Below, in pieces: positions 1 to 64,000 of a stretch of DNA of 64,000 bases. Position numbers and translations under genes: made by a program. The notes beneath the pieces were generated by a model. The model did not search any database. It saw only the letters and a list, made by a program, of their open reading frames with translations, and was not told where the DNA came from. Location of the stretch: positions 310,001 to 374,000 of the forward strand of contig NZ_QICN01000001.1 of the NCBI RefSeq assembly GCF_003201205.1. The letters are read 5' to 3'. The stretch comes from Sinimarinibacterium flocculans (GTDB lineage: Bacteria > Pseudomonadota > Gammaproteobacteria > Nevskiales > Nevskiaceae). The stretch's first letter is position 1, and every line of letters begins with the position of its first letter.

Positions 1-923
1 AGGTCATGGGCCTCGAGCAGGTTGAGCATCTGCAACGCGGCGATGCCTTGCGTGTTGGGCGGCAGTTCCCAGACCTCGACGTCGCGGTAGCGTGTCGAAA
101 CCGGTTCCACCCACTCGCTGCGGTGCGAGGACAGGTCCTCGACGCTCAGGTAGCCGCCCTGCGCCTGCACGTAGTCGGCGATGCGTGCGGCGATCTCGCC
201 GGTGTAGAAGGCATCGCGACCGCCCCTGGCGATGCGCTCGAGCGTGAACGCGAGATGCGGGTTCTTCCAGATCTCGCCCTTGCGCGGCGCGCGGCTGTCG
301 ATCGTGAACTGCTCGACGAAGCCGGGGAAGGGCGACAGGCGCGGCACCGACAGGTCCCAGTAGTACGCGATCAGCTCGCTCACCGGGTGGCCTTCGCGTG
401 CGTAGCGGATCGCCGGCGCGAGGTTGTCGCGCATCTTCAGCCGGCCGAAACGGCCGTGCAGCGCGAACCACGCGTCCACCGCGCCGGGAACGCTGACCGG
501 CAGCGGGCCATGCGGCGGGATCGAATCGCGTTGCAGGCGGGCCAGTTCGGCGCGCAGCTGCTCCAGCGTCAGCGCGCGCGGCGAGCGGCCGCTGCCGTTG
601 AGGCCGTGGAGCTTCTTCGTCTTCGGGTCCCAGACGATCGCGAACAGGTCGCCGCCGATGCCGTTGCCGGTGGGCTCCATCAGGCCCAGCGCCGCGTTGG
701 CGGCGATGGCTGCGTCGACGGCGCTGCCGCCGGCCTTGAGGATGTCCAGCGCTACCTGGGTCGCCAGCGGGTGGCTGGTCGCCGCCATGCCGTGACGCGC
801 GATCACCTCGGAGCGGGTCGCGAAGTCACGGCCGGTGACGCGGTCGGCGGCCGCGGCCGGCAGCGCGGCGAGCAGGGCGCCGGCGAGGCCGGCCAGCAGG
901 CGGCAGGACGCGGATGCGCGCAT
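1..923 (-). CDS. ggt: Gamma-glutamyltransferase, 5' part (truncated by window edge)
   Basis: The reverse strand from the ATG at 923 reads a signal peptide (MRASASCRLLAGLAGALLAA, then an AAA-type cleavage region) followed by the large-subunit start of a gamma-glutamyltranspeptidase: an ATSHPLATQVALDILKAGG stretch, GSAVDAAIAAN, and ...GNGIGGDLFAIVWD. This family makes a periplasmic Ntn-hydrolase that hydrolyses gamma-glutamyl bonds of glutathione and similar compounds. About 307 codons are present, so the autoprocessing site and catalytic Thr of the small subunit lie beyond the left edge and cannot be checked. The reading frame is open to base 1. It is the last leftward gene before the YeeE pair, from which it is separated by 66 bases. 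Confidence 0.9.
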   Translation of the reverse strand, partial: MRASASCRLLAGLAGALLAALPAAAADRVTGRDFATRSEVIARHGMAATSHPLATQVALDILKAGGSAVDAAIAANAALGLMEPTGNGIGGDLFAIVWDPKTKKLHGLNGSGRSPRALTLEQLRAELARLQRDSIPPHGPLPVSVPGAVDAWFALHGRFGRLKMRDNLAPAIRYAREGHPVSELIAYYWDLSVPRLSPFPGFVEQFTIDSRAPRKGEIWKNPHLAFTLERIARGGRDAFYTGEIAARIADYVQAQGGYLSVEDLSSHRSEWVEPVSTRYRDVEVWELPPNTQGIAALQMLNLLEAHD

Positions 924-989
924 GTGCGGTTTCCGTGTGACGGGAACCGCAGACTACCAGCCTGCGTCCAGACCGGGTTCCGGCGCGGG

Positions 990-1400
990 TCAGCTCAGGC
1001 GTCGTGCGGCGATCCAGCCACCGGCGAACATTGCCGGCACGAACACGATCGCGGTCCAGTGACCGAGGCCGAAGCCGACCAGCGCCGGTCCCGGGCAATA
1101 GCCTGCCCAGCCCCAGCCCAGTCCGAACAGTGCGGCGCCCACGATCAGGCGGCGATCCACCGGCGCGGTCGGCGGCGAAGCGAAGGTTTCCGCCAGCAGC
1201 GGTCGCCGGCGGCGCCGCAGCAGCGCGAAGCCGGGCACGGTGACGGCGAGGGCGCCGCCCATGACGAAGGCCAGTGACGGGTCCCAGCCGGCGCCGATGC
1301 GCAGAAAGCCGAGGACGCGCTGCGGATCGGCCATGCCGGAGATCAGCAGGCCGGCGCCGAACAGCAGGCCCGCCAGCACTGCAGGAAGTCGTTCGCGCAT
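990..1400 (-). CDS. YeeE/YedE family protein, C-terminal-half type (DUF6691)
   Basis: A 136-residue membrane protein with about four hydrophobic segments. The N-terminus has the ISGMADPQRVLGFL and WDPSLAFVMGGA signatures of the half-size YeeE/YedE proteins, and the C-terminus has WGWAGYCPGPALVGFG, carrying the conserved Cys. Full-length YeeE (TsuA) imports thiosulfate; half-size pairs accompany persulfide dioxygenase genes and are thought to move sulfur compounds. The ATG at 1400 follows the stop of the upstream partner by 2 bases, so the two are translationally coupled and probably form one transporter. Confidence 0.88.
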   Translation of the reverse strand: MRERLPAVLAGLLFGAGLLISGMADPQRVLGFLRIGAGWDPSLAFVMGGALAVTVPGFALLRRRRRPLLAETFASPPTAPVDRRLIVGAALFGLGWGWAGYCPGPALVGFGLGHWTAIVFVPAMFAGGWIAARRLS

Positions 1401-1402
1401 GT

Positions 1403-1828
1403 TCAGACTCCTGCCAGGCGCTGGATCGCGCTCGCCGTGAGCATGCCCAGGGCCATGAAGGTGATCGTCGCGGCGAGCGAGCGGCGCGACAGGCGCGCCA
1501 GGCCGCAGACGCCGTGGCCGCTGGTGCAGCCGTTGCCGACGCGCGTGCCGATACCGACCAGCAGACCGGCGCCGGCCATGCTCAGGCCCAGCGCCGTCGA
1601 CACCGGTGGCGGCGTTGCCGCCAGGCCCGTACTCAGCGCTGCGACCCAGGCACCGCCGATCAGTCCGCCGAGAAACCACAGGCGCCAGGCACGATCGGTC
1701 GCGCCGGTCAGCAGGCCGAAGCCGATGCCGCTGATGCCGGCGATGCGCCCGGACAGCGCATACAGCAACAGCGCGGCGGTGCCGATCATCACCCCCCCCG
1801 CCAGGGACCATGCCCACTGTTCGGTCAT
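1403..1828 (-). CDS. YeeE/YedE family protein, N-terminal-half type
   Basis: A 141-residue membrane protein with GRIAGISGIGFGL near the N-terminus and a GTRVGNGCTSGHGVCGLARL motif with two Cys residues, the signature of YeeE/YedE sulfur-transport proteins. It starts at the ATG at 1828; the longer upstream reading frame is a read-through into the divergent promoter and the regulator gene. It is the first gene of a two-gene leftward operon with the 990-1400 gene. A CsoR-type palindrome lies at 1864-1881, just upstream, so control by the divergent regulator is likely. Confidence 0.88.
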   Translation of the reverse strand: MTEQWAWSLAGGVMIGTAALLLYALSGRIAGISGIGFGLLTGATDRAWRLWFLGGLIGGAWVAALSTGLAATPPPVSTALGLSMAGAGLLVGIGTRVGNGCTSGHGVCGLARLSRRSLAATITFMALGMLTASAIQRLAGV

Positions 1829-1863
1829 GTCTGGTTCACCTCGTTTCCATTCTGCCTTGAAAC

Positions 1864-1881
1864 TATACCGGGTAGGGTATA
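1864..1881. promoter_or_regulatory. CsoR/CstR-type operator
   Basis: The arms TATACC and GGTATA flank a six-base G-rich centre (GGGTAG). This matches the general form of DUF156-family operators (TATACC, G-rich spacer, GGTATA). It lies in the 90-base gap between the divergent yeeE pair and the DUF156 regulator, where it could repress both directions and be relieved by persulfide or metal. Confidence 0.6.
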
Positions 1882-1918
1882 CGATGCGGGCATTCCGATG
1901 CAATCGAGGCAGCGACCG

Positions 1919-2191
1919 ATGGCCGAATGGCATGAACGCAAGCATCGCGTGCTCACGCGTCTCAAGCGCGCCGAGGGGCAGGTCCGCGCGGTCACCGCGA
2001 TGGTCGAGCGCGAGGAGGACTGCGAGCGCATCGCCCAGCAGCTCGCGGCCGTGCGCAAGGCGCTGGACCGTGCCTTCTACGACATGATGGCGTGTGCGAC
2101 GCAACGCGAACTCGAAGCGGCCGGCGCCGCGGACGTCAAGGTGGTGCGCCGGCTCGATCACATGAGCGACCTGCTCGCGCGCTATGGCTGA
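1919..2191 (+). CDS. DUF156 (CsoR/RcnR/CstR) family repressor
   Basis: A 90-residue all-helical protein with the family core VLTRLKRAEGQVRAV and two cysteines, Cys35 (REEDC) and Cys59 (MMAC). CsoR-family proteins are tetrameric repressors that sense Cu, Ni, formaldehyde or, for CstR, persulfide through a Cys pair. With YeeE, TauE and ETHE1-like neighbours a sulfur-sensing, CstR-like role is the best inference, but the Cys spacing (24) is shorter than in S. aureus CstR, so the ligand is uncertain. An in-frame ATG at 1898 would add seven residues. The gene overlaps the following permease gene by 8 bases. Confidence 0.85.
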   Translation: MAEWHERKHRVLTRLKRAEGQVRAVTAMVEREEDCERIAQQLAAVRKALDRAFYDMMACATQRELEAAGAADVKVVRRLDHMSDLLARYG

Positions 2192-3029
2192 TCTGGCCGT
2201 ACTGGGCGCGATCGGCATCGTCATCGGCCTGGTGCTGGGACTGACCGGTGCCGGCGGCTCGATCCTGGCCGTGCCGCTGCTGATGGCGGGCATGGGCTGG
2301 AGCCTGGTGTCGGCGGCGCCGGTGGCCTTGATCGCGGTCTTCGCTTCCGCGTCGGTGGGTGCCTGGAGTGCCTGGCGACGGGACATCGTGCGCTACCGCG
2401 CCGCGCTGCTGATGGCGACGCTGGGACTGCTGCTGGCGCCGGCCGGACTCGCCGCGGCGCGGTGGCTGCCGGTATTGCCGCTGACGCTGGCGTTCGCTGT
2501 CATTCTGGCGGTGGTTGCGCTGCGCCTGTGGCGGCAGGCGCAACGAACGCCGGCGGATACGGCGGTCGTGCGCGCGGCGCTGCCGGCCGAGCAGCGCGCA
2601 CAGGGCGAGCCGCTGTGCAAGCTCAGCCCGCACAGCGGCCGCCTGATCTGGACGCGGCCGTGCATGGCGGTGATGGCGCTGTGCGGCGCCGCAACGGGCG
2701 TGCTCTCGGGTCTGTTCGGCGTCGGCGGCGGCTTCGTCATCGTGCCGGCGCTGCGCGCCGTGACCGACCTGTCGATGGCCGCCGCGGTGGCGACGTCGCT
2801 GCTGGCGATCGCCTTGATCAGCGGCGGCACATTGGCGATCGCGGTGACGCAGGGGTTCGCCGCGCCGCTGCCGCTGGCCCTGCTGTTCGCCGGCGCAGCC
2901 ATCGCCGGGATGATGCTCGGCCGCACGCTCGCGCCGCGGATCGGCGGTCCGCGACTGCAGCAGGGTTTCTCGTTGCTGATGTTGCTGGCCGCACTGGGGA
3001 TCGCCGTCGACGCCTGGGGATCGATCTAA
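2184..3029 (+). CDS. TauE/SafE (TSUP) family membrane permease
   Basis: A 281-residue protein with about eight hydrophobic segments and the TSUP repeats GLTGAGGSILAVPLL (residues about 20-34) and GLFGVGGGFVIVPAL (about 173-187). TSUP proteins carry sulfonates, sulfite or other sulfur anions across the inner membrane. The ATG lies inside the end of the DUF156 gene, giving translational coupling, and the persulfide dioxygenase-like gene follows after 18 bases. The arrangement regulator-TauE-dioxygenase matches known persulfide detoxification operons, where the permease is thought to export sulfite. Confidence 0.9.
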   Translation: MADLAVLGAIGIVIGLVLGLTGAGGSILAVPLLMAGMGWSLVSAAPVALIAVFASASVGAWSAWRRDIVRYRAALLMATLGLLLAPAGLAAARWLPVLPLTLAFAVILAVVALRLWRQAQRTPADTAVVRAALPAEQRAQGEPLCKLSPHSGRLIWTRPCMAVMALCGAATGVLSGLFGVGGGFVIVPALRAVTDLSMAAAVATSLLAIALISGGTLAIAVTQGFAAPLPLALLFAGAAIAGMMLGRTLAPRIGGPRLQQGFSLLMLLAALGIAVDAWGSI

Positions 3030-3047
3030 TCCGAACCGGAGTCTCAC

Positions 3048-3746
3048 ATGCTCTTCCGACAACTCTACGACCACGAATCCAGCACCTACACCTACCTGCT
3101 CGCCGCACGGCGCGGCGGCGAGGCCCTGTTCATCGATCCGGTGCGCGAGCAGATGGATGCCTACCTGCGGCTGATCGAGCAGCTCGGCGTGAAGCTGGTG
3201 ATCGCCGTCGACACGCACACGCATGCGGATCACGTGACCGCCCTGGGCAAGCTGCGCGAGGCGACCGGCTGCGCCAGCATGATGGGCGAGCGCACGAAAG
3301 CCGAGTGCGTTTCGGCGCAGTTCCGTGACGGCGAGACACTGAAGGTCGACGGCATCGGCCTGCGCGCGCTGTACACGCCCGGACACACCGACGAGTCGTT
3401 CAGCCTGGTCATGGACGACCGCGTGTTCACCGGCGACGTCCTGCTGATCGGCGGCACCGGCCGCACCGATTTCCAGAACGGCGATGCCTACGCCTCGTAC
3501 GACTCGATCTTCAACAAGCTGCTGAAGCTGCCGGACGAGACCCTCGTGTACCCGGCGCACGACTACAAGGGCTGGATGGTTTCGACGATCGGCGACGAGC
3601 GGCGGCACAACCCGCGGCTGCAGGTGGATTCGGCCGAGGCCTATGCGGCGATCATGAACAACCTCAATCTGCCGAACCCGCGGCTGATGGATATTGCGGT
3701 GCCGGCGAACCTGCGCTGCGGAGTGGTCGACGCCGCGTCTGGGTGA
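3048..3746 (+). CDS. ETHE1/Blh-like persulfide dioxygenase (MBL fold)
   Basis: A 232-residue metallo-beta-lactamase-fold protein. THTHADH supplies the metal-binding HxHxDH motif, followed by YTPGHTDESFSL, FTGDVLLIGGTGRTDFQ and VYPAHDYKG, the layout of ETHE1-type sulfur dioxygenases. These oxidise glutathione persulfide to sulfite and glutathione in the cytosol. The length is close to that of human ETHE1 and bacterial Blh cores, with no rhodanese domain fused. It is the last gene of the sulfur locus; the oxidase genes begin 84 bases later. Confidence 0.93.
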   Translation: MLFRQLYDHESSTYTYLLAARRGGEALFIDPVREQMDAYLRLIEQLGVKLVIAVDTHTHADHVTALGKLREATGCASMMGERTKAECVSAQFRDGETLKVDGIGLRALYTPGHTDESFSLVMDDRVFTGDVLLIGGTGRTDFQNGDAYASYDSIFNKLLKLPDETLVYPAHDYKGWMVSTIGDERRHNPRLQVDSAEAYAAIMNNLNLPNPRLMDIAVPANLRCGVVDAASG

Positions 3747-3830
3747 AATCCCCCAAGCGTTTGTGGTCCAATACGCGGCGCGGGAGGAGAACGACAAACA
3801 TAACCCGCCAACGCCAACCGGGGCGTATTC

Positions 3831-5216
3831 ATGGACGCATTGCTGCTATCGCGCATCCAGTTCGGCTTCACCGTCGGCTTCCACATCCTCTTTCCGACGC
3901 TGACCATCGGCCTCGCCTGGTTCCTGGTGTTCTTCGAGGCGCGCTGGCGTCGCACGCAGCAGGCGCACTGGCTCGAGCTGTACCGTTTCTGGGTCAAGAT
4001 CTTCGCGCTGACCTTCGGCATGGGTGTGGTCTCCGGCCTGGTGCTGTCGTACCAGTTCGGCACCAACTTCTCGCGGTTCTCGGAGCTGGCCGGGCCGGTG
4101 ATGGGGCCGCTGCTCTCCGTCGAGGTGCTCACCGCCTTCTTCGTCGAGGCCGGCTTTCTCGGCGTGATGCTGTTCGGCTGGGACAAGGTCGGCCCGAGGC
4201 TGCACTTCCTGGCGACGCTGCTGGTCGCGATCGGTACTACCAATTCGGCGTTCTGGATCCTGTCGGCAAACAGCTTCATGCATACGCCGCAGGGCGCCGA
4301 GTTCGTCGACGGCGTGTTGATCCCGCAGGACTGGTGGGCGATCGTCTTCAACCCCTCGTTCCCCTACCGCCTGTCGCACATGCTGCTGGCGTCCGGACTG
4401 ACGACGGCGCTGGTCATCGCCGGCGGCTCGGCCTGGTGCCTGTCGCGCGGCCTGTACTGCGAGGCCAGCCGCTCGGCCCTGAAGACGGCGATCGCGGTGC
4501 TCGCGCTGGCGGCGCCGGCACAGATCGTCGTCGGCGACTTTCACGGCCTCAACGTGCGCGAGCATCAGCCGATGAAGGTGGCGGCGATGGAAGGGCTGTG
4601 GGAGACCACGCGCGGCGCACCGCTGGTGGCCTTCGCGTGGCCTGATCAGGCGGCGCAGACCAACCGGTTCGCTGTGGAGATTCCCAAGCTCGCCAGCCTG
4701 ATCCTCACGCATGAACTGGATGGCGAGGTCCTTGGCCTGAGCGAGGTTCCGCTCGCGCAGCAGCCGCCGGTGCTGCCGGTGTTCTTCGGCTTCCGCCTGA
4801 TGGTCGGACTCGGATTCGTCTTCGTGCTGCTCGGCGCGTCCGGTGTCTGGACCTGGCTGCGCGGGCGGCTCGACGACGCCACGCGTCTGCAGCAGGCCTT
4901 CATGCTGGCCACGCCCCTGGGTTTCGTCGCGACGCTGGCCGGCTGGATCGTCGCCGAGACCGGCCGCCAGCCGTGGCTGGTCAACGGCATGATCCGCACC
5001 GCCGACGGCGTGTCGCCGATCCCCGCCGCGAGCGTCGCCGTTTCGCTGGCGCTGTTCGTGCTCGTCTACGGGCTGCTGTTCGCGGCGTATCTGTATTTCG
5101 TCTTCAAGCTGGTCCGCAAGGGGCCGGCACTGCCCGAGACCCACCTGGAGGCGATGCGCGGTGCGCGCCCGGGCGAGCTGCTGATCGACGAAGCCGAACC
5201 GCAGGGGGCGCGCTGA
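3831..5216 (+). CDS. cioA: Cytochrome bd-type (cyanide-insensitive) quinol oxidase subunit I
   Basis: A 461-residue polytopic protein beginning MDALLLSRIQFGFTVGFHILF, where the FHILFP His is the expected heme b595 ligand. FGMGVVSGLVLSYQFGTNF and the GRQPW segment are family-typical. It is shorter than E. coli CydA (about 520 residues), which agrees with the short Q-loop seen in CioA-type enzymes. It oxidises quinol and reduces oxygen at the inner membrane. Placement beside the sulfide locus fits the sulfide and cyanide resistance of bd oxidases. Its stop codon overlaps the start of subunit II (ATGA). Confidence 0.93.
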   Translation: MDALLLSRIQFGFTVGFHILFPTLTIGLAWFLVFFEARWRRTQQAHWLELYRFWVKIFALTFGMGVVSGLVLSYQFGTNFSRFSELAGPVMGPLLSVEVLTAFFVEAGFLGVMLFGWDKVGPRLHFLATLLVAIGTTNSAFWILSANSFMHTPQGAEFVDGVLIPQDWWAIVFNPSFPYRLSHMLLASGLTTALVIAGGSAWCLSRGLYCEASRSALKTAIAVLALAAPAQIVVGDFHGLNVREHQPMKVAAMEGLWETTRGAPLVAFAWPDQAAQTNRFAVEIPKLASLILTHELDGEVLGLSEVPLAQQPPVLPVFFGFRLMVGLGFVFVLLGASGVWTWLRGRLDDATRLQQAFMLATPLGFVATLAGWIVAETGRQPWLVNGMIRTADGVSPIPAASVAVSLALFVLVYGLLFAAYLYFVFKLVRKGPALPETHLEAMRGARPGELLIDEAEPQGAR

Positions 5217-6241
5217 TGGACCTCACGCTGATTCTCGCCGGCATCATCGTCTTCGGCGTCGGGGCCTACGTCATTCTCGACGGCTTCGATCTGGGTGTCG
5301 GCATCCTGTTCCCGCTGATCCCCGACGATGCTATGCGCGACACCGCGATCAACAGCATCGCACCGGTCTGGGACGGCAACGAGACCTGGCTGATCCTCGG
5401 CGGTGCGGTGCTGTTCGCGGCCTTCCCGGTGGTCTACGCGGTCGCGCTGTCGGCGTTCTACATCCCGATCATGCTGCTGCTGTTCGCGCTGATCTTCCGC
5501 GGCGTGGCCTTCGAGTTCCGCTTCAAGGCCACGCGCAGCAAGAACTGGTGGTCGCGCGCCTTCACCGGCGGCTCCACGCTCGCGGCATTCGCGCAGGGTC
5601 TGTTGCTCGGCGGCATCCTCGAAGGCGTGACCACCGGTCCGGGGCCGCAAGGGTCGGGTATCGCGCTCGAGTTCGCCGGCGCCAGTTTCGACTGGCTGAC
5701 GCCGTTCTCGGTGATCACCGGCCTCGGCGTCGTCGGCGGCTACGCGCTGCTCGGGGCCACCTGGCTCAACATGAAGACCGAGGACGGACTGCGCGACTGG
5801 TCGCGCGCCGCGGCGCGCAAGGCGCTGTACGTGTCGCTGCTGGCGCTGGCCGTCGTGAGCCTGTACACGCCGCTGAAGTTCGACTACATCGCCGAACGCT
5901 GGTTTGCCGACATGCACTGGCTGAGCCTGTCGCCGGTGCCGCTGGCGACTGCGGTGGTCGCGTTCTCGTTGTACCGCGAGCTCAAGGCCGGATCGCACTA
6001 TCCGCCGTTCTTCTACGCGATCGCGCTGTTCCTGTTCGGATACCTGGGCATCGGCATCAGCCTGTGGCCGCACATCCTGCCGCCGGCGCTGACCGTGCAC
6101 AACGCGGCGGCGCCGGAGCAGAGCCAGGTCTTCGTGCTGGTGGCGCTGTCGATCACCTTGCCGATGGTGCTGATCTACACCGTCTACGCGTACTGGGTGT
6201 TCCGTGGAAAAGTCGAGGCCGGCGCCGGCTACACGCACTGA
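5216..6241 (+). CDS. cioB: Cytochrome bd-type quinol oxidase subunit II
   Basis: A 341-residue membrane protein starting MDLTLILAGIIVFGVGAYVI with the family motifs YVILDGFDLGVGILFP and PVWDGNETWLILGGAVLFAAFP, as in CydB/CioB. It is the partner of subunit I in the oxidase. The ATG at 5216 sits in an ATGA overlap with cioA; a longer upstream reading frame is a shadow inside cioA. The 3' end overlaps by 38 bases a small GTG-started DUF2474 gene. Confidence 0.93.
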   Translation: MDLTLILAGIIVFGVGAYVILDGFDLGVGILFPLIPDDAMRDTAINSIAPVWDGNETWLILGGAVLFAAFPVVYAVALSAFYIPIMLLLFALIFRGVAFEFRFKATRSKNWWSRAFTGGSTLAAFAQGLLLGGILEGVTTGPGPQGSGIALEFAGASFDWLTPFSVITGLGVVGGYALLGATWLNMKTEDGLRDWSRAAARKALYVSLLALAVVSLYTPLKFDYIAERWFADMHWLSLSPVPLATAVVAFSLYRELKAGSHYPPFFYAIALFLFGYLGIGISLWPHILPPALTVHNAAAPEQSQVFVLVALSITLPMVLIYTVYAYWVFRGKVEAGAGYTH

Positions 6242-6347
6242 GCCGTCGAGCGGCTGGCGGCGGCTGGCGTGGTTCGTCGGCCTGTGGGCGGCCGGCGTCG
6301 CCGTCTTCGGCCTGGTGACCTACGGGCTGCGGGCACTCATCCCCTGA
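6204..6347 (+). CDS. DUF2474 small membrane subunit (CydX-like)
   Basis: A 47-residue protein from a GTG at 6204, in another frame from cioB, which it overlaps by 38 bases. The sequence WRRLAWFVGLWAAGVAVFG followed by LVTYGLRALIP matches the DUF2474 peptides that follow cioAB genes and are thought to stabilise the oxidase as CydX does in cytochrome bd. It has one transmembrane segment preceded by an Arg pair. No ATG is available and no clear Shine-Dalgarno is visible, so the exact start is uncertain; translation is probably coupled to cioB. Confidence 0.75.
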   Translation: MEKSRPAPATRTEPSSGWRRLAWFVGLWAAGVAVFGLVTYGLRALIP

Positions 6348-6414
6348 CCGTTGTCGAACCCGTACGGGCGTCCATCGATTGCCGGAGGGCGTCGCTACAG
6401 GTTCGGCAGCCTGG

Positions 6415-6750
6415 CTACGGTTGCTTGTCGTCCAGCCGCGCCTTGATCGGGTTGACGACTTCCAGGCTGCGCACCGGCTCGGGCTTCTCCTCCGGCGGGC
6501 CGTAGATCGACAGCCGCACGAGACCGCGCCAGAAGCGTGACAGTCCGTCCGCCTCGTCGTCCTCGTCCTCGCATTCGCCGATGCAGGGCAGGCGTTCCCG
6601 GTGCACGCCGATGACGTCGAGCGGGTCGCGCTCGGCCTCGACGATGATCGGTTCCAGCTCGGTCTGCTCCGGCGCTTCCTGCGCCGGCTGCGCGTGCGCG
6701 CCGACCGTCAACAGCAGCCACAGACACGCGGAACAACGCAAACGGCGCAT
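6415..6750 (-). CDS. Small secreted protein of unknown function
   Basis: A 111-residue protein starting MRRLRCSACLWLLLTVGAHA, a good signal peptide with AHA cleavage. The mature part has a Gln/Glu/Pro-rich start, the segment LEPIIVEAERDPLDVIG, a CIGEC Cys pair, an acidic run (EDEDDEADG) and a C-terminal part rich in charged residues. I do not recognise a family. The short IIVEAERDPLDVI stretch faintly recalls the TonB-receptor linkers elsewhere in the window (EIVVTAQRRE, PPLDVIPLPR) but no beta-barrel is present. It is convergent with the oxidase genes and 63 bases upstream of the end of selO, on the same strand as selO. Confidence 0.6.
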   Translation of the reverse strand: MRRLRCSACLWLLLTVGAHAQPAQEAPEQTELEPIIVEAERDPLDVIGVHRERLPCIGECEDEDDEADGLSRFWRGLVRLSIYGPPEEKPEPVRSLEVVNPIKARLDDKQP

Positions 6751-6813
6751 GAACGACTCCGGCGGGCGCGTGCTGTCCACGCTACGCGCCGGTCGCCGGC
6801 CCCGCAAGCGCCT

Positions 6814-8328
6814 TCAGGACGAGCAGCTCACGGCGATGTGCCGGGCATCCGGAGGCGGCACGGCGGCGTGCGCAGCCTGCGCCGGTTCTTCGTACGGCCG
6901 GCGCAGCGATGCCAGCAGGCGCTCGAGTTCGACCGTGCTGCCCTGCGCGCAGTCGTCGATCACGCGCTGGGCCAGGTGATTGCGCAGCACGACCAGCGGG
7001 TTGACCCGGTTCATGCGCGCCGCGCGTCCGGCATCGTCCTCGGACTGCGCGCGCAGCCGCGCGCGGTAGTCGGCGAGCCAGCCGCCCAGCGCGTCATGGT
7101 CGAGCACCTGGTCGCCCAGCGCCGCCGGGATCGCCGCATCGTCGGCGCGAACGGCGGCCAGACCGCGGAAACTCAAGGTGAAGTCGCTGCGGCCGCGGTG
7201 CAGCAGCGTCAGGAAGCGGTTCATCAGGTCCTCGTCGCCATCGTGCGCATCGAGCAGGCCGAACTTCGCGCGCCAGCGCCCCGTCATCGCGCGCGAATAG
7301 GTTTCCGGATAACGGTCGACGATCGACTGGCCGAGCTCCGCCGCCGCTTCCGGCGTCTCGCCGAGCAGCGGTACGCAGGCCTGCACCAGCCGCGAGCAGT
7401 TCCAGTGGCCGATGCGCGGCTGGTTGTCGTAGGCGTAGCGCCCGCCTTCGTCGGAATGGTTGCAGATGTGATGGCCGTCGAAGCCGTCGATGAAGCCGTA
7501 GGGTCCGAAGTCGAGCGTCACGCCGACGGCCGACATGTTGTCGGTGTTCATCACGCCGTGGCAGAAGCCCACGGCCTGCCAGGCGGCGATCAGCTCGGCG
7601 GTGAGGTCGGTGATCCGTTCGAGCCAGCGCAGGTGGCGGTCGGGCCTGCCGGACAGATCGGCGAAGTGTTCGTCGATGACGTGGTCGGCGAGCGGCGCCA
7701 GCCGCTCGAACTGTCCGCGCGAGTAGAACACCTCGAAGCTGCCGAAGCGCACATGGCTGGGCGCCACCCGGCAGATCACGGCGGCCGTCTCCATGGTCTC
7801 GCGCCGGACCGGATCGTCGGCGGCGATCAGGCACAGGGCGCGCGTCGTCGGGATGCCGAGATGATGCAGCGCCTCGCCGGCCAGATACTCGCGCACCGAG
7901 GAGCGCAGCACCGCGCGGCCGTCGGCGAAACGCGAGTAGGGCGTCTGGCCCGCGCCCTTGAGCTGCAGGTCCCAGGATGCGCCCCGAGCGTTGCGGACCT
8001 GGCCGAGCAGGATCGCGCGGCCGTCGCCGAGCTGTGGCACCCAGACGCCGAACTGGTGCCCGGCGTACAGCATCGCCAGCGGGTCGCCGCCGGGCAGCGG
8101 CGCGTTGCCGGCGAACACCTGGGTGAACGACGGCTCGCCCACGGCGGCGGGATCGAGGTCGAGCAGGGCGGCGACCTCGGCATTGGCGTGCAGCAGGCGC
8201 GGATTCGTCAGCGGTGTCGGTGTCACGCGCGAGAAGTAGGCCTCGCCCAGGCGCGCAAAGCGGTTGTCGAGCCGCAGGGCGTCGAGACGGCGGAGCGGGG
8301 AGGCAATGCGGTCTGGGGTTTCGGACAT
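6814..8328 (-). CDS. selO: Protein adenylyltransferase SelO (YdiU family)
   Basis: A 504-residue pseudokinase-fold protein. It carries the family blocks LLDLDPAAVG, MLYAGHQFGVWVPQLGDGRA, HGVMNTDNMSAVGVTLDFGP (active-site Asn/Asp) and a C-terminal VSCSS, where the penultimate-type Cys is replaced by selenocysteine in animals. SelO transfers AMP to Ser, Thr or Tyr of proteins and takes part in redox stress response. The start MSETPDRIAS at 8328 is preferred; in-frame upstream codons would overlap the divergent gene's start. The divergent C69 gene begins 53 bases away. Confidence 0.95.
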   Translation of the reverse strand: MSETPDRIASPLRRLDALRLDNRFARLGEAYFSRVTPTPLTNPRLLHANAEVAALLDLDPAAVGEPSFTQVFAGNAPLPGGDPLAMLYAGHQFGVWVPQLGDGRAILLGQVRNARGASWDLQLKGAGQTPYSRFADGRAVLRSSVREYLAGEALHHLGIPTTRALCLIAADDPVRRETMETAAVICRVAPSHVRFGSFEVFYSRGQFERLAPLADHVIDEHFADLSGRPDRHLRWLERITDLTAELIAAWQAVGFCHGVMNTDNMSAVGVTLDFGPYGFIDGFDGHHICNHSDEGGRYAYDNQPRIGHWNCSRLVQACVPLLGETPEAAAELGQSIVDRYPETYSRAMTGRWRAKFGLLDAHDGDEDLMNRFLTLLHRGRSDFTLSFRGLAAVRADDAAIPAALGDQVLDHDALGGWLADYRARLRAQSEDDAGRAARMNRVNPLVVLRNHLAQRVIDDCAQGSTVELERLLASLRRPYEEPAQAAHAAVPPPDARHIAVSCSS

Positions 8329-8380
8329 GAAGCCTTCGGTTCGGGACGAGGCGGGGGGAACTGTGGCTACACTGGGCCGC

Positions 8381-9616
8381 ATGTGCGACACACAGGTCCT
8401 GATCGCGGACGGCGCCGTCTGGTTCGCCAAGAACTCGGACCGCGAGCCGTCCGAACCGCAATCCGTCGTGCGCCACGCCGCCGTCAGCGGCGACACCGCC
8501 GCGCGACTCCGGGTCTCGCACATCGAGATCGACCAGGTGCCGCAGCGCCACGCCGTCATCCTCTCACAGCCGGCGTGGTGCTGGGGCGCGGAGATGGGCC
8601 TCAACGCCGCCGGTGTCGCGATCGGCAACGAGGCCATCTTCTCGAAGTGCGCGACGATGGAGCCGGGCCTGCTCGGCATGGACCTCGTGCGGCTGGGTCT
8701 CGAGCGCGCCGCGACGGCGGCGCAGGCCGTGGACGTCATGACCGCGCTGCTGGCACGCCACGGGCAGGGCGGGCCGGCCGGCTACAAGGATCGCGGCTTT
8801 CACTACGACAACAGCTTCATCGTCGCGGATACGCGCGAGGCCTGGGTGCTCGAAACCGCCGGGCGCGAATGGGCGGCGCGGCGCGTCGACGGCCGCGGTG
8901 CGATCTCCAATGCCCTGACGATCCGTCGCGACTACGACCGCGCTTCCGACGCGGTCGCGTCGACGGGGATCGACTTCGCCCGCACCTACGACACGCGGCT
9001 CATGCCGCTGTTCGCACGCTCGCAGGCGCGCCGCGATGCCGGCTTGCGCGGGCTCGACCGGTCCGGTCTGCCGGCGTTCTCGCGCATGGCCGCGCAACTG
9101 CGTTCGCACGCCAGGAACAACGAGGCGCCGGTCGACGGCAGCAATGCCGATATCTGCATGCACGCCGCCGGCTTCATCCGGCGCCACCAGACCACCGGCT
9201 CGATGATCGCGCGGCTCGCGCCCGACGGGGCGGATGCGCTGTTCACCGGAACGTCCGCACCGTGCCTGTCGATCTTCCGCCCGGTTCGGTTCGACGGCGA
9301 CTGGAGCGTGCTGACGTCGGAAGCCGAGCGCGTCGAAGCGCCGCTGTGGCGCCGCCACGAGTGGCTGCATCGCTGGGCCCTGGCCGATGCCGGGCTGCGC
9401 GAGCGCCTGCGCAGCACGCGCGAGGTGATCGAGCCGCAGATCTTCGCGCTCGTGACCCTGGGCGACGCGGACGGCGCCCAGCGCGCGGATCGTCTCGCGG
9501 CCTCGTGGCACAAGGTCCTGTGGGAATCGCTCGCGAGCCTCGAGCCGCCGAAGCTGAGCCGCCACTGGCGGCACCTGGCTGAACAAGACGGTATCGGTCC
9601 CGGGCTGTCCATATGA
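8381..9616 (+). CDS. C69-family Ntn hydrolase / secernin-like dipeptidase
   Basis: A 411-residue protein starting MCDT; in the family Met is removed and Cys2 becomes the N-terminal nucleophile. The opening MCDTQVLIADGAVWFAKNSD, with KNSDREP, and AWCWGAEMGLNAAGVAIGNEAI are typical of secernin-like C69 proteins. Bacterial members hydrolyse peptides or amides; the substrate here is unknown. The start at 8381 is fixed by the required Cys2. It is divergent from selO and convergent with the esterase gene. Confidence 0.88.
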   Translation: MCDTQVLIADGAVWFAKNSDREPSEPQSVVRHAAVSGDTAARLRVSHIEIDQVPQRHAVILSQPAWCWGAEMGLNAAGVAIGNEAIFSKCATMEPGLLGMDLVRLGLERAATAAQAVDVMTALLARHGQGGPAGYKDRGFHYDNSFIVADTREAWVLETAGREWAARRVDGRGAISNALTIRRDYDRASDAVASTGIDFARTYDTRLMPLFARSQARRDAGLRGLDRSGLPAFSRMAAQLRSHARNNEAPVDGSNADICMHAAGFIRRHQTTGSMIARLAPDGADALFTGTSAPCLSIFRPVRFDGDWSVLTSEAERVEAPLWRRHEWLHRWALADAGLRERLRSTREVIEPQIFALVTLGDADGAQRADRLAASWHKVLWESLASLEPPKLSRHWRHLAEQDGIGPGLSI

Positions 9617-9624
9617 GCCTGTCT

Positions 9625-9689
9625 CGAAGGCGAGTCTGTCGTCTGGTATTCGAGGCAGGATGGCAGGATCGTCTGGGAAGTCGCCTTCG
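9625..9689. repeat. Inverted repeat between convergent genes
   Basis: Nine-base perfect arms, CGAAGGCGA at 9625-9633 and TCGCCTTCG at 9681-9689, lie between the ends of two convergent genes. The 47-base loop and lack of a T run make it a weak candidate for a bidirectional terminator. Confidence 0.35.
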
Positions 9690-9697
9690 CGTGCAGG

Positions 9698-10594
9698 CTA
9701 GTGAAATCCCTCCAGGGCGCCCGCCAGGATTTCGCACTGGCGATCGAAGAACCGGCGCGACACGCCGGCCTTGGGGGCCACGGCGTCAAAGCCATGGAAC
9801 GCGCCGGGAACCACGTCCAGCGTGCACGACACGCCTGCGGACTGCAGGCGCCGGGCGTACTCCACGCCCTCGTCATGCAGCGGGTCCAGCGTGCCGACAC
9901 CGATCCAGGCGGGCGGCAGACCCGACAGGTCGGTCCGTCTGGCCGGCACCGCGCGCGCCGGATCGGCGTTGCGCAGGTAGGCATCCCAGCCCAGGCGGTT
10001 GGTGCGCTCGGTCCACATCCGGTGCAACGGGTTGGTGATGCCGGGACGATCGGGCGAGCGATCGTCGATCATCGGGTAGACCAGGAGCTGGAACAGTGGC
10101 GCGATCCGCCCGCGTTCGCGCGCCAGCAGCGCGAGCGCTGCGGCCAGTCCGCCGCCGGCGCTGGCGCCGGCAACGACGATCCGTTCCGCGTCGATCCCGT
10201 CGAGCCGGCCCAGCCATTCCAGCGCGGCGTAACAGTCCTCGAGTGCCGCGGGGTACGGATGCTGCGGCGCGAGGCGGTATTCCACCGCGGCAACGGGAAT
10301 GCCCAGGCGCTCGGCGAACCGGCTGCACGAGGCATCGTCCTGTGTCGCGGAGCCCATCACATAGCCGCCGCCATGAATCCACAACATTGCGGCACCGCAT
10401 CCGCGCGGTGCGGATGGCCGGTGAATGCGCGCGCCGACGCCGCCCGGAATGGCGACGAGCGACACGCCGGGCCTGCGCCGGCGGGACATGCGCCGCGACA
10501 GCCATTGCATCAACGGCAGCGTGCTGCGCGTGAAGGCATTGCGTGGCAGGAAGCGGGCAATGCGGCGAAGATCGGGGTGGTAGTCCTGCTGCAT
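9698..10594 (-). CDS. Alpha/beta hydrolase, hormone-sensitive-lipase (family IV) esterase
   Basis: A 298-residue hydrolase with the oxyanion motif HGGGYVMGS (residues 74-82), the nucleophile elbow GASAGG (143-148, Ser145), and late Asp (GTLDPLHDEG) and His (GAFHGFD) positions of the catalytic triad. Family IV enzymes hydrolyse short- to medium-chain esters in the cytosol. The second position of the usual GDSAGG is Ala here. It lies 98 bases downstream of a P450 gene on the same strand and may be in one transcript with it, so ester cleavage of the P450 product is possible. Confidence 0.9.
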   Translation of the reverse strand: MQQDYHPDLRRIARFLPRNAFTRSTLPLMQWLSRRMSRRRRPGVSLVAIPGGVGARIHRPSAPRGCGAAMLWIHGGGYVMGSATQDDASCSRFAERLGIPVAAVEYRLAPQHPYPAALEDCYAALEWLGRLDGIDAERIVVAGASAGGGLAAALALLARERGRIAPLFQLLVYPMIDDRSPDRPGITNPLHRMWTERTNRLGWDAYLRNADPARAVPARRTDLSGLPPAWIGVGTLDPLHDEGVEYARRLQSAGVSCTLDVVPGAFHGFDAVAPKAGVSRRFFDRQCEILAGALEGFH

Positions 10595-10692
10595 GGCGTC
10601 GAAGCGGACGGTTCAGTTGTGCGGTGGCGAGAGGTCCGACGTGAGGTGCGCTGCGGCAGCGCTGCCGGCGAGCCTCGCCGCGTGCGCCGCGC

Positions 10693-11904
10693 TCATGCGG
10701 GCGTCACGCGGATCGTCAGGTGTTCGTGCCGTCTCACCTGGAGGCTCTTCACCCACGCGGGCGGTCGCGACGCGTCGAGTGCGATATCGCGGGTGCGCGC
10801 CAGCAGCGCGCGGAGCACGATCGCGCCTTCGAGGCGTGCCAGCGGGGCGCCGACGCAGGTGTGGATGCCGCGCCCGAAGGTCATGTGCTTGCGCGGACGG
10901 TCGAGGTCGATCTCGTCGGCCCGGTCGAATACCTCGGGGTCGCGATTGCCCGCGCTCCAGAACATCAGCACGGTTGCACGTCGCGGGATGTCGACGTCGC
11001 CCAGACGGGTGTCCTTCGGGACCGAGCGCAGGTGATAGCGGAACGGCGACTCGAGCCGCAGCACCTCCTCCAGGAACGCGGGGATGCGTTCGGGTTGTGC
11101 GCGCAGCATGGCCTGCAGCTCCGGGTCCTCGGCCAGACGGCGCACCGCATTGCCCAGCAGGCTCGTCGTCGATTCGCCGCCGGCCGCGAGCAGGATGTGC
11201 AGGATCGCGCGGCCTTCCATCGTGCGCAGCGTGCCGTCGTCGACGCTGCGCCGGATCGCCGAGAGGATGTCGCTTCCGTCGCGGGAGGCTGCCCGCAGCT
11301 GGCCGCCGATCCAGCGCTGGATCATCGCGGAACGCACCAGGCAGAACAGGAGCTGGAACAGGTTCATCGTGCCGTCGACCACGGCGGTCGAATCGAAGGC
11401 CGCCCGCAGCAACCTGTCGATGTCGCTGCCCTTGAAACCCACCAGTCGGCTGACGACCGTCATCGGCAGCGGATTGGCGACGAGGTGCATGAAATCGCCC
11501 GACCGGGCTGCGAGCAACCGCCCGATGCAGGCATCGGTCACCTGCTCGATGTCCGGAGCCATCGCGGACATCTTGCGGGCGACCAGTTCGGGAAAGACGG
11601 CGTTCCGATGGAGCGCATGCGCCGGCGGATCGGCTGTCGCCAGCGCCTGGACCGGGAGGCTGTCGCGCGTCAGGCGCGCCGGGGTTCCGTTCCAGCTGCG
11701 ATAGAGCACGCCGGTGAGATGGGAAGAGAAATCCTCGACGCGGCGGGCGGCTTCCTCGAGCAGGGCGTGGCGCGTCACGACGACGATCTTCGTACCCGGC
11801 ACCTGCCATACCGGGGCGGTCTGACGCAGCTCCCGATAGAACGGGTACGGGTCGTCCAGGGTTTGCGGATCGATCAGTCGTCGTGCGGATGCGGAATCGC
11901 GCAT
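10693..11904 (-). CDS. Cytochrome P450
   Basis: A 403-residue soluble bacterial P450. Visible are the I-helix AGGEST (241-246), the ExxR pair E280-R283 (EEVLR), and the heme loop FGRGIHTCVG (343-352) with axial Cys350. It would need a separate ferredoxin and reductase, none of which is nearby. I take the ATG at 11904; an in-frame ATG at 11949 would run into the operator region. It is divergent from a TetR gene, with a 7-bp-arm palindrome between them, so repression by that TetR is likely. Confidence 0.93.
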   Translation of the reverse strand: MRDSASARRLIDPQTLDDPYPFYRELRQTAPVWQVPGTKIVVVTRHALLEEAARRVEDFSSHLTGVLYRSWNGTPARLTRDSLPVQALATADPPAHALHRNAVFPELVARKMSAMAPDIEQVTDACIGRLLAARSGDFMHLVANPLPMTVVSRLVGFKGSDIDRLLRAAFDSTAVVDGTMNLFQLLFCLVRSAMIQRWIGGQLRAASRDGSDILSAIRRSVDDGTLRTMEGRAILHILLAAGGESTTSLLGNAVRRLAEDPELQAMLRAQPERIPAFLEEVLRLESPFRYHLRSVPKDTRLGDVDIPRRATVLMFWSAGNRDPEVFDRADEIDLDRPRKHMTFGRGIHTCVGAPLARLEGAIVLRALLARTRDIALDASRPPAWVKSLQVRRHEHLTIRVTPA

Positions 11905-11973
11905 GGTGTCTCCGGACGGCGGAAGCCGGGGCAGGATCGTAACTGGCATATATGCTAGTAACGACGTCGGCGT

Positions 11974-11991
11974 ACTGTCAATGGTGACAGT
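11974..11991. promoter_or_regulatory. Palindromic operator for the divergent TetR
   Basis: Perfect seven-base arms ACTGTCA and TGACAGT with a four-base centre ATGG. It lies in the 173-base region between the P450 and TetR genes, close to a ten-base palindrome GCATATATGC at 11946-11955. Position and form suit a TetR dimer site controlling both genes. Confidence 0.55.
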
Positions 11992-12077
11992 TACATCGGA
12001 TGGCGGGGCCGTGTGCGGACATTTGGCGTGCGCTCATGAGGCATCATCCGGCCCACACATTGGCGGGAGTGTCCTGT

Positions 12078-12665
12078 ATGGCGGAGACGCGGCGGCCGGC
12101 CGAGGAAAGCCGGTCCATGCTCATCGAGGCGGCGGTCGAGATCATCAGGACCGAGGGTTACGCCGCGCTGTCGGCCCGCCGACTCGCCGAGAAGGTCGGG
12201 CTGAAACGGCAGATCGTCCATTACTACTTCCGCACGATCGACGAACTGCTGCTGGCCACGGTGCGTCACTACGGCGATCGCGGACTTGCCGTCCTGTCCG
12301 AGACGATGCGCGACGATCCGCTGCGCGCGATCTGGGAGGTGCAGGCGGATGCGAGCGCGACGACGTTTGCATTCATGGCCATGGCCACGCACCGCCCCGC
12401 GGTGAAGAAGGAGGTGCTGCGGTACATGGACAAGTTCCGCAGGCTGCAGACCACGGCGATCACCGACTACTACGCATCGCGCGGCGTCCGGACGTCGGTT
12501 CCACCGGTGGCCATGGCCATCATTCTGCAGAGCGTCTCCCAGGCGCTCTCGGCCGAGGCGTCACTCGGTTGCACGCGCGGGCACGCGGAAACCCGGGCGC
12601 TGGTCGGCAAGCTGCTCGACGCCCTGGCGGCGGGCGCAAGCCCCGGCGCGCTCGTGAAGGAGTGA
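12078..12665 (+). CDS. TetR family transcriptional regulator
   Basis: A 195-residue regulator with an N-terminal helix-turn-helix region LIEAAVEIIRTEGYAALSAR followed by RLAEKVGLKRQIVHYYFRTID, the usual TetR DNA-binding part, and a helical ligand domain. The ATG at 12078 is chosen because GGGAG precedes it at suitable spacing and the protein then has normal TetR length; an in-frame ATG at 12000 would add 26 residues. It is divergent from a P450 gene and followed, on the opposite strand, by an SDR gene. Confidence 0.88.
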   Translation: MAETRRPAEESRSMLIEAAVEIIRTEGYAALSARRLAEKVGLKRQIVHYYFRTIDELLLATVRHYGDRGLAVLSETMRDDPLRAIWEVQADASATTFAFMAMATHRPAVKKEVLRYMDKFRRLQTTAITDYYASRGVRTSVPPVAMAIILQSVSQALSAEASLGCTRGHAETRALVGKLLDALAAGASPGALVKE

Positions 12666-12694
12666 CTGGCCTGCGGCCGGGGAACCCCGCGGAC

Positions 12695-13510
12695 TCAGCC
12701 GCGTCGCCCGGCGATCACACCGCCGTCGCAGAGGATGTCGGTCCCGGTCAGATAGCCCGCCTTGCTGCTCGCACAGAAGGCGAGCACCTCGGCGATCTCC
12801 GCGGGCGTGCCGAAGCGCTTGAGCGCGGCGGTGCGCAGCATCTCGGCCGAACCGCTCTTTTCCTCCAGCCGCCCCATCTCGGTGTCGAAGCTGCCGGGCG
12901 ACACCGACAGCACGCGGGCGCCCTTCTCGCCGAAGCGTGCCGCACTGTGCCGGCTCAGCCAGATCACGAAATGCTTGCTGATGCCGTAGGCCATGCCGCG
13001 GCGATAGAGCGCCTTGGGCATCAGGTTCGCGCGCCGCACGGCGCGACGCAGGAAGGTGTCGGCGTCGCTCAGCGCGAGCGGGTAGGCGCGGGTCGGACAC
13101 AGCAGCGACGGCATCATGTGCGCCGCCATCGACGCGACGTTGACCAGCGCGAAGCCTTCGCGCGCATGGCCGAGGCAGGCCTCCACGATGTTCACCGTGC
13201 CCAGCGCGTTGACCTTCATGATCGTCTCCGGCTCCGCCATCTGCGGGCTCAGGCCGGCGGTGTGGACGACGGAGGCGAGGGTGCCCGACTGCGCGGCGCG
13301 CTGCACCAGGGCGTCCACGGCGCTGCGATCGGTGATGTCGCAGACCGACGCGTCGCAGTCGATGCCCTGCGCGCGCAGCTCGGCAAGCGCGGCGTCCAGC
13401 CGCTCTTGGCGCACGTCGCAGATCAGCACGCGATGGTCGCGCCCCAGGACGCGTGCCGTCGCCAGGCCCATGCCGCCGGCGCCGCCGGTGATGACGGTGA
13501 CGTTCTTCAT
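12695..13510 (-). CDS. SDR oxidoreductase, possibly 3-alpha-hydroxysteroid dehydrogenase-like
   Basis: A 271-residue classical SDR: TGGAGGMG cofactor loop, VNVASM catalytic Ser region, YGISK catalytic Tyr/Lys, and GGVI C-terminus. Between Ser and Tyr lies an unusually long insertion of about 35 residues; a comparable insertion is known in the 3-alpha-HSD/carbonyl reductase of Comamonas testosteroni, which suggests but does not prove a steroid or ring-ketone substrate. The start MKNVTVITGG at 13510 puts the cofactor loop at normal distance. It lies at the downstream end of the leftward NorE/NorF-like set. Confidence 0.87.
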   Translation of the reverse strand: MKNVTVITGGAGGMGLATARVLGRDHRVLICDVRQERLDAALAELRAQGIDCDASVCDITDRSAVDALVQRAAQSGTLASVVHTAGLSPQMAEPETIMKVNALGTVNIVEACLGHAREGFALVNVASMAAHMMPSLLCPTRAYPLALSDADTFLRRAVRRANLMPKALYRRGMAYGISKHFVIWLSRHSAARFGEKGARVLSVSPGSFDTEMGRLEEKSGSAEMLRTAALKRFGTPAEIAEVLAFCASSKAGYLTGTDILCDGGVIAGRRG

Positions 13511-13623
13511 CGTTCGAAAGCGCATGCCGTGATGTCCGCCGGCAGGCTATCGAAGCGACTGCCGGTCCGCCGGTTTGTGCGCGCCGGACTGCGCCGGCAA
13601 TCAATCGTGGCTGCCGGTCCGGC

Positions 13624-13917
13624 CTATCCGGCCGCGTGCAGGCCCCAGGCGTGCAGTCCGAGCAGCAGCGTCATCAGCAGCACCAGAAGCGCGTCGGCGA
13701 AGCGCCGAAGTGTTGCCGGAGCGTGCCGCAGTTCCATGAACTCCCAGACGATCACCCGCACCTTGATCGCGGCGATCAGCAGCACCGACACGGTGATCGC
13801 CACGCTCGGCGAGAACGCCTCGCCACCGTCGCGCGTGCCCAGCCACCACGACAGCAGGGTCACGCCGGTGAGCAGGGCGAACACCAGTCTCAAGCGCGCG
13901 TCCGTCGATGCACTCAC
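13624..13917 (-). CDS. NorF/cytochrome oxidase subunit IV-like small membrane protein
   Basis: A 97-residue protein from a GTG at 13917 with three hydrophobic segments. The pattern VLLIAAIKVRVIVWEFMELR followed by HAPATLRR matches the prokaryotic oxidase subunit IV/NorF family, small proteins that accompany NorE. The frame is open to an ATG-like start at 14088, but the extra residues are basic, unlike the family, and would cross the inverted-repeat segment 13922-14170; the GTG is therefore preferred. The partner NorE-like gene ends at 14169. Confidence 0.7.
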   Translation of the reverse strand: MSASTDARLRLVFALLTGVTLLSWWLGTRDGGEAFSPSVAITVSVLLIAAIKVRVIVWEFMELRHAPATLRRFADALLVLLMTLLLGLHAWGLHAAG

Positions 13918-13921
13918 GGTG

Positions 13922-14170
13922 AGCCCGCATTTCCCACAGGGTCGCCTTCGATCCCGCTGTATCTGGAGGTATTCGTTGATTCGTTCACGGCGTGAGTCCC
14001 GAGCAGGGTGTGTGATGGATCGAAGGCTGATCGGCGCTGACCTGTCTGCGGTGTCATCGACTTGGGCTTCACTCAACCGATGGGACAACCATCGGCTTCG
14101 CTCCAGCCCGGCGCCGCTGACATCCTCGACATACGGTCATCGCTCGATCCCCCTGTGAGAAATGCGGGCT
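13922..14170. repeat. MITE-like segment with 20-bp terminal inverted repeats
   Basis: The segment is bounded by 20-base inverted repeats, 13922-13941 and 14151-14170, that differ at one position. The left repeat reads AGCCCGCATTTCCCACAGGG. Inside are a ten-base inverted pair (CCTTCGATCC at 13945-13954, GGATCGAAGG at 14017-14026) and a hairpin CCGATGG-GACAA-CCATCGG at 14077-14095. It carries no credible gene. The right repeat ends in the stop codon of the NorE-like gene and the left one abuts the NorF-like start. It may be a small non-autonomous element or a structured leader. Confidence 0.45.
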
Positions 14171-14903
14171 ACCTCATCACATAGAGCAGGGCGAAGATGA
14201 TCACCCAGAGAAAATCGACCATGTGCCAGTAGATGCCGCAGGCCTCGATGGCGGGCATCGACCGCCGTGCAGGGCTGTGCATCTGGTGGATCGCCACCGC
14301 GAGAAAGCCGAAGCCCATCAGCACGTGGACGACGTGGATGCCGGTGAGAAAGTAGTAGAAGGTGAAGAAGCCGTTGGTTGTCAGCGTGTAGCCGTCGCCG
14401 ATCTTGGACGACCACTCGACGAGCTTGGACGCGATGAACAGGCCGCCGAAGGCCATCGTCGCCCACACCTGTCGCTGGGCGGCAGCGTGGCGGCCTTCGC
14501 GCGCGGCCTGCACGGCGCCGGCCATCAGCCACGAGCTGACCAGCAGGATCACCGTGTTGGCGGCGCCGAAGTGCTGGCTGAGCTGCTGCTGGGATTCCAG
14601 ATAGAGCGCGGGCTCCCAGACGCGGTGGAGCATGTAGGCGACGAAGTAGCTGCTGAAGATCACGACTTCGATCGCGACGAAGATCCAGATGTCGATGCGA
14701 CCGGGGATGGCGTTGCTTGGGAGCGAACCGCTTGCCTTCGCCTCTCCCGCTTGCGGGAGAGGCTGCCGCGAGGCGGCTGGAGAGGGCGCGGCGTCAGCCG
14801 CGTGCAGCAGCGTACCGGCTTCGGCGTCGCTGCGCGCCGCCGCCCTCTCCCCGGCCCACTCCCGCAAGCGGGAGAGGGGGACGTCATTCGAAGTCACGTG
14901 CAT
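14169..14903 (-). CDS. NorE/cytochrome c oxidase subunit III-like protein with repeat-derived N-terminal insert
   Basis: The C-terminal about 185 residues form a five-TM oxidase subunit III fold: IDIWIFVAIEVVIFSSYFVA, LLVSSWLMAGAVQAA, FYYFLTGIHVVHVLMGFGF and GIYWHMVDFLWVIIFALLY. NorE proteins of this type accompany nitric oxide reductase but are not catalytic. The first residues, MHVTSND, are followed by about 57 residues read from a REP-like element (14736-14884), so that an originally short N-terminus has been extended without breaking the frame. The start is the ATG at 14903; an in-frame GTG at 14912 is possible. The upstream gene stops at 14923. Confidence 0.82.
   Translation of the reverse strand: MHVTSNDVPLSRLREWAGERAAARSDAEAGTLLHAADAAPSPAASRQPLPQAGEAKASGSLPSNAIPGRIDIWIFVAIEVVIFSSYFVAYMLHRVWEPALYLESQQQLSQHFGAANTVILLVSSWLMAGAVQAAREGRHAAAQRQVWATMAFGGLFIASKLVEWSSKIGDGYTLTTNGFFTFYYFLTGIHVVHVLMGFGFLAVAIHQMHSPARRSMPAIEACGIYWHMVDFLWVIIFALLYVMR
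14736..14884. repeat. REP-like two-palindrome element, copy A (inside a gene)
   Basis: Left palindrome CTCTCCCGC-TT-GCGGGAGAG at 14742-14761 and right palindrome CTCCCGC-AA-GCGGGAG at 14859-14874, separated by about 100 bases that include CTGCGCGCCG. It belongs to the same family as the copies at 55008, 58089 and 61539, but unlike them lies within a reading frame, coding for PLSRLREWAGE at one end and PLPQAGEAKA at the other. Confidence 0.85.
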
Positions 14904-14922
14904 CGTTTTCACGAAGGGCGGA

Positions 14923-15720
14923 TCAGAAGCGCAGCGACGCCGTCGTGGCGAGCTGCGGGGTTTCGGGCAGCGGACCCTCGCGCAGATCGTCGCGGACGGT
15001 CATGCGCCGCAGCAGCGCGATGAACACGGCCGTGTAGACCGCGAACACCAGCGTGTCGATCCAGAAGGTGATGACGCCATTCCACGCGAACGGGCCGGCC
15101 TTGAAGATCCATGCCGGCGCGACGACAACCTCGGTCAGCAGGTTGCAGATGTTCAGATAGCCGAACCACAGCGGGAACACGCGGTTCTTGTCGAGCAGGA
15201 TCGCGACCATCCACACGGCGGTGCCGACGAGGAACAGGCCCATCGTGCCGACGAAGGTCATGAACGCGGCGTCGTAGAGCCAGCTGATGATCTGCGGATC
15301 GCGGTCTGGTCGCAGCGCGCCCGCACACAGCAGCAGGGCGGCGAGCAGCATGCCGGGGAAGGCACTGACCGAGTAGATCGCGATGTAGCTGTAGGCGAAC
15401 ACCGGACTGACCGACATGCGCCGCATCGAGTAGCCGATCAGCGCATTGCAGGCCGGCGCCATGAACGAGATCAGGAAGATGATGCCGAAGCCCCAGACCA
15501 GGCCGTCATGCGTGTCGGCGAACCACTGCGCGACGCGCTCGGGTTCCCACCACGGCTTGGGCGGCGGCATCACGCGCGTCATCAGCACGAAGACGATGCC
15601 GAAGATCTGGTAGAAGACGACCATCGTCCACCACGCGAGCCACAGCTCCAGCTTGGGGTTCTGGCGCCACTGCTCGCGCAGGCGCGCGGCGAGGCCACCG
15701 TCGCGCGGCGCGCGGCTCAT
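14923..15720 (-). CDS. Multi-TM membrane protein of unknown function (paralogue of next gene)
   Basis: A 265-residue protein with about six hydrophobic segments. I do not recognise its family. It shares with the gene at 15717-16448 the order of segments and motifs: RPDRDPQ before a TM that starts at an Asp, a KNRVFPLWFGYLN loop, and a late AWNGVITFW segment, so the two are diverged tandem duplicates. The ATG at 15720 overlaps the previous stop (ATGA). It is placed just upstream of the NorE-like gene, which suggests that all four membrane proteins act in one complex. Confidence 0.75.
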   Translation of the reverse strand: MSRAPRDGGLAARLREQWRQNPKLELWLAWWTMVVFYQIFGIVFVLMTRVMPPPKPWWEPERVAQWFADTHDGLVWGFGIIFLISFMAPACNALIGYSMRRMSVSPVFAYSYIAIYSVSAFPGMLLAALLLCAGALRPDRDPQIISWLYDAAFMTFVGTMGLFLVGTAVWMVAILLDKNRVFPLWFGYLNICNLLTEVVVAPAWIFKAGPFAWNGVITFWIDTLVFAVYTAVFIALLRRMTVRDDLREGPLPETPQLATTASLRF

Positions 15721-16448
15721 GCCGCGGCCTCCATGGCGGAGCGCTCGCGCAGCACGTTGCGGCCAAGCACGAGCGTCATCACCACCAGCCACAGCCCGAT
15801 CGCGGCGTTGCGCAGCCAGAAGCTGAGCGCGCCGTCCCAGGCCAGCGGCCCTTCGAGCGTCGTCACCGAGAAGGCGGCGGGCGCGATGGCGACGGCGACG
15901 GCAAGATTGAAGTGCGCGACCCAGCGCGGGAACACCGGCTGCGGCTGGCGGTCGAGGAAGATCGCGAGCGCAAGGAACACGCACTGGCCGATGAGGAAGC
16001 ACACCGGGCTGGTGAACGTGATCCAGGCGAGGTCGTGGAACAGCAGGGTCAGTTGCGGATCGCGCTCCGGGCGGAAGGCCGCGAGCAGCCAGAACAGGTC
16101 GGCGACGAAGAACAGCACCGGCCCGGCGGTCGCGCAGCCCAGGTAGCAGTAGGCGAGAATCGGCGTGCGATGCGCCATGCGGCGGATCTGCATGACGAGC
16201 AGTGTCAGCAGCACGATGACGCCGATGCCGAACCAGTTGAACACGATCAGGCTGTAGCGGATCAGCGGCTGGTTGGCCGGATCGCGATAGAACGCCGCGA
16301 CCTCGTCAGCGCTCATCGTCGGCGGCAGCGGCGGGAAGAAGCCGGGGAAGAACAGGAACACCAGCACCCAGCTCAGGATGAGCGCCGGCAGGGACCAGAA
16401 CAGGGCGCGTTCGCCGTCGAGACTACGCATGTCGGTGTGTCGTTCCAT
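15717..16448 (-). CDS. Multi-TM membrane protein of unknown function
   Basis: A 243-residue protein with about six hydrophobic segments and a periplasm-like loop FPPLPPTMSADEVAAFYRD after the first. RPERDPQ, a FHDLAW His-Asp pair in the following helix, a QPVFPRWVAHFN loop and an AWDGALSFW segment match the paralogue 14923-15720. The family is unknown to me. It begins 12 bases after a TonB receptor stop and ends in an ATGA overlap with the paralogue, so it is part of a leftward operon. Confidence 0.75.
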   Translation of the reverse strand: MERHTDMRSLDGERALFWSLPALILSWVLVFLFFPGFFPPLPPTMSADEVAAFYRDPANQPLIRYSLIVFNWFGIGVIVLLTLLVMQIRRMAHRTPILAYCYLGCATAGPVLFFVADLFWLLAAFRPERDPQLTLLFHDLAWITFTSPVCFLIGQCVFLALAIFLDRQPQPVFPRWVAHFNLAVAVAIAPAAFSVTTLEGPLAWDGALSFWLRNAAIGLWLVVMTLVLGRNVLRERSAMEAAA

Positions 16449-16460
16449 CGGATCGCTCGC

Positions 16461-19061
16461 TCATTCCCAGTCGTAGCTGAGGTTCAGCCCGACGATGCGC
16501 GGCTCGGACCACATCGAAGCCTTGAAGTACGTCAGGTTCCACTGGTTGCTGTTGGAGATGCGCCAGACGCGGTTCTGCAGGTTGGTGCCGAACAGCTGCA
16601 TGCTCAGCCGCGATCCCATGATCCGGCTCCAGGTGAGGCTGGCGTTGAGCAGGCCGAACGACGGCAGCCACGCACCGGGCTCCGCGTCCGGAGGCGGGGA
16701 GGCGCTGTACTGCGTGTCGGTCCAGGTGTAGGTCAGCGCGGCCTCGAGATATCCGCGGGACGGGTCGATCGGCAGGAAGGAGCGGCCGGAGACGCTGAAC
16801 TGGTGCTCCGGTGTGGTCTGGAAGGGGCTGCAGGTGAAGTCGACCACGTTCCCGGACTCGATCTCCTCGCCGGTGCAGTCGAGCTGCGGCGTGGCGCCGG
16901 TGTAGTCCAGCTTGAAGTCCCGGTACTCGGCGCGGGTATAGCCGTAGGTGCCGGTCAGTGAGGTGCCCTGCCAGGGTTCGATCGTCAGGTCGAGTTCGAG
17001 ACCGGAGACCCAGGCCGAACCGACGTTGAAGATCGACTGCCCCAGCTCCGGCACCGGATTGACCGAGTTGGGCGGCACGTAGGCGTCGATGCCGGCCTTC
17101 TGCAGGTCGGTGTAGTCGGTGTAGTAGAGGGCGGTGTTCAGACGCACCGGCACGCCGAGGACGTCGAAGTCGGATTTCTGGCCCACCTCGTAGTTGAGGA
17201 CGAACTCGGGCGCGTAGGTGTAGCGCTCGGGCACGACGGAGATCGGTGCGATGCCGCCGGTCTTGTAGCCGCGGCTGACCTTGCCGTAGAGCAGCGTGTG
17301 GCTGGCGTCGGTGTCGAGCTTGTAGTCGAGCCCCGCGGTCCAGGTCCACTCGGCACTGGACACTTCCGCCTGGAAGCTCTTGTCCACCAGCGGAAGCAGC
17401 CCCAGCGCGAGCTGGGTGATCGAGGCGTTCCCCGAGGTCCTGTCGCGCGTGTGGCGCGCGCCGAGGGTCAGACTCAGCCCCGACAGCGAAGCGAACACAT
17501 CGCCGAGGTCGTAGGTGCCCTGGGCGAAGCCGGCGAGAGAGCGCTTCTGCTGGTCGTACCGTTGATCGACGTCGACGAACAGCAGCGACTTGGCGACGAT
17601 CCGGCCGATCGCTTCGGTGTCCTCGTAGAAGCCGCCGACGATGTACGAGAGCGCACCGCCCATCGCGCTTCCCTGGAACTGCAACTCCTCGGTGAACGTG
17701 CGGATATCCGCCTCGTACATGTCGTCCGGGTTGATGAACTCGTTGATCTCGGCGCGCGAGCCGTCGAGGTCCCAGCGGTAGGAATGCCTCATCGTCGAGA
17801 AGCTGGCGATGTTGACCACGGACAGCGAGTCGCCGAGCGAGATCCGCAACTTGTCGACCACCGCACCGGTCTTGAGGATGTCGTTGGGGTCGCCGCTGAT
17901 CTGCACGCTGCGGATTCCGCGCGCCGCCTGCTCGTCGGCGATGTCCTGACCGCAGTTGGTCGACGGTCCGAAGAAGTTCAGCGCCAGGCAGCCGAGATTG
18001 GCCGTCTGGGCGAGGTCGATGCCCGGGATGATCTGGGTGAGATTGCCGATGCCGATCGCACCGGGGATGGCGCGATTCAGACCTTCGCGGTTGATCTCCT
18101 CGAACACCATCGCGGTGCCGTTATCATGGCTGTCGGCGTAGTACGCCAGCAGATAGTTCTCGACGAGATCGGAAGGTTGCCAGAGCAGGCCCAGCCGGCC
18201 CATCCAGTAGTCCTTGCTGTCGTAATCCTTGCCGGTGACCACGTCCCGGGTGAAGCCGTCGCGCTGATAGACCTGGCTGCCGACCCGCGCGAGCAGGCGT
18301 TCGCTGATCAGCGGTGCGTTGAGTACCGCTTCGTAGCTTCGGCCGTTGAGGTTGCCGGCGCCGTCCAGCGCCACCATGCCGCCACGCAGGGCGCCGGACC
18401 ATCCTTCCTCGGGCCTGCGCGGTTCGAGCAGCAGCGCGCCGCCGGTGGTGTTGCGGCCGAACAGGGTGCCTTGCGAGCCCTTGAGGATCTGGACGTTGGA
18501 CAGGTCGAAAAACTTGCCCGGGCCGCCCTGGTAGTTGGCGACGGGGTCGGAGGGCAGGGGCACCTCGCCCATGTAGATCACCACGCCGGGACTCGAGCCG
18601 AAGGTCGCACCCTGGCCGCGGATCGTCGGTGTCTCGGTGTTGCGCATCTGGCTGTTGCTGTTGACCACCAGCGACGGCACGCGTCCCTGCAGGTCCTGCG
18701 CGCTGTTGATCTGTTCGCGCCGCAGGTCGTCGGCGGACATGGCGGAGATCGCCACCGGGACGTCCTGGATGTTTTCCTCTGCGCGCCGCGCGGTGACGAC
18801 GATTTCCTCGATCTGCCGGCGCGCGGGCGCGGCTTCCAGCGTGTCGGGCGCAATCTCCGCCTCGGCGACCGGCACGACCGGATAGTCCGTCGATGGCGGC
18901 GTCGACGGTCGGGCCAGGGCGTCGGTCAGCAGCGCGTCGAGTCCGTCGTCTTCGGGAGCGGCGGCATCCTGCGCCGGCGCCGTCCCGTGCGCGCCGAGCA
19001 GCAGGGCGAGCAGCCCCGCGATGTAGCGCCCCGTACCGGCGCGAGCCCTGCCTGTCCTCAT
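16461..19061 (-). CDS. TonB-dependent outer-membrane receptor
   Basis: An 866-residue receptor: signal peptide ending in TAPAQ, a short DGLDALLTDA motif, a Pro-rich linker, RRQIEEIVVTARRAEE (TonB-box-like start of the plug), plug motifs VQILKGSQGTLFGRNTTGG, and a C-terminal barrel ending LNLSYDWE with a terminal acidic residue. Such receptors import large or hydrophobic substrates with TonB energy; the ligand is unknown. The ATG at 19061 is preceded by GGGGAAG at good spacing. The downstream membrane-protein operon starts 12 bases after its stop; an AraC gene lies 119 bases upstream on the same strand. Confidence 0.92.
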   Translation of the reverse strand: MRTGRARAGTGRYIAGLLALLLGAHGTAPAQDAAAPEDDGLDALLTDALARPSTPPSTDYPVVPVAEAEIAPDTLEAAPARRQIEEIVVTARRAEENIQDVPVAISAMSADDLRREQINSAQDLQGRVPSLVVNSNSQMRNTETPTIRGQGATFGSSPGVVIYMGEVPLPSDPVANYQGGPGKFFDLSNVQILKGSQGTLFGRNTTGGALLLEPRRPEEGWSGALRGGMVALDGAGNLNGRSYEAVLNAPLISERLLARVGSQVYQRDGFTRDVVTGKDYDSKDYWMGRLGLLWQPSDLVENYLLAYYADSHDNGTAMVFEEINREGLNRAIPGAIGIGNLTQIIPGIDLAQTANLGCLALNFFGPSTNCGQDIADEQAARGIRSVQISGDPNDILKTGAVVDKLRISLGDSLSVVNIASFSTMRHSYRWDLDGSRAEINEFINPDDMYEADIRTFTEELQFQGSAMGGALSYIVGGFYEDTEAIGRIVAKSLLFVDVDQRYDQQKRSLAGFAQGTYDLGDVFASLSGLSLTLGARHTRDRTSGNASITQLALGLLPLVDKSFQAEVSSAEWTWTAGLDYKLDTDASHTLLYGKVSRGYKTGGIAPISVVPERYTYAPEFVLNYEVGQKSDFDVLGVPVRLNTALYYTDYTDLQKAGIDAYVPPNSVNPVPELGQSIFNVGSAWVSGLELDLTIEPWQGTSLTGTYGYTRAEYRDFKLDYTGATPQLDCTGEEIESGNVVDFTCSPFQTTPEHQFSVSGRSFLPIDPSRGYLEAALTYTWTDTQYSASPPPDAEPGAWLPSFGLLNASLTWSRIMGSRLSMQLFGTNLQNRVWRISNSNQWNLTYFKASMWSEPRIVGLNLSYDWE

Positions 19062-19180
19062 GCGCTTCCCCTGCACCGTCCCGCACCGTGGCCGCGGCCC
19101 GGTGTCTCGTCGGCGAGGAAATTAGGAGCCCGCGCGCACCACCGTCTAGGCTGCGGCGAGGACAGCGCGTTCGTTTTCGG

Positions 19181-20077
19181 TCATGCGGCGCTAGCGGCCC
19201 AGGGGCGATGCAGGGAGTGGCGGTACTGTCCCGGACTGATGCCGGTGACACGCCGGAACGCCGCGCAGAAGTTGGAGGTGCTGGCAAAGCCGAGCCGGCT
19301 GGCGATCTCGGCGATGTTCTCGTCCGTGCCGAGCAGGCGCTTGGCGTGCAGCGCCTGTCGCTCGGCCACATAGCGACCCACCGAGCAGCCGCGCACGGTG
19401 CGAAAGGCGCGGGCGAGCTGGCGCACCGACAGGTCGCAGAGCGCGGCCAGCTCGCTCAGGGACGGCGCCTCGCGGACCTCGAACAGGCGCTCCTCGATGC
19501 GCCGCAGCTGCCAGGGCGCGAGGCCGGCGCTGGTCGGTCGTTCGCGCAGCGCATGGCCGTAGCGCAGCAGGTCGATCGTCAGCTGGGTCGCGACGGACTC
19601 GACGAGCGTGCGGCTCGCGAATCCGGGGTGACGCAGTTCGTCGGCCAGACGCATCAGCAGGTAACGGACGTGGCTGTCGCGGATATCCAGCGACAGCAGC
19701 AGGTGCTGCTCGAGAAACGGCGGCACGCGGTCGAACAGCGCCAGCGTCGGCGCCAGCGGCAGGTGGCACAGCACCGAGGTCAGCGGCTGGTCCTCGTCGC
19801 TGCGGACGTGAACGTCGATGGTGGGTGGCAGCGCAAAGACGTCGCCGATGTTCTCGAAGCGATCCGATGACCAGAAGTCGCTGAAGCAGGCACGCGCGCT
19901 GCGATGGCGGGTGCCCAGACAGAGTTCGACGCGGATGCTGTCTTCCAGGTGCATCCGGCTCTCGGGCGGTTCGCCGAAGCGATAGCGCACGAGCTGGACG
20001 CAGGCATTCGCCGTATCGATCTGCGCATCGATGTCCATGGCGGCGCTCGCGCGCCGGATCGTCGTCATCGTGGCCAT
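19181..20077 (-). CDS. AraC family transcriptional regulator
   Basis: About 298 residues with an N-terminal sensing part and a C-terminal double helix-turn-helix: SLSELAALCDLSVRQLARAF then RTVRGCSVGRYV, and LLGTDENIAEIASRLGFAST followed by NFCAAFRRVTGISPGQYR, the AraC signature. Starts at 20077, 20068 or 20038 are all possible; I use 20077 because longer forms would enter the promoter of the divergent ligase gene. It stands between a TonB receptor gene (downstream, same strand) and an acyl-CoA ligase gene (divergent), both plausible targets. Confidence 0.88.
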   Translation of the reverse strand: MATMTTIRRASAAMDIDAQIDTANACVQLVRYRFGEPPESRMHLEDSIRVELCLGTRHRSARACFSDFWSSDRFENIGDVFALPPTIDVHVRSDEDQPLTSVLCHLPLAPTLALFDRVPPFLEQHLLLSLDIRDSHVRYLLMRLADELRHPGFASRTLVESVATQLTIDLLRYGHALRERPTSAGLAPWQLRRIEERLFEVREAPSLSELAALCDLSVRQLARAFRTVRGCSVGRYVAERQALHAKRLLGTDENIAEIASRLGFASTSNFCAAFRRVTGISPGQYRHSLHRPWAASAA

Positions 20078-20259
20078 CCCGGTCAGGTGGACGTGCTCGG
20101 AAACGATTATGCGCCGTGCGTCGCCGACGCCGTGTTCGTTTCGGGTGTTGCAAATATAAAACGATACTTGCACATTGACAACAGCCGGGTGGTCCGGTCA
20201 AATGCCGGCCATCCCGCGCCCCGCCTCGTGCGAGTGGCCGCGCCCGGACAAGGACACGC

Positions 20260-21810
20260 ATGACCCCGCTGACCGACTACACGAGCTACGCCGACGCCCA
20301 GCGCCACTACTCGATGGAGGCGGTCTGGGCGCTGTTTGACGGGGACAGGCAGTCGTTCAACATCGCCCACGAGTGCGTGGATCGTCATGCCACCGATCCG
20401 CAGCGCATCGCCGCGCGCGTGGCGCATGCCGACGGTCGCGACGAGATCATCCGCTTCGCCGAGCTGTCGGCCTGGTCGAGCCGTTTCGCCCACTGGCTGG
20501 TCGCGCAGGGCGTGAAGCCGGGCGACCGCGTGGCCTTCATGCTCGATCCGTCGCTGGCGTTCTACACGGCGATGTTCGGCGCGATGAAGATGGGCGCGAT
20601 CAGCGTGCCGCTGTTCACGCTGTTCGGGCCGGAGGGCCTGCAACTGCGCGTGGCGGACTGCAATCCGGTCATTCTCGTGACCAACACCGAGAAGGCCGAG
20701 ATGGCCAAGGGCTCGGCGGATACGCGCGTGGTGGTGGCCGACGACGCGCTGTTCGATGCGCTCAAGGCGTATCCGGACACGTTCGAGACGAACACCAAGG
20801 CCGACGACCTGGCCGCCTTCCAGTACACCTCGGGCACCACGCGCGAGCTGCCGGCGGCGGTCAAGCACACGCATCGCGCGATCGTCGTGTTGGCGCTCGC
20901 CGCGCTGTACGGCACCGGCGTGCGCCCGGGCGACGACTTCTTCTGCCCGTCGTCGCCGGCCTGGGGGCACGGCATGTGGCATGGCACGCTGGCGCCGCTG
21001 TCGCTGGGCGTGACCACCGGCACCATGGCCGGCAAGTTCTCGGCGCTGCGCCTGTTGCAGGCGCTGCAGGACTATGGCATCACCAACCTGTCGGCCGCGG
21101 CGACGCACTACCGCATGATGAAGGCGACCGGCGAGGCCGAGCGCTTCACGTTCCGTATCCAGAAGCTGTCGTACACCGGCGAGCCGATCGACCCGGCGAC
21201 GCTGGAGTACACCGAGAAGCTCTTCGGCCAATCGGTCTGCAGCATGTACGGCACGACCGAGATCGGCGTGGTGCTGGTGAACTATCCGGGCGCGCCCGAC
21301 TTCACGGTCAAGCCGGGCTCGCTCGGCAAGGCGATTCCGGGCCAGACCGTCGAGGTCCATGACGCCAGCGGCAAGCCCTGCGCACCGCGCCAGGTCGGCG
21401 AACTCAAGCTGCTGCGCCGCGGCGAGTGGGTACCGACCAAGGATCTCGGCTGGGTCGACGAGGACGGTCACTTCTACCACGGTGGCCGCGCCGACGACGT
21501 GATCATCTCCGCCGGCTGGACGATGAGCGCCGTCGAGATCGAGAACGTGCTGCTCAAGCACCCGGACGTGCGCGAGGCCGCCGTCATCGGCGTCAAGGAT
21601 CAGCTGCGCGGCCAGGTCGTGAAGGCCTTCGTCGTCAGCCCGCGGCCGGCCAACGATGCCTTCGTCAAGGAGCTGCAGGACTTCACCCGCGAGCGCCTGA
21701 GCCAGCACGAATACCCGCGCGTGATCGCGCTGGTCGACGAACTTCCCAAGACCCCGGCCGGCAAGGTCAATCGCAAGGTCCTGCGCGACCGCGAAGCCGC
21801 TGCAGCCTGA
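20260..21810 (+). CDS. Acyl-CoA synthetase (AMP-forming) with altered P-loop
   Basis: A 516-residue ANL-family ligase that would activate a carboxylic acid to its CoA thioester via acyl-AMP. Motifs: the adenylation loop YTSGTTRELPAAVKHTHR (residues 189-206), MYGTTE, the TKDLGW hinge, and the C-terminal Lys motif LPKTPAGKVNRKVL. The P-loop differs from the usual TSGTTGxPK: Gly is Arg, the Lys is absent and one residue is added. The adjacent downstream gene is MaoC-like, 36 bases on, suggesting a beta-oxidation-type step on a ring or side chain. Confidence 0.9.
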   Translation: MTPLTDYTSYADAQRHYSMEAVWALFDGDRQSFNIAHECVDRHATDPQRIAARVAHADGRDEIIRFAELSAWSSRFAHWLVAQGVKPGDRVAFMLDPSLAFYTAMFGAMKMGAISVPLFTLFGPEGLQLRVADCNPVILVTNTEKAEMAKGSADTRVVVADDALFDALKAYPDTFETNTKADDLAAFQYTSGTTRELPAAVKHTHRAIVVLALAALYGTGVRPGDDFFCPSSPAWGHGMWHGTLAPLSLGVTTGTMAGKFSALRLLQALQDYGITNLSAAATHYRMMKATGEAERFTFRIQKLSYTGEPIDPATLEYTEKLFGQSVCSMYGTTEIGVVLVNYPGAPDFTVKPGSLGKAIPGQTVEVHDASGKPCAPRQVGELKLLRRGEWVPTKDLGWVDEDGHFYHGGRADDVIISAGWTMSAVEIENVLLKHPDVREAAVIGVKDQLRGQVVKAFVVSPRPANDAFVKELQDFTRERLSQHEYPRVIALVDELPKTPAGKVNRKVLRDREAAAA

Positions 21811-21846
21811 CACCCCCGAAACCCACAGATTTCACAGGAGACGCAC

Positions 21847-22974
21847 ATGGCAGACGACGCCGGCATGTTCCCCAAGATCACCGAGAAGGGCCTCGAAGAG
21901 CTGCGCAAGCGCATCGGCGTCGCCATCACCGACACGGTCGAGCCGTGGAACTACGAGGCGACCCGCGACGCGATCCGTCACTACGCCCACGGCATCGGCG
22001 ACGACAACCCGCTGTGGTGCGATCCGGACTATGCCGAGAAGTCGCGCTTCGGCACCATCACCGCGCTGCCGAGCTTCCTGTTCACGACCAGCCGCATCGT
22101 CTCCGGCTATGTCGGCGGCCTGTCCGGCGTGCATGCGATGTGGGCCGGCGCCAACTGGCAGTGGCACCAGCCGGTGCTGCGCAACGACACGATCCACACC
22201 GAAGCCAAGCTCAAGGACCTGATCGAGCACCAGACCCGCTTCGCCGGCCGCTCGTTCCAGCAGATCTACAACGTCAGGTTCTACAACCAGAAGGGTGACT
22301 TCGTCGCCGAAGCGGACTCGTGGTGCTTCCGCACCGACCGCGACGTGGCGCGCGAGCAGGGCACCAAGTACACCGAGGTCAAGGCCCGCGCGCCGCACAA
22401 GTACACGGACGAGGAGCTGAACAAGGTCTGGGAGCTGTACGCCAAGGAAGAAGTGCGCGGCGCCAACACCCGCTACTGGAAGGACGTGAACGTCGGCGAC
22501 AAGCTGCCGACGATGGTCAAGGGGCCGATGACGGTCACCGGTTTCATCTGCTATGCGCAGGGCTGGGGCGGCCTGTACATCCGCGCCAACAAGCTCGCCT
22601 GGCAGCAGCATCACAAGCACCCGGGCCTGGGCATCAAGAACCGCTTCGGCATTCCGGACTGCCCGGAGCGCGTGCACTGGGAAGAGGAGTTTGCGCACAA
22701 GGTCGGTACGCCGGGCGCCTACGACTACGGCCCGGAGCGTTGCTCGTGGCTGACGCATCATCTGACCAACTGGCAGGGCGACGCCGGCTTCCTGCGCAGC
22801 AGCCACTGCCAGATCCGTCGCCACAATCCGGAAGGCGACATCGTCACCATCGACGGTGAAGTCGTGCGCAAGTTCGAGGAGGGCGGCCGCAAGCTGGTCG
22901 AGATCAAGCAGATCGCGACGACGCAGACCGGCGAGACCTCGGCCTTCGGTGGCGGCGTCGTCGAGCTGCCCTGA
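21847..22974 (+). CDS. MaoC-like / FAS1-like dehydratase-domain protein
   Basis: A 375-residue protein with two hotdog-like halves. The N-terminal part has YAHGIGDDNPLWCD, typical of MaoC N-terminal dehydratase domains, and the second half begins near KDVNVGDKLPTMVKGPMTVT. Such proteins hydrate or dehydrate acyl-CoA thioesters. AGGAG upstream of the ATG at 21847 supports the start. It is co-transcribed with the acyl-CoA ligase. Substrate unknown; a very wide, steroid-like acyl group is only inferred from the surroundings. Confidence 0.82.
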   Translation: MADDAGMFPKITEKGLEELRKRIGVAITDTVEPWNYEATRDAIRHYAHGIGDDNPLWCDPDYAEKSRFGTITALPSFLFTTSRIVSGYVGGLSGVHAMWAGANWQWHQPVLRNDTIHTEAKLKDLIEHQTRFAGRSFQQIYNVRFYNQKGDFVAEADSWCFRTDRDVAREQGTKYTEVKARAPHKYTDEELNKVWELYAKEEVRGANTRYWKDVNVGDKLPTMVKGPMTVTGFICYAQGWGGLYIRANKLAWQQHHKHPGLGIKNRFGIPDCPERVHWEEEFAHKVGTPGAYDYGPERCSWLTHHLTNWQGDAGFLRSSHCQIRRHNPEGDIVTIDGEVVRKFEEGGRKLVEIKQIATTQTGETSAFGGGVVELP

Positions 22975-22984
22975 TGCCCTGCGT

Positions 22985-23008
22985 TCGTCGGTGATCGATT
23001 GCCGACGA
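22985..23008. terminator. Possible weak terminator hairpin
   Basis: Seven-base arms TCGTCGG and CCGACGA around a ten-base loop, 11 bases after the MaoC-like stop codon. No T run follows, so factor-independent termination is doubtful. The rest of the 250-base gap before the TonB receptor holds the inverted repeat at 23072-23091 and nothing else recognised. Confidence 0.3.
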
Positions 23009-23071
23009 CCGTAGTCAATATTGCCTTCAAGAGCAGTCGTTTTTTGCGTGGGTTGTTGTCCTACAGTCAGG

Positions 23072-23091
23072 GCGTAGAGGCCTGTCTACGC
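23072..23091. repeat. Inverted repeat upstream of TonB receptor
   Basis: Arms GCGTAGA and TCTACGC with a six-base centre, about 134 bases before the receptor ATG. A similar but imperfect GTAGG-N6-CCTAC repeat at 26126-26141 precedes the next receptor, so this may be a shared control site. Confidence 0.35.
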
Positions 23092-23224
23092 TGCGATTTC
23101 GATGCCCGGTAACTCGCCGTGAGACGAGAGGCACTGCCTGACCGGTTGCATCGTCGTCCCACCTGAAATGGGCGCCGGCGGCGGTCGTGGACCGTCGCCG
23201 GCCGGCCGAGGAGCAACGACCCGA

Positions 23225-25960
23225 ATGAAGACGATGGCAAGGGCGGCCACGCTGGCCGCCGCAGTGCACGCCGTGTTTCCGCTGGCCGCCGTGGCCCAGG
23301 GCACAGACGAGCTGGATTTTCTGCTCGAGGATGCGGCGCCTGCGCAATCCGCACCGTCTCCCACGCCGGCCCCGACACCGGCGCCGGCTGGACCGGACGC
23401 AGCGGACGCCAGCGCGGCGCCGTCCGCGCCGACGTCATCCGATCCTGCGCCGCAGACGGCCGATGCCGAGCCGCCGCTGGACGTCATCCCGCTGCCGCGC
23501 GACGAGCCCGAGCCGGTGGCCGCGGCGCCGCGAGCACGTGCGATCGAGGAGATCATCGTCACCGCCCAGCGTCGCGAAGAAAGCGCGCAGGACGTGCCGA
23601 TCTCGATCACGGTCTTCGACGGCAAGCAGCTGGGCAACGCCAACATCACCAATTCCGCCGATCTGGCGCTGTACACGCCGTCGCTGTCGGCGAACACGCG
23701 CTTCGGCGCCGACAACGCGACGTTCTCGATCCGCGGCTTCACTCAGGAGCTGCGCACGACGGCGTCGGTGGCCACGTACATGGCGGAGGTCGTCGCCCCG
23801 CGCGGCCAGAGCTCGCAGACCTCGGGCGACGGCGCCGGTCCGGGCGCGATGTTCGATCTCGCCAACGTCCAGGTCCTGAAAGGACCGCAGGGCACGCTGT
23901 TCGGGCGCAACACCACGGGTGGCGCGGTGCTGCTTGTGCCGAACCGTCCGACCGACGAGTTCAGCGGCTATCTGGAATTGTCGGGCGGCGAGTGGAGCGC
24001 GCAGCGCGCGCAGGGCGTGGTCAACGTGCCGTTTTCCGAGGGTTTCCGCACGCGCCTGGCGGTGGACCTGAACCAGCGCGACGGCCACCTGGACAACATC
24101 ACCGGGATCGGCACGGACGCGATGGGCAGCGTCGACTACCTGTCGGCGCGCTTCAGCACGGTCTGGGATATCGGCGACAACGCCGAGAACTACACGATCC
24201 TGTCGTACATCGACTCCGAGAGCACCGGCTACAGCTCGCAACTGTATGCCTGCAACGGCAACTATCTTCAGGGCGGGTTCTTCCTGGTGTTCGCCGGTGC
24301 ACTGCACGTGCCGGCCTGCCAGGACCAGCTCCGGCGTCAGGCCGCGGCCGGGCAGGACGATTTCTACGACGTCGTCAGCACGATCGCCTCGCCGATGACG
24401 GACATCGAGGAAAAGCGCCTGATCAACACGCTGACCTGGCATCTGAGCGAGACGGTGACGCTCAAGAACATCCTCGCCTACGCACACCTGCACACCGAGA
24501 ACGGTTCGGACATCTTCGGCACGCAGTTCCGCTACGCCACGCCGCTGCTCGCACTGCCGGCGGCGCTGCAGCCGGTGCTCGGCCTGCTGGGTCTGGGCGG
24601 CGGCGGACTGCCGCTGGACCCGAATCCCAACCGCGAGTTCAAGACCGGCGTCTCGGTGCCCAATCCGGACATCCCGGTGACCAGCCAGGAAACCTACGTC
24701 GCGGAACTGCAGTTGCAGGGCGAGGCCGGGGACGGCAGGTTCATCTGGCAGGGCGGCCTGTACTACGAGAACAGCGTTCCGGACGGCTTCTCCGGCAATA
24801 ACTCCGCCGGCCTGGTGTCCTGCGAGCTGTCGACGCTCGAAGGCGATCCGTCCGGCTTCAACTGCTACGACCCGCTCGGCGGCGCCGTCGGCGGCGTGCT
24901 GGTGCAGGAGTACAAGACCGAGTATCTGAACCAGGCGGTCTATGCCCAGGGCACCTGGAACATCTCCGACCAGTTCAGCACGACGCTGGGCCTGCGCTAC
25001 ACCTGGGACGAGTCCGAGGGCTACGGCATCAAGACGTCCTATCGCTGGCTGCTGGCGGTGCCGCTGGGATCGGCGCAGGAGATCACCACGCCACGCGTGA
25101 AGAGCGAGGCCCCGACCGGCGTCATCGAGTTCGACTACAAGCCCTTCGACGGCATGATGGCCTACGCCAAGTACATCCGCGGCTATCGTCAGGGCAACGT
25201 GATCCTTGCGGCCGACCCCGGCGCGGATACCTTCGAGCCGGAGAAGGTGGACACCTACGAGATCGGCCTGAAGACGCTGTTCGGCGGCCCGGTGCCCGGC
25301 CAGCTCAATCTGGCCGCGTTTTACAACGACTTCACCGACCAGCAGTTGCAGCTGGGCTACATCTCGCGCTCGGCGCTCCAGACCACGACGATCGTCAACG
25401 CCGGCAAGTCGCGGATCGCCGGCATCGAAGGCGACGTCGCCTTCAGCCTGACCGAAAACCTGACCCTGGCGCTGGCGTTCTCGCTGCTCGAAACCGAGCT
25501 GCTGGAACAGGAAGACCAGACGGCACGGGTCAGCGAGGCCGGCGGTGCGATCGCCGGCTTCTCGGTGACGCCGATCGCCGACGTCGGCGACGAACTGCCG
25601 TACGCACCGGATCAGACCTACATCGTCTCGCTGAACTGGCGGCTGCCGGTGAGCGTGAACCTGGGCGAGATGGATCTGGGCCTGACCTATTCGGCGATCG
25701 GTGAGCAGCGTTCGGCCGCAACCAGCTCGGGGCCATTCGGCATGCTGGATGCGTTCCAGACCCTGAACGTGAACTTCGGCTGGGGACGCATCTTCGGCAG
25801 TGCGATGGATCTGGTCGTCTTCGGCACCAACGTGCTCGACGAGGAATACGTGACCTACACCAGCGGCACCTACAACCTGCTCGGCTTCGAGTCGCGCATG
25901 CTCGGCACGCCGCGCATGGTCGGCGCGCGGCTGCGTTACAACTTCGGCAACGCCGACTGA
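23225..25960 (+). CDS. TonB-dependent outer-membrane receptor
   Basis: A 911-residue receptor with signal peptide (…PLAAVAQ), a DELDFLLEDAAP motif directly after it, a long Pro/Ala linker with PPLDVIPLPR, then IEEIIVTAQRREES, plug motifs NATFSIRGFTQELRTTASVA and VQVLKGPQGTLFGRNTTGG, and a barrel ending in GARLRYNFGNAD. It is very close to the receptor at 26224-28923, indicating tandem duplication. GAGGAG lies upstream of the ATG at 23225. Probably imports the acid or terpenoid handled by the preceding ligase genes; this is inference. Confidence 0.93.
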   Translation: MKTMARAATLAAAVHAVFPLAAVAQGTDELDFLLEDAAPAQSAPSPTPAPTPAPAGPDAADASAAPSAPTSSDPAPQTADAEPPLDVIPLPRDEPEPVAAAPRARAIEEIIVTAQRREESAQDVPISITVFDGKQLGNANITNSADLALYTPSLSANTRFGADNATFSIRGFTQELRTTASVATYMAEVVAPRGQSSQTSGDGAGPGAMFDLANVQVLKGPQGTLFGRNTTGGAVLLVPNRPTDEFSGYLELSGGEWSAQRAQGVVNVPFSEGFRTRLAVDLNQRDGHLDNITGIGTDAMGSVDYLSARFSTVWDIGDNAENYTILSYIDSESTGYSSQLYACNGNYLQGGFFLVFAGALHVPACQDQLRRQAAAGQDDFYDVVSTIASPMTDIEEKRLINTLTWHLSETVTLKNILAYAHLHTENGSDIFGTQFRYATPLLALPAALQPVLGLLGLGGGGLPLDPNPNREFKTGVSVPNPDIPVTSQETYVAELQLQGEAGDGRFIWQGGLYYENSVPDGFSGNNSAGLVSCELSTLEGDPSGFNCYDPLGGAVGGVLVQEYKTEYLNQAVYAQGTWNISDQFSTTLGLRYTWDESEGYGIKTSYRWLLAVPLGSAQEITTPRVKSEAPTGVIEFDYKPFDGMMAYAKYIRGYRQGNVILAADPGADTFEPEKVDTYEIGLKTLFGGPVPGQLNLAAFYNDFTDQQLQLGYISRSALQTTTIVNAGKSRIAGIEGDVAFSLTENLTLALAFSLLETELLEQEDQTARVSEAGGAIAGFSVTPIADVGDELPYAPDQTYIVSLNWRLPVSVNLGEMDLGLTYSAIGEQRSAATSSGPFGMLDAFQTLNVNFGWGRIFGSAMDLVVFGTNVLDEEYVTYTSGTYNLLGFESRMLGTPRMVGARLRYNFGNAD

Positions 25961-26125
25961 TCCCGGCGACGCGGCGCCCCGCGGGTGCCGGAAGGCTGCT
26001 GTTCTGCAGCACGGCGAGGGCCGGACGGGCCGCTGGGGCGGGTCGTCCGGCCGCCAGTTTGACGTACGCCGTAAGAAGAGTTGCCTTGCGCTGTATCCAC
26101 CATTGTGCGCCGGTTCGGACACTGC

Positions 26126-26141
26126 GTAGGCTGATCCCTAC
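26126..26141. repeat. Inverted repeat upstream of second TonB receptor
   Basis: Arms GTAGG and CCTAC with a six-base centre, about 85-100 bases before the receptor start; compare 23072-23091. The 263-base intergenic region shows nothing else I can identify. Confidence 0.3.
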
Positions 26142-26223
26142 CGCGTGAGACCGCGGCCGTTGTTCATATCAATCGGGGATGGGGGCCGGCCGGGACGACC
26201 TGCCGCCGGTACAGCACGAGGAG

Positions 26224-28923
26224 ATGCGCGTGAAGAAGAAGATCGTGATGGCCGCTGCATTGGCGGCCACGGCCTCTATGGTCGCACCAGCGACGGCAGT
26301 AGCGCAGGACGACGAACTGGACTTTCTGCTCGAGGATGCGGCGCCGCGGTCCTCGTCGCCGCGGCCGAGCCCGACGCCGACACCGGCCGCCGAGCCGCAG
26401 GCCGCCGCTCAGGGCGAGCAGGGCGGGGCGGAACGGGCGCAGCCGGCGCCGCAGTCCACCGCGACCCCGCAGCCCTCGCAGGCCGCGGAAGCCGAGCCGC
26501 CGCTCGACGTCATTCCGCTGCCGCGCGAGGACGGGCCGCCGATCGAGACGCAGCCGGCGCCGCGTGGCCGGGCCATCGAGGAGATCGTCGTCACCGCGCA
26601 GCGTCGCGAAGAAAGCCTGCAGGACGTCGCCATCTCGATGACGGTCTTCGACCAGGAACAGCTCAGCGACGCCAACATCACCAATTCCGCCGATCTGGCC
26701 ATCTACACGCCGGGTCTGACCTCCAACGCACGCTTCGGTAACGAGAACGCCACGTTCACGATCCGCGGCTTCACGCAGGACCTGCGCACCACGGCGTCGG
26801 TCGCCACGTACTTCGCCGAAGTCGTCGCCCCGCGCGGCCAGAGTTCGCAGAGTTCCGGCGACGGTGCCGGCCCCGGCACGCTGTTCGATCTGCAGAACGT
26901 GCAGGTCCTCAAGGGGCCGCAGGGCACGCTGTTCGGACGCAACACCACGGGTGGCGCAATCCTGCTGGTCCCGCAGCGGCCCAAGGACGAGTTCGAAGGC
27001 TATGTCGAGGCCACCGGCGGCAACTTCGAGCAGCGCCAGATCCAGGCCGTGGTCAACGTACCGTTGAGCGAGTCCCTACGCATCCGCCTCGGCGTCGAGG
27101 ACAAGCAGCGCGAGGGCCATCTCAACAATGTCACCGGCATCGGCGCCGACAAGCTCGGCGACGTCAACTACACGGCAGTGCGCGCCAGCCTGCTGTGGGA
27201 TCTCTCCGACAACATCGAGAACTACACGATCCTGCAGTACGTGGACTCCGACTCCAACGGCTACACGACGCGCCTGTTCGCCTGCAACAACCTGATCGGC
27301 ACGGACGGCATCTCCGAGCCCAGCCCCTTTGCGCTGGTCACGGCGCCGCAGTGCCAGCGGCAGCTCGATGCGCAGGAGGCCTCGGGCCGGAACGGCTACT
27401 ACGACCTCGCCAGCACAGTGCGGACGCCGATCACGCTGATCGAGGAAAAGCGCTTCATCAACACGCTCACCTGGCACCTGAGCGACGACGTGGCGCTGAA
27501 GAACATTCTCGCCTACACGCACCTGCTGACGAAGAACGGCTCGAACATCTTTGGCACCTACTTCCAGGACCCGACCGATCCTTCGCGCGAGTTCTCGGCG
27601 GGCGCCTCGGTGGTGAACCCGAAGATTCCGGTCACCAACCAGGAAAGCTACATCGCGGAAGTCCAGCTCCAGGGCAGCTCGTTCAGCGACCGCATGATCT
27701 GGCAGACCGGCCTGTACTACGAGACCAGCAAGCCGGACGGTCCGTCCGGCAACATCGCGGCCAGCTTCCTGTACTGCGATCTCGGCAGCCTCGAGAGCGG
27801 CGATCCCTCGACGTACAACTGCAACGACCCGTTCGCCGGACAGCTGGGCGGCGTGCTGGTCCAGGAGTTCGAGACCGAGTACCTGAACCAGGCGGTGTAT
27901 GCGCAGGCCACCTGGGACTTCAACGACTACTTCAACATGACCGCGGGCCTGCGCTACACCTGGGACGAAACCGAGGGTTACGGCGTGAAGCGGCGCTACG
28001 CCTATCTGCTGACCGTGCAGCAGGCGCCGGTTGTGACCGTGTCGACCCCCCGGACCGAGAGCGACGCGCCCACCGGCATGATCGAGTTCCAGTACAAGCC
28101 CTTCCTCGGCACGATGACCTACGTGAAGTACACGCGGGGCTATCGTCAGGGCAGCGTGAACCTCGCGGCGGACGCGGGCGTCGATACGCACGAGCCCGAG
28201 AAGGTCGACACCTACGAGATCGGTGCCAAGACGCAGTTCGGCGGTCCGGTGCCGGGACGCTTCAACATCTCCGCGTTCTACAACGACTTCACCGACATGC
28301 AGCTGCAGTTCGGCTACATCTCGCGCGCCGGCGGCCCGACGACCTCGATCGCCAACGCCGGCAAGGCCGAGATCAAGGGCTTCGAGGCCGATGCCTTCCT
28401 GCAGCCCTTCGAGAGCCTGACGGCGATCCTGTCGTACTCGTATCTGGACACCGAGCTGCTCGAACAGGACCAGGAAGCGCAGTGCGACCGAATCCGCAAC
28501 GTCGGCCTGATCGAAGGGTTCACCTGCACGCCGATTGCCGCGGTGGGCGACAACCTGCCGTTTGCCCCGCGTCACTCGGCGGTCGGCTCGCTGATCTGGA
28601 CGCTGCCGTTTCCTGCGAGCCTGGGCACGATCAACATTGGCACGACCTACGTCTACACCGGCGACATGCGCGTCGCGGCCTCCTCCGAGTCGCCGTTCGC
28701 CGTGCTCCCCAGCTTCGAGCTGTGGAATCTCAACCTGAACTGGAGCGACATCTTCACGCTGCCGCTCGACCTGGACGTCTACGCGACGAACATCACCGAC
28801 AAACAGTACATGACCTACGTTGGCGGCACGTACAACGTCATCGGCATCGAGTCCCGCGCAATGGGCCAGCCGCGCATGATCGGCGCCCGACTGAAGTACC
28901 GCTTCGGCGCCCAGGGCGGCTGA
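26224..28923 (+). CDS. TonB-dependent outer-membrane receptor (tandem paralogue)
   Basis: An 899-residue receptor: signal peptide ending VAQ, DDELDFLLEDAAP, a Pro/Gln-rich linker with PPLDVIPLPRED, IEEIVVTAQRREES, NATFTIRGFTQDLRTTASVA, VQVLKGPQGTLFGRNTTGG, and a barrel ending RLKYRFGAQGG. It matches the preceding receptor along its length. The ATG at 26224 abuts GAGGAG; the GTG at 26230 has better spacing (6 bases) and may be the real start, two codons later. A good terminator follows. Confidence 0.93.
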   Translation: MRVKKKIVMAAALAATASMVAPATAVAQDDELDFLLEDAAPRSSSPRPSPTPTPAAEPQAAAQGEQGGAERAQPAPQSTATPQPSQAAEAEPPLDVIPLPREDGPPIETQPAPRGRAIEEIVVTAQRREESLQDVAISMTVFDQEQLSDANITNSADLAIYTPGLTSNARFGNENATFTIRGFTQDLRTTASVATYFAEVVAPRGQSSQSSGDGAGPGTLFDLQNVQVLKGPQGTLFGRNTTGGAILLVPQRPKDEFEGYVEATGGNFEQRQIQAVVNVPLSESLRIRLGVEDKQREGHLNNVTGIGADKLGDVNYTAVRASLLWDLSDNIENYTILQYVDSDSNGYTTRLFACNNLIGTDGISEPSPFALVTAPQCQRQLDAQEASGRNGYYDLASTVRTPITLIEEKRFINTLTWHLSDDVALKNILAYTHLLTKNGSNIFGTYFQDPTDPSREFSAGASVVNPKIPVTNQESYIAEVQLQGSSFSDRMIWQTGLYYETSKPDGPSGNIAASFLYCDLGSLESGDPSTYNCNDPFAGQLGGVLVQEFETEYLNQAVYAQATWDFNDYFNMTAGLRYTWDETEGYGVKRRYAYLLTVQQAPVVTVSTPRTESDAPTGMIEFQYKPFLGTMTYVKYTRGYRQGSVNLAADAGVDTHEPEKVDTYEIGAKTQFGGPVPGRFNISAFYNDFTDMQLQFGYISRAGGPTTSIANAGKAEIKGFEADAFLQPFESLTAILSYSYLDTELLEQDQEAQCDRIRNVGLIEGFTCTPIAAVGDNLPFAPRHSAVGSLIWTLPFPASLGTINIGTTYVYTGDMRVAASSESPFAVLPSFELWNLNLNWSDIFTLPLDLDVYATNITDKQYMTYVGGTYNVIGIESRAMGQPRMIGARLKYRFGAQGG

Positions 28924-28946
28924 TCTATAAGGGGTAAGGGAGCGAA

Positions 28947-28986
28947 AGCCGGTGGCCGAACGCGGTCACCGGCTTCTTCGCTTTCC
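28947..28986 (+). terminator. Intrinsic terminator
   Basis: An 11-base-pair stem (AGCCGGTGGCC pairing with GGTCACCGGCT, one G-T pair) with a six-base loop, followed by a T/C-rich tail TCTTCGCTTTCC. It starts 24 bases after the stop of the TonB receptor gene and closes the ligase/receptor region. Confidence 0.75.
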
Positions 28987-29028
28987 GGCGGGCGAGCGGA
29001 CGGCATCCGTCGCCAGCCGGCACGTGTC

Positions 29029-29970
29029 TCAATCCAGGTAGGCGATACCGGTCTGTTTCACCGACACGGTCCACAGGCGCTGCGCCGCGTCGGCATCCTG
29101 GGCCAGGCGGCTGCGTCGGGCCGGGGCGGGGTGGCCCTTCATGCCGAAGACGCGGTCCGGTCCGTAGTAGTCGTCGTTGCCGACGCCCGGCATCGTCGCG
29201 GCGTACAGCGTCGACAACGCGCCGACCTCGGCGGTGTTGATGAACCAGCGCAGCGCGATCGGTCGCATCACGGCCATGCGCATCGCCGCGAACGTGCCGG
29301 GTTCGGCTTTCTGGATGTTGGTGTCGGCGCCGCCCGGATGTCCGCCGGCGGACACCTGCGTCGCGCCGCGCGCCGCCAGCCGTCGGCCGAGTTCCTTCAT
29401 GAACAGCAAGTTGGCCAGCTTGCTCGCGCAGTAGGCATCGAAGGGCTTGTACGTCCGCCGCGCGTAGTGCAGGTCGGCGAGATCGAGCGGCTTGGCGCGC
29501 CAGTGGCCCATGCTGCCCACGGTGATGATCCGCGAGGCCGGCGTCGCCAGCAGCGGTTCGATCAGCAGGCCGGTGAGGGCGAAATGGCCGAGATGGTTGG
29601 TCCCCATCTGGCTTTCGAAGCCATCCACCGTGGTCGCGAACGGCACCCCCATGATGCCGGCGTTGTTGATCAGCAGGTCCAGCCGCTCGTGCCGGCCACG
29701 GAACTCGTCGGCAAAGTCGCGCACTGATGCGAGGTTGGAAAGATCGAGTTTCATCAGCGCCACGTCGGCCTGCGGCACCCGGGAGCGGATGTCCTCGATG
29801 GCGGCAGCGGCGCGGTCCGGGCTGCGGCAGGCCATGATCACCTTAGCCCCGGCGGCGGCGAGCGCCATCGAGGTCTGCAGGCCGATGCCACTGTTGGCAC
29901 CGGTGACAATGGCGGTTCTGCCGGCCTGTGACGGCATCTTCGCGGTCGTCCAGTTCTCGTTCGCGTTCAT
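29029..29970 (-). CDS. SDR oxidoreductase, retinol-dehydrogenase-like
   Basis: A 313-residue SDR of the type that includes retinol and protochlorophyllide-type dehydrogenases: TGANSGIG cofactor loop, LDLLINNAGIMG, VGSMGHW, and DAYCASKLAN with the YxxxK pair. The length is that of the long classical group. The start MNANENWT at 29970 is preferred over an ATG at 30009, which would overlap the divergent promoter. It is divergent from the START-domain gene with a 14-base palindrome in the gap. Confidence 0.9.
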   Translation of the reverse strand: MNANENWTTAKMPSQAGRTAIVTGANSGIGLQTSMALAAAGAKVIMACRSPDRAAAAIEDIRSRVPQADVALMKLDLSNLASVRDFADEFRGRHERLDLLINNAGIMGVPFATTVDGFESQMGTNHLGHFALTGLLIEPLLATPASRIITVGSMGHWRAKPLDLADLHYARRTYKPFDAYCASKLANLLFMKELGRRLAARGATQVSAGGHPGGADTNIQKAEPGTFAAMRMAVMRPIALRWFINTAEVGALSTLYAATMPGVGNDDYYGPDRVFGMKGHPAPARRSRLAQDADAAQRLWTVSVKQTGIAYLD

Positions 29971-30000
29971 CTGCGGCTCACGTTCGTTCAGGCTACTATA

Positions 30001-30014
30001 CAACAGCACTGTTG
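30001..30014. promoter_or_regulatory. Short palindrome in divergent promoter
   Basis: CAACAG-CA-CTGTTG, perfect six-base arms, lies next to a TACTATAC -10-like stretch between the SDR and START-domain genes. It may be an operator; no regulator gene is adjacent. Confidence 0.35.
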
Positions 30015-30033
30015 ATTAATAAGGATGACTGAG

Positions 30034-30699
30034 ATGGCTTTCATGTCCCGGGTCTGCGCCGTCCTGCTTCTGGGCCTGAGCGCGGTGGTCGGTGCGCAGG
30101 GCGAGTGGCGCGAGGAGAAGCAGCAGGACGGCATCCGCATCGAGTCGCGTGCCGTCGAAGGTTGGGAGATTCGCGAGATGCGCGGCACGGCGATGTTCGA
30201 CGGTCATCTGGACAGCCTCGTCGCCGTGATCACCGACCCGGCCGCCGCACCCCGGCTCAACGAGCTGGTCGAGTCGTCGAAGGTCGTGCAGCGCGACAGT
30301 GCCACGCGTTACCAGGTCTATACGCTGACGAAGATGCCGTGGCCGCTGAAGGACCGCGATGTGCTGATGCAGCGGCAGATCGAGCGCGATGCGCAGACCG
30401 GTGCCGTGACCATTGCCGATCAGGCGGCGAGCGGTACGGTGCCCGAGAAGGACGGGCTGGTGCGTATCGTGCGCGCCAGCAATCGCTGGACCTTCACGCC
30501 GACGGCCGACGGCAAGGTGCGCATCGAGTTCGTGATGTTGTCCGATCCGGCGGGTCCGATCCCGTCGTCGCTGATCAACTCGATGTCGGTCAGCACCCCG
30601 CTCAAGACGATTGCCCAGCTCATCGCGCTGGCAAGGCAATCCCCCTATGCCGAGGCCGAGTCGTTGTTCGCCGCCGAGACCGCCGCGGCGGCGGAGTAG
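30034..30699 (+). CDS. Secreted START-domain (StAR-related lipid-binding) protein
   Basis: A 221-residue protein with a signal peptide (MAFMSRVCAVLLLGLSAVVG, then AQG) followed by a START-like domain: IRIESRAVEGWEIREMRGTA, LTKMPWPLKDRDVLM and SNRWTFTP. START domains hold sterols or other lipids in a hydrophobic cavity. The ATG at 30034 has AGGA at good spacing; the ATG at 30025 has none. Its 3' end overlaps the end of the convergent RND gene by 55 bases. Lipid shuttling through the periplasm to the RND/TonB machinery is a reasonable inference. Confidence 0.85.
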   Translation: MAFMSRVCAVLLLGLSAVVGAQGEWREEKQQDGIRIESRAVEGWEIREMRGTAMFDGHLDSLVAVITDPAAAPRLNELVESSKVVQRDSATRYQVYTLTKMPWPLKDRDVLMQRQIERDAQTGAVTIADQAASGTVPEKDGLVRIVRASNRWTFTPTADGKVRIEFVMLSDPAGPIPSSLINSMSVSTPLKTIAQLIALARQSPYAEAESLFAAETAAAAE

Positions 30700-33131
30700 G
30701 GCGCGGCCTCGACTGCGCCGCCCGGCGTGCGCTCCGGCCCGAACGGCCGGAGCCACAACACCAGCGCCGGCAGCAGGAACAGGTCGGCCACCAGCGCGGC
30801 CACCATCGTCGCGGCGAGCAGTGCGCCGAAGCTGGTCAGCACCGCCATCGAGGAAATCAGGTAGCTGGAGAAGGCTGCGGTGAGGATCACGGTGGTGACC
30901 GTGATCGCCGGGCCGACGCCGCGCAGGGCGCGGGCGACGGCCGTGCGGTAGTCGCCGCTGGCCGCGAACTCGCTGCGCAGTCGCGCGAGCATGTGGATGG
31001 TGTCGTCGACGGCGATGCCGATCGCGATCGTTGCCAGCAGCAGGCGCAGGTAGTCCAGCGACCACGCCAGCCAGCCCATCATGCCCAGCGTCAGGGCGAT
31101 CGGAAACAGGTTCGGGATCATGCCGATCAGGCCGACCTTGACCGAGCCGAAGGCCAGCATCATGACCAGCGTGATCAGACCGAAGACCACGGCATAGCCC
31201 TCGATCTGGGTCCTGGTGATGTAGTCGGCCATACGCACCCACAGCAGGCCGATGCCGCTGACCTCGATGCGGGCGTGCTGCGGCGGATGCTGTGCGAGAT
31301 GGGCATCCATCGCCGCCATGAAGCGGCGCACCTCGCTGGCCGCGACCAGCTGGAGCCGCACCTGCAGCGCGGTGCTGGAGCGGTCGAGGTTGAGCACGTC
31401 CTCCATTTCCTTGCCGCCGGACATCTCGTAGACCAGCAGCAGCTGCGCGAGCACCTGCGGATCGTCCGGGATGCGGTAGTAGGCGGGGTCGTCGCCGTGG
31501 AAGGCCTGGTTCAGTTCCTTGACGATGTCGACGATCGACAGGCTGTCTTGCACGACGGTCTCGCGGTCTGCCGCGGCCTGCAGAGCCTCGATTTCCTTGA
31601 GCAGGTCGGGGTTCTTGATGCCGTCCGCGGTATCGGTCTCGAACAGGTAGATCACGCTGAGCAGGCCGCCCATCAGCGCGTTGATCTGTTCGGTGTGCCG
31701 ACGCCACTCCTGCGACGGCTTGAACTCGTGCAGGAAGTTGAAGTCCACCTGCAGCCGCGCCAGCCCGGCGCCGGCCCCGAGCAGCACGACCAGGAAGCCG
31801 GCGAGCAGCGCACGCGGATGACGCAGGTTGATGGCGACGGTCCATTCGATGAAGCGCTGCAGCCAGCCGCTGTTGGCGGGGCCGACGGCGGCCGGCTGTG
31901 GCTTCGCGCGGGCGGCAAAGCCGATCAGCAGCGTCAGCGACAGCACGAAGGCACAGATGACGCCGAAGGCCGAGTACAGCGCCAGCTCGCTGACGGCGCG
32001 CAAGTCGGACACCGTCATGCCGAGAAAGCCGATCGCCGTCGTCACGGCCGCCAGCAGGCAGGGCGTGCCGACGCGGCTGACCGCGACGCGCACCGCCGCT
32101 GGCGCATCCAGCCTCTCTGCGCGCGCGTCCTGCCAGGCATGCAGCACGTGCACGCACTGGGCGACGCCCACGGCGCACAGCAGCGACGGGATCATCAGGA
32201 AGAACAGGTTCACCTTCCAGCCGACCAGCCCCATCAGGCCGAGCGTCAGCGTGATCGACAGCAGCACGACGCCCAGCGGCGCCAGCAAACCGAGCAGCCG
32301 GGTGCGGAACAGCAGCAGGCCGGCGAGGCTGACCAGCAGCATCGACACGACCGTCAGCAGCCCGATCTCGCCGCCGAGGATCTCGTTGTAGGCGGCGTTC
32401 ATCGGCACGTCGCCGGAGATCAGGTACTCGATGCCGGCGTACCGGAACTCGGGGCGTTCGAGAATCTCGCGGACGACGCGGTTGGGCACCTGCGGATAGA
32501 GATTGGCGATGCCGTCGCCGCCGTCCGGATCGTGGCGCAGGCGGTCCACCGGATCGGTGCTGGTGCGCGTCATCTCGATGACGATGGCGGCGTTGCGCGC
32601 ATCCGGACTGAGCAGGCTGCCGACGTAGATCGGCTTGCCCAGCGCGACCTCGCGCAGGCGCAGCAGTTCGTCCTGCGTTTCAGGGAAGTCCTCTATCAGA
32701 TCGCGGATCGTGATCAGGTCGCCGTCGGCCTCGATGAACTCGACATTGCTCAGGCTGGTGACCTTGCGCGCGAACGGCACCTCGGCTTCGAGTGCGCGCG
32801 TGAGTGCGTCGATCTGGCGCATCACCTCGATGTCGAACGGCCCATGTTCGCGGCTGGGCGCGCGATACAGCAGGTAGACGACCTCGTCGGACGAGAAGTC
32901 GCGGATGTACTGCTGGTAGGCCGCGAACGCCGCGTCGGATTCGTTGAAGTACGAATCCATGCTGTTGTCCTGGCGGACCTTGGCGGCGCCCCAGAGGCCG
33001 ACGGCCAGCAGCGCGACGGCGCCGAGCATGACCGTCTTTGCACGTCGGGCGGACCAGTCCGCCATCGATTCGAACAGCCGATCGAGTGCACCCTGCAGGC
33101 CGCGCACGCGCGGCGAATGGTCGTTGGTCAT
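30645..33131 (-). CDS. RND superfamily (MMPL-type) lipid/hydrophobe transporter
   Basis: An 828-residue protein with two similar halves, each a TM, a large periplasmic loop and about five further TMs. Characteristic segments are MIPSLLCAVGVAQCVHVLHAW in the first half and IAIGIAVDDTIHMLARLR in the second, where the DDTIH region carries the proton-relay Asp. RND/MMPL proteins of this size move lipids, hopanoids or fatty acids. It ends the leftward arm of the 30-49 kb locus, 38 bases after the AAA+ gene, and overlaps the START-domain gene tail to tail. Confidence 0.9.
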   Translation of the reverse strand: MTNDHSPRVRGLQGALDRLFESMADWSARRAKTVMLGAVALLAVGLWGAAKVRQDNSMDSYFNESDAAFAAYQQYIRDFSSDEVVYLLYRAPSREHGPFDIEVMRQIDALTRALEAEVPFARKVTSLSNVEFIEADGDLITIRDLIEDFPETQDELLRLREVALGKPIYVGSLLSPDARNAAIVIEMTRTSTDPVDRLRHDPDGGDGIANLYPQVPNRVVREILERPEFRYAGIEYLISGDVPMNAAYNEILGGEIGLLTVVSMLLVSLAGLLLFRTRLLGLLAPLGVVLLSITLTLGLMGLVGWKVNLFFLMIPSLLCAVGVAQCVHVLHAWQDARAERLDAPAAVRVAVSRVGTPCLLAAVTTAIGFLGMTVSDLRAVSELALYSAFGVICAFVLSLTLLIGFAARAKPQPAAVGPANSGWLQRFIEWTVAINLRHPRALLAGFLVVLLGAGAGLARLQVDFNFLHEFKPSQEWRRHTEQINALMGGLLSVIYLFETDTADGIKNPDLLKEIEALQAAADRETVVQDSLSIVDIVKELNQAFHGDDPAYYRIPDDPQVLAQLLLVYEMSGGKEMEDVLNLDRSSTALQVRLQLVAASEVRRFMAAMDAHLAQHPPQHARIEVSGIGLLWVRMADYITRTQIEGYAVVFGLITLVMMLAFGSVKVGLIGMIPNLFPIALTLGMMGWLAWSLDYLRLLLATIAIGIAVDDTIHMLARLRSEFAASGDYRTAVARALRGVGPAITVTTVILTAAFSSYLISSMAVLTSFGALLAATMVAALVADLFLLPALVLWLRPFGPERTPGGAVEAAPYSAAAAVSAANNDSASA

Positions 33132-33169
33132 CGTTCCTGACTGCTGCGGCTGAAGGGCACCGCGCGACG

Positions 33170-33997
33170 TCAGGCGGTCCCCTCACCCAGATAGAGGTCG
33201 ATCATCTTGCGCAGGCCGGCGCCGACCTGCACGTCATCCGTCAGCGGCCCGACGACCGCGGCCTTCGCCGCCTCGACGGGCGTCAGGCCCTCGGCCACCA
33301 GACGGCCGGCGGCGATCAGCACCCGCGTCGATGCGACTTCGCGCAGTCCGCCGGTCTCGAGTCGCCGGATCGCCTGGGCCAGGCGCACGAAATCGGCTGC
33401 CGTCTTCGGATCGACACCGGACTCGGCGGCGACGATGCGTTCCTCGGCGTCGGCCGGCGGATAGCCGAACTCGATGGCCACCATGCGCTGCCGCGTCGAG
33501 TCCTTCAGGTCCTTGAGCACGCTCTGATAGCCGGGATTGTACGAGACGACCAGGCAGAAGCCCGGCGCCGCATCGAGCGTCACGCCGAGGCGCTCGATAG
33601 GCAGCTGGCGCCGGTGATCCGCCAGCGGATGCAGGACGACGGTCGTGTCCTGCCGGGCCTCGACGACCTCGTCGAGGTAGCAGATCGCACCATCGCGGAC
33701 GGCCTTCGTCAGCGGGCCGTCGCACCAGGTGGTCCTGCCGTCGTTGAGCAGGTAGCGCCCGACGAGATCCGCGGTCGTCAGGTCGTCATGGCAGGAGACG
33801 GTGATCAGCGGGCGCCCCAGCTCGTGCGCCATCGCTTCGACGAAGCGGGTCTTGCCGCAGCCGGTCGGCCCCTTCAGCAGGATCGACAGCCCCTGTCGGT
33901 AGGCGGCCTTGAACAGGCGCTCCTCGTTGCCGCAGGCGAGGTAATAGGGGCGTGCCGTCTGCGCGTGGTCCGGTGGTGTGGAGTCCATGGTGTTCAT
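33170..33997 (-). CDS. CbbQ/NorQ-type MoxR AAA+ ATPase (first copy)
   Basis: A 275-residue AAA+ ATPase with Walker A GPTGCGKT (43-50), VSCHDDLTTADLVGRY, Walker B ICYLDE (105-110) and SYNPGYQS. These are hallmarks of CbbQ/NorQ/GvpN proteins, ring ATPases that with a VWA partner remodel or load metal enzymes. It is clearly homologous to the second copy at 44253-45098. Its VWA partner (36815-38497) lies upstream on the same strand, separated by a TonB receptor gene. The client is not identified. Confidence 0.9.
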   Translation of the reverse strand: MNTMDSTPPDHAQTARPYYLACGNEERLFKAAYRQGLSILLKGPTGCGKTRFVEAMAHELGRPLITVSCHDDLTTADLVGRYLLNDGRTTWCDGPLTKAVRDGAICYLDEVVEARQDTTVVLHPLADHRRQLPIERLGVTLDAAPGFCLVVSYNPGYQSVLKDLKDSTRQRMVAIEFGYPPADAEERIVAAESGVDPKTAADFVRLAQAIRRLETGGLREVASTRVLIAAGRLVAEGLTPVEAAKAAVVGPLTDDVQVGAGLRKMIDLYLGEGTA

Positions 33998-34024
33998 GTC
34001 TATGGGCTTGTGCGGGACGCGTAC

Positions 34025-36727
34025 TCAGAAGTTGTAACGCAGGCGGGCGCCGATGAAGCGTGCGGCGCCGACGTTGCGCGACTCGATGCCGAGCGGCCTG
34101 AAGGTCCCTGTCGTGAACACGACATATTCCTCGTCGAGGACATTGGTGGCGAACACCGTGAGGTCGTAGGGTGCCCCGAGGATGCTGGTCCAGCCGATGT
34201 TCAAGTTCAGCAGACCGAAGCCGTCGAGCACCGCAAACGGCGAGGAGCTGGTGGCGGCGACGCGTTGCGCGCCGGTGTGCGCGTAGGTGGCGCCCATGTC
34301 CACACGCCCCCAGCGCGGGGGCAGCGGAGCCGTCCAGTTGATGTGCGCGACGTAGGTGTGGTCCGGCGCAAACGGCAGTTCGTCGCCGGCCTCGGCGATG
34401 GGGGTGCAGGTGAAGCCCTCGATGAATCCGACCGCTTCGACGCGCGAGCAGAAGTCGGCCGACTTGACCAGCTTGGTATCGAGGAACGAGTACGACAGGC
34501 TGACGCTCAGGGCCTCGAGCGGCTGGAAGAAGGACTCGATCTCGATGCCGCGGGAGGTGCCTTCACCGGCGTTGAAGATCGCTGTCGTCGGTCCTGAGGT
34601 CGTCGACACGTAGCCGCCCTGCAGCTGCATGTCGGTCAGCGTGTTGTCGAACAGCGCGATGTTGAAGCGTCCCGGCACCAGTCCGCCGAAGGTGCTCTTG
34701 AAGCCGATCTCGTAGGTGTCGACGGTTTCCGGATTGTGCGTGTCGAGACCGGGATCGGCCAGCATGTTGACCGTACCCTGGCGGTAGCCGCGCGTGTACT
34801 TGGCGTAGGTCATCACATCCTCGCGTGGCCGGAAGGCGAATTCGAGGATGCCGGTGGGCGCGGTGCTCTTCACGGTCGGCGTCTGCACGGTGATCTCGGG
34901 TGCCTGCTGCACCGTGAGCACGTACGGGAAGAATTCCTTGACGCCGTGACCCCTGGTCTCGTCCCAGGTGTAGCGCAGGCCGAGCGTGATGCTGAAGGGA
35001 TCGGCAACGTGCCAGGTGCCCTGGGTGTACACGGCCTTGTTGATGTACTCGGTCTTGACCTGGTAGCGGTAGGGGCCGCCGACGATGCCGGCGAGCGGAT
35101 CGAAGCAGTCGTACTGAGAGGGATCGTTGGTCTCGATCGTCGAGATGTCGCAGTACACCAGCGCCACCGAACTGTTGCCGGAGAATCCGTCCGGACGGCT
35201 GTGCTCGTAATACAGCCCTGCCTGCCAGATCAGGCGATTGTCGAAGGACTCGCCCTGCAGCTGCATCTCCTCGACCCAGGTCTCCTGGCGGGTGACGGGC
35301 ATGTCGGTACGCGGAATCGTGTGGCCGATGCCCAGCACGCGCCGGCCGGTCAGATCGGAAGGGTCGGGGAAGCGGTTGCCGAACACGTTGGAGCTGTTTT
35401 CGGTGTGCAGATGCGCATAGGCGAGGATGTTCTTGAATGCCAGCGTATCCGACAGCGTCCACGTGGTCGTGTTGATCAGGCGCCGTTCGCGGATGTCGGT
35501 CGACGCGCTCTCGATATCGCTGACGACGTCGAAGCGGCCGGCCTGGCCGGCGGCAGCCTGATCGGCGAGCTGCTGTTCGCAGGCCTGGAACGTCAGCAGG
35601 CCCAGCGGGCTGCCGCCCAGCGGAACGCCGGGCAGGGGATTGGTGAGGTCGATGTCGCCGCCGGATGCGATGAGGTCGACCAGGCCGTTGATCAGGGCCT
35701 GCACGTCGTACTCGCCCACTTCGGTCAGGTTCTCGACGAGGTTGTTGCAGGCGTAGAGCTGCGAGGTGCTGCCGTTGGTATCCGAGTTCACCATCGAGGC
35801 AATCGTGTAGTTCTCGATCGTGTCGGTGACGTCCCAGACCAGGCTCAGGCGGCCGGCGGTGTAGTCCAGATCGGCCAGCTCGTCCGGGCCGATGCCGCTG
35901 ACGTTGTTGAGCAGTCCGTCGCGCCGGTTGTGGTCGATGCCCAGGCGCAGGCGCAGGCGATCGTTGACCGGATAGTTGAACACGCCCTGGCCGCGCAGGC
36001 CGCCGAGCTCCGCGCCGGTGAATTCGGCATAGCCTTCGATCACGTCGGTGGGCTTCTGCGGCACGATCAGGATCGCGCCGCCGGTGGTGTTGCGGCCGAA
36101 CAGGGTGCCCTGCGGTCCCTTGAGCACCTGGATGTTCTGGAGGTCGAACAGCGTGCCGGGGCCGGCGCCGTCGCCCGAGGTCTGCGTGCTCTGTCCGCGC
36201 GGCGCGACCACTTCGGCGAAGTAGGTGCCCACCGACGCCGTGGTGCGCAGGTCCTGCGTGAAGCCGCGGATCGTGAACGTGGCGTTGTCGGTGCCGAAGC
36301 GCGTGTTCGCCGACAGCGACGGCGTGTAACGGGCGATGTCGGCGGATGTAGTCATGTTCGCCTTGGAGATCTGCTCCTGGTCCATGACCGTGATCGAGAT
36401 CGCGACGTCCTGCAGGTTCTCTTCGCGGCGTTGCGCGGTCACGATGATCTCTTCGATCTCGCGGGCCGGCCGGAACATGCGCCTGGCGAGACTGTCCTCG
36501 GCAGGCGCCGGTTCGGCGACCGGGACGGTCTGCGCGTAGGGCTCGGGTGTGCGTTCCGGCACGGGGTCGGCGGAGCCCGGCGCTGAGTCCGGGCGGTCCG
36601 ACGCGCCGTTGCCCTGCAGCAGTGCGTCCAGATCGGAGGCGTCGTTCTGCGCGGTCGCGGCTGTCGCGCAGCCGAGGACGGCGAGCCCCAGCAATGCGAG
36701 TGCAGACTTGAAGGTGCCACTGTGCAT
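34025..36727 (-). CDS. TonB-dependent outer-membrane receptor
   Basis: A 900-residue receptor: signal peptide (…ATAATAQ), SDLDALLQGNG, Pro/Glu-rich linker, REIEEIIVTAQRREE, NATFTIRGFTQDLRTTASVG, IQVLKGPQGTLFGRNTTGG, and a barrel ending FIGARLRYNF with a terminal aromatic. It is a paralogue of the pair at 23-29 kb. GGAGGAG precedes the ATG at 36727. Its place between a VWA gene and its AAA+ partner suggests import of the substrate of this locus. Confidence 0.93.
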   Translation of the reverse strand: MHSGTFKSALALLGLAVLGCATAATAQNDASDLDALLQGNGASDRPDSAPGSADPVPERTPEPYAQTVPVAEPAPAEDSLARRMFRPAREIEEIIVTAQRREENLQDVAISITVMDQEQISKANMTTSADIARYTPSLSANTRFGTDNATFTIRGFTQDLRTTASVGTYFAEVVAPRGQSTQTSGDGAGPGTLFDLQNIQVLKGPQGTLFGRNTTGGAILIVPQKPTDVIEGYAEFTGAELGGLRGQGVFNYPVNDRLRLRLGIDHNRRDGLLNNVSGIGPDELADLDYTAGRLSLVWDVTDTIENYTIASMVNSDTNGSTSQLYACNNLVENLTEVGEYDVQALINGLVDLIASGGDIDLTNPLPGVPLGGSPLGLLTFQACEQQLADQAAAGQAGRFDVVSDIESASTDIRERRLINTTTWTLSDTLAFKNILAYAHLHTENSSNVFGNRFPDPSDLTGRRVLGIGHTIPRTDMPVTRQETWVEEMQLQGESFDNRLIWQAGLYYEHSRPDGFSGNSSVALVYCDISTIETNDPSQYDCFDPLAGIVGGPYRYQVKTEYINKAVYTQGTWHVADPFSITLGLRYTWDETRGHGVKEFFPYVLTVQQAPEITVQTPTVKSTAPTGILEFAFRPREDVMTYAKYTRGYRQGTVNMLADPGLDTHNPETVDTYEIGFKSTFGGLVPGRFNIALFDNTLTDMQLQGGYVSTTSGPTTAIFNAGEGTSRGIEIESFFQPLEALSVSLSYSFLDTKLVKSADFCSRVEAVGFIEGFTCTPIAEAGDELPFAPDHTYVAHINWTAPLPPRWGRVDMGATYAHTGAQRVAATSSSPFAVLDGFGLLNLNIGWTSILGAPYDLTVFATNVLDEEYVVFTTGTFRPLGIESRNVGAARFIGARLRYNF

Positions 36728-36814
36728 CCCGTTCTCCTCCCCGGTGCCGGCGGTGTGTCCCGCAGCTACCGGTTATGCGTCCTCAATACCGGCCCGGGCC
36801 GGTTCCCCGAAGCG

Positions 36815-38497
36815 TCAGGCGATCCGCCGCTTCGCCTCTCCATTGCGCAGCGCCGAGCGGAACAGCGGGCCGATCAGCCCGGCCAGCCGATCCGCCTTCG
36901 GCACGCTGGCGTGCGCCGCACTGCCGAAGATCCGGCGCAGCGATTCGGTGTCGGTGCTCGCGCCCACGCTCAGGCACAGGCACCCCACGCCGTCGCGGCG
37001 TGCTTCAGCCAGCGCCTTGCGTGCGTCGGCGCGGCCGTAGCCGGGTTCGTAGCCGTGGTCGTAGGCGAGGCCGTCCGACAGCACGACGAGCAGGCGCCGC
37101 GACGTGCCGCCCTGTTCGATCAGCACGCTCGCGCCGTGGCGGATCGCCGCGCCCAGGCGCGAGTACGCACCCGGCACCAGCCCGAACAGCCGGCGCATGA
37201 CGGCGCTGTCGAGCGCCTCGTCGAAACGTTTCACCGGCGTCAGGTTCACCGACTGCCGGCCCTGCGAGTGGAAGGCGTAGAGGCTGACGCGATCACCGAC
37301 CTCATGCAGCACCGTGGTCAGTGCGGCAGCGACGTCCCGCTGCTGCACGTGGACACTGCCGCCTGCGGGACTGTCCTGGGTCGCCGAGCCCGAGACGTCG
37401 AGCAGGATCAGCACCGACAGGTCGCGGCGCAGGCGCAGGCTCTCGACGTAGACCGCCTCGTCGGGCGCCGATCCGGCGAGCCGTTCGAGCTGCGATTCGA
37501 TGGCCGCGTCGATGTCGATGTCGTCGCCCTGTGCACGGCGGTGAATCCGATCGAGACCCATGCCGAGGCGGGCGAGGGGCTTGCGCAGCGCGTGGCCGGC
37601 GAGCCATTCCACCGATGCATGTGCGTCGGCCTGCGCCGCGACTTCGTTGACCGTGCACCAGTCAGCGCGGTAGGCGCCACGATGCGTGTCCCACTCGGGG
37701 TAGAGGATGCCGCGTCGCGGGCCGAGCAGGCCGTCGAGGCTGTCGGCGCTGGCGCTGGAGGTCACGCTGCGCACGGCGCCGCGCGCGCCGCTGCGGGAAC
37801 TGTGTGTGGGCGCATCGGCGCCCGGGGCGCCGCCCTCCTTGAGGCTGCGCACCTGCTCGAACAGGCGCTGCAGCAGCTTGCCGATGCCGCCGCCGCCACC
37901 GACCGGGCTGCTGACCGTGTCCTCGCCGTCCTCCTCGTCCGCCTGCGCAGTGTCGTCCAGCTCGGTCAGCGCCTGCTGCGCGCTCCGGGGAATGTGCCGG
38001 GGGGCGTCAGTGGAACTGCCGGTTGCGACCGGCGCTGCGGACAGCAGCGCGCGGACGTTAACAACGCCGAAGTCGGTCGGCGTCGCCGGCAGCGGCTCGG
38101 ACGTGCGTGCGAGTGACAGCGAGTCGGCCGGCGATGCCGTGCGCCCGGCGAGTCCGGGATCGATCAGCGAGCGCGCAAGCGGCGGCAGCACCGCATCGAG
38201 CGCGAGCAGTGCGCGGTGTGCTTCTAGAACGAGATAGCGTGCCGCAAGCGTTGGCCGTCGCTTGACGGCCTTGAGGAGTCCGGCCTCGAAGCTGCCCGCG
38301 GCCAGCAGGGCGCACTGCACGCAGAGCTGGCGCAGCTGCGTGCGTCTCGGGGCCGCGAGATCGACGAAGATCGCGGTGCCATCCGTCCACGGCGCTGCGC
38401 CCGGGCCGGCATCCTCGACGCGCACGCCACGCTTCGACAGCGACGACGCGAGCATGTCGAGATCCACGAGATCGGTGCTGCGGGAAGGGGCGGACAT
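36815..38497 (-). CDS. NorD/CbbO-type VWA-domain protein (first copy)
   Basis: A 560-residue protein with a C-terminal von Willebrand A domain: MIDAS DVSGS (367-371), SRLGAAIRHGASVL and VLSDGLAYDHGYEPGYGRAD. Before it lies RRGILYPEWD (about 261-270) and an acidic, Gly-rich linker, the arrangement of NorD/CbbO. Such proteins pair with a MoxR ATPase and contact the client through the MIDAS. The stop is 87 bases from the TonB receptor; the start is 18 bases after the double-SDR stop, so it is in the leftward operon. Confidence 0.88.
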   Translation of the reverse strand: MSAPSRSTDLVDLDMLASSLSKRGVRVEDAGPGAAPWTDGTAIFVDLAAPRRTQLRQLCVQCALLAAGSFEAGLLKAVKRRPTLAARYLVLEAHRALLALDAVLPPLARSLIDPGLAGRTASPADSLSLARTSEPLPATPTDFGVVNVRALLSAAPVATGSSTDAPRHIPRSAQQALTELDDTAQADEEDGEDTVSSPVGGGGGIGKLLQRLFEQVRSLKEGGAPGADAPTHSSRSGARGAVRSVTSSASADSLDGLLGPRRGILYPEWDTHRGAYRADWCTVNEVAAQADAHASVEWLAGHALRKPLARLGMGLDRIHRRAQGDDIDIDAAIESQLERLAGSAPDEAVYVESLRLRRDLSVLILLDVSGSATQDSPAGGSVHVQQRDVAAALTTVLHEVGDRVSLYAFHSQGRQSVNLTPVKRFDEALDSAVMRRLFGLVPGAYSRLGAAIRHGASVLIEQGGTSRRLLVVLSDGLAYDHGYEPGYGRADARKALAEARRDGVGCLCLSVGASTDTESLRRIFGSAAHASVPKADRLAGLIGPLFRSALRNGEAKRRIA

Positions 38498-38515
38498 GGG
38501 CGTCGCTTCGTCCAG

Positions 38516-40603
38516 CTACGACAGCCGTTGCAGGTCGTCGACGATGGTCTGCAGACGCTCGGCCGGCATCCGCGCCTGCGGGAAGCCGGAGATCTGCCGC
38601 AGCGTCAGGCCACGCCCCATGCGCAGCAGCGGACCGGCCGTGGCCATCTCCGGGTAGTGCCGCGCCATCACCGCCTTGGCTTCGGGATGGTCGAGGATGT
38701 CGCCGAGCTTGCTGTCGGCGCTGAACGGCGTGGTCCCCGAGGCTTCGGAGGCGCTGTCCTGGCCAAGGCCGCGTCGCGCGCTGATCTGCATCACCTCGTC
38801 GACGATCGACGTCGGAACCGTGAACGGCTGCGTGCCGGAGATCTTCGCGAGATTGGCGGCAATGTCTTCCGCGGTCGGTTCGGTGCCGGCCGGCGCGAGC
38901 CAGCCCTCGCCGAGTCCGGCGAAGACACGGGCATAGCGTCCGGCACCGGCCGAGTAGTTGTGGTGGCTCAGGGCGCAGGCGCGGCTCGCGAGGAACACCA
39001 CCATCGGCACGACCAGTCTGGGGTCGATGATCTGCAGGAAGGGAATCTGCGCGGCGGCCTCGTCGCCACCCACGGTTTCCGTGACCATCCGCGAGAAGCC
39101 GAAGGGCAGCACGCAGTTGGCCTTGATGCCGTGCTCCTCGCCTTCGATGGCGACGACGTTGGCAAGGCCGAAGGTGCCGGCCTTGGCCGCCGCGTAGTGG
39201 GCTTCCTGCGGCTGCCCGAACATTCCGGCCGACGAGGCGGTGAAGACGAAGCGGCCGTAGCCCTGGGCTTTCATCGCACGGAAGGCCGGCTGGCTCAGGT
39301 AGAAGCTGCCGTCGAGATGGACGTTGAGCATGCGCCGCCATGCGTCGGCGCTCAGGCGTTCGAAGTCCACCGAGCCGAAGATGCCGGCATTGCTGATCAC
39401 GGCGTCGAGACGGCCGAAGTGTTCGAGCGCGGTGCGCACGATCGCCTCGCCGCCTTCGGGCGTGGCCACCGAGTCGTGGGAGGCCACGGCCTTGCCGCCG
39501 GCCCGACGGATCTCGTCGACGACCTGGTCGGCGACACTGCCGTCGGCGCCGTCGCCGCCCATCGAGCCGCCGAGATCATTGACGACGACGGCGGCGCCGC
39601 GACGCGCGAACTCCAGCGCGTACAGGCGTCCGAGACCGCGGCCGGCACCGGTGACGATGACGACCTGGTCCTTGAAGTCGATGGCCGTGGTCTGATGCGG
39701 ACTCAGAGGCGCGGCGGCCGTCGCGACGGTGGTAGGTGCGGGCGACGGGCTGCGCAAGACGCCCATGCCGGGAATCTTCATCGCCATGCGCACGATGTGA
39801 TGTACCCACAGCCCCGGTACCCAGCGTGCCATGAAGGCCAGCGCGCCGGCGTCGGGGCCGACGGTGCGGCGCACGATCGGTTTGCGGTCGAGCACGGCCT
39901 GCGCCAGCGCGCGCGCGAACTTCTCCGGCGGACTGGCCTTGGCCACGGCCGCCTTGCCGGCGGCGTGGATGCCTTCGTACATCCGGCCGTAGGGGCCGTG
40001 ATGGTCGCCGTAGTCGGGCGTCTGCTCGGTCAGGATGTCGGTGTTGAAGGTGCCGGTCACCAGAATCGACACGCCCAGTCCGAACGGCGCGATTTCCTGC
40101 GACAGCGCTTCGGCCCAGCGTTCGAGCGCACCCTTGGAGGCGGAATAGGCACTGATCACCGGCATGCCGCGCACGGCGCCCATGCTGGAGATGGCGACGA
40201 TGCGGCCGCTGCCGCGCGCACGCATCGCCGGCAGCAGCGCGCGGGTCAGGGTCACCGGGCCGAACAGGTTGGTGGCAAAGAGCTGCTGCCACGCCGACTC
40301 CGGCGTTTCCTCGGCACTGCCGGCGGCGGCCACGCCGGCGTTGTGGACGATCACGTCGGGCGCACCCACGGCGTCGAGCATGGCCTGTGCCGCGACCGGG
40401 ATCGACGCCGCGTCGGCAAGATCGAGCTTCATGCCGACGATGCGCGGATCGTCGGCCGGGGCGCCTGCCGCCGCGCGCAGCCGTTCCAGGCCGGCATCGA
40501 CCGAGCGCATCGCGGCGACCACGCGCCAGCCCTGTCGGTACAGGTGAACGGCGGACGCCAGGCCCAGCCCGCGCGACGCGCCGGTGATCAGCACCGTGCG
40601 CAT
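38516..40603 (-). CDS. Tandem double-SDR fusion protein with C-terminal tail domain
   Basis: A 695-residue protein with two SDR domains. The first has TGASRGLG (7-14), HNAGV, and YSASK (153-157). A 25-residue Ala/Pro linker follows at about 285-308. The second has TGAGRGLG (318-325), SNAGIFG, and YAAAK (470-474), resembling the SDR part of MFE-2/17-beta-HSD4 proteins. A tail at about 630-695 (SKLGDILDHPEAKAV ... QTIVDDLQRL) resembles a helical module I have seen at the ends of unrelated enzymes. The ATG at 40603 overlaps the AveC-like stop. Two oxidoreductions on one substrate, possibly a steroid or terpenoid, are inferred. Confidence 0.85.
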   Translation of the reverse strand: MRTVLITGASRGLGLASAVHLYRQGWRVVAAMRSVDAGLERLRAAAGAPADDPRIVGMKLDLADAASIPVAAQAMLDAVGAPDVIVHNAGVAAAGSAEETPESAWQQLFATNLFGPVTLTRALLPAMRARGSGRIVAISSMGAVRGMPVISAYSASKGALERWAEALSQEIAPFGLGVSILVTGTFNTDILTEQTPDYGDHHGPYGRMYEGIHAAGKAAVAKASPPEKFARALAQAVLDRKPIVRRTVGPDAGALAFMARWVPGLWVHHIVRMAMKIPGMGVLRSPSPAPTTVATAAAPLSPHQTTAIDFKDQVVIVTGAGRGLGRLYALEFARRGAAVVVNDLGGSMGGDGADGSVADQVVDEIRRAGGKAVASHDSVATPEGGEAIVRTALEHFGRLDAVISNAGIFGSVDFERLSADAWRRMLNVHLDGSFYLSQPAFRAMKAQGYGRFVFTASSAGMFGQPQEAHYAAAKAGTFGLANVVAIEGEEHGIKANCVLPFGFSRMVTETVGGDEAAAQIPFLQIIDPRLVVPMVVFLASRACALSHHNYSAGAGRYARVFAGLGEGWLAPAGTEPTAEDIAANLAKISGTQPFTVPTSIVDEVMQISARRGLGQDSASEASGTTPFSADSKLGDILDHPEAKAVMARHYPEMATAGPLLRMGRGLTLRQISGFPQARMPAERLQTIVDDLQRLS

Positions 40604-41712
40604 CAGCCATTCCCCTTCGGCAGGCAGCCGGGCTCGTCGACCAGCGGATTGACGGCGGGCCGACCGTCGGGCTGGCCGATGGTGATGCGGTTCCAGTAGC
40701 CCTCGAAGTACGGTCCGGGCTGGCCCTCGCGCTCGTAGTAGCCCTGCGGGTCGTAGACCTTGGCTTCCGGGTACGGGTAGGGGCAGGCGACCGAGGTGGC
40801 GAGGCCGGACACGCGGATCAGCGCGAAGGCGCCGCCGTAGCAGAAGTAGGCGACGTTGAGGAAGCCGAACATCATCAGGAAGCTCGCGAGTACCGGCCGG
40901 TGCTGCAGGAAGCGCAGCCGCTGCGCGAGCTTTTCGGCCACGGTACGCCCGGTATCGTCGCGGTAGACGAGGATGCCCGCGGGAATCATCACGAAGGTGA
41001 CGAAGGTGGATTCCCAGATCAGCGGGAACTGGTACGTGGTGCCGGCGAAGATCGTCCCGAACGGGATGGCCTGCGAGTAGATGTACATGCCGGTCCTGAC
41101 GAGCGTGACCTCCAGCATCATGTCCATCACGAAGCCGAAGACGAGGATCAGTCCCGCGAGACTCCACAGCGGGTGGCGCCAGACGAAGGCGTCCATCGTC
41201 CGCTTCGCCTGCATGCGCCGCAGCATCCACACCGCGGGAAAGTAGGGGCCGAAGTAGAACAGCGCGTAGCCGATGACGACGAAGGGTTCGACCGTCGGCG
41301 ACAGGTTGATCAGCGGCCAGTCCTCGGGCCAGTGCCACAGCTGCGGGTTGTACACCGCGTACGGCGCCCAGTTCATGATCGGGTCCTGCCAGACGATCGC
41401 GGTCGATGCGATCGCCATCAGCACGTAGGGGTGCCCTGGCTGGCGGCGCCATGCCTGGATGCAGACGACGATCAGGACGATCATCGCGACGACGCAGAAG
41501 AACTGCTGCAGCTCCAGCCAGTAGTCGAAGCCGAACAGCACCTCGACCGGTCGCGGCACGCCGGTGACCTCGGGGTTGGCGATGCGCGGCGACACCGCGC
41601 CGGTACGCGCGAACCACGCAATGACGCCGATGAGTGCTGCCGGAAGCAGCCACCAGAGCCAGCCGGCCGGACTCCGGCCCGGCGTTCCCACCGCTGCGAC
41701 GCGACCGCTCAT
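40603..41712 (-). CDS. AveC-like integral membrane protein (spirocyclase family, first copy)
   Basis: A 369-residue protein with about seven hydrophobic segments. Its layout (an early WLELQQF pair, IVWQDPIMNWAPYAVYNPQL, the WLAAY-like TMs, then WESTFVTFVMIP and a FNRAYF-like FLNVAYFCYGG) recalls the AveC family named after the avermectin spirocyclase; assignment is by motif feel, not by search. Most AveC-like bacterial proteins are uncharacterised. The start is at 41712 with GAGGAGATAG upstream, and the stop overlaps the SDR start (ATGA). Confidence 0.65.
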   Translation of the reverse strand: MSGRVAAVGTPGRSPAGWLWWLLPAALIGVIAWFARTGAVSPRIANPEVTGVPRPVEVLFGFDYWLELQQFFCVVAMIVLIVVCIQAWRRQPGHPYVLMAIASTAIVWQDPIMNWAPYAVYNPQLWHWPEDWPLINLSPTVEPFVVIGYALFYFGPYFPAVWMLRRMQAKRTMDAFVWRHPLWSLAGLILVFGFVMDMMLEVTLVRTGMYIYSQAIPFGTIFAGTTYQFPLIWESTFVTFVMIPAGILVYRDDTGRTVAEKLAQRLRFLQHRPVLASFLMMFGFLNVAYFCYGGAFALIRVSGLATSVACPYPYPEAKVYDPQGYYEREGQPGPYFEGYWNRITIGQPDGRPAVNPLVDEPGCLPKGNG

Positions 41713-41717
41713 GCCCT

Positions 41718-42416
41718 CTATCTCCTCGTGGACGCCGCTTTCTTCTGGCGGGTGCGGCGCTTGTGGGTGTCTTGAATGCCCAGCAGATGGCGCATCGCGC
41801 GCAGGACCTCCCGCTTGAGTCCGGCGACCTGCTCCGCTTCCATGGATGCGGCTTGGTCCTGCTGCGGCACCAGCGTGGCCAGTGCGCCGGCGTAGAAGAT
41901 CGTGGTCCCGACCACCGAGCTGGCGACCAGAAAGACGTTGTCCTCGACGGGGCGCAACTCGCCGCTGGCGCAGCCTTCCTCGAACAGCGCGAGGAAGCGC
42001 ATCGCCACCTGGTCGTCGTCGGAGAAGATGCCGTGGGCATGCGGCTCGGGGCCGTCGGCGACGAAGCGCATCAGCAGCCTGGCCAGCGTCGGGCGCGCGA
42101 CCAGCGTGTCGATCCAGGCGCCGGCAGCCATCTCGATGCGCTCGGCAATGCTGCGATCCGATGCGGCGAGGATGCGCTCGAGCTCGTCCCTGAGCGGACC
42201 GAACGCATCCTCAAACATGGCGTCGTACAGCGCCTGCTTGTCCTTGTAGTAGTAGAACAGGGCAGCGCGCGTCATCTGCACGGTGTCGGCCACATCCTCG
42301 AGCCGCGCGGCGGCAAAGCCCTTGCGGGCGAACAGATCCTCGGCGGCCGCGAGGATCGCGGCGCGCGTGCGCTCGGCCCGGGCGCTGGTCGGTTCGCTGA
42401 CGGTGGCGTTGGTCAC
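41718..42416 (-). CDS. TetR family transcriptional regulator of the 30-49 kb locus
   Basis: About 232 residues from a GTG at 42416, which has AGGAG at good spacing; a longer ATG-started form (42449 or 42488) is possible. Helix-turn-helix region: ILAAAEDLFARKGFAAARLE followed by DVADTVQMTRAALFYYYKDK. The ligand domain is not informative. It is the first gene of the leftward arm and lies next to a 17-base palindrome (42507-42523) in the divergent promoter, so it probably represses both arms in the absence of a hydrophobic ligand. Confidence 0.88.
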   Translation of the reverse strand: MTNATVSEPTSARAERTRAAILAAAEDLFARKGFAAARLEDVADTVQMTRAALFYYYKDKQALYDAMFEDAFGPLRDELERILAASDRSIAERIEMAAGAWIDTLVARPTLARLLMRFVADGPEPHAHGIFSDDDQVAMRFLALFEEGCASGELRPVEDNVFLVASSVVGTTIFYAGALATLVPQQDQAASMEAEQVAGLKREVLRAMRHLLGIQDTHKRRTRQKKAASTRR

Positions 42417-42506
42417 TGGATGGCTCCTGCACGTGGTTGGGACCGGCATTCTCGCCGCCCGACCACGGGCGGGTGGCGATCTCTCCATGGAACTCTACTT
42501 GCGCGA

Positions 42507-42523
42507 CAGTTGAAATTCAACTG
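42507..42523. promoter_or_regulatory. Palindromic operator in the central divergent promoter
   Basis: Perfect eight-base arms CAGTTGAA and TTCAACTG around a single A. It lies 84 bases before the start of the 36-residue TM gene and 91 bases before the TetR start, in the only divergent gap of the 18-kb locus. A second weaker inverted pair AGTCA/TGACT follows within 25 bases. A TetR dimer site is likely. Confidence 0.6.
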
Positions 42524-42591
42524 GCGAGTCAGTAAAGTTTTGACTGTCGAACAGAAACACGACTGATCCCGATTGGGGCGAGGAGAACGAC

Positions 42592-42702
42592 ATGCTTGAG
42601 CTTCTGTTGCTGGACGGCCTGCGGCTGTTGTTCGCGTTCGGGGTCTGCGGCCTGGTGATCTGGTTCTGGTACTGGTTCATGGATTCGGTCGGCACGTTCT
42701 GA
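42592..42702 (+). CDS. Tiny single-TM peptide (36 residues), first gene of rightward arm
   Basis: The peptide MLELLLLDGLRLLFAFGVCG followed by LVIWFWYWFMDSVGTF is mostly hydrophobic with one transmembrane stretch. The start is well placed after GAGGAG with seven-base spacing. I know no family. It begins the rightward arm, 25 bases before the VWA gene, and with the peptides at 45095 and 48147 makes three such small membrane genes in this locus. Confidence 0.65.
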   Translation: MLELLLLDGLRLLFAFGVCGLVIWFWYWFMDSVGTF

Positions 42703-42726
42703 TCCGGCGCGCCTCGCGACTCCGCC

Positions 42727-44253
42727 ATGTCGTCCGTCAATGCGCTCGGAATGGAGCGAAGCTGCGCGGTCATCGCTTCGGCGCTGTCCGACGGGCGCTG
42801 CGAGGGCGTGCGCCTGATGACCGGGGAGCGGCGGACGTTTGCGATGAACCGGGCGCGCACCGTTGCGCATGTGCCGGTGCCGGCGCTGACGCCGGGGTGG
42901 ACCCTGCGCACCTGGAGCTGCGGCATCGCCCTGCAGTGCGCGCCGTCCAAGGCGCGGATCGCCGCCTTCACACTCAAGGCCCTGTCGCCGCGTCAGTCGG
43001 CAGCGCTGTCCGTCGTCGAAGGGGGCGTCGCGCTGGGGTGGTTGTCCACGCGCTGGCCTGGCCTGGTGCCGGAGCTGCGGCGGTTCCTGCCGGAGCTGCC
43101 GATGCGGGATGCCGATCTGGACGGCGTCACGATCCTCGAGGCGGCGATGGCGCTGGCGGATTCACCTGCGCCGCTTCAGCTTCACCCGGTGCTGGGCCAG
43201 TTGCCGGTCGGTCTGGCGCCGAGGCGCGGTTTGCTCGAAGCGCTGCGGCGCCGCCAGGGGCGCATGCCCTGGTCCACGCGCAAACGCTACGTGTCGCCGG
43301 GCTATGAATCCATCCCGGTCGGAGGGGAGGGCACCATCAAGAGTGCGCGCCTGCCGCCGCCGAGCCGCCCCGAGGACGACGATCCGGAGATCCGTGCGGA
43401 CCAGCGTGCCGGCGTGCCATACCCGGAATGGAACCTGTGGACGCAGAAGTTCCTGCCGGACCATGTCGCGGTGCTCGAGCGCAAGCTGCCGGTCAGTCGC
43501 AAGCCGCCGCGCGCGGTGCCAGCCAATTTGCGGCGCTGGTTCGAAGAACACACGCACCGGGTGATGCAGCGGCGCCTGGAAGACGGCTCCGACCTCGACA
43601 TCGACCAGTACATCGAATTCCACGTCGACCGGAAGACCGGCAAGGCGTCCGAAGCGCGGGTATTCCGCGACCTGCAGCCGAGCTTTCGCGATGTGACCAC
43701 CGCCCTGCTGCTGGACGGCAGCGCTTCGCTGGGCGGGCGCGGAGGAACGAGTTTCAAGCTGGAGCTGGATTGCGCCGACGCGCTGTGTCACGCAATGGCG
43801 CTGGCCCGCGAGCGTCACGGCCTGTTCGTGTTCAACGGCAAGACGCGCCATCGCGTCGACGTGACCTGTCTCAAGGATTTCAAGGACCCGCACCCGGTGA
43901 TTCCGGGCGATCTCGGACTCATGACCGGCGGCTACACGCGGCTGGGTGCGCCCCTGCGTCATCTGACCAGTCGGCTACTCGCTCAGCCGACCGAGCGGCG
44001 CCTGCTGATCGTCATCGGCGACGGCCTGATCTCCGACGAAGGCTACGAAGGCCGCTACGCCTGGGCCGACAGCGCCCATGCGGTCAAGGAGGCCGAGGAC
44101 GCCGCGGTGTCGCTGTACTACATCGGTGTCGGGCAGACCAAGGTCGATCCGCTGCCGGACGTGTTCGGCCCGCAGCGCTCGATGCGCATCCGCCGGGTCG
44201 AGGAACTCCCGCGCGTTCTGGCGCAAGTACATCGTGAACTGGTGGCCGCGTAA
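42727..44253 (+). CDS. NorD/CbbO-type VWA-domain protein (second copy)
   Basis: A 508-residue protein with a C-terminal VWA domain: MIDAS DGSAS (330-334), GGYTRLGAPLRHLTSRLL and VIGDGLISDEGYEGRYAWAD. GVPYPEWNLW (about 229-238) corresponds to YPEWD in the first copy. The N-terminal 200 residues do not resemble the first copy, so the client contacts may differ. The stop overlaps the next start (ATG at 44253), giving tight coupling with its AAA+ partner. Confidence 0.88.
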   Translation: MSSVNALGMERSCAVIASALSDGRCEGVRLMTGERRTFAMNRARTVAHVPVPALTPGWTLRTWSCGIALQCAPSKARIAAFTLKALSPRQSAALSVVEGGVALGWLSTRWPGLVPELRRFLPELPMRDADLDGVTILEAAMALADSPAPLQLHPVLGQLPVGLAPRRGLLEALRRRQGRMPWSTRKRYVSPGYESIPVGGEGTIKSARLPPPSRPEDDDPEIRADQRAGVPYPEWNLWTQKFLPDHVAVLERKLPVSRKPPRAVPANLRRWFEEHTHRVMQRRLEDGSDLDIDQYIEFHVDRKTGKASEARVFRDLQPSFRDVTTALLLDGSASLGGRGGTSFKLELDCADALCHAMALARERHGLFVFNGKTRHRVDVTCLKDFKDPHPVIPGDLGLMTGGYTRLGAPLRHLTSRLLAQPTERRLLIVIGDGLISDEGYEGRYAWADSAHAVKEAEDAAVSLYYIGVGQTKVDPLPDVFGPQRSMRIRRVEELPRVLAQVHRELVAA

Positions 44254-45098
44254 TGGATAGCGAACGCATGCAGCAGCATTTCTACCAGAGCAACGGCAAC
44301 GAGGTTGCGCTGTTCCGGCGCGCCGCCGAGCAGCGCGTGCCGGTGATGCTCACCGGGCCGACCGGCTGCGGCAAGACGCGCTTCGTCGAGTACATGGGCG
44401 AGGTGCTCGGACGCCCGGTGGTGACGATCAGCTGCCATGACGACCTGACCAGCTCCGATCTGGTCGGGCGCTTCATGGTCACCGGTGGCGACGTGGTCTG
44501 GACCGACGGACCGCTGACGCGCGCCGTGAAAGACGGCGCCATCTGCTACATGGACGAGGTCGTCGAGGCCCGGCACGACTCGCTGGCCGTGCTGCACTCG
44601 CTGACCGATCACCGCCGCACGCTCTACCTCGACCGTGCCGGCGAAGTGGTCCGTGCACCGGACAGCTTCATGCTGGTGTGCTCCTACAACCCGGCGTACC
44701 GCAGTTCGCTCAAGGAGCTCAAGCCCTCGTTCCGGCAGCGCTTCGTCACCGTGGCCATGACCTATCTGCCACCGGAGCGCGAGGCCGAAGTGCTCGTCGC
44801 CGAGGCCGGCATCGACGCCGCTGTCGCCAGGCGCCTGGTCAACTGCGCGACCGCCATCCGCAACGCCGATGACGTGTTCCACTTCGAGCCGCCGTCGACG
44901 CGCGTGCTGGTCACCGCGGCCAAGCTCGTCGCCTCCGGCGCCACCGAGATCGAGGCGGCCGACGTCTGCATTCTCGCGCCGTTGTCGAACGACGGCGCCA
45001 TCACCGACGGATTGCGGGAGCTGGCCGCAGCCAGCCTGTTGGGCGCCGCGACCTCGGACCCCACCGCCACGCACACCCCAGGAGGATCCAGGACATGA
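44253..45098 (+). CDS. CbbQ/NorQ-type MoxR AAA+ ATPase (second copy)
   Basis: A 281-residue ATPase with Walker A GPTGCGKT (35-42), ISCHDDLTSSDLVGRF, Walker B ICYMDE (97-102) and SYNPAYRS, matching the first copy at 33170-33997 along its length. With the VWA protein just upstream it forms a complete remodelling pair. Its last bases overlap the start of the 44-residue TM gene. Confidence 0.92.
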   Translation: MDSERMQQHFYQSNGNEVALFRRAAEQRVPVMLTGPTGCGKTRFVEYMGEVLGRPVVTISCHDDLTSSDLVGRFMVTGGDVVWTDGPLTRAVKDGAICYMDEVVEARHDSLAVLHSLTDHRRTLYLDRAGEVVRAPDSFMLVCSYNPAYRSSLKELKPSFRQRFVTVAMTYLPPEREAEVLVAEAGIDAAVARRLVNCATAIRNADDVFHFEPPSTRVLVTAAKLVASGATEIEAADVCILAPLSNDGAITDGLRELAAASLLGAATSDPTATHTPGGSRT

Positions 45099-45229
45099 GC
45101 GGGCACAGCGTCAGTGAGCAGGACCGGCGTCGCAAGAAGGCCATGATCGTGTTCCAGATCCTGATCTACAGCTGGATCTTCGGGACGTTCCTCGTCCAGA
45201 TGTATCTCTACTCCAAGAGCGACTGGTAG
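45095..45229 (+). CDS. Small single-TM peptide (44 residues)
   Basis: A charged N-terminus (MSGHSVSEQDRRRKKA) is followed by one TM stretch MIVFQILIYSWIFGTFLVQM and YLYSKSDW. The ATG at 45095 overlaps the ATPase stop and has GGAGGATC upstream. No family is recognised. Position right after the ATPase and before two unknown membrane proteins suggests a small subunit of their complex. Confidence 0.7.
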   Translation: MSGHSVSEQDRRRKKAMIVFQILIYSWIFGTFLVQMYLYSKSDW

Positions 45230-45235
45230 AACGAC

Positions 45236-45928
45236 ATGGCAAGCATCCGTCAGAGCGGTTTCGGCGCCTACGACGCGCACCAGGCCGACAGCGCAGCGGC
45301 GCAGTGGAAGGCCGACAAGTGGATGATCGCCGGCACGATCCTGATGGGCACCGGCGTGCTCGGCATCATCGGTTTGCCGATGTTCTTCTACGGCATGCAC
45401 CTGCAGAAGCTCGCCGCGCGCGCCGGCTTCTCCGTGCGGCCGCTGATCGTCACGCTGATCGGCTATCTGGTGATCATCGACTCGGCGCTCAACAGCATGG
45501 GCTGGACGCTGGATCTGTTCGCGCACCACACGCTGATCAACCGCGTGCTGACGGTGGGCTGGGGTGCGCTGTTCGATGGCGGCTACTTCTGGCACTACAA
45601 CGAGCTGTGGGTCGGCGGCGCCGGCGCGCCCGGCGAGAAGGCCTGGGAGATCGCGCTGATTCCCTGCCTGTTCTGTGCACGGTTGGCGGCAGCGATCGGC
45701 CTGCTGCAGATGAAGCGCTGGGGGCAGCAGTGGCTGATCGTCACCTGCTGGATGGGGATCATCGTCTGGACCGGCTACAACACCAACATGACGATCTTCG
45801 CCGACGTGCGCTACGCGAACATCGCCTTCCCGGTCTGGGGCTGGTGGCTCTACGACATCTGGTACATCACGCCGTTTCTCGCGCTGCCGTACCTGCATAC
45901 GGTCAACCGCGAAATCTTCTCCGAGTGA
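45236..45928 (+). CDS. Integral membrane protein of unknown function, about six TMs
   Basis: A 230-residue protein with about six hydrophobic segments and several His residues (15, 55, 97, 98, 120, 221), including an AHH pair and FWHYNELW. Aromatic residues are dense (WGWWLYDIWYITPF). I recognise no family. It starts 6 bases after the 44-residue gene and is followed after 24 bases by a single-TM gene. As the largest unknown between the AAA+ pair and the P450 it is my best candidate for the chaperoned client; metal binding by the His residues is speculative. Confidence 0.7.
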   Translation: MASIRQSGFGAYDAHQADSAAAQWKADKWMIAGTILMGTGVLGIIGLPMFFYGMHLQKLAARAGFSVRPLIVTLIGYLVIIDSALNSMGWTLDLFAHHTLINRVLTVGWGALFDGGYFWHYNELWVGGAGAPGEKAWEIALIPCLFCARLAAAIGLLQMKRWGQQWLIVTCWMGIIVWTGYNTNMTIFADVRYANIAFPVWGWWLYDIWYITPFLALPYLHTVNREIFSE

Positions 45929-45952
45929 TGGCGCCCGCCGAAGGACATCCCG

Positions 45953-46426
45953 ATGAACACTTCAACCGATAACAGTCTGCCGCTGGGCACCACCGCACAC
46001 TACGCGACGATGCACACCTGGCTGCAGCGCGGCCTGTTCGCCTGCCTCGTCGTCCTGGTGATCGAAGCCTCGCTGTCGCTGCCACTGATTGCGGTGTGGA
46101 TGGGCTGGCCGACACTGTCGCTGACCGAGATCTGCCACGAGATGACCAAGGTCCGCTACTCCAGCGACGCGGCGGAGTGCAAGGTGCCGCATCCGCTGTT
46201 CGATCCTTCCGAGGGCGTGGCCTTCAAGGACAGCGCCGAGGATCTCTGGGGCATCCAGCCGCGCCCGCTGTACAAGCGGATCGGCTACCGCGATCTCGTC
46301 AGGTTCCGCGACGAACGGCTGGCGCGCGAGGAGGCGGCGCGTTCGCGCAACGCACTCGCGGCGGCCCCGGCACCGATCACCGATGCATCGACACCGGCGC
46401 CGGCTTCGGCATCGGCAGAGGACTGA
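45953..46426 (+). CDS. Single-TM protein with Cys-containing soluble part, unknown
   Basis: A 157-residue protein: N-terminal 25 residues, one TM (residues about 27-51), then a soluble domain with two Cys (61 and 76, in EICHEMTKV and AECKVPHP), an acidic segment KDSAEDLWG and an Ala/Pro tail. No heme CxxCH or known family is seen. It lies three bases ahead of the P450 gene (46430) and in the same operon. Confidence 0.65.
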   Translation: MNTSTDNSLPLGTTAHYATMHTWLQRGLFACLVVLVIEASLSLPLIAVWMGWPTLSLTEICHEMTKVRYSSDAAECKVPHPLFDPSEGVAFKDSAEDLWGIQPRPLYKRIGYRDLVRFRDERLAREEAARSRNALAAAPAPITDASTPAPASASAED

Positions 46427-46429
46427 TTG

Positions 46430-48133
46430 ATGAGCACTGCCGACAAGGCCAACCAGGTCCAGCAGCCTGCGCACGTTCCGGACGCGCTGGTCTACGCGTT
46501 CGACTACAACACCGATCCCGAGTACTGCCGCGATCCGCACGCCCGGGCGGCAGACCTCGTGGAGCGCGCGCCGCCGATCTTCTGGACGCCGTACAACGGC
46601 GGACACTGGATGTTCCAGTCGCACGCCGCGGTCGCCGAGGCACTGCGCGACTACGGGACCTTCTCCAGCGAGCACTTCGCACCGGAAGCGTTCAACGCGA
46701 TGATGGCGGAGCTGCCGGAGGAGGAACGCATTCCGGCGCCCGTGCCCATCTGCATTGATCCGCCGCTGCACGCCAAGCTGCGGCAGCCGCTGTTCTCGAC
46801 GTTCTCGCCCAAGGCCGTCGCGGCCATGGAGACGAAGATCCGCGCGCTGGCCGAGCGGCTGATCGATGCGATCGCGCAGCAGGGGCATTGTGAGTTCCAG
46901 CAGGCGGTCGCCGACGTCTATCCGGTCGAGATCTTCCTGGCGATGTTCGGCCTGCCGATCGAGAAGGAGCGCGAGTACCGCGATCTCGCAAAGTCGCATC
47001 TGAAATCGATCACGCCGGATCTGTCAGAGAACATGATGATGATGCAGAGCATCGCTGCGGTGATGCGCGAAACCATCATCGCGCGCCGCGACGACCGCCG
47101 CGACGATCTCATCAGCCTGCTGTGGGGGCTGGAGATCGAGGGCGAGCCGATGGCGCTGGACCTGATGCTCAGCTATTGTGTGATCCTGTTCATCGCCGGA
47201 CTCGACACGGTGGTCAACGCCCTGGGCTTCGGCGTGCGCCATCTGGCGTCCGATCCGGAGCTGCAGAAGACGCTGCGTGCGCGGCCCGATCTGATTCCGA
47301 AGGCGACCGAGGAACTGCTGCGCCGCTACGCGTTCGTCGCCCCCATCCGCATCCTCAAGCGGGACACTGTCTTCTCCGGCGTCCAGCTCAAGGAAGGCGA
47401 GCGCGTGATGATGTTCCTGCCCGGCGCCAGTGTGGACGCCAGCGTCTACCCGGATCCGCTGCGCTTCGATCTGGAACGCACCAACCAGCCGCACATGGCG
47501 TTCGGTTCCGGACCGCACTTCTGTCTGGGTATGCACCTCGCACGTCTGGAACTGCGGGTGATGTACGAAACCCTGCTGCGCAAGCTGCCCGAGTTCCGGC
47601 TCGATCCGGATCAGGCGCCGGCATTCCACGGCAGCATCATCGCCGGACCGACGAGCATTCACCTCGTCTGGGGTGCGGGGGCGAAACGGCCGGCAGCCGC
47701 AGCGTCCCGGCAGCAGGCAGCGCCCGCGGCGGACACGGTTCCGGTTCCTGCTGCCGCGTCCGCAACGTTTTCTGCTGCGCCGTCGGCTGCACCGGCAGCG
47801 ACGGCCGGCGCCGTCAATGCCGGTCCGCCGGCGTCCATCGAGGGGGTGTGGACGGTCACGATCTACGGGCCGACCGGACCGCAGGAGACGACGCTGGAAC
47901 TTGCGCTGGTGAACGGTGCACTGGGCGGTACGCAAGCGGCACTCGGCCAGGTCGAGAAGGTCGACGAGATCGCCTATGACAGCCGCACCGGCAAGGTGTC
48001 CTGGGTCAACAAGATCAGCAAGCCGCTTCCGTTGAAACTCAAGTTCGACGGGGTGGTCGAGGGCGGTTCGATGAACGGCAAGATCAAGGCCTCGATCATG
48101 GGCTCCTTCCCGTTCACGGCCGTCCGGCACTGA
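46430..48133 (+). CDS. Cytochrome P450 fused to a C-terminal beta-rich domain
   Basis: A 567-residue protein. Residues 1-418 are a P450: I-helix AGLDT (256-260), ELLR (295-298), heme loop FGSGPHFCLG (358-367) with Cys365. A 50-residue Ala/Pro linker follows, then about 99 residues (SIEGVWTVTIYGPTGPQETT ... MGSFPFTAVRH) of a small beta-barrel-like module similar to a repeat found at the ends of amidohydrolases and other enzymes (GTW-T-PMG...GSFPFTG). Such a fusion is not usual for a bacterial P450. The ATG at 46430 is used; TTG at 46427 is in frame. Confidence 0.88.
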   Translation: MSTADKANQVQQPAHVPDALVYAFDYNTDPEYCRDPHARAADLVERAPPIFWTPYNGGHWMFQSHAAVAEALRDYGTFSSEHFAPEAFNAMMAELPEEERIPAPVPICIDPPLHAKLRQPLFSTFSPKAVAAMETKIRALAERLIDAIAQQGHCEFQQAVADVYPVEIFLAMFGLPIEKEREYRDLAKSHLKSITPDLSENMMMMQSIAAVMRETIIARRDDRRDDLISLLWGLEIEGEPMALDLMLSYCVILFIAGLDTVVNALGFGVRHLASDPELQKTLRARPDLIPKATEELLRRYAFVAPIRILKRDTVFSGVQLKEGERVMMFLPGASVDASVYPDPLRFDLERTNQPHMAFGSGPHFCLGMHLARLELRVMYETLLRKLPEFRLDPDQAPAFHGSIIAGPTSIHLVWGAGAKRPAAAASRQQAAPAADTVPVPAAASATFSAAPSAAPAATAGAVNAGPPASIEGVWTVTIYGPTGPQETTLELALVNGALGGTQAALGQVEKVDEIAYDSRTGKVSWVNKISKPLPLKLKFDGVVEGGSMNGKIKASIMGSFPFTAVRH

Positions 48134-48146
48134 AAAGGCGGTCCGC

Positions 48147-48275
48147 GTGGGCGCTGTCATCATGCTGGGCTCGCTGGGTGGATTGATCGCGCTGATCTTT
48201 GCGCTGGTCGGCCGCCTCGATCCGGAAGCCCGGCGGTCGCCGTCGGGGGCTGGCGTGGAGCACGACGATGCCTGA
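48147..48275 (+). CDS. Small single-TM peptide (42 residues, GTG start)
   Basis: A 42-residue peptide from a GTG at 48147 with AAGG upstream: MGAVIMLGSLGGLIALIFAL is one TM, then VGRLDPEARRSPS. Its stop (TGA 48273-48275) overlaps the ATG of the next gene at 48268. No family known. It is the third tiny membrane gene of this locus. Confidence 0.6.
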   Translation: MGAVIMLGSLGGLIALIFALVGRLDPEARRSPSGAGVEHDDA

Positions 48276-49053
48276 GCTGAGCCCCGCGTTGCAGTGGGGA
48301 CAGGCCTTTGCTTATGTCGGAGGGGCGGCGTTCGTCGCCGCCGGGCTGTATCTGAGTGTCCGGCGCGGACGTCTGCATCCGCTGCTGCTGGTCTGCATCT
48401 CCGCGATCTCGTTCTCGTGGATCGAGGCGCCCTACGACTGGGCGGTCTACGCGCAGTTTCCCCCGGAGCTGCCGCGCATGCCGGCCTGGTGGCCGATGAA
48501 CATGACCTGGGGTGGCGGGTTGCCCGCCGCCGTGCCGCCAGGCTACATCGCCTACTTTGTTTTGCCCGCGGTGATCGGTGCCGGGCTCGGCCGTCGCCTG
48601 AGCCGTAGGCTGCGATGGCGCAGGCCATACGCGCTGCTGGTCACCGGCCTGGTCGTCGGCTGTGCCTGGGCCTTCGTATTCAATGCGCTGTTCGGGCCGC
48701 GCTTCGGTGTCTTCTACTACGGGCGCGTCATCGAGGGTCTCGCGCTCTGGGAGGGGACGCGCTACCAGTACCCGCTGTACGACGCGCTGGCGATGGGCGT
48801 GCAGATGATGGTGTTCACCTACCTGCTGGGCCGGATCGATGTGCAAGGGCGCACGATCGTCGATGCCTGGGCCGATGCGAGGACCCGCACGCGCACCCGT
48901 TCGGCGCTGCTGTCGATCGCCGCCTTCATCATCGTCGGTCACCTGGCCTACCTGGCGGTGTTCGCTCCGCATCTGGCGACCAAGCAGATGGGGCTGGTCA
49001 CCGCCGGACCCACCGAGCAACTGTTCGAGGGCGTGCCGAACCAGCCGCAGTGA
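48268..49053 (+). CDS. AveC-like integral membrane protein (second copy)
   Basis: A 261-residue protein with about six hydrophobic segments and motifs SFSWIEAPYDWAVYAQFPPE, WPMNMTWGGG, and RYQYPLYDALAMGVQMM, which correspond in order to QDPIMNWAPYAVYN, WPLINLSPT and TYQFPLIWESTFV of the 369-residue copy. Length is shorter because the first copy has an extended tail. The start at 48268 overlaps the previous small gene. It ends the rightward arm, 7 bases before the convergent TetR stop. Confidence 0.65.
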   Translation: MPELSPALQWGQAFAYVGGAAFVAAGLYLSVRRGRLHPLLLVCISAISFSWIEAPYDWAVYAQFPPELPRMPAWWPMNMTWGGGLPAAVPPGYIAYFVLPAVIGAGLGRRLSRRLRWRRPYALLVTGLVVGCAWAFVFNALFGPRFGVFYYGRVIEGLALWEGTRYQYPLYDALAMGVQMMVFTYLLGRIDVQGRTIVDAWADARTRTRTRSALLSIAAFIIVGHLAYLAVFAPHLATKQMGLVTAGPTEQLFEGVPNQPQ

Positions 49054-49060
49054 TGCCGCG

Positions 49061-49705
49061 CTACTTGCGGACGTTTCGCGCGGGTTTTTCGGGTGAGGGC
49101 TTCCCGGGGGCAGGCGAGGGTGTCGTGGCCGCGGCTGGCATGATCGGCAGGATCACGAAGCGGTAGAGGATGTCGGCGACGCGTTCGACCGGCAGGCGTG
49201 CGTCCTGACGCAGCCACCAGGTCAGGACTTCGATCGTGCCGCTGACGACGAGCAGTGTGCCGATGTCGGGCGGCGGCCAGTCCTGGGGACTCGCGCGACG
49301 CTTCGCGATCTCGAGCGAGGTCTGGAGCAGTTCGGCCCGCAGCGCGTCGCCGGCGCCGCCGGTCAGCAGCGTCGACCACAGGCGGCGGTTCTCGCGCACG
49401 TAGCGGAACAGTTCGAGCGACGCTTCCTGCACGCCTCTTCCATCGACCATCGGCATGGTCAGCGCCAGCAGCTGGCGCATCTCCTCGGTCGCGATGTCGC
49501 TGAGCAGTGCCTCGCGCGTGGGGTAGTGGCGGAAGAAGGTCGTGTAGCTGACCCCGGCCTCGGCGGCGATGTCGCGGATGCTGATCTGGTCGAGCGGCGT
49601 CGAGTCCAGCAATGAGAGCAGCGCATCGCGGAACGATGCGCGCGTGCGCACGGCCCGCGCGTCCTGCGCTGTCGAAAGGTGAGGCCGGTAGGTCTTGAAT
49701 CGCAT
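49061..49705 (-). CDS. TetR family regulator of the RND efflux operon
   Basis: A 214-residue regulator with a helix-turn-helix region ISIRDIAAEAGVSYTTFFRH and YPTREALLSDIATEEM. The ATG at 49705 lies immediately next to a large perfect palindrome and gives normal length. It has an Arg/Lys/Pro-rich tail. It is divergent from an RND efflux pair and very probably represses it. Confidence 0.9.
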   Translation of the reverse strand: MRFKTYRPHLSTAQDARAVRTRASFRDALLSLLDSTPLDQISIRDIAAEAGVSYTTFFRHYPTREALLSDIATEEMRQLLALTMPMVDGRGVQEASLELFRYVRENRRLWSTLLTGGAGDALRAELLQTSLEIAKRRASPQDWPPPDIGTLLVVSGTIEVLTWWLRQDARLPVERVADILYRFVILPIMPAAATTPSPAPGKPSPEKPARNVRK

Positions 49706-49707
49706 GA

Positions 49708-49732
49708 GATATGCAATATGATATTGCATATC
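49708..49732. promoter_or_regulatory. TetR operator, perfect 11-bp arms
   Basis: Arms GATATGCAATA (49708-49718) and TATTGCATATC (49722-49732) with a three-base TGA centre. The site lies between the TetR start (49705) and the efflux gene start (49761), touching both promoters; it is the strongest operator in the window. Confidence 0.8.
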
Positions 49733-49760
49733 TTTTGATGGGCAAAGTCGGGGTAGGCGC

Positions 49761-50879
49761 TTGAAGGTCCGGGGTTCGTGGTTGTGGTCACAGGGGCGTG
49801 CGGCGTTGGTGCTGTGCGCAGCGGGCGTTGCCGGACTTTCGGGCTGTGGCGCGCCGGCGCAGGAGGACATAGCGGCGACCGAGAGTCGCGCGGTACTGTC
49901 GGTGGAACTGATCGAGCCGCGAGCCGAGCAGTGGCCCGACCGCCTCAGCGCCAGCGGCGAGATTGCGGCATGGCAGGAGGCGGTGATCGGCACCGAGGTG
50001 GCCGGTGTGCGGCTGAAGAAGGTGCTCGCCGACGTTGGCGACGTGGTCAAACGCGGCGATTTGCTCGCACGCTATGACGAGGACAGCCTGCGCGCCGAAC
50101 TGGCGCGCCTGGACGCGGAGGTGGCGGTTGCCGAAGCGACCCTCGTGGAGGCGCAGGCCGACGCCCAGCGCGTCGATCGCCTGCAGGACACGCAGGCGAT
50201 CTCGGCGCAGGCGGCGCAGGCCTACCGTACCGCGGCAGCCGTCGCCCAGGCGCGCGTCGAATCGGCGAAGGCGCAGCGCGAGGCGCAGCGGCTCAAGCTG
50301 CGCTACGCGCGCATCACCGCCCCCGATGACGGCGTGATCACCTCGCGCTCGGCCACGCTGGGTTCGGTCGGCACGCTCGGCGGGGAACTGTTCCGCCTGC
50401 TGCGGGACGGCCGGCTCGAGTGGCGTGCGGAGGTGCCCGCGGCGGATCTGGCGCGACTCGAGCCGGGCATGACGGTCGAGATCGCCCGCGCCGACGGCAG
50501 TGTCGTCGCCGGCTCGGTGCGGCAGGTGGCGCCGACGGTCGATGCGCGCACGCGCAACGGCATCGTCTATGTCGATCTGCCGTCAGACAGCGGTCTGGCA
50601 GCTGGCATGTACGTCAGCGGTCACTTCGCGCTGGCGCAACGCGAGGCGCTGACGGTGCCGGAGTCGGCCGTCGTGCTGCGCGACGGCAACAGCTATCTGA
50701 TGCGCGTCGACGCGAATCAGCGCGTGCATCAGGTGAAGGTATCCGGCGGCCGACGCCGCAACGGTGCGATCGAGATTCTCGGCGACATCGGGTCGCAGGA
50801 CCGCTTCGTGCGCTCCGGCGGCGCCTTTCTCGCCGACGGCGACCGGGTCGACGTGGCCACGGAGTCGCCGGTCTCATGA
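49761..50879 (+). CDS. RND efflux periplasmic adaptor (HlyD family lipoprotein)
   Basis: A 372-residue adaptor with a lipobox (LSGCGA, Cys29), a lipoyl-like half, an alpha-hairpin (about residues 117-165) rich in Ala/Gln/Glu and the barrel part SATLGSVGTLGGELFRLLRD and VAPTVDARTRNGIVYVDL. It bridges the RND pump and outer-membrane channel. The start is a TTG at 49761, the only start that keeps the whole signal peptide; GTAGG upstream is a weak ribosome site. It overlaps the pump gene (ATGA). Confidence 0.85.
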   Translation: MKVRGSWLWSQGRAALVLCAAGVAGLSGCGAPAQEDIAATESRAVLSVELIEPRAEQWPDRLSASGEIAAWQEAVIGTEVAGVRLKKVLADVGDVVKRGDLLARYDEDSLRAELARLDAEVAVAEATLVEAQADAQRVDRLQDTQAISAQAAQAYRTAAAVAQARVESAKAQREAQRLKLRYARITAPDDGVITSRSATLGSVGTLGGELFRLLRDGRLEWRAEVPAADLARLEPGMTVEIARADGSVVAGSVRQVAPTVDARTRNGIVYVDLPSDSGLAAGMYVSGHFALAQREALTVPESAVVLRDGNSYLMRVDANQRVHQVKVSGGRRRNGAIEILGDIGSQDRFVRSGGAFLADGDRVDVATESPVS

Positions 50880-53800
50880 ACTTCTCCTCCTGGGCGATCC
50901 GGCAGCCGACGCCGTCGATCCTGCTGTTCTTCATGCTGACGGTGGCGGGGCTGATCGCCTTCGAGCGGCTCGGCATCCAGAGCATGCCGGACATGGAGTT
51001 TCCCTCCGTGTCGCTGGTTGCCAACGTGCCCGGTGCGGCGCCCGAGCAACTCGAAGCCGAGGTGGCGCGTCCGATCGAGGATGCGGTGTCGAGCATTGGC
51101 AGCGTGCGCCACGTGACGACGACGATCAACGACGGCGCTGTCAGCATGATGATCGAGTTCGCCTACGAGAAGCAGACGCAGGAGGCGGTGATCGACGTGC
51201 GCGACGCGGTCGCCCGCATCCGCTCGACGCTGCCGTCGGAGATGCAGGAGCCGGTGGTCTCGCGCGTCGAGATCGCCGGCCTGCCGATGGTGACCTATGC
51301 GGTGTCCTCGGATCGCATGGACGAGGCCGACCTGTCGTGGTTCGTCGACGACACCGTGAGTCGGGCCCTGTTGCAGGTTCGCGGCGTTGCCGAAGTGCGC
51401 CGGCAGGGCGGGGTGACACGCGAGGTGCGCGTGGAACTCGATCCGATCCGCCTGCAGGCGCAGCAGGTCACGCCGGGCCAGATCAGCAGCCAGTTGCGAC
51501 GCATGCAGCAGGAGGCGCCGGGCGGTCGTGGCGACCTGAGCGGGCTCGAGCAGACGGTCAGGACGCTCGGCACGGTGACCGACGCGTCGGCGCTGGCTCA
51601 GATGTCGCTGCCGCTGGCCGACGGACGCAGGCTGCGGCTTGCCGATGTCGCGGAGGTACGCGACACGCACGCGGAACGCCGCCAGCTGGCGTTGCTGGAC
51701 GGCGAGCAGGTCGTCGGCGTCGACATCATGCGCGCGCGCGGTCATGACGACGTCACCACCTCGAAGGGTGTCTACGCCGGCATCGAGGCGCTGCAGGATG
51801 CACATCCGCAGGTGCGTTTCGTCGAGGTGTCGAACACGGTCGATCACAGCAAGTCCGAATACCAGGCGGCGATGCGTGCGCTCTACGAGGGCTGCATTCT
51901 CGCGGTACTTGTGGTGTGGGCCTTCCTGCGCGACTGGCGCGCGACGCTGGTTTCCGCCGTGGCGCTGCCGCTGTCGATCATCCCGACCTTCATCGTCATC
52001 ATGGCGATGGGGTACTACCTGAACGTCCTGACCCTGCTGGCGCTCACGCTGGTCATCGGCATCCTCGTCGACGACGCGATCGTCGAGGTCGAGAACATCA
52101 TGCGCCATTTGGAGATGGGCAAGCCGCCGCTGAAGGCCGCGATGGAGGCGGCCGACGAGATCGGTCTCGCCGTCATCGCCACCTCGCTGACGCTGGTCGC
52201 GGTGTTCCTGCCGACCGCCTTCGCCGGCGGCATGACCGGCAGCCTCTTCCGCCAGTTCGGCTGGACGGCGGCGGCGGCCGTGCTGTTCTCGCTGCTCGTC
52301 GCGCGCCTGCTGACACCGATGATGGCGGCCTATCTGCTGAAGCCGCGCACGCAGGTGCACCACGACGGCCGGCTGATGCTGGGCTACCTCAAGGCGGCGC
52401 GCTGGTGCCTCGACCACCCGCGGACGACGGTCGTCGGCGCTGGCGCATTCTTTCTCGTGTCGCTGGTGATGATCGGCCAGTTGCCGATGGCCTTCATCGC
52501 CGGCACCGACTCGTCGAACGAGGTAGCGATCGTCGAGGCGCCACCCGGGAGCTCGCTGGAGCAGACTCGGGAGCTGGCCGAGCGCGCGCGCGTGCTACTG
52601 GCCGAGCTTCCCTTCGTGGAACTGGTGTACACGACGATCGGCGCCGGCGTGCAGACCGGGAACATCCGCGACAGCCTCGCAGCAGCGGAGGTGCGCACGG
52701 CTCAGCTGACTGCGCGCTTCACGGCTGAGGCGGGCCGGCGCCACACGATCGACGAACTGCGCGTGGCGATGCGCGAAGCGCTGGCGCCGCTGCCCGGCGC
52801 GCGGGTCAGCATCGGACGCGGTACGCCGGGCGAGAAGATGAACCTGATCCTCGCCGGCGATGACCCGCAGGTGCTGATGCGCACGGCACGCGCGGTCGAA
52901 ACCGAGTTGCGTACGCTGCGCGGTATCGGCGCGGTGACCTCGTCGGCGAGCCTGCAGCGACCCGAGATCGTCATCCGGCCCGACTTCGCGCGCGCCGCGG
53001 AGCTGGGCATCACCTCCGCCGCGATCGGCGAGGTGGTGCGTGTCGCCACGGTCGGCGACTACGACTTCAACCTGCCGCGCATGAACCTGCCGGGACGGCA
53101 ACTGTATGTGCGCGTGCAGCTCGATCCCGATGCACGCAGCGATCCGGCGATGATCGGTCAGCTGCGTGTGCGCAGCGACGCCGGCTATGCCGTGCCCCTG
53201 GCGAATATCGCCGGCATCAGCCTGGCGGGTGGTCCGGCACAGATCGATCGCTACGATCGCAGCCGCGTCGTCAAGCTGTCGGTGGATCTCGAAGGCCGAC
53301 CGATCGGTGACGTGCTCAAGGAAGCGCGAGCCTTGCCGACGCTGAAGGCATTGCCGTCCGGCGTGAGAGAGATCGAGTCCGGCGACGTCGAGTACATGAC
53401 CGAGATGGTCGACGGCTTCATGTTGGCCATGCTCGCCGGCATCTTCTGTGTCTACGCGGTCATGGTGCTGTTGTTCCATGACTTCGGTCAGCCGGTCACG
53501 GTGCTCGCAGCACTGCCGCTGGCGGCCACCGGTGCATTGGGTCTGCTATGGCTGTTCGGCCTGCCGCTGTCGATGTCGGCGCTGATCGGGCTGCTGATGC
53601 TGATCGGCATCGTCACCAAGAACTCCATCCTGCTGGTCGACTACGCGATCATGGCGCGGCGCGACCTGGGCATGAACCGCACCGATGCGCTGATCGATGC
53701 CTGTCACAAGCGGGCGCGGCCGATCGTGATGACCACGGTCGCGATGGGCGCGGGCATGATGCCGATCGCGCTGGTGCTCAGCGGCGACGATGCGTTCCGC

Positions 53801-53953
53801 CAGCCGATGGCACTGGTGGTGATCGGCGGACTGATCACGTCCACCGTGCTGAGCCTGCTGGTCGTGCCGGTCGTGTTCGAGATCGTGGACGAGTTCAAGG
53901 CCCGCGTGATGCCGCGCGGGCTCGGTGCGCAGGCAGTCGAAAGCACGGGCTGA
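50876..53953 (+). CDS. RND multidrug/hydrophobe efflux pump (AcrB/HAE1 family)
   Basis: A 1025-residue pump starting MNFSSWAIRQPTPSILLFFM with the RND layout: TM1, periplasmic loop, TM2-6 with LVIGILVDDAIVEVENIMRH (proton-relay Asp pair), second loop and TM8-12 with LLMLIGIVTKNSILLVDYAI. It exports toxic hydrophobic compounds from periplasm to outside. No outer-membrane factor gene is adjacent, so it must use one encoded elsewhere. Confidence 0.95.
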   Translation: MNFSSWAIRQPTPSILLFFMLTVAGLIAFERLGIQSMPDMEFPSVSLVANVPGAAPEQLEAEVARPIEDAVSSIGSVRHVTTTINDGAVSMMIEFAYEKQTQEAVIDVRDAVARIRSTLPSEMQEPVVSRVEIAGLPMVTYAVSSDRMDEADLSWFVDDTVSRALLQVRGVAEVRRQGGVTREVRVELDPIRLQAQQVTPGQISSQLRRMQQEAPGGRGDLSGLEQTVRTLGTVTDASALAQMSLPLADGRRLRLADVAEVRDTHAERRQLALLDGEQVVGVDIMRARGHDDVTTSKGVYAGIEALQDAHPQVRFVEVSNTVDHSKSEYQAAMRALYEGCILAVLVVWAFLRDWRATLVSAVALPLSIIPTFIVIMAMGYYLNVLTLLALTLVIGILVDDAIVEVENIMRHLEMGKPPLKAAMEAADEIGLAVIATSLTLVAVFLPTAFAGGMTGSLFRQFGWTAAAAVLFSLLVARLLTPMMAAYLLKPRTQVHHDGRLMLGYLKAARWCLDHPRTTVVGAGAFFLVSLVMIGQLPMAFIAGTDSSNEVAIVEAPPGSSLEQTRELAERARVLLAELPFVELVYTTIGAGVQTGNIRDSLAAAEVRTAQLTARFTAEAGRRHTIDELRVAMREALAPLPGARVSIGRGTPGEKMNLILAGDDPQVLMRTARAVETELRTLRGIGAVTSSASLQRPEIVIRPDFARAAELGITSAAIGEVVRVATVGDYDFNLPRMNLPGRQLYVRVQLDPDARSDPAMIGQLRVRSDAGYAVPLANIAGISLAGGPAQIDRYDRSRVVKLSVDLEGRPIGDVLKEARALPTLKALPSGVREIESGDVEYMTEMVDGFMLAMLAGIFCVYAVMVLLFHDFGQPVTVLAALPLAATGALGLLWLFGLPLSMSALIGLLMLIGIVTKNSILLVDYAIMARRDLGMNRTDALIDACHKRARPIVMTTVAMGAGMMPIALVLSGDDAFRQPMALVVIGGLITSTVLSLLVVPVVFEIVDEFKARVMPRGLGAQAVESTG

Positions 53954-53955
53954 GG

Positions 53956-54984
53956 TCAGGCGGCTTTGGTGCGCGCCTGCTCGCGTTGTGCGTGCCAGTC
54001 GATCGCATCGCGCACCGTTTCGGCAATCGGGCGCGGGTTCCAGCCCAGTTCGCGCCGCGCCTTGCCGTTGTCCATTTCGCGGAAGGCGTCGGACAGAAAC
54101 ACGGCGTCGGTGCGGACCAGATAGTCCTTGCGGCCGATCAGCCTGAAGATGCGTTCCGCGACCCAGGCGACTGCGTAGCCGACCCGAAGCGGAATGACCT
54201 TGGGCGGCGCGTTGCCACGCAACGCGGCGGCCATGCCATAGAAGTCGCGGTTGCGGATGAACTCGTTGGCGATGATGTAGCGCTCGCCGCTGCGTCCGCG
54301 CGCCTCCGCGAGCAGGGCCGCTTCCGCCACGTCACGGATGTCGACGGTCGGTGCCCCGGCGTCGAGGCAGGCCTTGATGCGTCCGTTGGCCGTGTCCCAC
54401 AGCGCGCCGCCGTGCGGCGTCGGCTGGTAGTCCTCGGGGCCGTAGGTGTTGGCCACGCACAGCGCGGTGCCGGACAGCTGCTTCTCGCGACAGTAGACGA
54501 GGAAGCGGTTTTCGGCCTCGACGCGCGCGCGGATGTACGGCGAGGCCCGATCCATCCAGTTGAACGGGATGTCCTCGGTCACCGGTCCGTCCGGATTGAA
54601 GCCGAGCGTGCCCATCGAGCTGGTGAAGATGAAGCGCTTCACGCCGCAGGCCAGCGCCGCGTCCATGCTGTTGACCACGCCGTCGACGTTGTTGCGCCAG
54701 ATCGGCGTCGGGTCGCTGAGCCAGAAGCGCGGATCGACGACGCTATGGAACACCGTATGGCAGCCGTCCATCGCCGTGCGCAGCGACGCCGGATCGAGCA
54801 CGTCGCCGTAGTGGATCTCGACCGGCAGTCCGTCCAGTGCCTCGGTGCGGCTGGTCCTGCGCAGCAGCACCCGCACGGTGCGTCCGCTCTGCACGAGCAG
54901 GCGCGTGATGTGGCTGCCGACGAAGCCGCTGGCGCCGGTCACGAGGACGGGTCGATGGTGATCGATGCTGTGCTGGGTCGTCAT
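53956..54984 (-). CDS. Extended SDR / 3-beta-HSD-like NAD-dependent epimerase-dehydratase
   Basis: A 342-residue extended SDR: TGASGFVG (residues 16-23), TSSMGT, and SPYIRARVEAE where the expected YxxxK reads Y150-I-R-A-R154, i.e. Lys is replaced by Arg. ANTYGPEDYQ and later RRELGWNPRPIAETV fit the 3-beta-HSD/dihydroflavonol-reductase group. With Arg instead of Lys the enzyme may be impaired or work differently. It is convergent with the RND pump and its start is next to the REP-like copy B. Confidence 0.85.
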   Translation of the reverse strand: MTTQHSIDHHRPVLVTGASGFVGSHITRLLVQSGRTVRVLLRRTSRTEALDGLPVEIHYGDVLDPASLRTAMDGCHTVFHSVVDPRFWLSDPTPIWRNNVDGVVNSMDAALACGVKRFIFTSSMGTLGFNPDGPVTEDIPFNWMDRASPYIRARVEAENRFLVYCREKQLSGTALCVANTYGPEDYQPTPHGGALWDTANGRIKACLDAGAPTVDIRDVAEAALLAEARGRSGERYIIANEFIRNRDFYGMAAALRGNAPPKVIPLRVGYAVAWVAERIFRLIGRKDYLVRTDAVFLSDAFREMDNGKARRELGWNPRPIAETVRDAIDWHAQREQARTKAA

Positions 54985-55007
54985 GCCTCACGCGCCTTGT
55001 TGTTCTT

Positions 55008-55156
55008 CTCCCCTCTCCCGCTTGCGGGAGAGGGGCGGGGGAGAGGGCCCGCGAAGCGGGTTCTTGCTGCCTGCGCAACTGAGCAACGGCGTAACGGCGC
55101 TGCGCGCCGCCCTCTCCCACCCTTCGGGCACCCTCTCCCGCAAGCGGGCGAGGGCA
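55008..55156. repeat. REP-like two-palindrome element, copy B
   Basis: Left palindrome CCCCTCTCCCGC-TT-GCGGGAGAGGGG, 12-base arms at 55010-55035, right imperfect palindrome CCCTCTCCCGC-AA-GCGGGCGAGGG at 55131-55154. The middle has CGCTGCGCGCCGCCC as in copy A. It fills most of the gap between two minus-strand genes. Confidence 0.9.
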
Positions 55157-55176
55157 GCAGAATGCTCATTGGGTTC

Positions 55177-56775
55177 CTAAACGGTGCGCCGCAGCGCGAG
55201 CACGCTGCCCTCGGCATCACCGGACAGATACAGCGTACCGTCGGCACCCGCGGCGAGGCCGGCGAATGGCCCCATCGGACCAGACAGAGTGCCGATCGCG
55301 CCCAGTGCCTTGGGCACGACGCCGGCCGGTGCGCCGACCGGCAGGTTCGTGGCGAGTACGTCGCGTGCGCCGCTGCCGAGATTGAGACAGACCAGTTCCT
55401 TGCGGCCCGCATCGACCACGTGCAGCACGCCGGCGTGCACCAGCAGGCCCTGCGGCTGCTGCAGGCCATCGATGACGGTTTCGGCCTTGCCGCGCGCGAG
55501 CTTGACGACGCGGCCGCCTGCGGACTCGCTGACGTAGACCGTGCCATCGCTGTCGACCGCGACGCCGGACGGCTGGTGCAGGCCGCTGGTCAGCGTGTCC
55601 GCCGTGCCGTTGGCGAAGGACAACACGCGACCGCCGCCGAGTTCGGCGAACACCACCGCACCACCGGGTGCGACGGCAACGCCGTAGAGCTGGTCCAAGC
55701 CGCTGGCCAGCACTTCGCTGGACGGTGCGTCCGGCCGGTAGCGCGCCACATCGCCGTTAGCGGTGGTGACGACGAACGCTCCAGGCCCGCTGTGGGCGAC
55801 ACCGCGCGAATAGCCGGGATAGCCGGGGGCGAACAGGTGGCCGAGCGATGCGCGCGTCCCATCGGGGCGCAGCCGCCAGGAGAACGCACCGTCGGCGACG
55901 TAGAGAGAACCATCGTCGTCGACGGCGAGGCCCAGCGGCCAGTTGAAGCCGTCCGGCACCAGCTCTCGCGTCGTGCCGTCCTTGAGCACTTCGACGATAT
56001 AGCCGGAGATGTTGGAGACGAACAGGCGCTCGCCGACAAAGCTGCAGTTGTCCAGGCCGGGCGTGAGCTGCGCGAGCAGCGTGCGTTCGCCGGTCTGCGG
56101 ATCGATGCGCAGCACCTGGCCGCTGGCCACCTGCGTGGACACGATGAAGCCCTGCGCGTCGAACTTCACCGAGTCCGGCACGCCCAGATCGCCCGCGACT
56201 TTCTCCGGCGCACCGCCAGCGAGGTCGACGCGCCAGATCTCGTTGGTGCCCATGACCGGGAAGTACAGCTTGCCGTCCGGCCCGACCGAGAAGGCGTTGG
56301 GCATCGGCACGTCGCTGGCGATGATGCGCGCGCGGCCGTCGTTGCGGTCCAGTTCCATGATGCGGCCGCCGGGGCGGCACTCGCCGACGATCAGGCGACC
56401 CTGATGGAAGGTGATCGGGTTGGCGACCGGGATGTCGCCATTGATGACGCGATAGCGGCCGTCGCGCCTGAGCATGCCGATGCGGCCTTCGGTGATCTCG
56501 GTGGCGTAGAGGTTGCCGTCGTCGTCGAAGGCGATGTCGTCGGGTGCGACGATGTCGCCGCCCGTCGGGCTGATGACCTCGATCGCGCCGCTGTCGACGT
56601 CGATTGCGCTGACCTGGCTGCCCGAGACCTGCGCCACGTAGAGGCGGCCATCGGCGCCGGTGCGCAGGCCGTTGGCGCCGAACAGGCGACTGGGAGGCGT
56701 CAGGCGCTCCAGCCGCCAGCCTTCGGCGGTCCGGGCGGACGCGGCGGCGGCGAAACGGCCGGTGTGCTGCGACAT
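55177..56775 (-). CDS. Beta-propeller protein (SMP-30/NHL-like)
   Basis: A 532-residue protein made of repeated blades, with DGRLYVAQVSG, DGNLYATEITEG, DGKLYFPVMG, DGSLYVADGAF, DGTVYVSESAGG and DGTLYLSGDAEG at regular intervals. No signal peptide is visible, so it is probably cytosolic. Length suggests two propellers or one large one. SMP-30/gluconolactonase-like proteins open lactones; the exact activity here is not known. It is 49 bases upstream of the CoA-transferase stop on the same strand. Confidence 0.8.
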   Translation of the reverse strand: MSQHTGRFAAAASARTAEGWRLERLTPPSRLFGANGLRTGADGRLYVAQVSGSQVSAIDVDSGAIEVISPTGGDIVAPDDIAFDDDGNLYATEITEGRIGMLRRDGRYRVINGDIPVANPITFHQGRLIVGECRPGGRIMELDRNDGRARIIASDVPMPNAFSVGPDGKLYFPVMGTNEIWRVDLAGGAPEKVAGDLGVPDSVKFDAQGFIVSTQVASGQVLRIDPQTGERTLLAQLTPGLDNCSFVGERLFVSNISGYIVEVLKDGTTRELVPDGFNWPLGLAVDDDGSLYVADGAFSWRLRPDGTRASLGHLFAPGYPGYSRGVAHSGPGAFVVTTANGDVARYRPDAPSSEVLASGLDQLYGVAVAPGGAVVFAELGGGRVLSFANGTADTLTSGLHQPSGVAVDSDGTVYVSESAGGRVVKLARGKAETVIDGLQQPQGLLVHAGVLHVVDAGRKELVCLNLGSGARDVLATNLPVGAPAGVVPKALGAIGTLSGPMGPFAGLAAGADGTLYLSGDAEGSVLALRRTV

Positions 56776-56824
56776 TCGGATGTTCTCCTCGCGATGTGCG
56801 GGTGCGGCCCTTCGGGTCGCTGTC

Positions 56825-58066
56825 TCAGATCACTTTCAGGTTCTGCAGCTCGGTGATCCTGGCGTCGTCATAGCCCAGTTCCGCCAGCACCTCGCGCGTG
56901 TGCTCGCCGAGCATCGGCGGTGCGCTGCGGATCGTCGCGGGGCTCTTCGACATCTGCGCCAGGGGGCTGGCGATCAGATCCACGTAGCCGGCCGCGGCAT
57001 AGGCATGCGGGGTGCGCGCCCGCAGCTTCCGGTGCTGGACCTGCGGCTCCTTCCAGACGTCGGGCAGGGTGTTGTAGCGGGCCGAAGGAATGCCGGCCTC
57101 GTCCAGCCTGGCGATCATCTCGGCGACCGGGAACTGCCGGCTCCAGGTGTTGATGATGTCCATCAGCTCGGCGCGATGCGTCTTGCCGCGCTTGAAGTTG
57201 GTGTTGAAGCGCGGATCGTCGTTGAGTTCGGGCTGGTTCATCAGGACCGTGAGGCGACGGTAGTGTTCGTCGGTGCCGGCGGTCAGATAGACGATGCCGT
57301 CCTTGCAGTGGATCAGGTCGGCCGGGCCGCCGCCGTTGCCGCCGTTGCCCAGGCGCGGCGGCGCCTCGCCGCTGATCAGGTAGTCCTGCATGATGTGGCT
57401 GACCATCGCCACCGAGCTGTCGAGCAGCGCGATGTCGATGTACTGGCCTTCGCCGGTCCGGTGGCGGTACATCAGCGCGCCCATGATCGCCAGCGCGGTG
57501 TTGTGGCCGGTCATGTAGTCGACCAGGCTGGGCCCGGTCTTCAGCGGTCCGGCGCCGGGCTGGCCGTCGGGAATGCCGGTCACCGCCATCATGCCGCCGG
57601 TGGCCTGGAACAGGCCGTCGTAGCCGGGCAGGGCGGCCATCGGCCCGGTCTGGCCGAAGCCGGTGACCGAGCAGTAGATCAGCCGCGGATTGATGGTGCT
57701 GAGGCTGTCGTAGTCCAGGCCGAAGCGCTTCAGGTCGCCGACCTTGTAGTTCTCGATCAGCACGTCGGCGGTGGCGACCAGCTTGCGCAGGATCTCCTGT
57801 CCCTCCGGCTTGGCATGGTTCAGCGTGATCGAGCGCTTGTTGCGGTTGGAGACGGTGAAGAAACTGGAATGGCGGGTCTCGATGCCGTCCTTGCCGGGCA
57901 CCGAGGAGAAGCCGTAGCCGCGGCCGTCGTCGCCGATGCCGGGACGCTCGATCTTGATCACATCGGCACCGAGGTCGCCGAGGATCTGGGCGCCCACCGG
58001 CGCCGCGAAGACGCGGCTCATGTCGATGACGCGGATACCCGACAGGGCGCTGCTGTTGCTGGTCAT
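56825..58066 (-). CDS. CaiB/BaiF-type CoA transferase (family III)
   Basis: A 413-residue class III CoA transferase: VIDMSRVFAAPVGAQILGDL with GADVIKIERPG, SNRNKRSITLN, RLIYCSVTGFGQTGP and GEGQYIDIALLDS. It moves CoA between acids using an enzyme-Asp thioester. The start MTSNSSAL at 58066 is used; the frame continues upstream through REP copy C and is not coding. It probably activates a carboxylic intermediate in the pathway of the following genes. Confidence 0.92.
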   Translation of the reverse strand: MTSNSSALSGIRVIDMSRVFAAPVGAQILGDLGADVIKIERPGIGDDGRGYGFSSVPGKDGIETRHSSFFTVSNRNKRSITLNHAKPEGQEILRKLVATADVLIENYKVGDLKRFGLDYDSLSTINPRLIYCSVTGFGQTGPMAALPGYDGLFQATGGMMAVTGIPDGQPGAGPLKTGPSLVDYMTGHNTALAIMGALMYRHRTGEGQYIDIALLDSSVAMVSHIMQDYLISGEAPPRLGNGGNGGGPADLIHCKDGIVYLTAGTDEHYRRLTVLMNQPELNDDPRFNTNFKRGKTHRAELMDIINTWSRQFPVAEMIARLDEAGIPSARYNTLPDVWKEPQVQHRKLRARTPHAYAAAGYVDLIASPLAQMSKSPATIRSAPPMLGEHTREVLAELGYDDARITELQNLKVI

Positions 58067-58088
58067 GCTCGTGCTCGAACTGTCGTCT

Positions 58089-58210
58089 CCTTCTCCCCGC
58101 TCGCGGGGAGAAGGTGCCCGAAGGGCGGATGAGGGGCAGCTTGGTCGCAATGCTCGTGCGCCTTCGGCGCGCCCCTCACCCCGGCCCTCTCCCCGCCAGC
58201 GGGGAGAGGG
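58089..58210. repeat. REP-like two-palindrome element, copy C
   Basis: Left palindrome CCTTCTCCCCGC-TC-GCGGGGAGAAGG (58089-58114) and right palindrome CCCTCTCCCCGC-CA-GCGGGGAGAGGG (58185-58210), both 12-base arms. It lies in the 361-base gap before the SDR gene; the remaining 217 bases hold a short GC-rich hairpin near 58243-58259 and presumably the SDR promoter, of which no clear box is seen. Confidence 0.9.
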
Positions 58211-58427
58211 AGCTGCTCTTACCAGCCTGCATTTATAGCGCCGCCGCCGCACGTTGCGGCGCGCGACGGCGGCCTTGTCACGCAGGGACAACGCTCATCT
58301 CACGGGCGATCAATACGCCGGCTGCCATCCTGTTCTAGATTGCCGCTACCGTCGCAGCGAGAATCGGCCGGAAGCGTCGTGCCCGCTCGGTGTCGCGGTT
58401 CATCCAGACAAGCTACGGACGGGTCAG

Positions 58428-59201
58428 ATGCAGGTAGCCATCGTTACAGGCGCGAGCAGCGGGATCGGATTCGGCACGGCCGTCAAGCTGGCGCAGATGG
58501 GCATGGCCGTCGTCGGCGTCGGCCGCGACGAGAACAAGCTGGCCGGTCTCGCCTCCGCCATCGGCAAGCCGGACCAGATCGCCACGCTGGCCGTGGACCT
58601 GACCACCGACGCCGCGCCCGAACAGGTCGCGGCGCTGGCGATGTCGCGCTGGGGGCGAATCGACTTTCTCGTCAACAACGCCGGCGTCGGCAGCCCCAAG
58701 CCCTTGCACGAGACCGACGACGAAACGCTCGACTACTTCCTCGGCCTGATGCTGCGCGCGCCGTTCCGCATGGCGCGCGAGGCCATCGGCCACATGAAGC
58801 CGGGCTCGGCGATCATCAACGTCACTTCCACCTTCGCCGTGGTCGGCGGCATGCGTGGCGGCGCCTACTCGGCGGCGAAGGCAGGCATGACCGGCCTGAC
58901 CCAGCACATCGCCTGCCAGTACGGCGCGCAGGGCATCCGCTGCAACGCCGTCGCGCCGGGTGTGACGGTGACGCCGATGACCGAGGGACGCCTGCAGGAC
59001 GAGCGCTTCAAGCGCATCAACGTCGAGATGACGCCACACACGCGCCTGGGCGAGGTCGAGGACATCGCCAGCACCATCGCCTTCCTGTGCACGCCGGGGG
59101 CGAGCTTCATCAACGGCCAGACCATCGTCGTCGATGGTGGCTGGAGTTCGACCAAGTACCTGTCCGACTTTGCGCTGACCTCGGAGTGGAAAGCCCGATG
59201 A
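58428..59201 (+). CDS. SDR oxidoreductase
   Basis: A 257-residue classical [13 protein letters not shown] cofactor loop, [14 protein letters not shown] Ser region, YSAAK catalytic pair and [12 protein letters not shown]. It probably oxidises or reduces a ring hydroxyl. The ATG at 58428 is used because the upstream frame runs through repeat copy C. It overlaps the next start (ATGA) and heads a rightward operon of five or six genes. Confidence 0.92.
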
Positions 59202-59836
59202 ACGATGCAAGGAGTGGGTACCCCAAGCCCCGCGTCGAGCCAAAGCTGCCTGCCGATTGGGGCGAGGCCGAACACGACGCGATGAGCGCGATGCCCGGTG
59301 CGCGCGACTTCGTACTTGCGAACTGGCAGAAGGACCCGCGCGGCGTCAACGGCCTCGGCGTCATGCTGCAGCATCCGCTCGCGACCAGGGCCTTCCTGAC
59401 GTTCAACAATCATGTCGCCGTCACCAGCACGATCGGCAAGCGCGAGCGCGAGTTGCTGATCCTGCGGATGAGCTGGCTGCGCGGTTCGGAGTACGAGTTC
59501 CTGCAGCATGTCGTGCTCGGCAAGCGTTTCGGCCTGAGCGATGCCGACATCGAGCGCCTGCAGCGTGGCCCCGAGGCACCGGGCTGGAGCCCGCTCGACG
59601 CCGACCTGCTGCGCGCGGTGGACGAGCTGCAGGCCGACGCGCGCATTGGCGATGCGACCTGGGAACGGCTGTCGCAGCACCTCACGCTCGAACAGCGTAT
59701 CGACCTGATCTACACCGTCGGCTGCTACGAGATCGCCGGCATGCTGTTCAAGACGCTCGGCGCGCAACTCGACGCCGGTGTCGAGCCGCTGCCGGACGAA
59801 GTGCGTCGTCGCATGCATGCAAGGAGAACCGACTGA
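59198..59836 (+). CDS. Carboxymuconolactone decarboxylase-family (AhpD-like) protein, 212 aa
   Basis: A 212-residue protein with a CMD domain at about residues 50-130: [20 protein letters not shown] and [18 protein letters not shown]. The Cys pair of AhpD is not seen (EYEFLQH instead of CxxC), so a disulfide role is unlikely; a decarboxylase or hydrolase-like role is possible but unknown. Overlaps its neighbours on both sides (ATGA), so it is firmly in the operon. Confidence 0.85.
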
Positions 59837-61509
59837 TGGCCCTCTCGATCATCCAGGGCAAGCCGCTGGCCGAAGAAGCACTCGGCGCGCTGACGCTTGG
59901 CGGCTTCCTGCGCGAGGTCTGCGACGCCAACGGACCGCGCGAGGCCATGGTCTACCACCTGCCGGACGGCACGGTGCTGCGCAAGACTTACACCGAGGTC
60001 TGGGACGAGGCCGTGACGGTGGCCCGTGCACTGGTGGCGCGCGGCGTGACCAAGGACACGCGCGTCGGCCTGATGGTGACCAACCGGCCGGAGTGGGTCA
60101 CCGGCATGTTCGGCATCGCGCTCACCGGCGCGACCTGCGTTGCGCTCAGCACGTTCTCCAAGGGCAGCGAGCTGGAGTACCAGCTGCGCGTCGCCGACGT
60201 GTCGCTGCTGATCTTCGAGCGGTCGATCATGGGGCGCGACTTTGCGCAGGAGCTGCTGGAGTTCTGTCCGGCGCTGGGCACGTCGAAGATTCCGATGATG
60301 ACGCCGGGTCTGCCGTATCTGCGCCAGGCCGTGTGCATCGGCGAGACGCCGGCGGGGGCGTTCGAATCCTGGGACGGTTTCCTGCGCGGCCCGCTCGCGG
60401 ACAAGGCGCTGGTTGAGGCGATGGCGGCCGAAGTTGCGCCGACAGACCGCGGCTTCATCTTCTTCTCGTCCGGCTCGACCGCCAAGCCCAAGGCGATCCA
60501 GCATTCGCATCGCGCCGCGGCGATCCAGTCGTGGCGCTGGAAGCGCATCTACAACGTCGATGCCGACGTGCGCACCTGGTCGGCGAACGGCTTCTTCTGG
60601 TCCGGCAACTTCTGCATGGGGCTGGGCACGACCTTCGCCGCCGGTGGCTGCCTGGTGCTGCAGAGCGCCTTCCTGCCCGGCGAGGCCCTGCGCCTGATGC
60701 AGGCGGAGAAGGCGACGCTGCCGGTGGCCTGGCCGCATCAGTGGGGCAAGCTGGTCGACGATCCGGCCTATGCGGACACCGACCTGTCGTCGCTGCGCTA
60801 TGTCGGCGCGCTGTCGCCGCTGCGCGAGCATCCGACGGTGAACGCCGACTGGCAGGAGCCGATCGCCGCCTACGGCAACACCGAAACCTTCACTGTCGTC
60901 ACCGTCCATCCCAGCGGGACGCCGCCGGCGATCGCCGACGGCAACAGCGGCTTCGCCTTGCCCGGCAACACCATCCGCATCGTCGATCCGCTGACCGGCG
61001 AGGTCGTGCCGCAGGGCGAGTCGGGAGAGATCGCGGTCAAGGGACCGACGCTGATGCTTGGCTATCTCGACGTGCCTGCCGAGGACACCTTCGACATCGA
61101 CGGCTTCCTGCGCACCGGCGACGGCGGTTTCATCGACGAGCAGGGCCGCCTGCACTGGAGGGGGCGCCTCAACGACATCATCAAGACCGGTGGCGCCAAT
61201 GTGTCGCCGCTGGAGATCAATACCGTGGCGATGCAGTGTCCGGGCGTGAAGATCGCAGCGACCGTGGGCGTGCCGCACGACACCCTGGGCGAGATGGTCG
61301 TGACCTGCGTCGTCCCCGAGGACGGCGCGCCGGTCGACGAGCCGACCGTGCGCGGCTTCGTCGCCAGGCAGCTGTCGAGCTACAAGGTGCCGCGCCGCGT
61401 GCTGGTCATCGCCGAGACCGATCTGGAGCTGACCGGCTCGAACAAGATCAAGACCGCGGCGCTGCGCGAGTTCGCGGCGAAGCAGCTCGCCGAACAGGCA
61501 GCTACTTAG
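59836..61509 (+). CDS. Acyl-CoA synthetase (AMP-forming)
   Basis: A 557-residue ANL ligase with a canonical loop SSGSTAKPKAIQHSH, YGNTET, a DGFLRTGDGGFI hinge region, and the late Lys in ELTGSNKIKTAALRE. It activates an organic acid to its CoA thioester. AAGGAG precedes the ATG at 59836, which overlaps the previous stop (ATGA). The other ligase of the window (20260) has a deviant loop, so this one is the clearer catalyst. Confidence 0.93.
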   Translation: MALSIIQGKPLAEEALGALTLGGFLREVCDANGPREAMVYHLPDGTVLRKTYTEVWDEAVTVARALVARGVTKDTRVGLMVTNRPEWVTGMFGIALTGATCVALSTFSKGSELEYQLRVADVSLLIFERSIMGRDFAQELLEFCPALGTSKIPMMTPGLPYLRQAVCIGETPAGAFESWDGFLRGPLADKALVEAMAAEVAPTDRGFIFFSSGSTAKPKAIQHSHRAAAIQSWRWKRIYNVDADVRTWSANGFFWSGNFCMGLGTTFAAGGCLVLQSAFLPGEALRLMQAEKATLPVAWPHQWGKLVDDPAYADTDLSSLRYVGALSPLREHPTVNADWQEPIAAYGNTETFTVVTVHPSGTPPAIADGNSGFALPGNTIRIVDPLTGEVVPQGESGEIAVKGPTLMLGYLDVPAEDTFDIDGFLRTGDGGFIDEQGRLHWRGRLNDIIKTGGANVSPLEINTVAMQCPGVKIAATVGVPHDTLGEMVVTCVVPEDGAPVDEPTVRGFVARQLSSYKVPRRVLVIAETDLELTGSNKIKTAALREFAAKQLAEQAAT

Positions 61510-61538
61510 CTCATGATCCGAACGCTGCGCCCCAGCGT

Positions 61539-61657
61539 CCCCTCTCCCGTTTACGGGAGAGGATCAGGGAGAGGGCGCGGGCGAAGACGGCGTAGCTGTA
61601 CCGACTCAGCGCTGCGCGCGGCCCTCTCCCCAGCCCTCTCCCGCGAGCGGGAGAGGG
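61539..61657. repeat. REP-like two-palindrome element, copy D
   Basis: Left palindrome CCTCTCCCGT-TT-ACGGGAGAGG (61541-61562) and right palindrome CCCTCTCCCGC-GA-GCGGGAGAGGG (61634-61657). It ends 13 bases before the flavoprotein ATG, and its GGGAGA tail (61655-61660) could serve as ribosome binding site. Confidence 0.9.
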
Positions 61658-61670
61658 AGACAAGTCGTCT

Positions 61671-63383
61671 ATGACTGGCTTCGACGAAACGGTCGACTTC
61701 GTCGTCGTCGGCAGCGGCGGCGGCTCGATGTGCGCCGCGCTGGTGCTGCGCGAGGCCGGCAGGCAGGTACTGATCCTCGAGAAGACCGGTCTGGTCGGCG
61801 GCACGACCGCGCGATCGGGCGGCGTGATGTGGCTGCCGGACAATCCGTTCATGCGCCGCGATGGCGTCGATGACAGCTTCGAGCAGGCGTCGCGCTACCT
61901 CGATGCGCTGTGCGGCGATCAGCCAGACGCGCCCGGATCGACCGTGGAACGCCGGCGGTGCTATCTGCGCGAAGCGCCGCGGATGATCGAGTTCCTGCTC
62001 GCCCAGGGCATCAGGCTCGACCGAGTCAAGGAGTGGCCGGACTACTACGACGAACTGCCCGGCGGGTCGGTGCCGGGGCGTACCGTCGTCGCCGAGTTGT
62101 TCGATCTCAACGAGCTGGGCGAATGGGCATCGCGGCTGCGACCGAGCTTCGTGCAGATCCCGCTGCCGGCCTCGCTCGAGGAGATGCTCGAACTGCCGGC
62201 GATGAAGCGCTCGTGGCGAGTGAAGGGGCTGCTGCTGCGGCTGATCCTGCGCGCCATCGTCGCCCGGCTCACCGGGAAGCGCTGGGTGGCCGGCGGTGCG
62301 GCCCTGCAGGGGCGGATGCTGCAGGCGGCGCTGCGCGCAGGCACCGACATCCGCACCGACGCCCCGGTCCAGGCGTTGATCGTCGACAACGGCCGCGTCA
62401 GCGGCGTCATCACGACGAGGAATGGCCGTCCCTGGCGGATCGGGGCGCGCCTCGGCGTGCTGGTGAACGCCGGCGGGTTCGCGCGCAACCAGGCGATGCG
62501 CGATCGCTACATGCCGGATACGCGGGCGCAGTGGTCGCTGGCGGCGCCCGGCGATACCGGCGAGATGATCGAGGAGATGATGCGTATCGGCGCCGCGGTC
62601 GCGCAGATGGACGAGCGCGTCGGCAACCAGCTGACGATTCCGCCGGGTGCCGAGGACGCGGAAGTCAAGCCGACGGCGCAATCGATGACGGCGGCACCGC
62701 ACTGCATCCTCGTCGACCGCTGCGGCGTGCGCTACATGAACGAAGGCGGCTCGTACATGGCCTATGCCAAGGGCATGCTCGAACGCCACAAGACCGTACC
62801 GGCAGTGCCGGGCTGGGCGATCTTCGACAGCCAGTACCTCGCCAGGTACATGCTCGCGGGCACGATGCCGGGCAGCCGCAAGCCGCAACGCTGGTTCGAT
62901 GAGGGCTATCTGCGGCGCGGCGACAGCCTCGCGGATCTCGCCCGGCAGCTCGACCTTTCTGCGGACACGCTGCAGGCGACGATCGAACGCTTCAACCGCT
63001 TCGTCGACGCCGGTCGCGACGCCGACTTCCATCGCGGCGAGCGCGCCTACGATCGCTGGCTAGGCGACGAGTTCCACCAGCCGTCGCCGAGCCTCGGGCG
63101 CATCGACCGGCCGCCGTACTACGCGGTGCCGGTGGTGCCCGGCGACGTCGGCACCTATGGCGGCGTGGTCACCGACGCGCATGCGCGCGTCCTGCGTGCC
63201 GACGGCTCGGTCATCGACGGCCTGTACGCGACCGGCGTGTCGACGGCGTCGGTGATGGGTCGTTTCTATCCGGGCGCTGGCGCCAGTGTCGGACCGTCGT
63301 TCGTCTGGGGCTACGTTGCCGCCCGCCACGCGGCGTCGACTGTGCAGCGTGCAGAACCGGCAGTCTCCGGGGTCGCCGGATGA
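61671..63383 (+). CDS. FAD-dependent 3-ketosteroid-delta-1-dehydrogenase-like flavoprotein
   Basis: A 570-residue flavoprotein of the KstD/fumarate-reductase superfamily: FAD loop VVGSGGGSMCAALVLREAG with EKTGLVGGTTARSGGVMWLP, RYMPD, and the C-terminal YYAVPVVPGDVGTYGGVVTD plus GLYATGVSTASVMGRFYPG and GAGASVGPSFVWGYVAA. These segments match KstD enzymes that desaturate ring A of 3-ketosteroids, including a PPYYA Tyr. Substrate class is inference. Its ribosome site may come from repeat copy D. Confidence 0.88.
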   Translation: MTGFDETVDFVVVGSGGGSMCAALVLREAGRQVLILEKTGLVGGTTARSGGVMWLPDNPFMRRDGVDDSFEQASRYLDALCGDQPDAPGSTVERRRCYLREAPRMIEFLLAQGIRLDRVKEWPDYYDELPGGSVPGRTVVAELFDLNELGEWASRLRPSFVQIPLPASLEEMLELPAMKRSWRVKGLLLRLILRAIVARLTGKRWVAGGAALQGRMLQAALRAGTDIRTDAPVQALIVDNGRVSGVITTRNGRPWRIGARLGVLVNAGGFARNQAMRDRYMPDTRAQWSLAAPGDTGEMIEEMMRIGAAVAQMDERVGNQLTIPPGAEDAEVKPTAQSMTAAPHCILVDRCGVRYMNEGGSYMAYAKGMLERHKTVPAVPGWAIFDSQYLARYMLAGTMPGSRKPQRWFDEGYLRRGDSLADLARQLDLSADTLQATIERFNRFVDAGRDADFHRGERAYDRWLGDEFHQPSPSLGRIDRPPYYAVPVVPGDVGTYGGVVTDAHARVLRADGSVIDGLYATGVSTASVMGRFYPGAGASVGPSFVWGYVAARHAASTVQRAEPAVSGVAG

Positions 63384-63451
63384 ACGCCATCTGACGCAAG
63401 ATTGCGCGCGGCTCCGGCAACGACAACCTCAGCATCATCGAAGGACATCCC

Positions 63452-63856
63452 ATGTCGAACAAGGATTTCGAAGAAGGCCTGGCGCGGCGCACGCAGCTGC
63501 TCGGCGAGGCCTACGTGACCAAGGCGATGCATCAGGCACCGGCGTTCAACCGCGAGATACAGGAGTACATCACCGGCGCGGTCTGGGGTCGCGTGTGGAG
63601 CAGCGGCGAGATGTCGCTGCGCGAGCGCACGCTGGTTACGGTGAGCCTGGTCTGCGCGCTCGGGCGCACGACCGAGATGAAGGTGCATCTGCGCAATGCG
63701 CTGCGCAACGGCATCACGCCCGATGAACTCAAGGCGCTGTTCTTCCACGTCGCCGGCTACTGCGGCGCACCGGCGGCCCAGGAGTGCTTCCGCGCCTATC
63801 ACGAGGTCGTCGCGGCGATGGCCGCCGAAGCGGAAGCGGACGGCGGCGCAAGCTGA
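63452..63856 (+). CDS. Carboxymuconolactone decarboxylase-family protein, PcaC-like
   Basis: A 134-residue protein of PcaC length: WGRVWSSGEMSLRERTLVTV, EMKVHLRNALRNGITPDELK and FFHVAGYCGAPAAQEC. PcaC decarboxylates 4-carboxymuconolactone in the beta-ketoadipate pathway; no other pca gene is near, so a different substrate is possible. A typical AAGGAC ribosome site precedes the ATG. It is spaced 68 bases from the flavoprotein. Confidence 0.88.
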   Translation: MSNKDFEEGLARRTQLLGEAYVTKAMHQAPAFNREIQEYITGAVWGRVWSSGEMSLRERTLVTVSLVCALGRTTEMKVHLRNALRNGITPDELKALFFHVAGYCGAPAAQECFRAYHEVVAAMAAEAEADGGAS

Positions 63857-63866
63857 GCGCGTCGGC

Positions 63867-64000
63867 GTGACCGACGGTTCTGTCAGGCCGGCGCGGCGCT
63901 GGGCGGCACTGGAGCCGCTGCGCGAGCGCAGCTTCCGGCGCATCTGGTCGGCGAGCCTGCTGTCCAATTTCGGGCAGCTCATTCTCGGCGTGGGCGCCGC
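63867..64000 (+). CDS. MFS transporter, 5' part (truncated by window edge)
   Basis: From a GTG at 63867 the frame reads MTDGSVRPARRW, then LEPLRERSFRRIWSASLLSN and FGQLILGVGA, the opening of EntS-like MFS_3 exporters, whose first TM follows an RxFRRIWxASLLSNFG motif. About 44 codons are present, so function and end cannot be checked. It starts 11 bases after the PcaC-like stop and may be in its operon. Confidence 0.75.
   Translation, partial: MTDGSVRPARRWAALEPLRERSFRRIWSASLLSNFGQLILGVGA

Follow-up and report, generated by a model that had tools for sequence, protein, structure and literature searches.

The window, a stretch of 64,000 nucleotides from Sinimarinibacterium flocculans, encodes two pairs of a MoxR-class AAA+ ATPase and a NorD-like VWA protein. 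We consider it probable, at roughly two chances in three, that each pair is a dedicated maturation machine of the NorQ/NorD type with its own membrane client: M230 together with S157 for pair 2, and the AveC-like protein AveC1 for pair 1. M230 and AveC1 are encoded beside the pairs and are co-inherited with them, and are therefore the likely targets. Gene identity, motifs, conservation of the gene rows, co-inheritance, separability and the AAA+ groups were computed directly. A preliminary description of this DNA had hinted at pairs lacking a client; instead, each has a conserved, co-inherited membrane protein in its own gene row.

NorQ and NorD serve to insert the non-haem FeB iron of cytochrome c nitric oxide reductase, and few other clients of this motor class are known. 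If the reading is correct, two more client families would be added, one of them without a Pfam match, and the motor class would become a general device for finishing membrane enzymes. It would also open a way to learning what AveC-like proteins do and provide a natural side-by-side test of how the motor chooses its client.

Two AAA+/VWA pairs with intact motifs

Pair 1 spans positions 33170-38497 and pair 2 positions 42727-45098, and all four reading frames are open at the following ends.

33170..33997, minus strand: AAA1, the MoxR-class AAA+ ATPase in pair 1, of the CbbQ/NorQ type and the AveC1-linked subgroup
36815..38497, minus strand: VWA1, NorD-like VWA partner of pair 1, with VWA Pfam domains
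42727..44253, plus strand: VWA2, NorD-like VWA partner of pair 2, with a PDB match to NorD
44253..45098, plus strand: AAA2, MoxR-class AAA+ ATPase of pair 2, with Pfam AAA_5 and CbbQ_C and a PDB match to NorQ

Both ATPases contain the Pfam domains AAA_5 and CbbQ_C, an intact Walker A motif (GPTGCGKT) and an intact Walker B motif (ICYLDEV / ICYMDEV). The MIDAS DxSxS motif and the later Asp are kept in both VWA proteins; the MIDAS Thr position is Thr in VWA2 and Ser in VWA1, as it is in 16 of the 18 VWA1-type proteins compared. Both pairs would thus be predicted to function, as the preliminary description had claimed from the same Walker and MIDAS motifs. When AAA2 was searched against PDB sequences, the top match was NorQ (9qh4_A, E 4.4e-79), and residues 214-508 of VWA2 matched NorD (9qhd_G, E 1.1e-33). 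As in NorD, a segment resembling the finger precedes the MIDAS of VWA2 by about 42 residues. The two VWA proteins could be aligned with each other over their 295 C-terminal residues only (30.5% identity), which bears out the earlier remark that their N-terminal parts differ.

Like NorQ/NorD, the pairs combine an AAA_5 and CbbQ_C ATPase, a VWA partner with a MIDAS and a multi-pass membrane protein, the putative client, in one gene row. Unlike NorD, however, the VWA proteins have dissimilar N-terminal parts and are shorter, with medians of 509 residues for the VWA2 type and 565 for the VWA1 type versus 633 for five NorD proteins. A passage of PMC13036017 gives the H2i motif of NorQ as GRxLL/IxxxxT. 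This motif is intact in AAA1 (GRYLLxxxxT) but absent from AAA2 and from a consensus of 28 AAA2 rows, a point against the proposed reading. Compared with five CbbQ proteins, which belong to the same AAA+/VWA class, AAA1 was ~56% and AAA2 ~46% identical on average.

The phylogeny proposed in the preliminary description was run on the AAA+ proteins, with 6 NorQ rows and 5 CbbQ rows for comparison. AAA2 formed one group (support 100/100), as did AAA1 (89/75), in which the AveC1-linked and AveC3-linked subgroups were separated (100/97 and 100/99, respectively). The NorQ rows formed one group (99/95) containing neither AAA1 nor AAA2, and both also fell outside the CbbQ rows. The AAA+ groups of the two pairs therefore appear distinct from NorQ and CbbQ, one firmly and the other moderately.

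Known clients elsewhere in the genome

As had been described, norB, RuBisCO and coxL are absent from the window, and all matches in the organism's own genome lie on other contigs. This absence does not extend to the whole genome, where RuBisCO and CO dehydrogenase are present. RuBisCO is encoded on contig C9 with an adjoining CbbX (531 bits; cut-off 459). The coxL gene, on the same contig, adjoins a MadB/CoxD-like and MadC/CoxE-like pair (NCBIfam models). Because RuBisCO and CO dehydrogenase have their own helpers, neither needs pair 1 or pair 2, and both were rejected as clients. The genome-wide norB search that had been suggested returned two COX1-family matches and no NorB, which sets these pairs apart from NorQ/NorD. 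Both matches are haem-copper oxidases whose highest score is for cytochrome c oxidase CtaD; one narrowly exceeds the cut-off and the other narrowly misses it. They were likewise rejected as clients.

These results bear on the idea that the pairs are ordinary orphan copies, that is, spare NorQD/CbbQO sets that serve an oxidase, RuBisCO or CO dehydrogenase in trans. Although all of these enzymes are present in the genome, RuBisCO and CO dehydrogenase have adjoining helpers, the oxidases resemble CtaD, and AAA1 and AAA2 lie outside the NorQ and CbbQ groups; we regard this explanation as highly improbable. Neither pair adjoins RuBisCO, unlike CbbQ/CbbO. CoxD/CoxE resembles the pairs in that a MoxR-class ATPase and a VWA partner are encoded with the client, but the CoxD/E-like pair beside coxL belongs to another subfamily, best matched by the MadB/MadC models.

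M230 and S157 beside pair 2

Pair 2 comes first in an operon and is followed by M230 and S157.

45236..45928, plus strand: M230, unclassified membrane protein of 230 residues, proposed client of pair 2
45953..46426, plus strand: S157, unclassified protein of 157 residues with a single hydrophobic stretch near the N terminus; putative partner subunit for M230
46427..48133, plus strand: cytochrome P450 (PF00067) with an extra C-terminal part, directly 3' of S157

M230 had no Pfam match above the cut-off and S157 had none. Against PDB sequences, the M230 profile gave no match and the S157 profile only chance-level matches. A fold model of M230 built from 34 sequences was weak (pLDDT 67) and gave no PDB match at E<=0.001 in Foldseek.

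Among 76 loci collected by M230 alone, VWA2 was found in 72, AAA2 in 71 and S157 in 75. In 70 of these loci, AAA2 and M230 share a strand and AAA2 starts <600 bp upstream. Another explanation of such gene rows is that the pairs serve a P450, a short-chain dehydrogenase (SDR), an aldehyde dehydrogenase or an actinobacterial Peripla_BP_6 protein, with M230, S157 and the AveC-like protein as neighbours hitch-hiking on the pathway. P450s and SDRs do recur across many loci. However, gene clustering showed that M230, AAA2, VWA2 and S157 were the only families near-universal together in the 76 loci, followed by a broad TetR cluster in 62 and by other families in 30 or fewer, and we consider it unlikely that the clients are to be sought among the pathway enzymes.

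Against the proposed reading, M230 and S157 also occur without a nearby pair, in loci L289, L290 and L291. Chaperone-free M230 relatives have lost conserved His (4/4 in L004), and three relatives without a nearby pair (one in L004 and two in L286) have lost H98, E123, D207, H221 and E226. We considered these lost and kept residues as the mark of a metal site, but loss at H/D/E/C columns in L004 was no commoner than at other columns (9/14 versus 37/78; Fisher P 0.38), and we treat the pattern as a hint only.

AveC-like proteins beside pair 1

Pair 1 and AveC1 lie in one operon on the minus strand, and a second AveC-like gene lies beyond the P450 gene.

34025..36727, minus strand: TonB-dependent receptor-like gene (gene call), between VWA1 and AAA1
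38516..40603, minus strand: double short-chain dehydrogenase
40603..41712, minus strand: AveC1, multi-pass membrane protein of the AveC-like type (PF17198, E 3.8e-70), the candidate client for pair 1
41718..42488, minus strand: TetR-type regulator (Pfam TetR_N), between the two divergent gene rows
48268..49053, plus strand: AveC2, second AveC-like protein (PF17198, E 8.6e-74, searched from start 48199)

The receptor gene likewise lies between VWA1 and AAA1 in Solimonas terrae (L199) and Stenotrophobium (L206). In actinobacterial loci, the two halves of the double dehydrogenase have their counterparts in separate SDR genes close to the module of VWA1, AAA1 and AveC1. AveC1 and AveC2 far exceed the PF17198 cut-off of 26.6 bits (236 and 248 bits, respectively). 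AveC itself is a spirocyclase of avermectin synthesis; a spirocyclase role of AveC1 and AveC2 is putative. The AveC family is not known to have been linked to an AAA+/VWA pair.

AAA1 was present within 7 kb of 18 of 26 AveC3 genes, 18 of 23 AveC1 genes (window excluded), 5 of 18 AveC2 genes and 1 of 5 other AveC-like genes; that some AveC-like genes lack an adjacent pair counts against the proposed reading. Many actinobacterial loci have a Peripla_BP_6 gene separating AAA1 from AveC1, a point in favour of the hitch-hiking explanation. In the AveC3-linked module, however, AveC, AAA1 and VWA1 adjoin directly, their flanks vary, and the Peripla_BP_6 gene was absent from the loci inspected.

Mean identity was 21% between AveC1 and AveC3 and 24% between AveC1 and AveC2. 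D110, E142, D197 and E201 are common to AveC1 and AveC3 with almost no exceptions, whereas the corresponding residues of AveC2 are E, P, A and N. AveC1 and AveC3 agree at 29 columns, and AveC2 departs from them at 14 of these, including the four above and D253; it is without most of the shared carboxylates. As a mark of a metal site the four carboxylates were likewise treated as a hint only; three AveC1-like proteins without a nearby pair (L213, L215 and L216) retain all of them. A weak fold model of AveC1 (12 sequences, pLDDT 59) gave no PDB match at E<=0.001 in Foldseek, and the M230 and AveC profiles had no detectable relationship (hhalign probability 8%).

Co-inheritance and separability of the two modules

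We surveyed 151 genomes of the actinobacterial family of Mycobacterium triplex (G391). VWA2 and M230 were each present in 14, the identical 14, with M230 <=1.2 kb from VWA2 in every one. Full-length VWA1 and AveC-like proteins at E<1e-60 were also each found in 14 genomes, again identical, and an AveC-like gene lay <=4.2 kb from VWA1 in 20 of 21 full-length copies. At the sole exception (G492:C22), the AAA+ match covers residues 155-270 only, and the pair seems broken. Among AveC-positive genomes, 8 of 22 had weaker AveC matches only and no VWA1. Given the kinship of these genomes, the counts are not independent of one another, and four of the 14 positive genomes (G391, G394, G383 and G390) were known before the family was counted. 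Co-inheritance could also mark one common pathway instead of contact between chaperone and client, as the hitch-hiking explanation would have it.

Both modules were found in 12 genomes. Because two genomes have module 2 alone (G383 and G438, with no VWA1 and no strong AveC) and two have module 1 alone (G514 and G517), the modules are separable. The different AAA+ tree groups, the different membrane neighbours and this separability make two clients, as the preliminary description had proposed, the best reading.

A search of 369 gammaproteobacterial genomes with VWA1 gave matches in 145 at E<=1e-30. Among the matches listed outside the organism's own genome, most covered the C-terminal half of VWA1 at 30-39% identity, and were thus read as NorD/CbbO-type.

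Possible mode of action

We infer that each pair acts physically on its own client and remodels it in the membrane. By analogy with NorQD, the VWA protein would plug the AAA+ hexamer with its finger and use its N-terminal part and MIDAS to attach to an acidic patch on the client's cytoplasmic face. An ATP-driven twist would then open the client and admit a cofactor, for which a non-haem metal is the likeliest candidate. On the same analogy, the step is probably insertion of a buried metal.

Alternatively, the pairs may assemble or repair membrane proteins by joining subunits or releasing dead-end ligands, the clients being metal-free acid-base catalysts. The namesake AveC, a spirocyclase with no reported metal, may be such a catalyst. 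The residue statistics above show no metal site, and in many loci of actinobacteria the pair stands between two different M230 copies, so that assembly of a complex is conceivable. A precedent within the class is CbbQO, which, according to a portion of PMC9976466, frees inhibited RuBisCO instead of inserting a metal. The conservation of D110, E142, D197 and E201 in AveC1 and AveC3 but not in AveC2, despite 21% identity, speaks against this alternative, although it is suggestive only. We regard remodelling without metal as a real possibility, if short of an even chance.

Under the maturation reading, the surrounding genes, among them P450s, SDRs, a 3-ketosteroid dehydrogenase-like gene and an aldehyde dehydrogenase, suggest that a hydrophobic cyclic compound is oxidized. 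We propose tentatively, and at less than even odds, that M230/S157 may be an undescribed class of membrane metalloenzyme, that AveC1 and AveC3 may also be metalloenzymes, and that each may be metallated by its own NorQD-type motor in pathways for oxidizing hydrophobic cyclic compounds common to Gammaproteobacteria and Actinobacteria.

AveC-like proteins are abundant in some mycobacteria, with 15 places in one genome. In the portions of the open-access literature retrieved, a link between AveC-like proteins and AAA+/VWA pairs is nowhere stated. An excerpt of PMC5819568 includes an AveC protein in a list as an indel marker, and one of PMC10876796 names such genes together, without comment, among the accessory genes of one isolate: spirocyclase, MMPL, P450, SDR, aldehyde dehydrogenase, TetR and CbbQ/NirQ.

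Two gene rows in the window

The two pairs lie in gene rows separated by a TetR-type gene, and the gene ends found for the four pair genes agreed exactly with the positions in the preliminary description. Each pair joins a NorQ/CbbQ-type AAA+ ATPase (AAA1, AAA2) to a NorD-like partner (VWA1, VWA2).

Genes of the two rows, in row order
Pair 1 row
41712-40603, minus: AveC1, AveC-like membrane protein (PF17198)
40603-38516, minus: double SDR
38497-36815, minus: VWA1
36727-34025, minus: TonB-dependent receptor-like gene
33997-33170, minus: AAA1
33131-30645, minus: RND transporter, MMPL/HAE3 kind
Pair 2 row
42727-44253, plus: VWA2
44253-45098, plus: AAA2
45236-45928, plus: M230, 230-aa membrane protein
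45953-46426, plus: S157, 157-aa protein
46427-48133, plus: P450
48268-49053, plus: AveC2, AveC-like membrane protein

By eye, the additional C-terminal part of the P450 (46427-48133) looks like a separately encoded 98-aa protein on the same contig (L096, 11390-11686). Best models for the gene at 61671-63383 were 3-ketosteroid-delta-1-dehydrogenase (672 bits, under the cut-off of 789), and CoA-transferase and acyl-CoA ligase genes lie nearby, a setting that hints at cyclic ketone breakdown.

Known clients and the AAA+ tree

In the S. flocculans genome (4.40 Mb, 39 contigs, rated 100% complete), two genes encode subunit I of a haem-copper oxidase. For each of them cytochrome c oxidase CtaD was the top-scoring model (678 and 661 bits; cut-off 671), and the proposed genome-wide norB search found no NorB-like gene among them. 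The one RuBisCO large-subunit gene has CbbX two genes off (531 bits, cut-off 459), and the gene for the large subunit of CO dehydrogenase (1420 bits against a cut-off of 991) has a CoxD/E-like pair of its own after it. No ATPase of this genome other than the two in the window matched AAA2 strongly; a third match was weak (E 1.5e-4).

In a tree of 72 AAA+ proteins, the 28 AAA2 rows formed one side of a branch (support 100/100) and the 24 AAA1 rows another group (89/75; recovered in 84% of 200 bootstrap trees). Both were separate from the six NorQ rows (99/95) and the five CbbQ rows, which were placed elsewhere together with a single unlabelled row. Because norB is absent and the tree groups differ, both pairs are classified by sequence as members of the MoxR/VWA class that are neither NorQD, CbbQO nor CoxDE. 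Within AAA1, rows adjacent to AveC1 (13) and to a further type, AveC3 (10), formed two subgroups (100/97 and 100/99), and the one row left over (L211) has an odd AveC as its neighbour. Client types were assigned by reading the loci, the L172 AveC being seen by tblastn only. The separate AAA2 group and the two AAA1 subgroups therefore indicate three ATPase kinds with three membrane-protein kinds.

Pair 1 and pair 2 are two modules, not one. Among 151 genomes of the family of Mycobacterium triplex (G391), both were present in 12, while G383 and G438 carry VWA2 and M230 without full-length VWA1 or an AveC_like match, and G514 and G517 carry VWA1 and AveC without VWA2 or M230.

Pair 2 with M230 and S157

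M230 alone as query matched 277 places, the best 80 of which gave 76 loci. These lie in Gammaproteobacteria (Solimonas, Stenotrophobium, Ketobacter, unnamed bins), Actinobacteria (Mycobacterium, Mycolicibacterium, Mycolicibacter, Nocardia, Rhodococcus, Aldersonia) and one Verrucomicrobia-labelled contig (L011). By best-hit labels, the 76 loci included VWA2 in 72, AAA2 in 71 and S157 in 75; AAA2 ended <600 bp upstream of an M230 in 70, and 51 had at least two M230 hits. In two exceptions (L008, L009) the pair sits elsewhere in the same genome (L016, L208), and a third (L062) runs into a contig edge. Many actinobacteria have one M230 copy upstream of VWA2 and another downstream of AAA2. The AAA2 of L011 groups with that of the window (100/76), and this contig is perhaps mislabelled or a recently transferred piece.

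In the 151 genomes, a sample not started from M230, VWA2 (E<=1e-60) and M230 (E<=1e-10) each occurred in 14, the sets were identical, and M230 was always within 1.2 kb of VWA2. The chance of two random sets of this size coinciding is 5e-20, or 1e-15 excluding four genomes already seen, values that serve only as a guide since the genomes are related. M230 and S157 matched nothing above cut-off in Pfam and at most reached chance level against PDB sequences. Divergent M230 relatives (34-37% identity) occur at L286 7982-8518 and 14074-14766 and at L004 14842-15600, stretches with no AAA2 or VWA2 hit.

Pair 1 with AveC-like proteins

Full-length VWA1 was found in 14 of the 151 genomes, besides a fragment in G478. 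AveC_like occurred in 22, and the 14 of these with a match of E<1e-60 were the same 14. An AveC-like gene lay within 4.2 kb (start to start) of 20 of 21 full-length VWA1 copies; at the lone exception (G492:C22) the AAA+ match spans only residues 155-270, as if the pair had decayed.

In the reverse approach, AveC_like was found in 27 of 28 M230-bearing genomes (85 places, with the highest number, 15, in M. triplex), and 60 stretches round such places yielded 72 AveC proteins. Excluding the window's two, AAA1 was within 7 kb of 18/23 AveC1-type, 18/26 AveC3-type, 5/18 AveC2-type and 1/5 other proteins. The AveC1-AAA1 distance is larger in the window because the receptor gene is inserted between them; the usual actinobacterial order is VWA1-AAA1-Peripla_BP_6 protein-AveC1-SDR, or AveC3-AAA1-VWA1. 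The Peripla_BP_6 protein of many actinobacteria (L184 7100-8212, L180 11892-13004, L205 7998-9110) is possibly a substrate sensor; inspection by eye revealed no clear signal peptide at its start.

Likeness to NorQD and the metal step

AAA1 and AAA2 both contain AAA_5 and CbbQ_C domains and retain the intact Walker motifs described previously; the MIDAS metal-site motif is likewise present in both VWA proteins, with Ser for Thr in VWA1. AAA2 and VWA2 match the solved NorQ and NorD, respectively. According to PMC9976466 and PMC13036017, FeB iron requires NorQ ATP hydrolysis and the NorD MIDAS, the NorQ pore holds the NorD finger, the last NorD residues bind NorQ, and docking probably takes place at acidic residues of NorB. 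In VWA2, an acidic segment resembling the finger stands at residue 285, 42 residues ahead of the MIDAS at 327, a spacing similar to that in the NorD of L220 (406 and 447). The commonest C-terminal end of VWA2, ELVAA (34/67 proteins), is close to the LVA end of Paracoccus NorD (PMC13036017). In contrast, the NorQ H2i motif is kept in AAA1 but absent from AAA2. From these features we would expect both pairs to be the same motor as NorQD with altered contacts within each pair.

By analogy, we infer that the pairs may insert metal into their proposed clients. AveC1 and AveC3, with a mean identity of only 21%, share D110, E142, D197 and E201 (with Tyr instead of E142 in a single AveC3), whereas AveC2 has E, P, A and N there in 19/19. 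However, carboxylates did not clearly stand out from other columns in this AveC1/AveC3 versus AveC2 contrast, and the four residues also occur in three AveC1-like proteins that have no pair close by. In M230, metal-type columns were not significantly different from other columns in loss among pair-less relatives.

Searches of the open-access literature found no paper stating that such a pair is connected to AveC-like proteins or to M230. In PMC10876796, genes for spirocyclase, P450, SDR, aldehyde dehydrogenase, MMPL and CbbQ/NirQ are named as part of the accessory set of a single Mycobacterium isolate, with no remark on them there. A Miltoncostaea plasmid (L223, 3959-7669) carries genes for a CbbQ-type ATPase, a 363-aa hypothetical protein and a VWA protein in a row.
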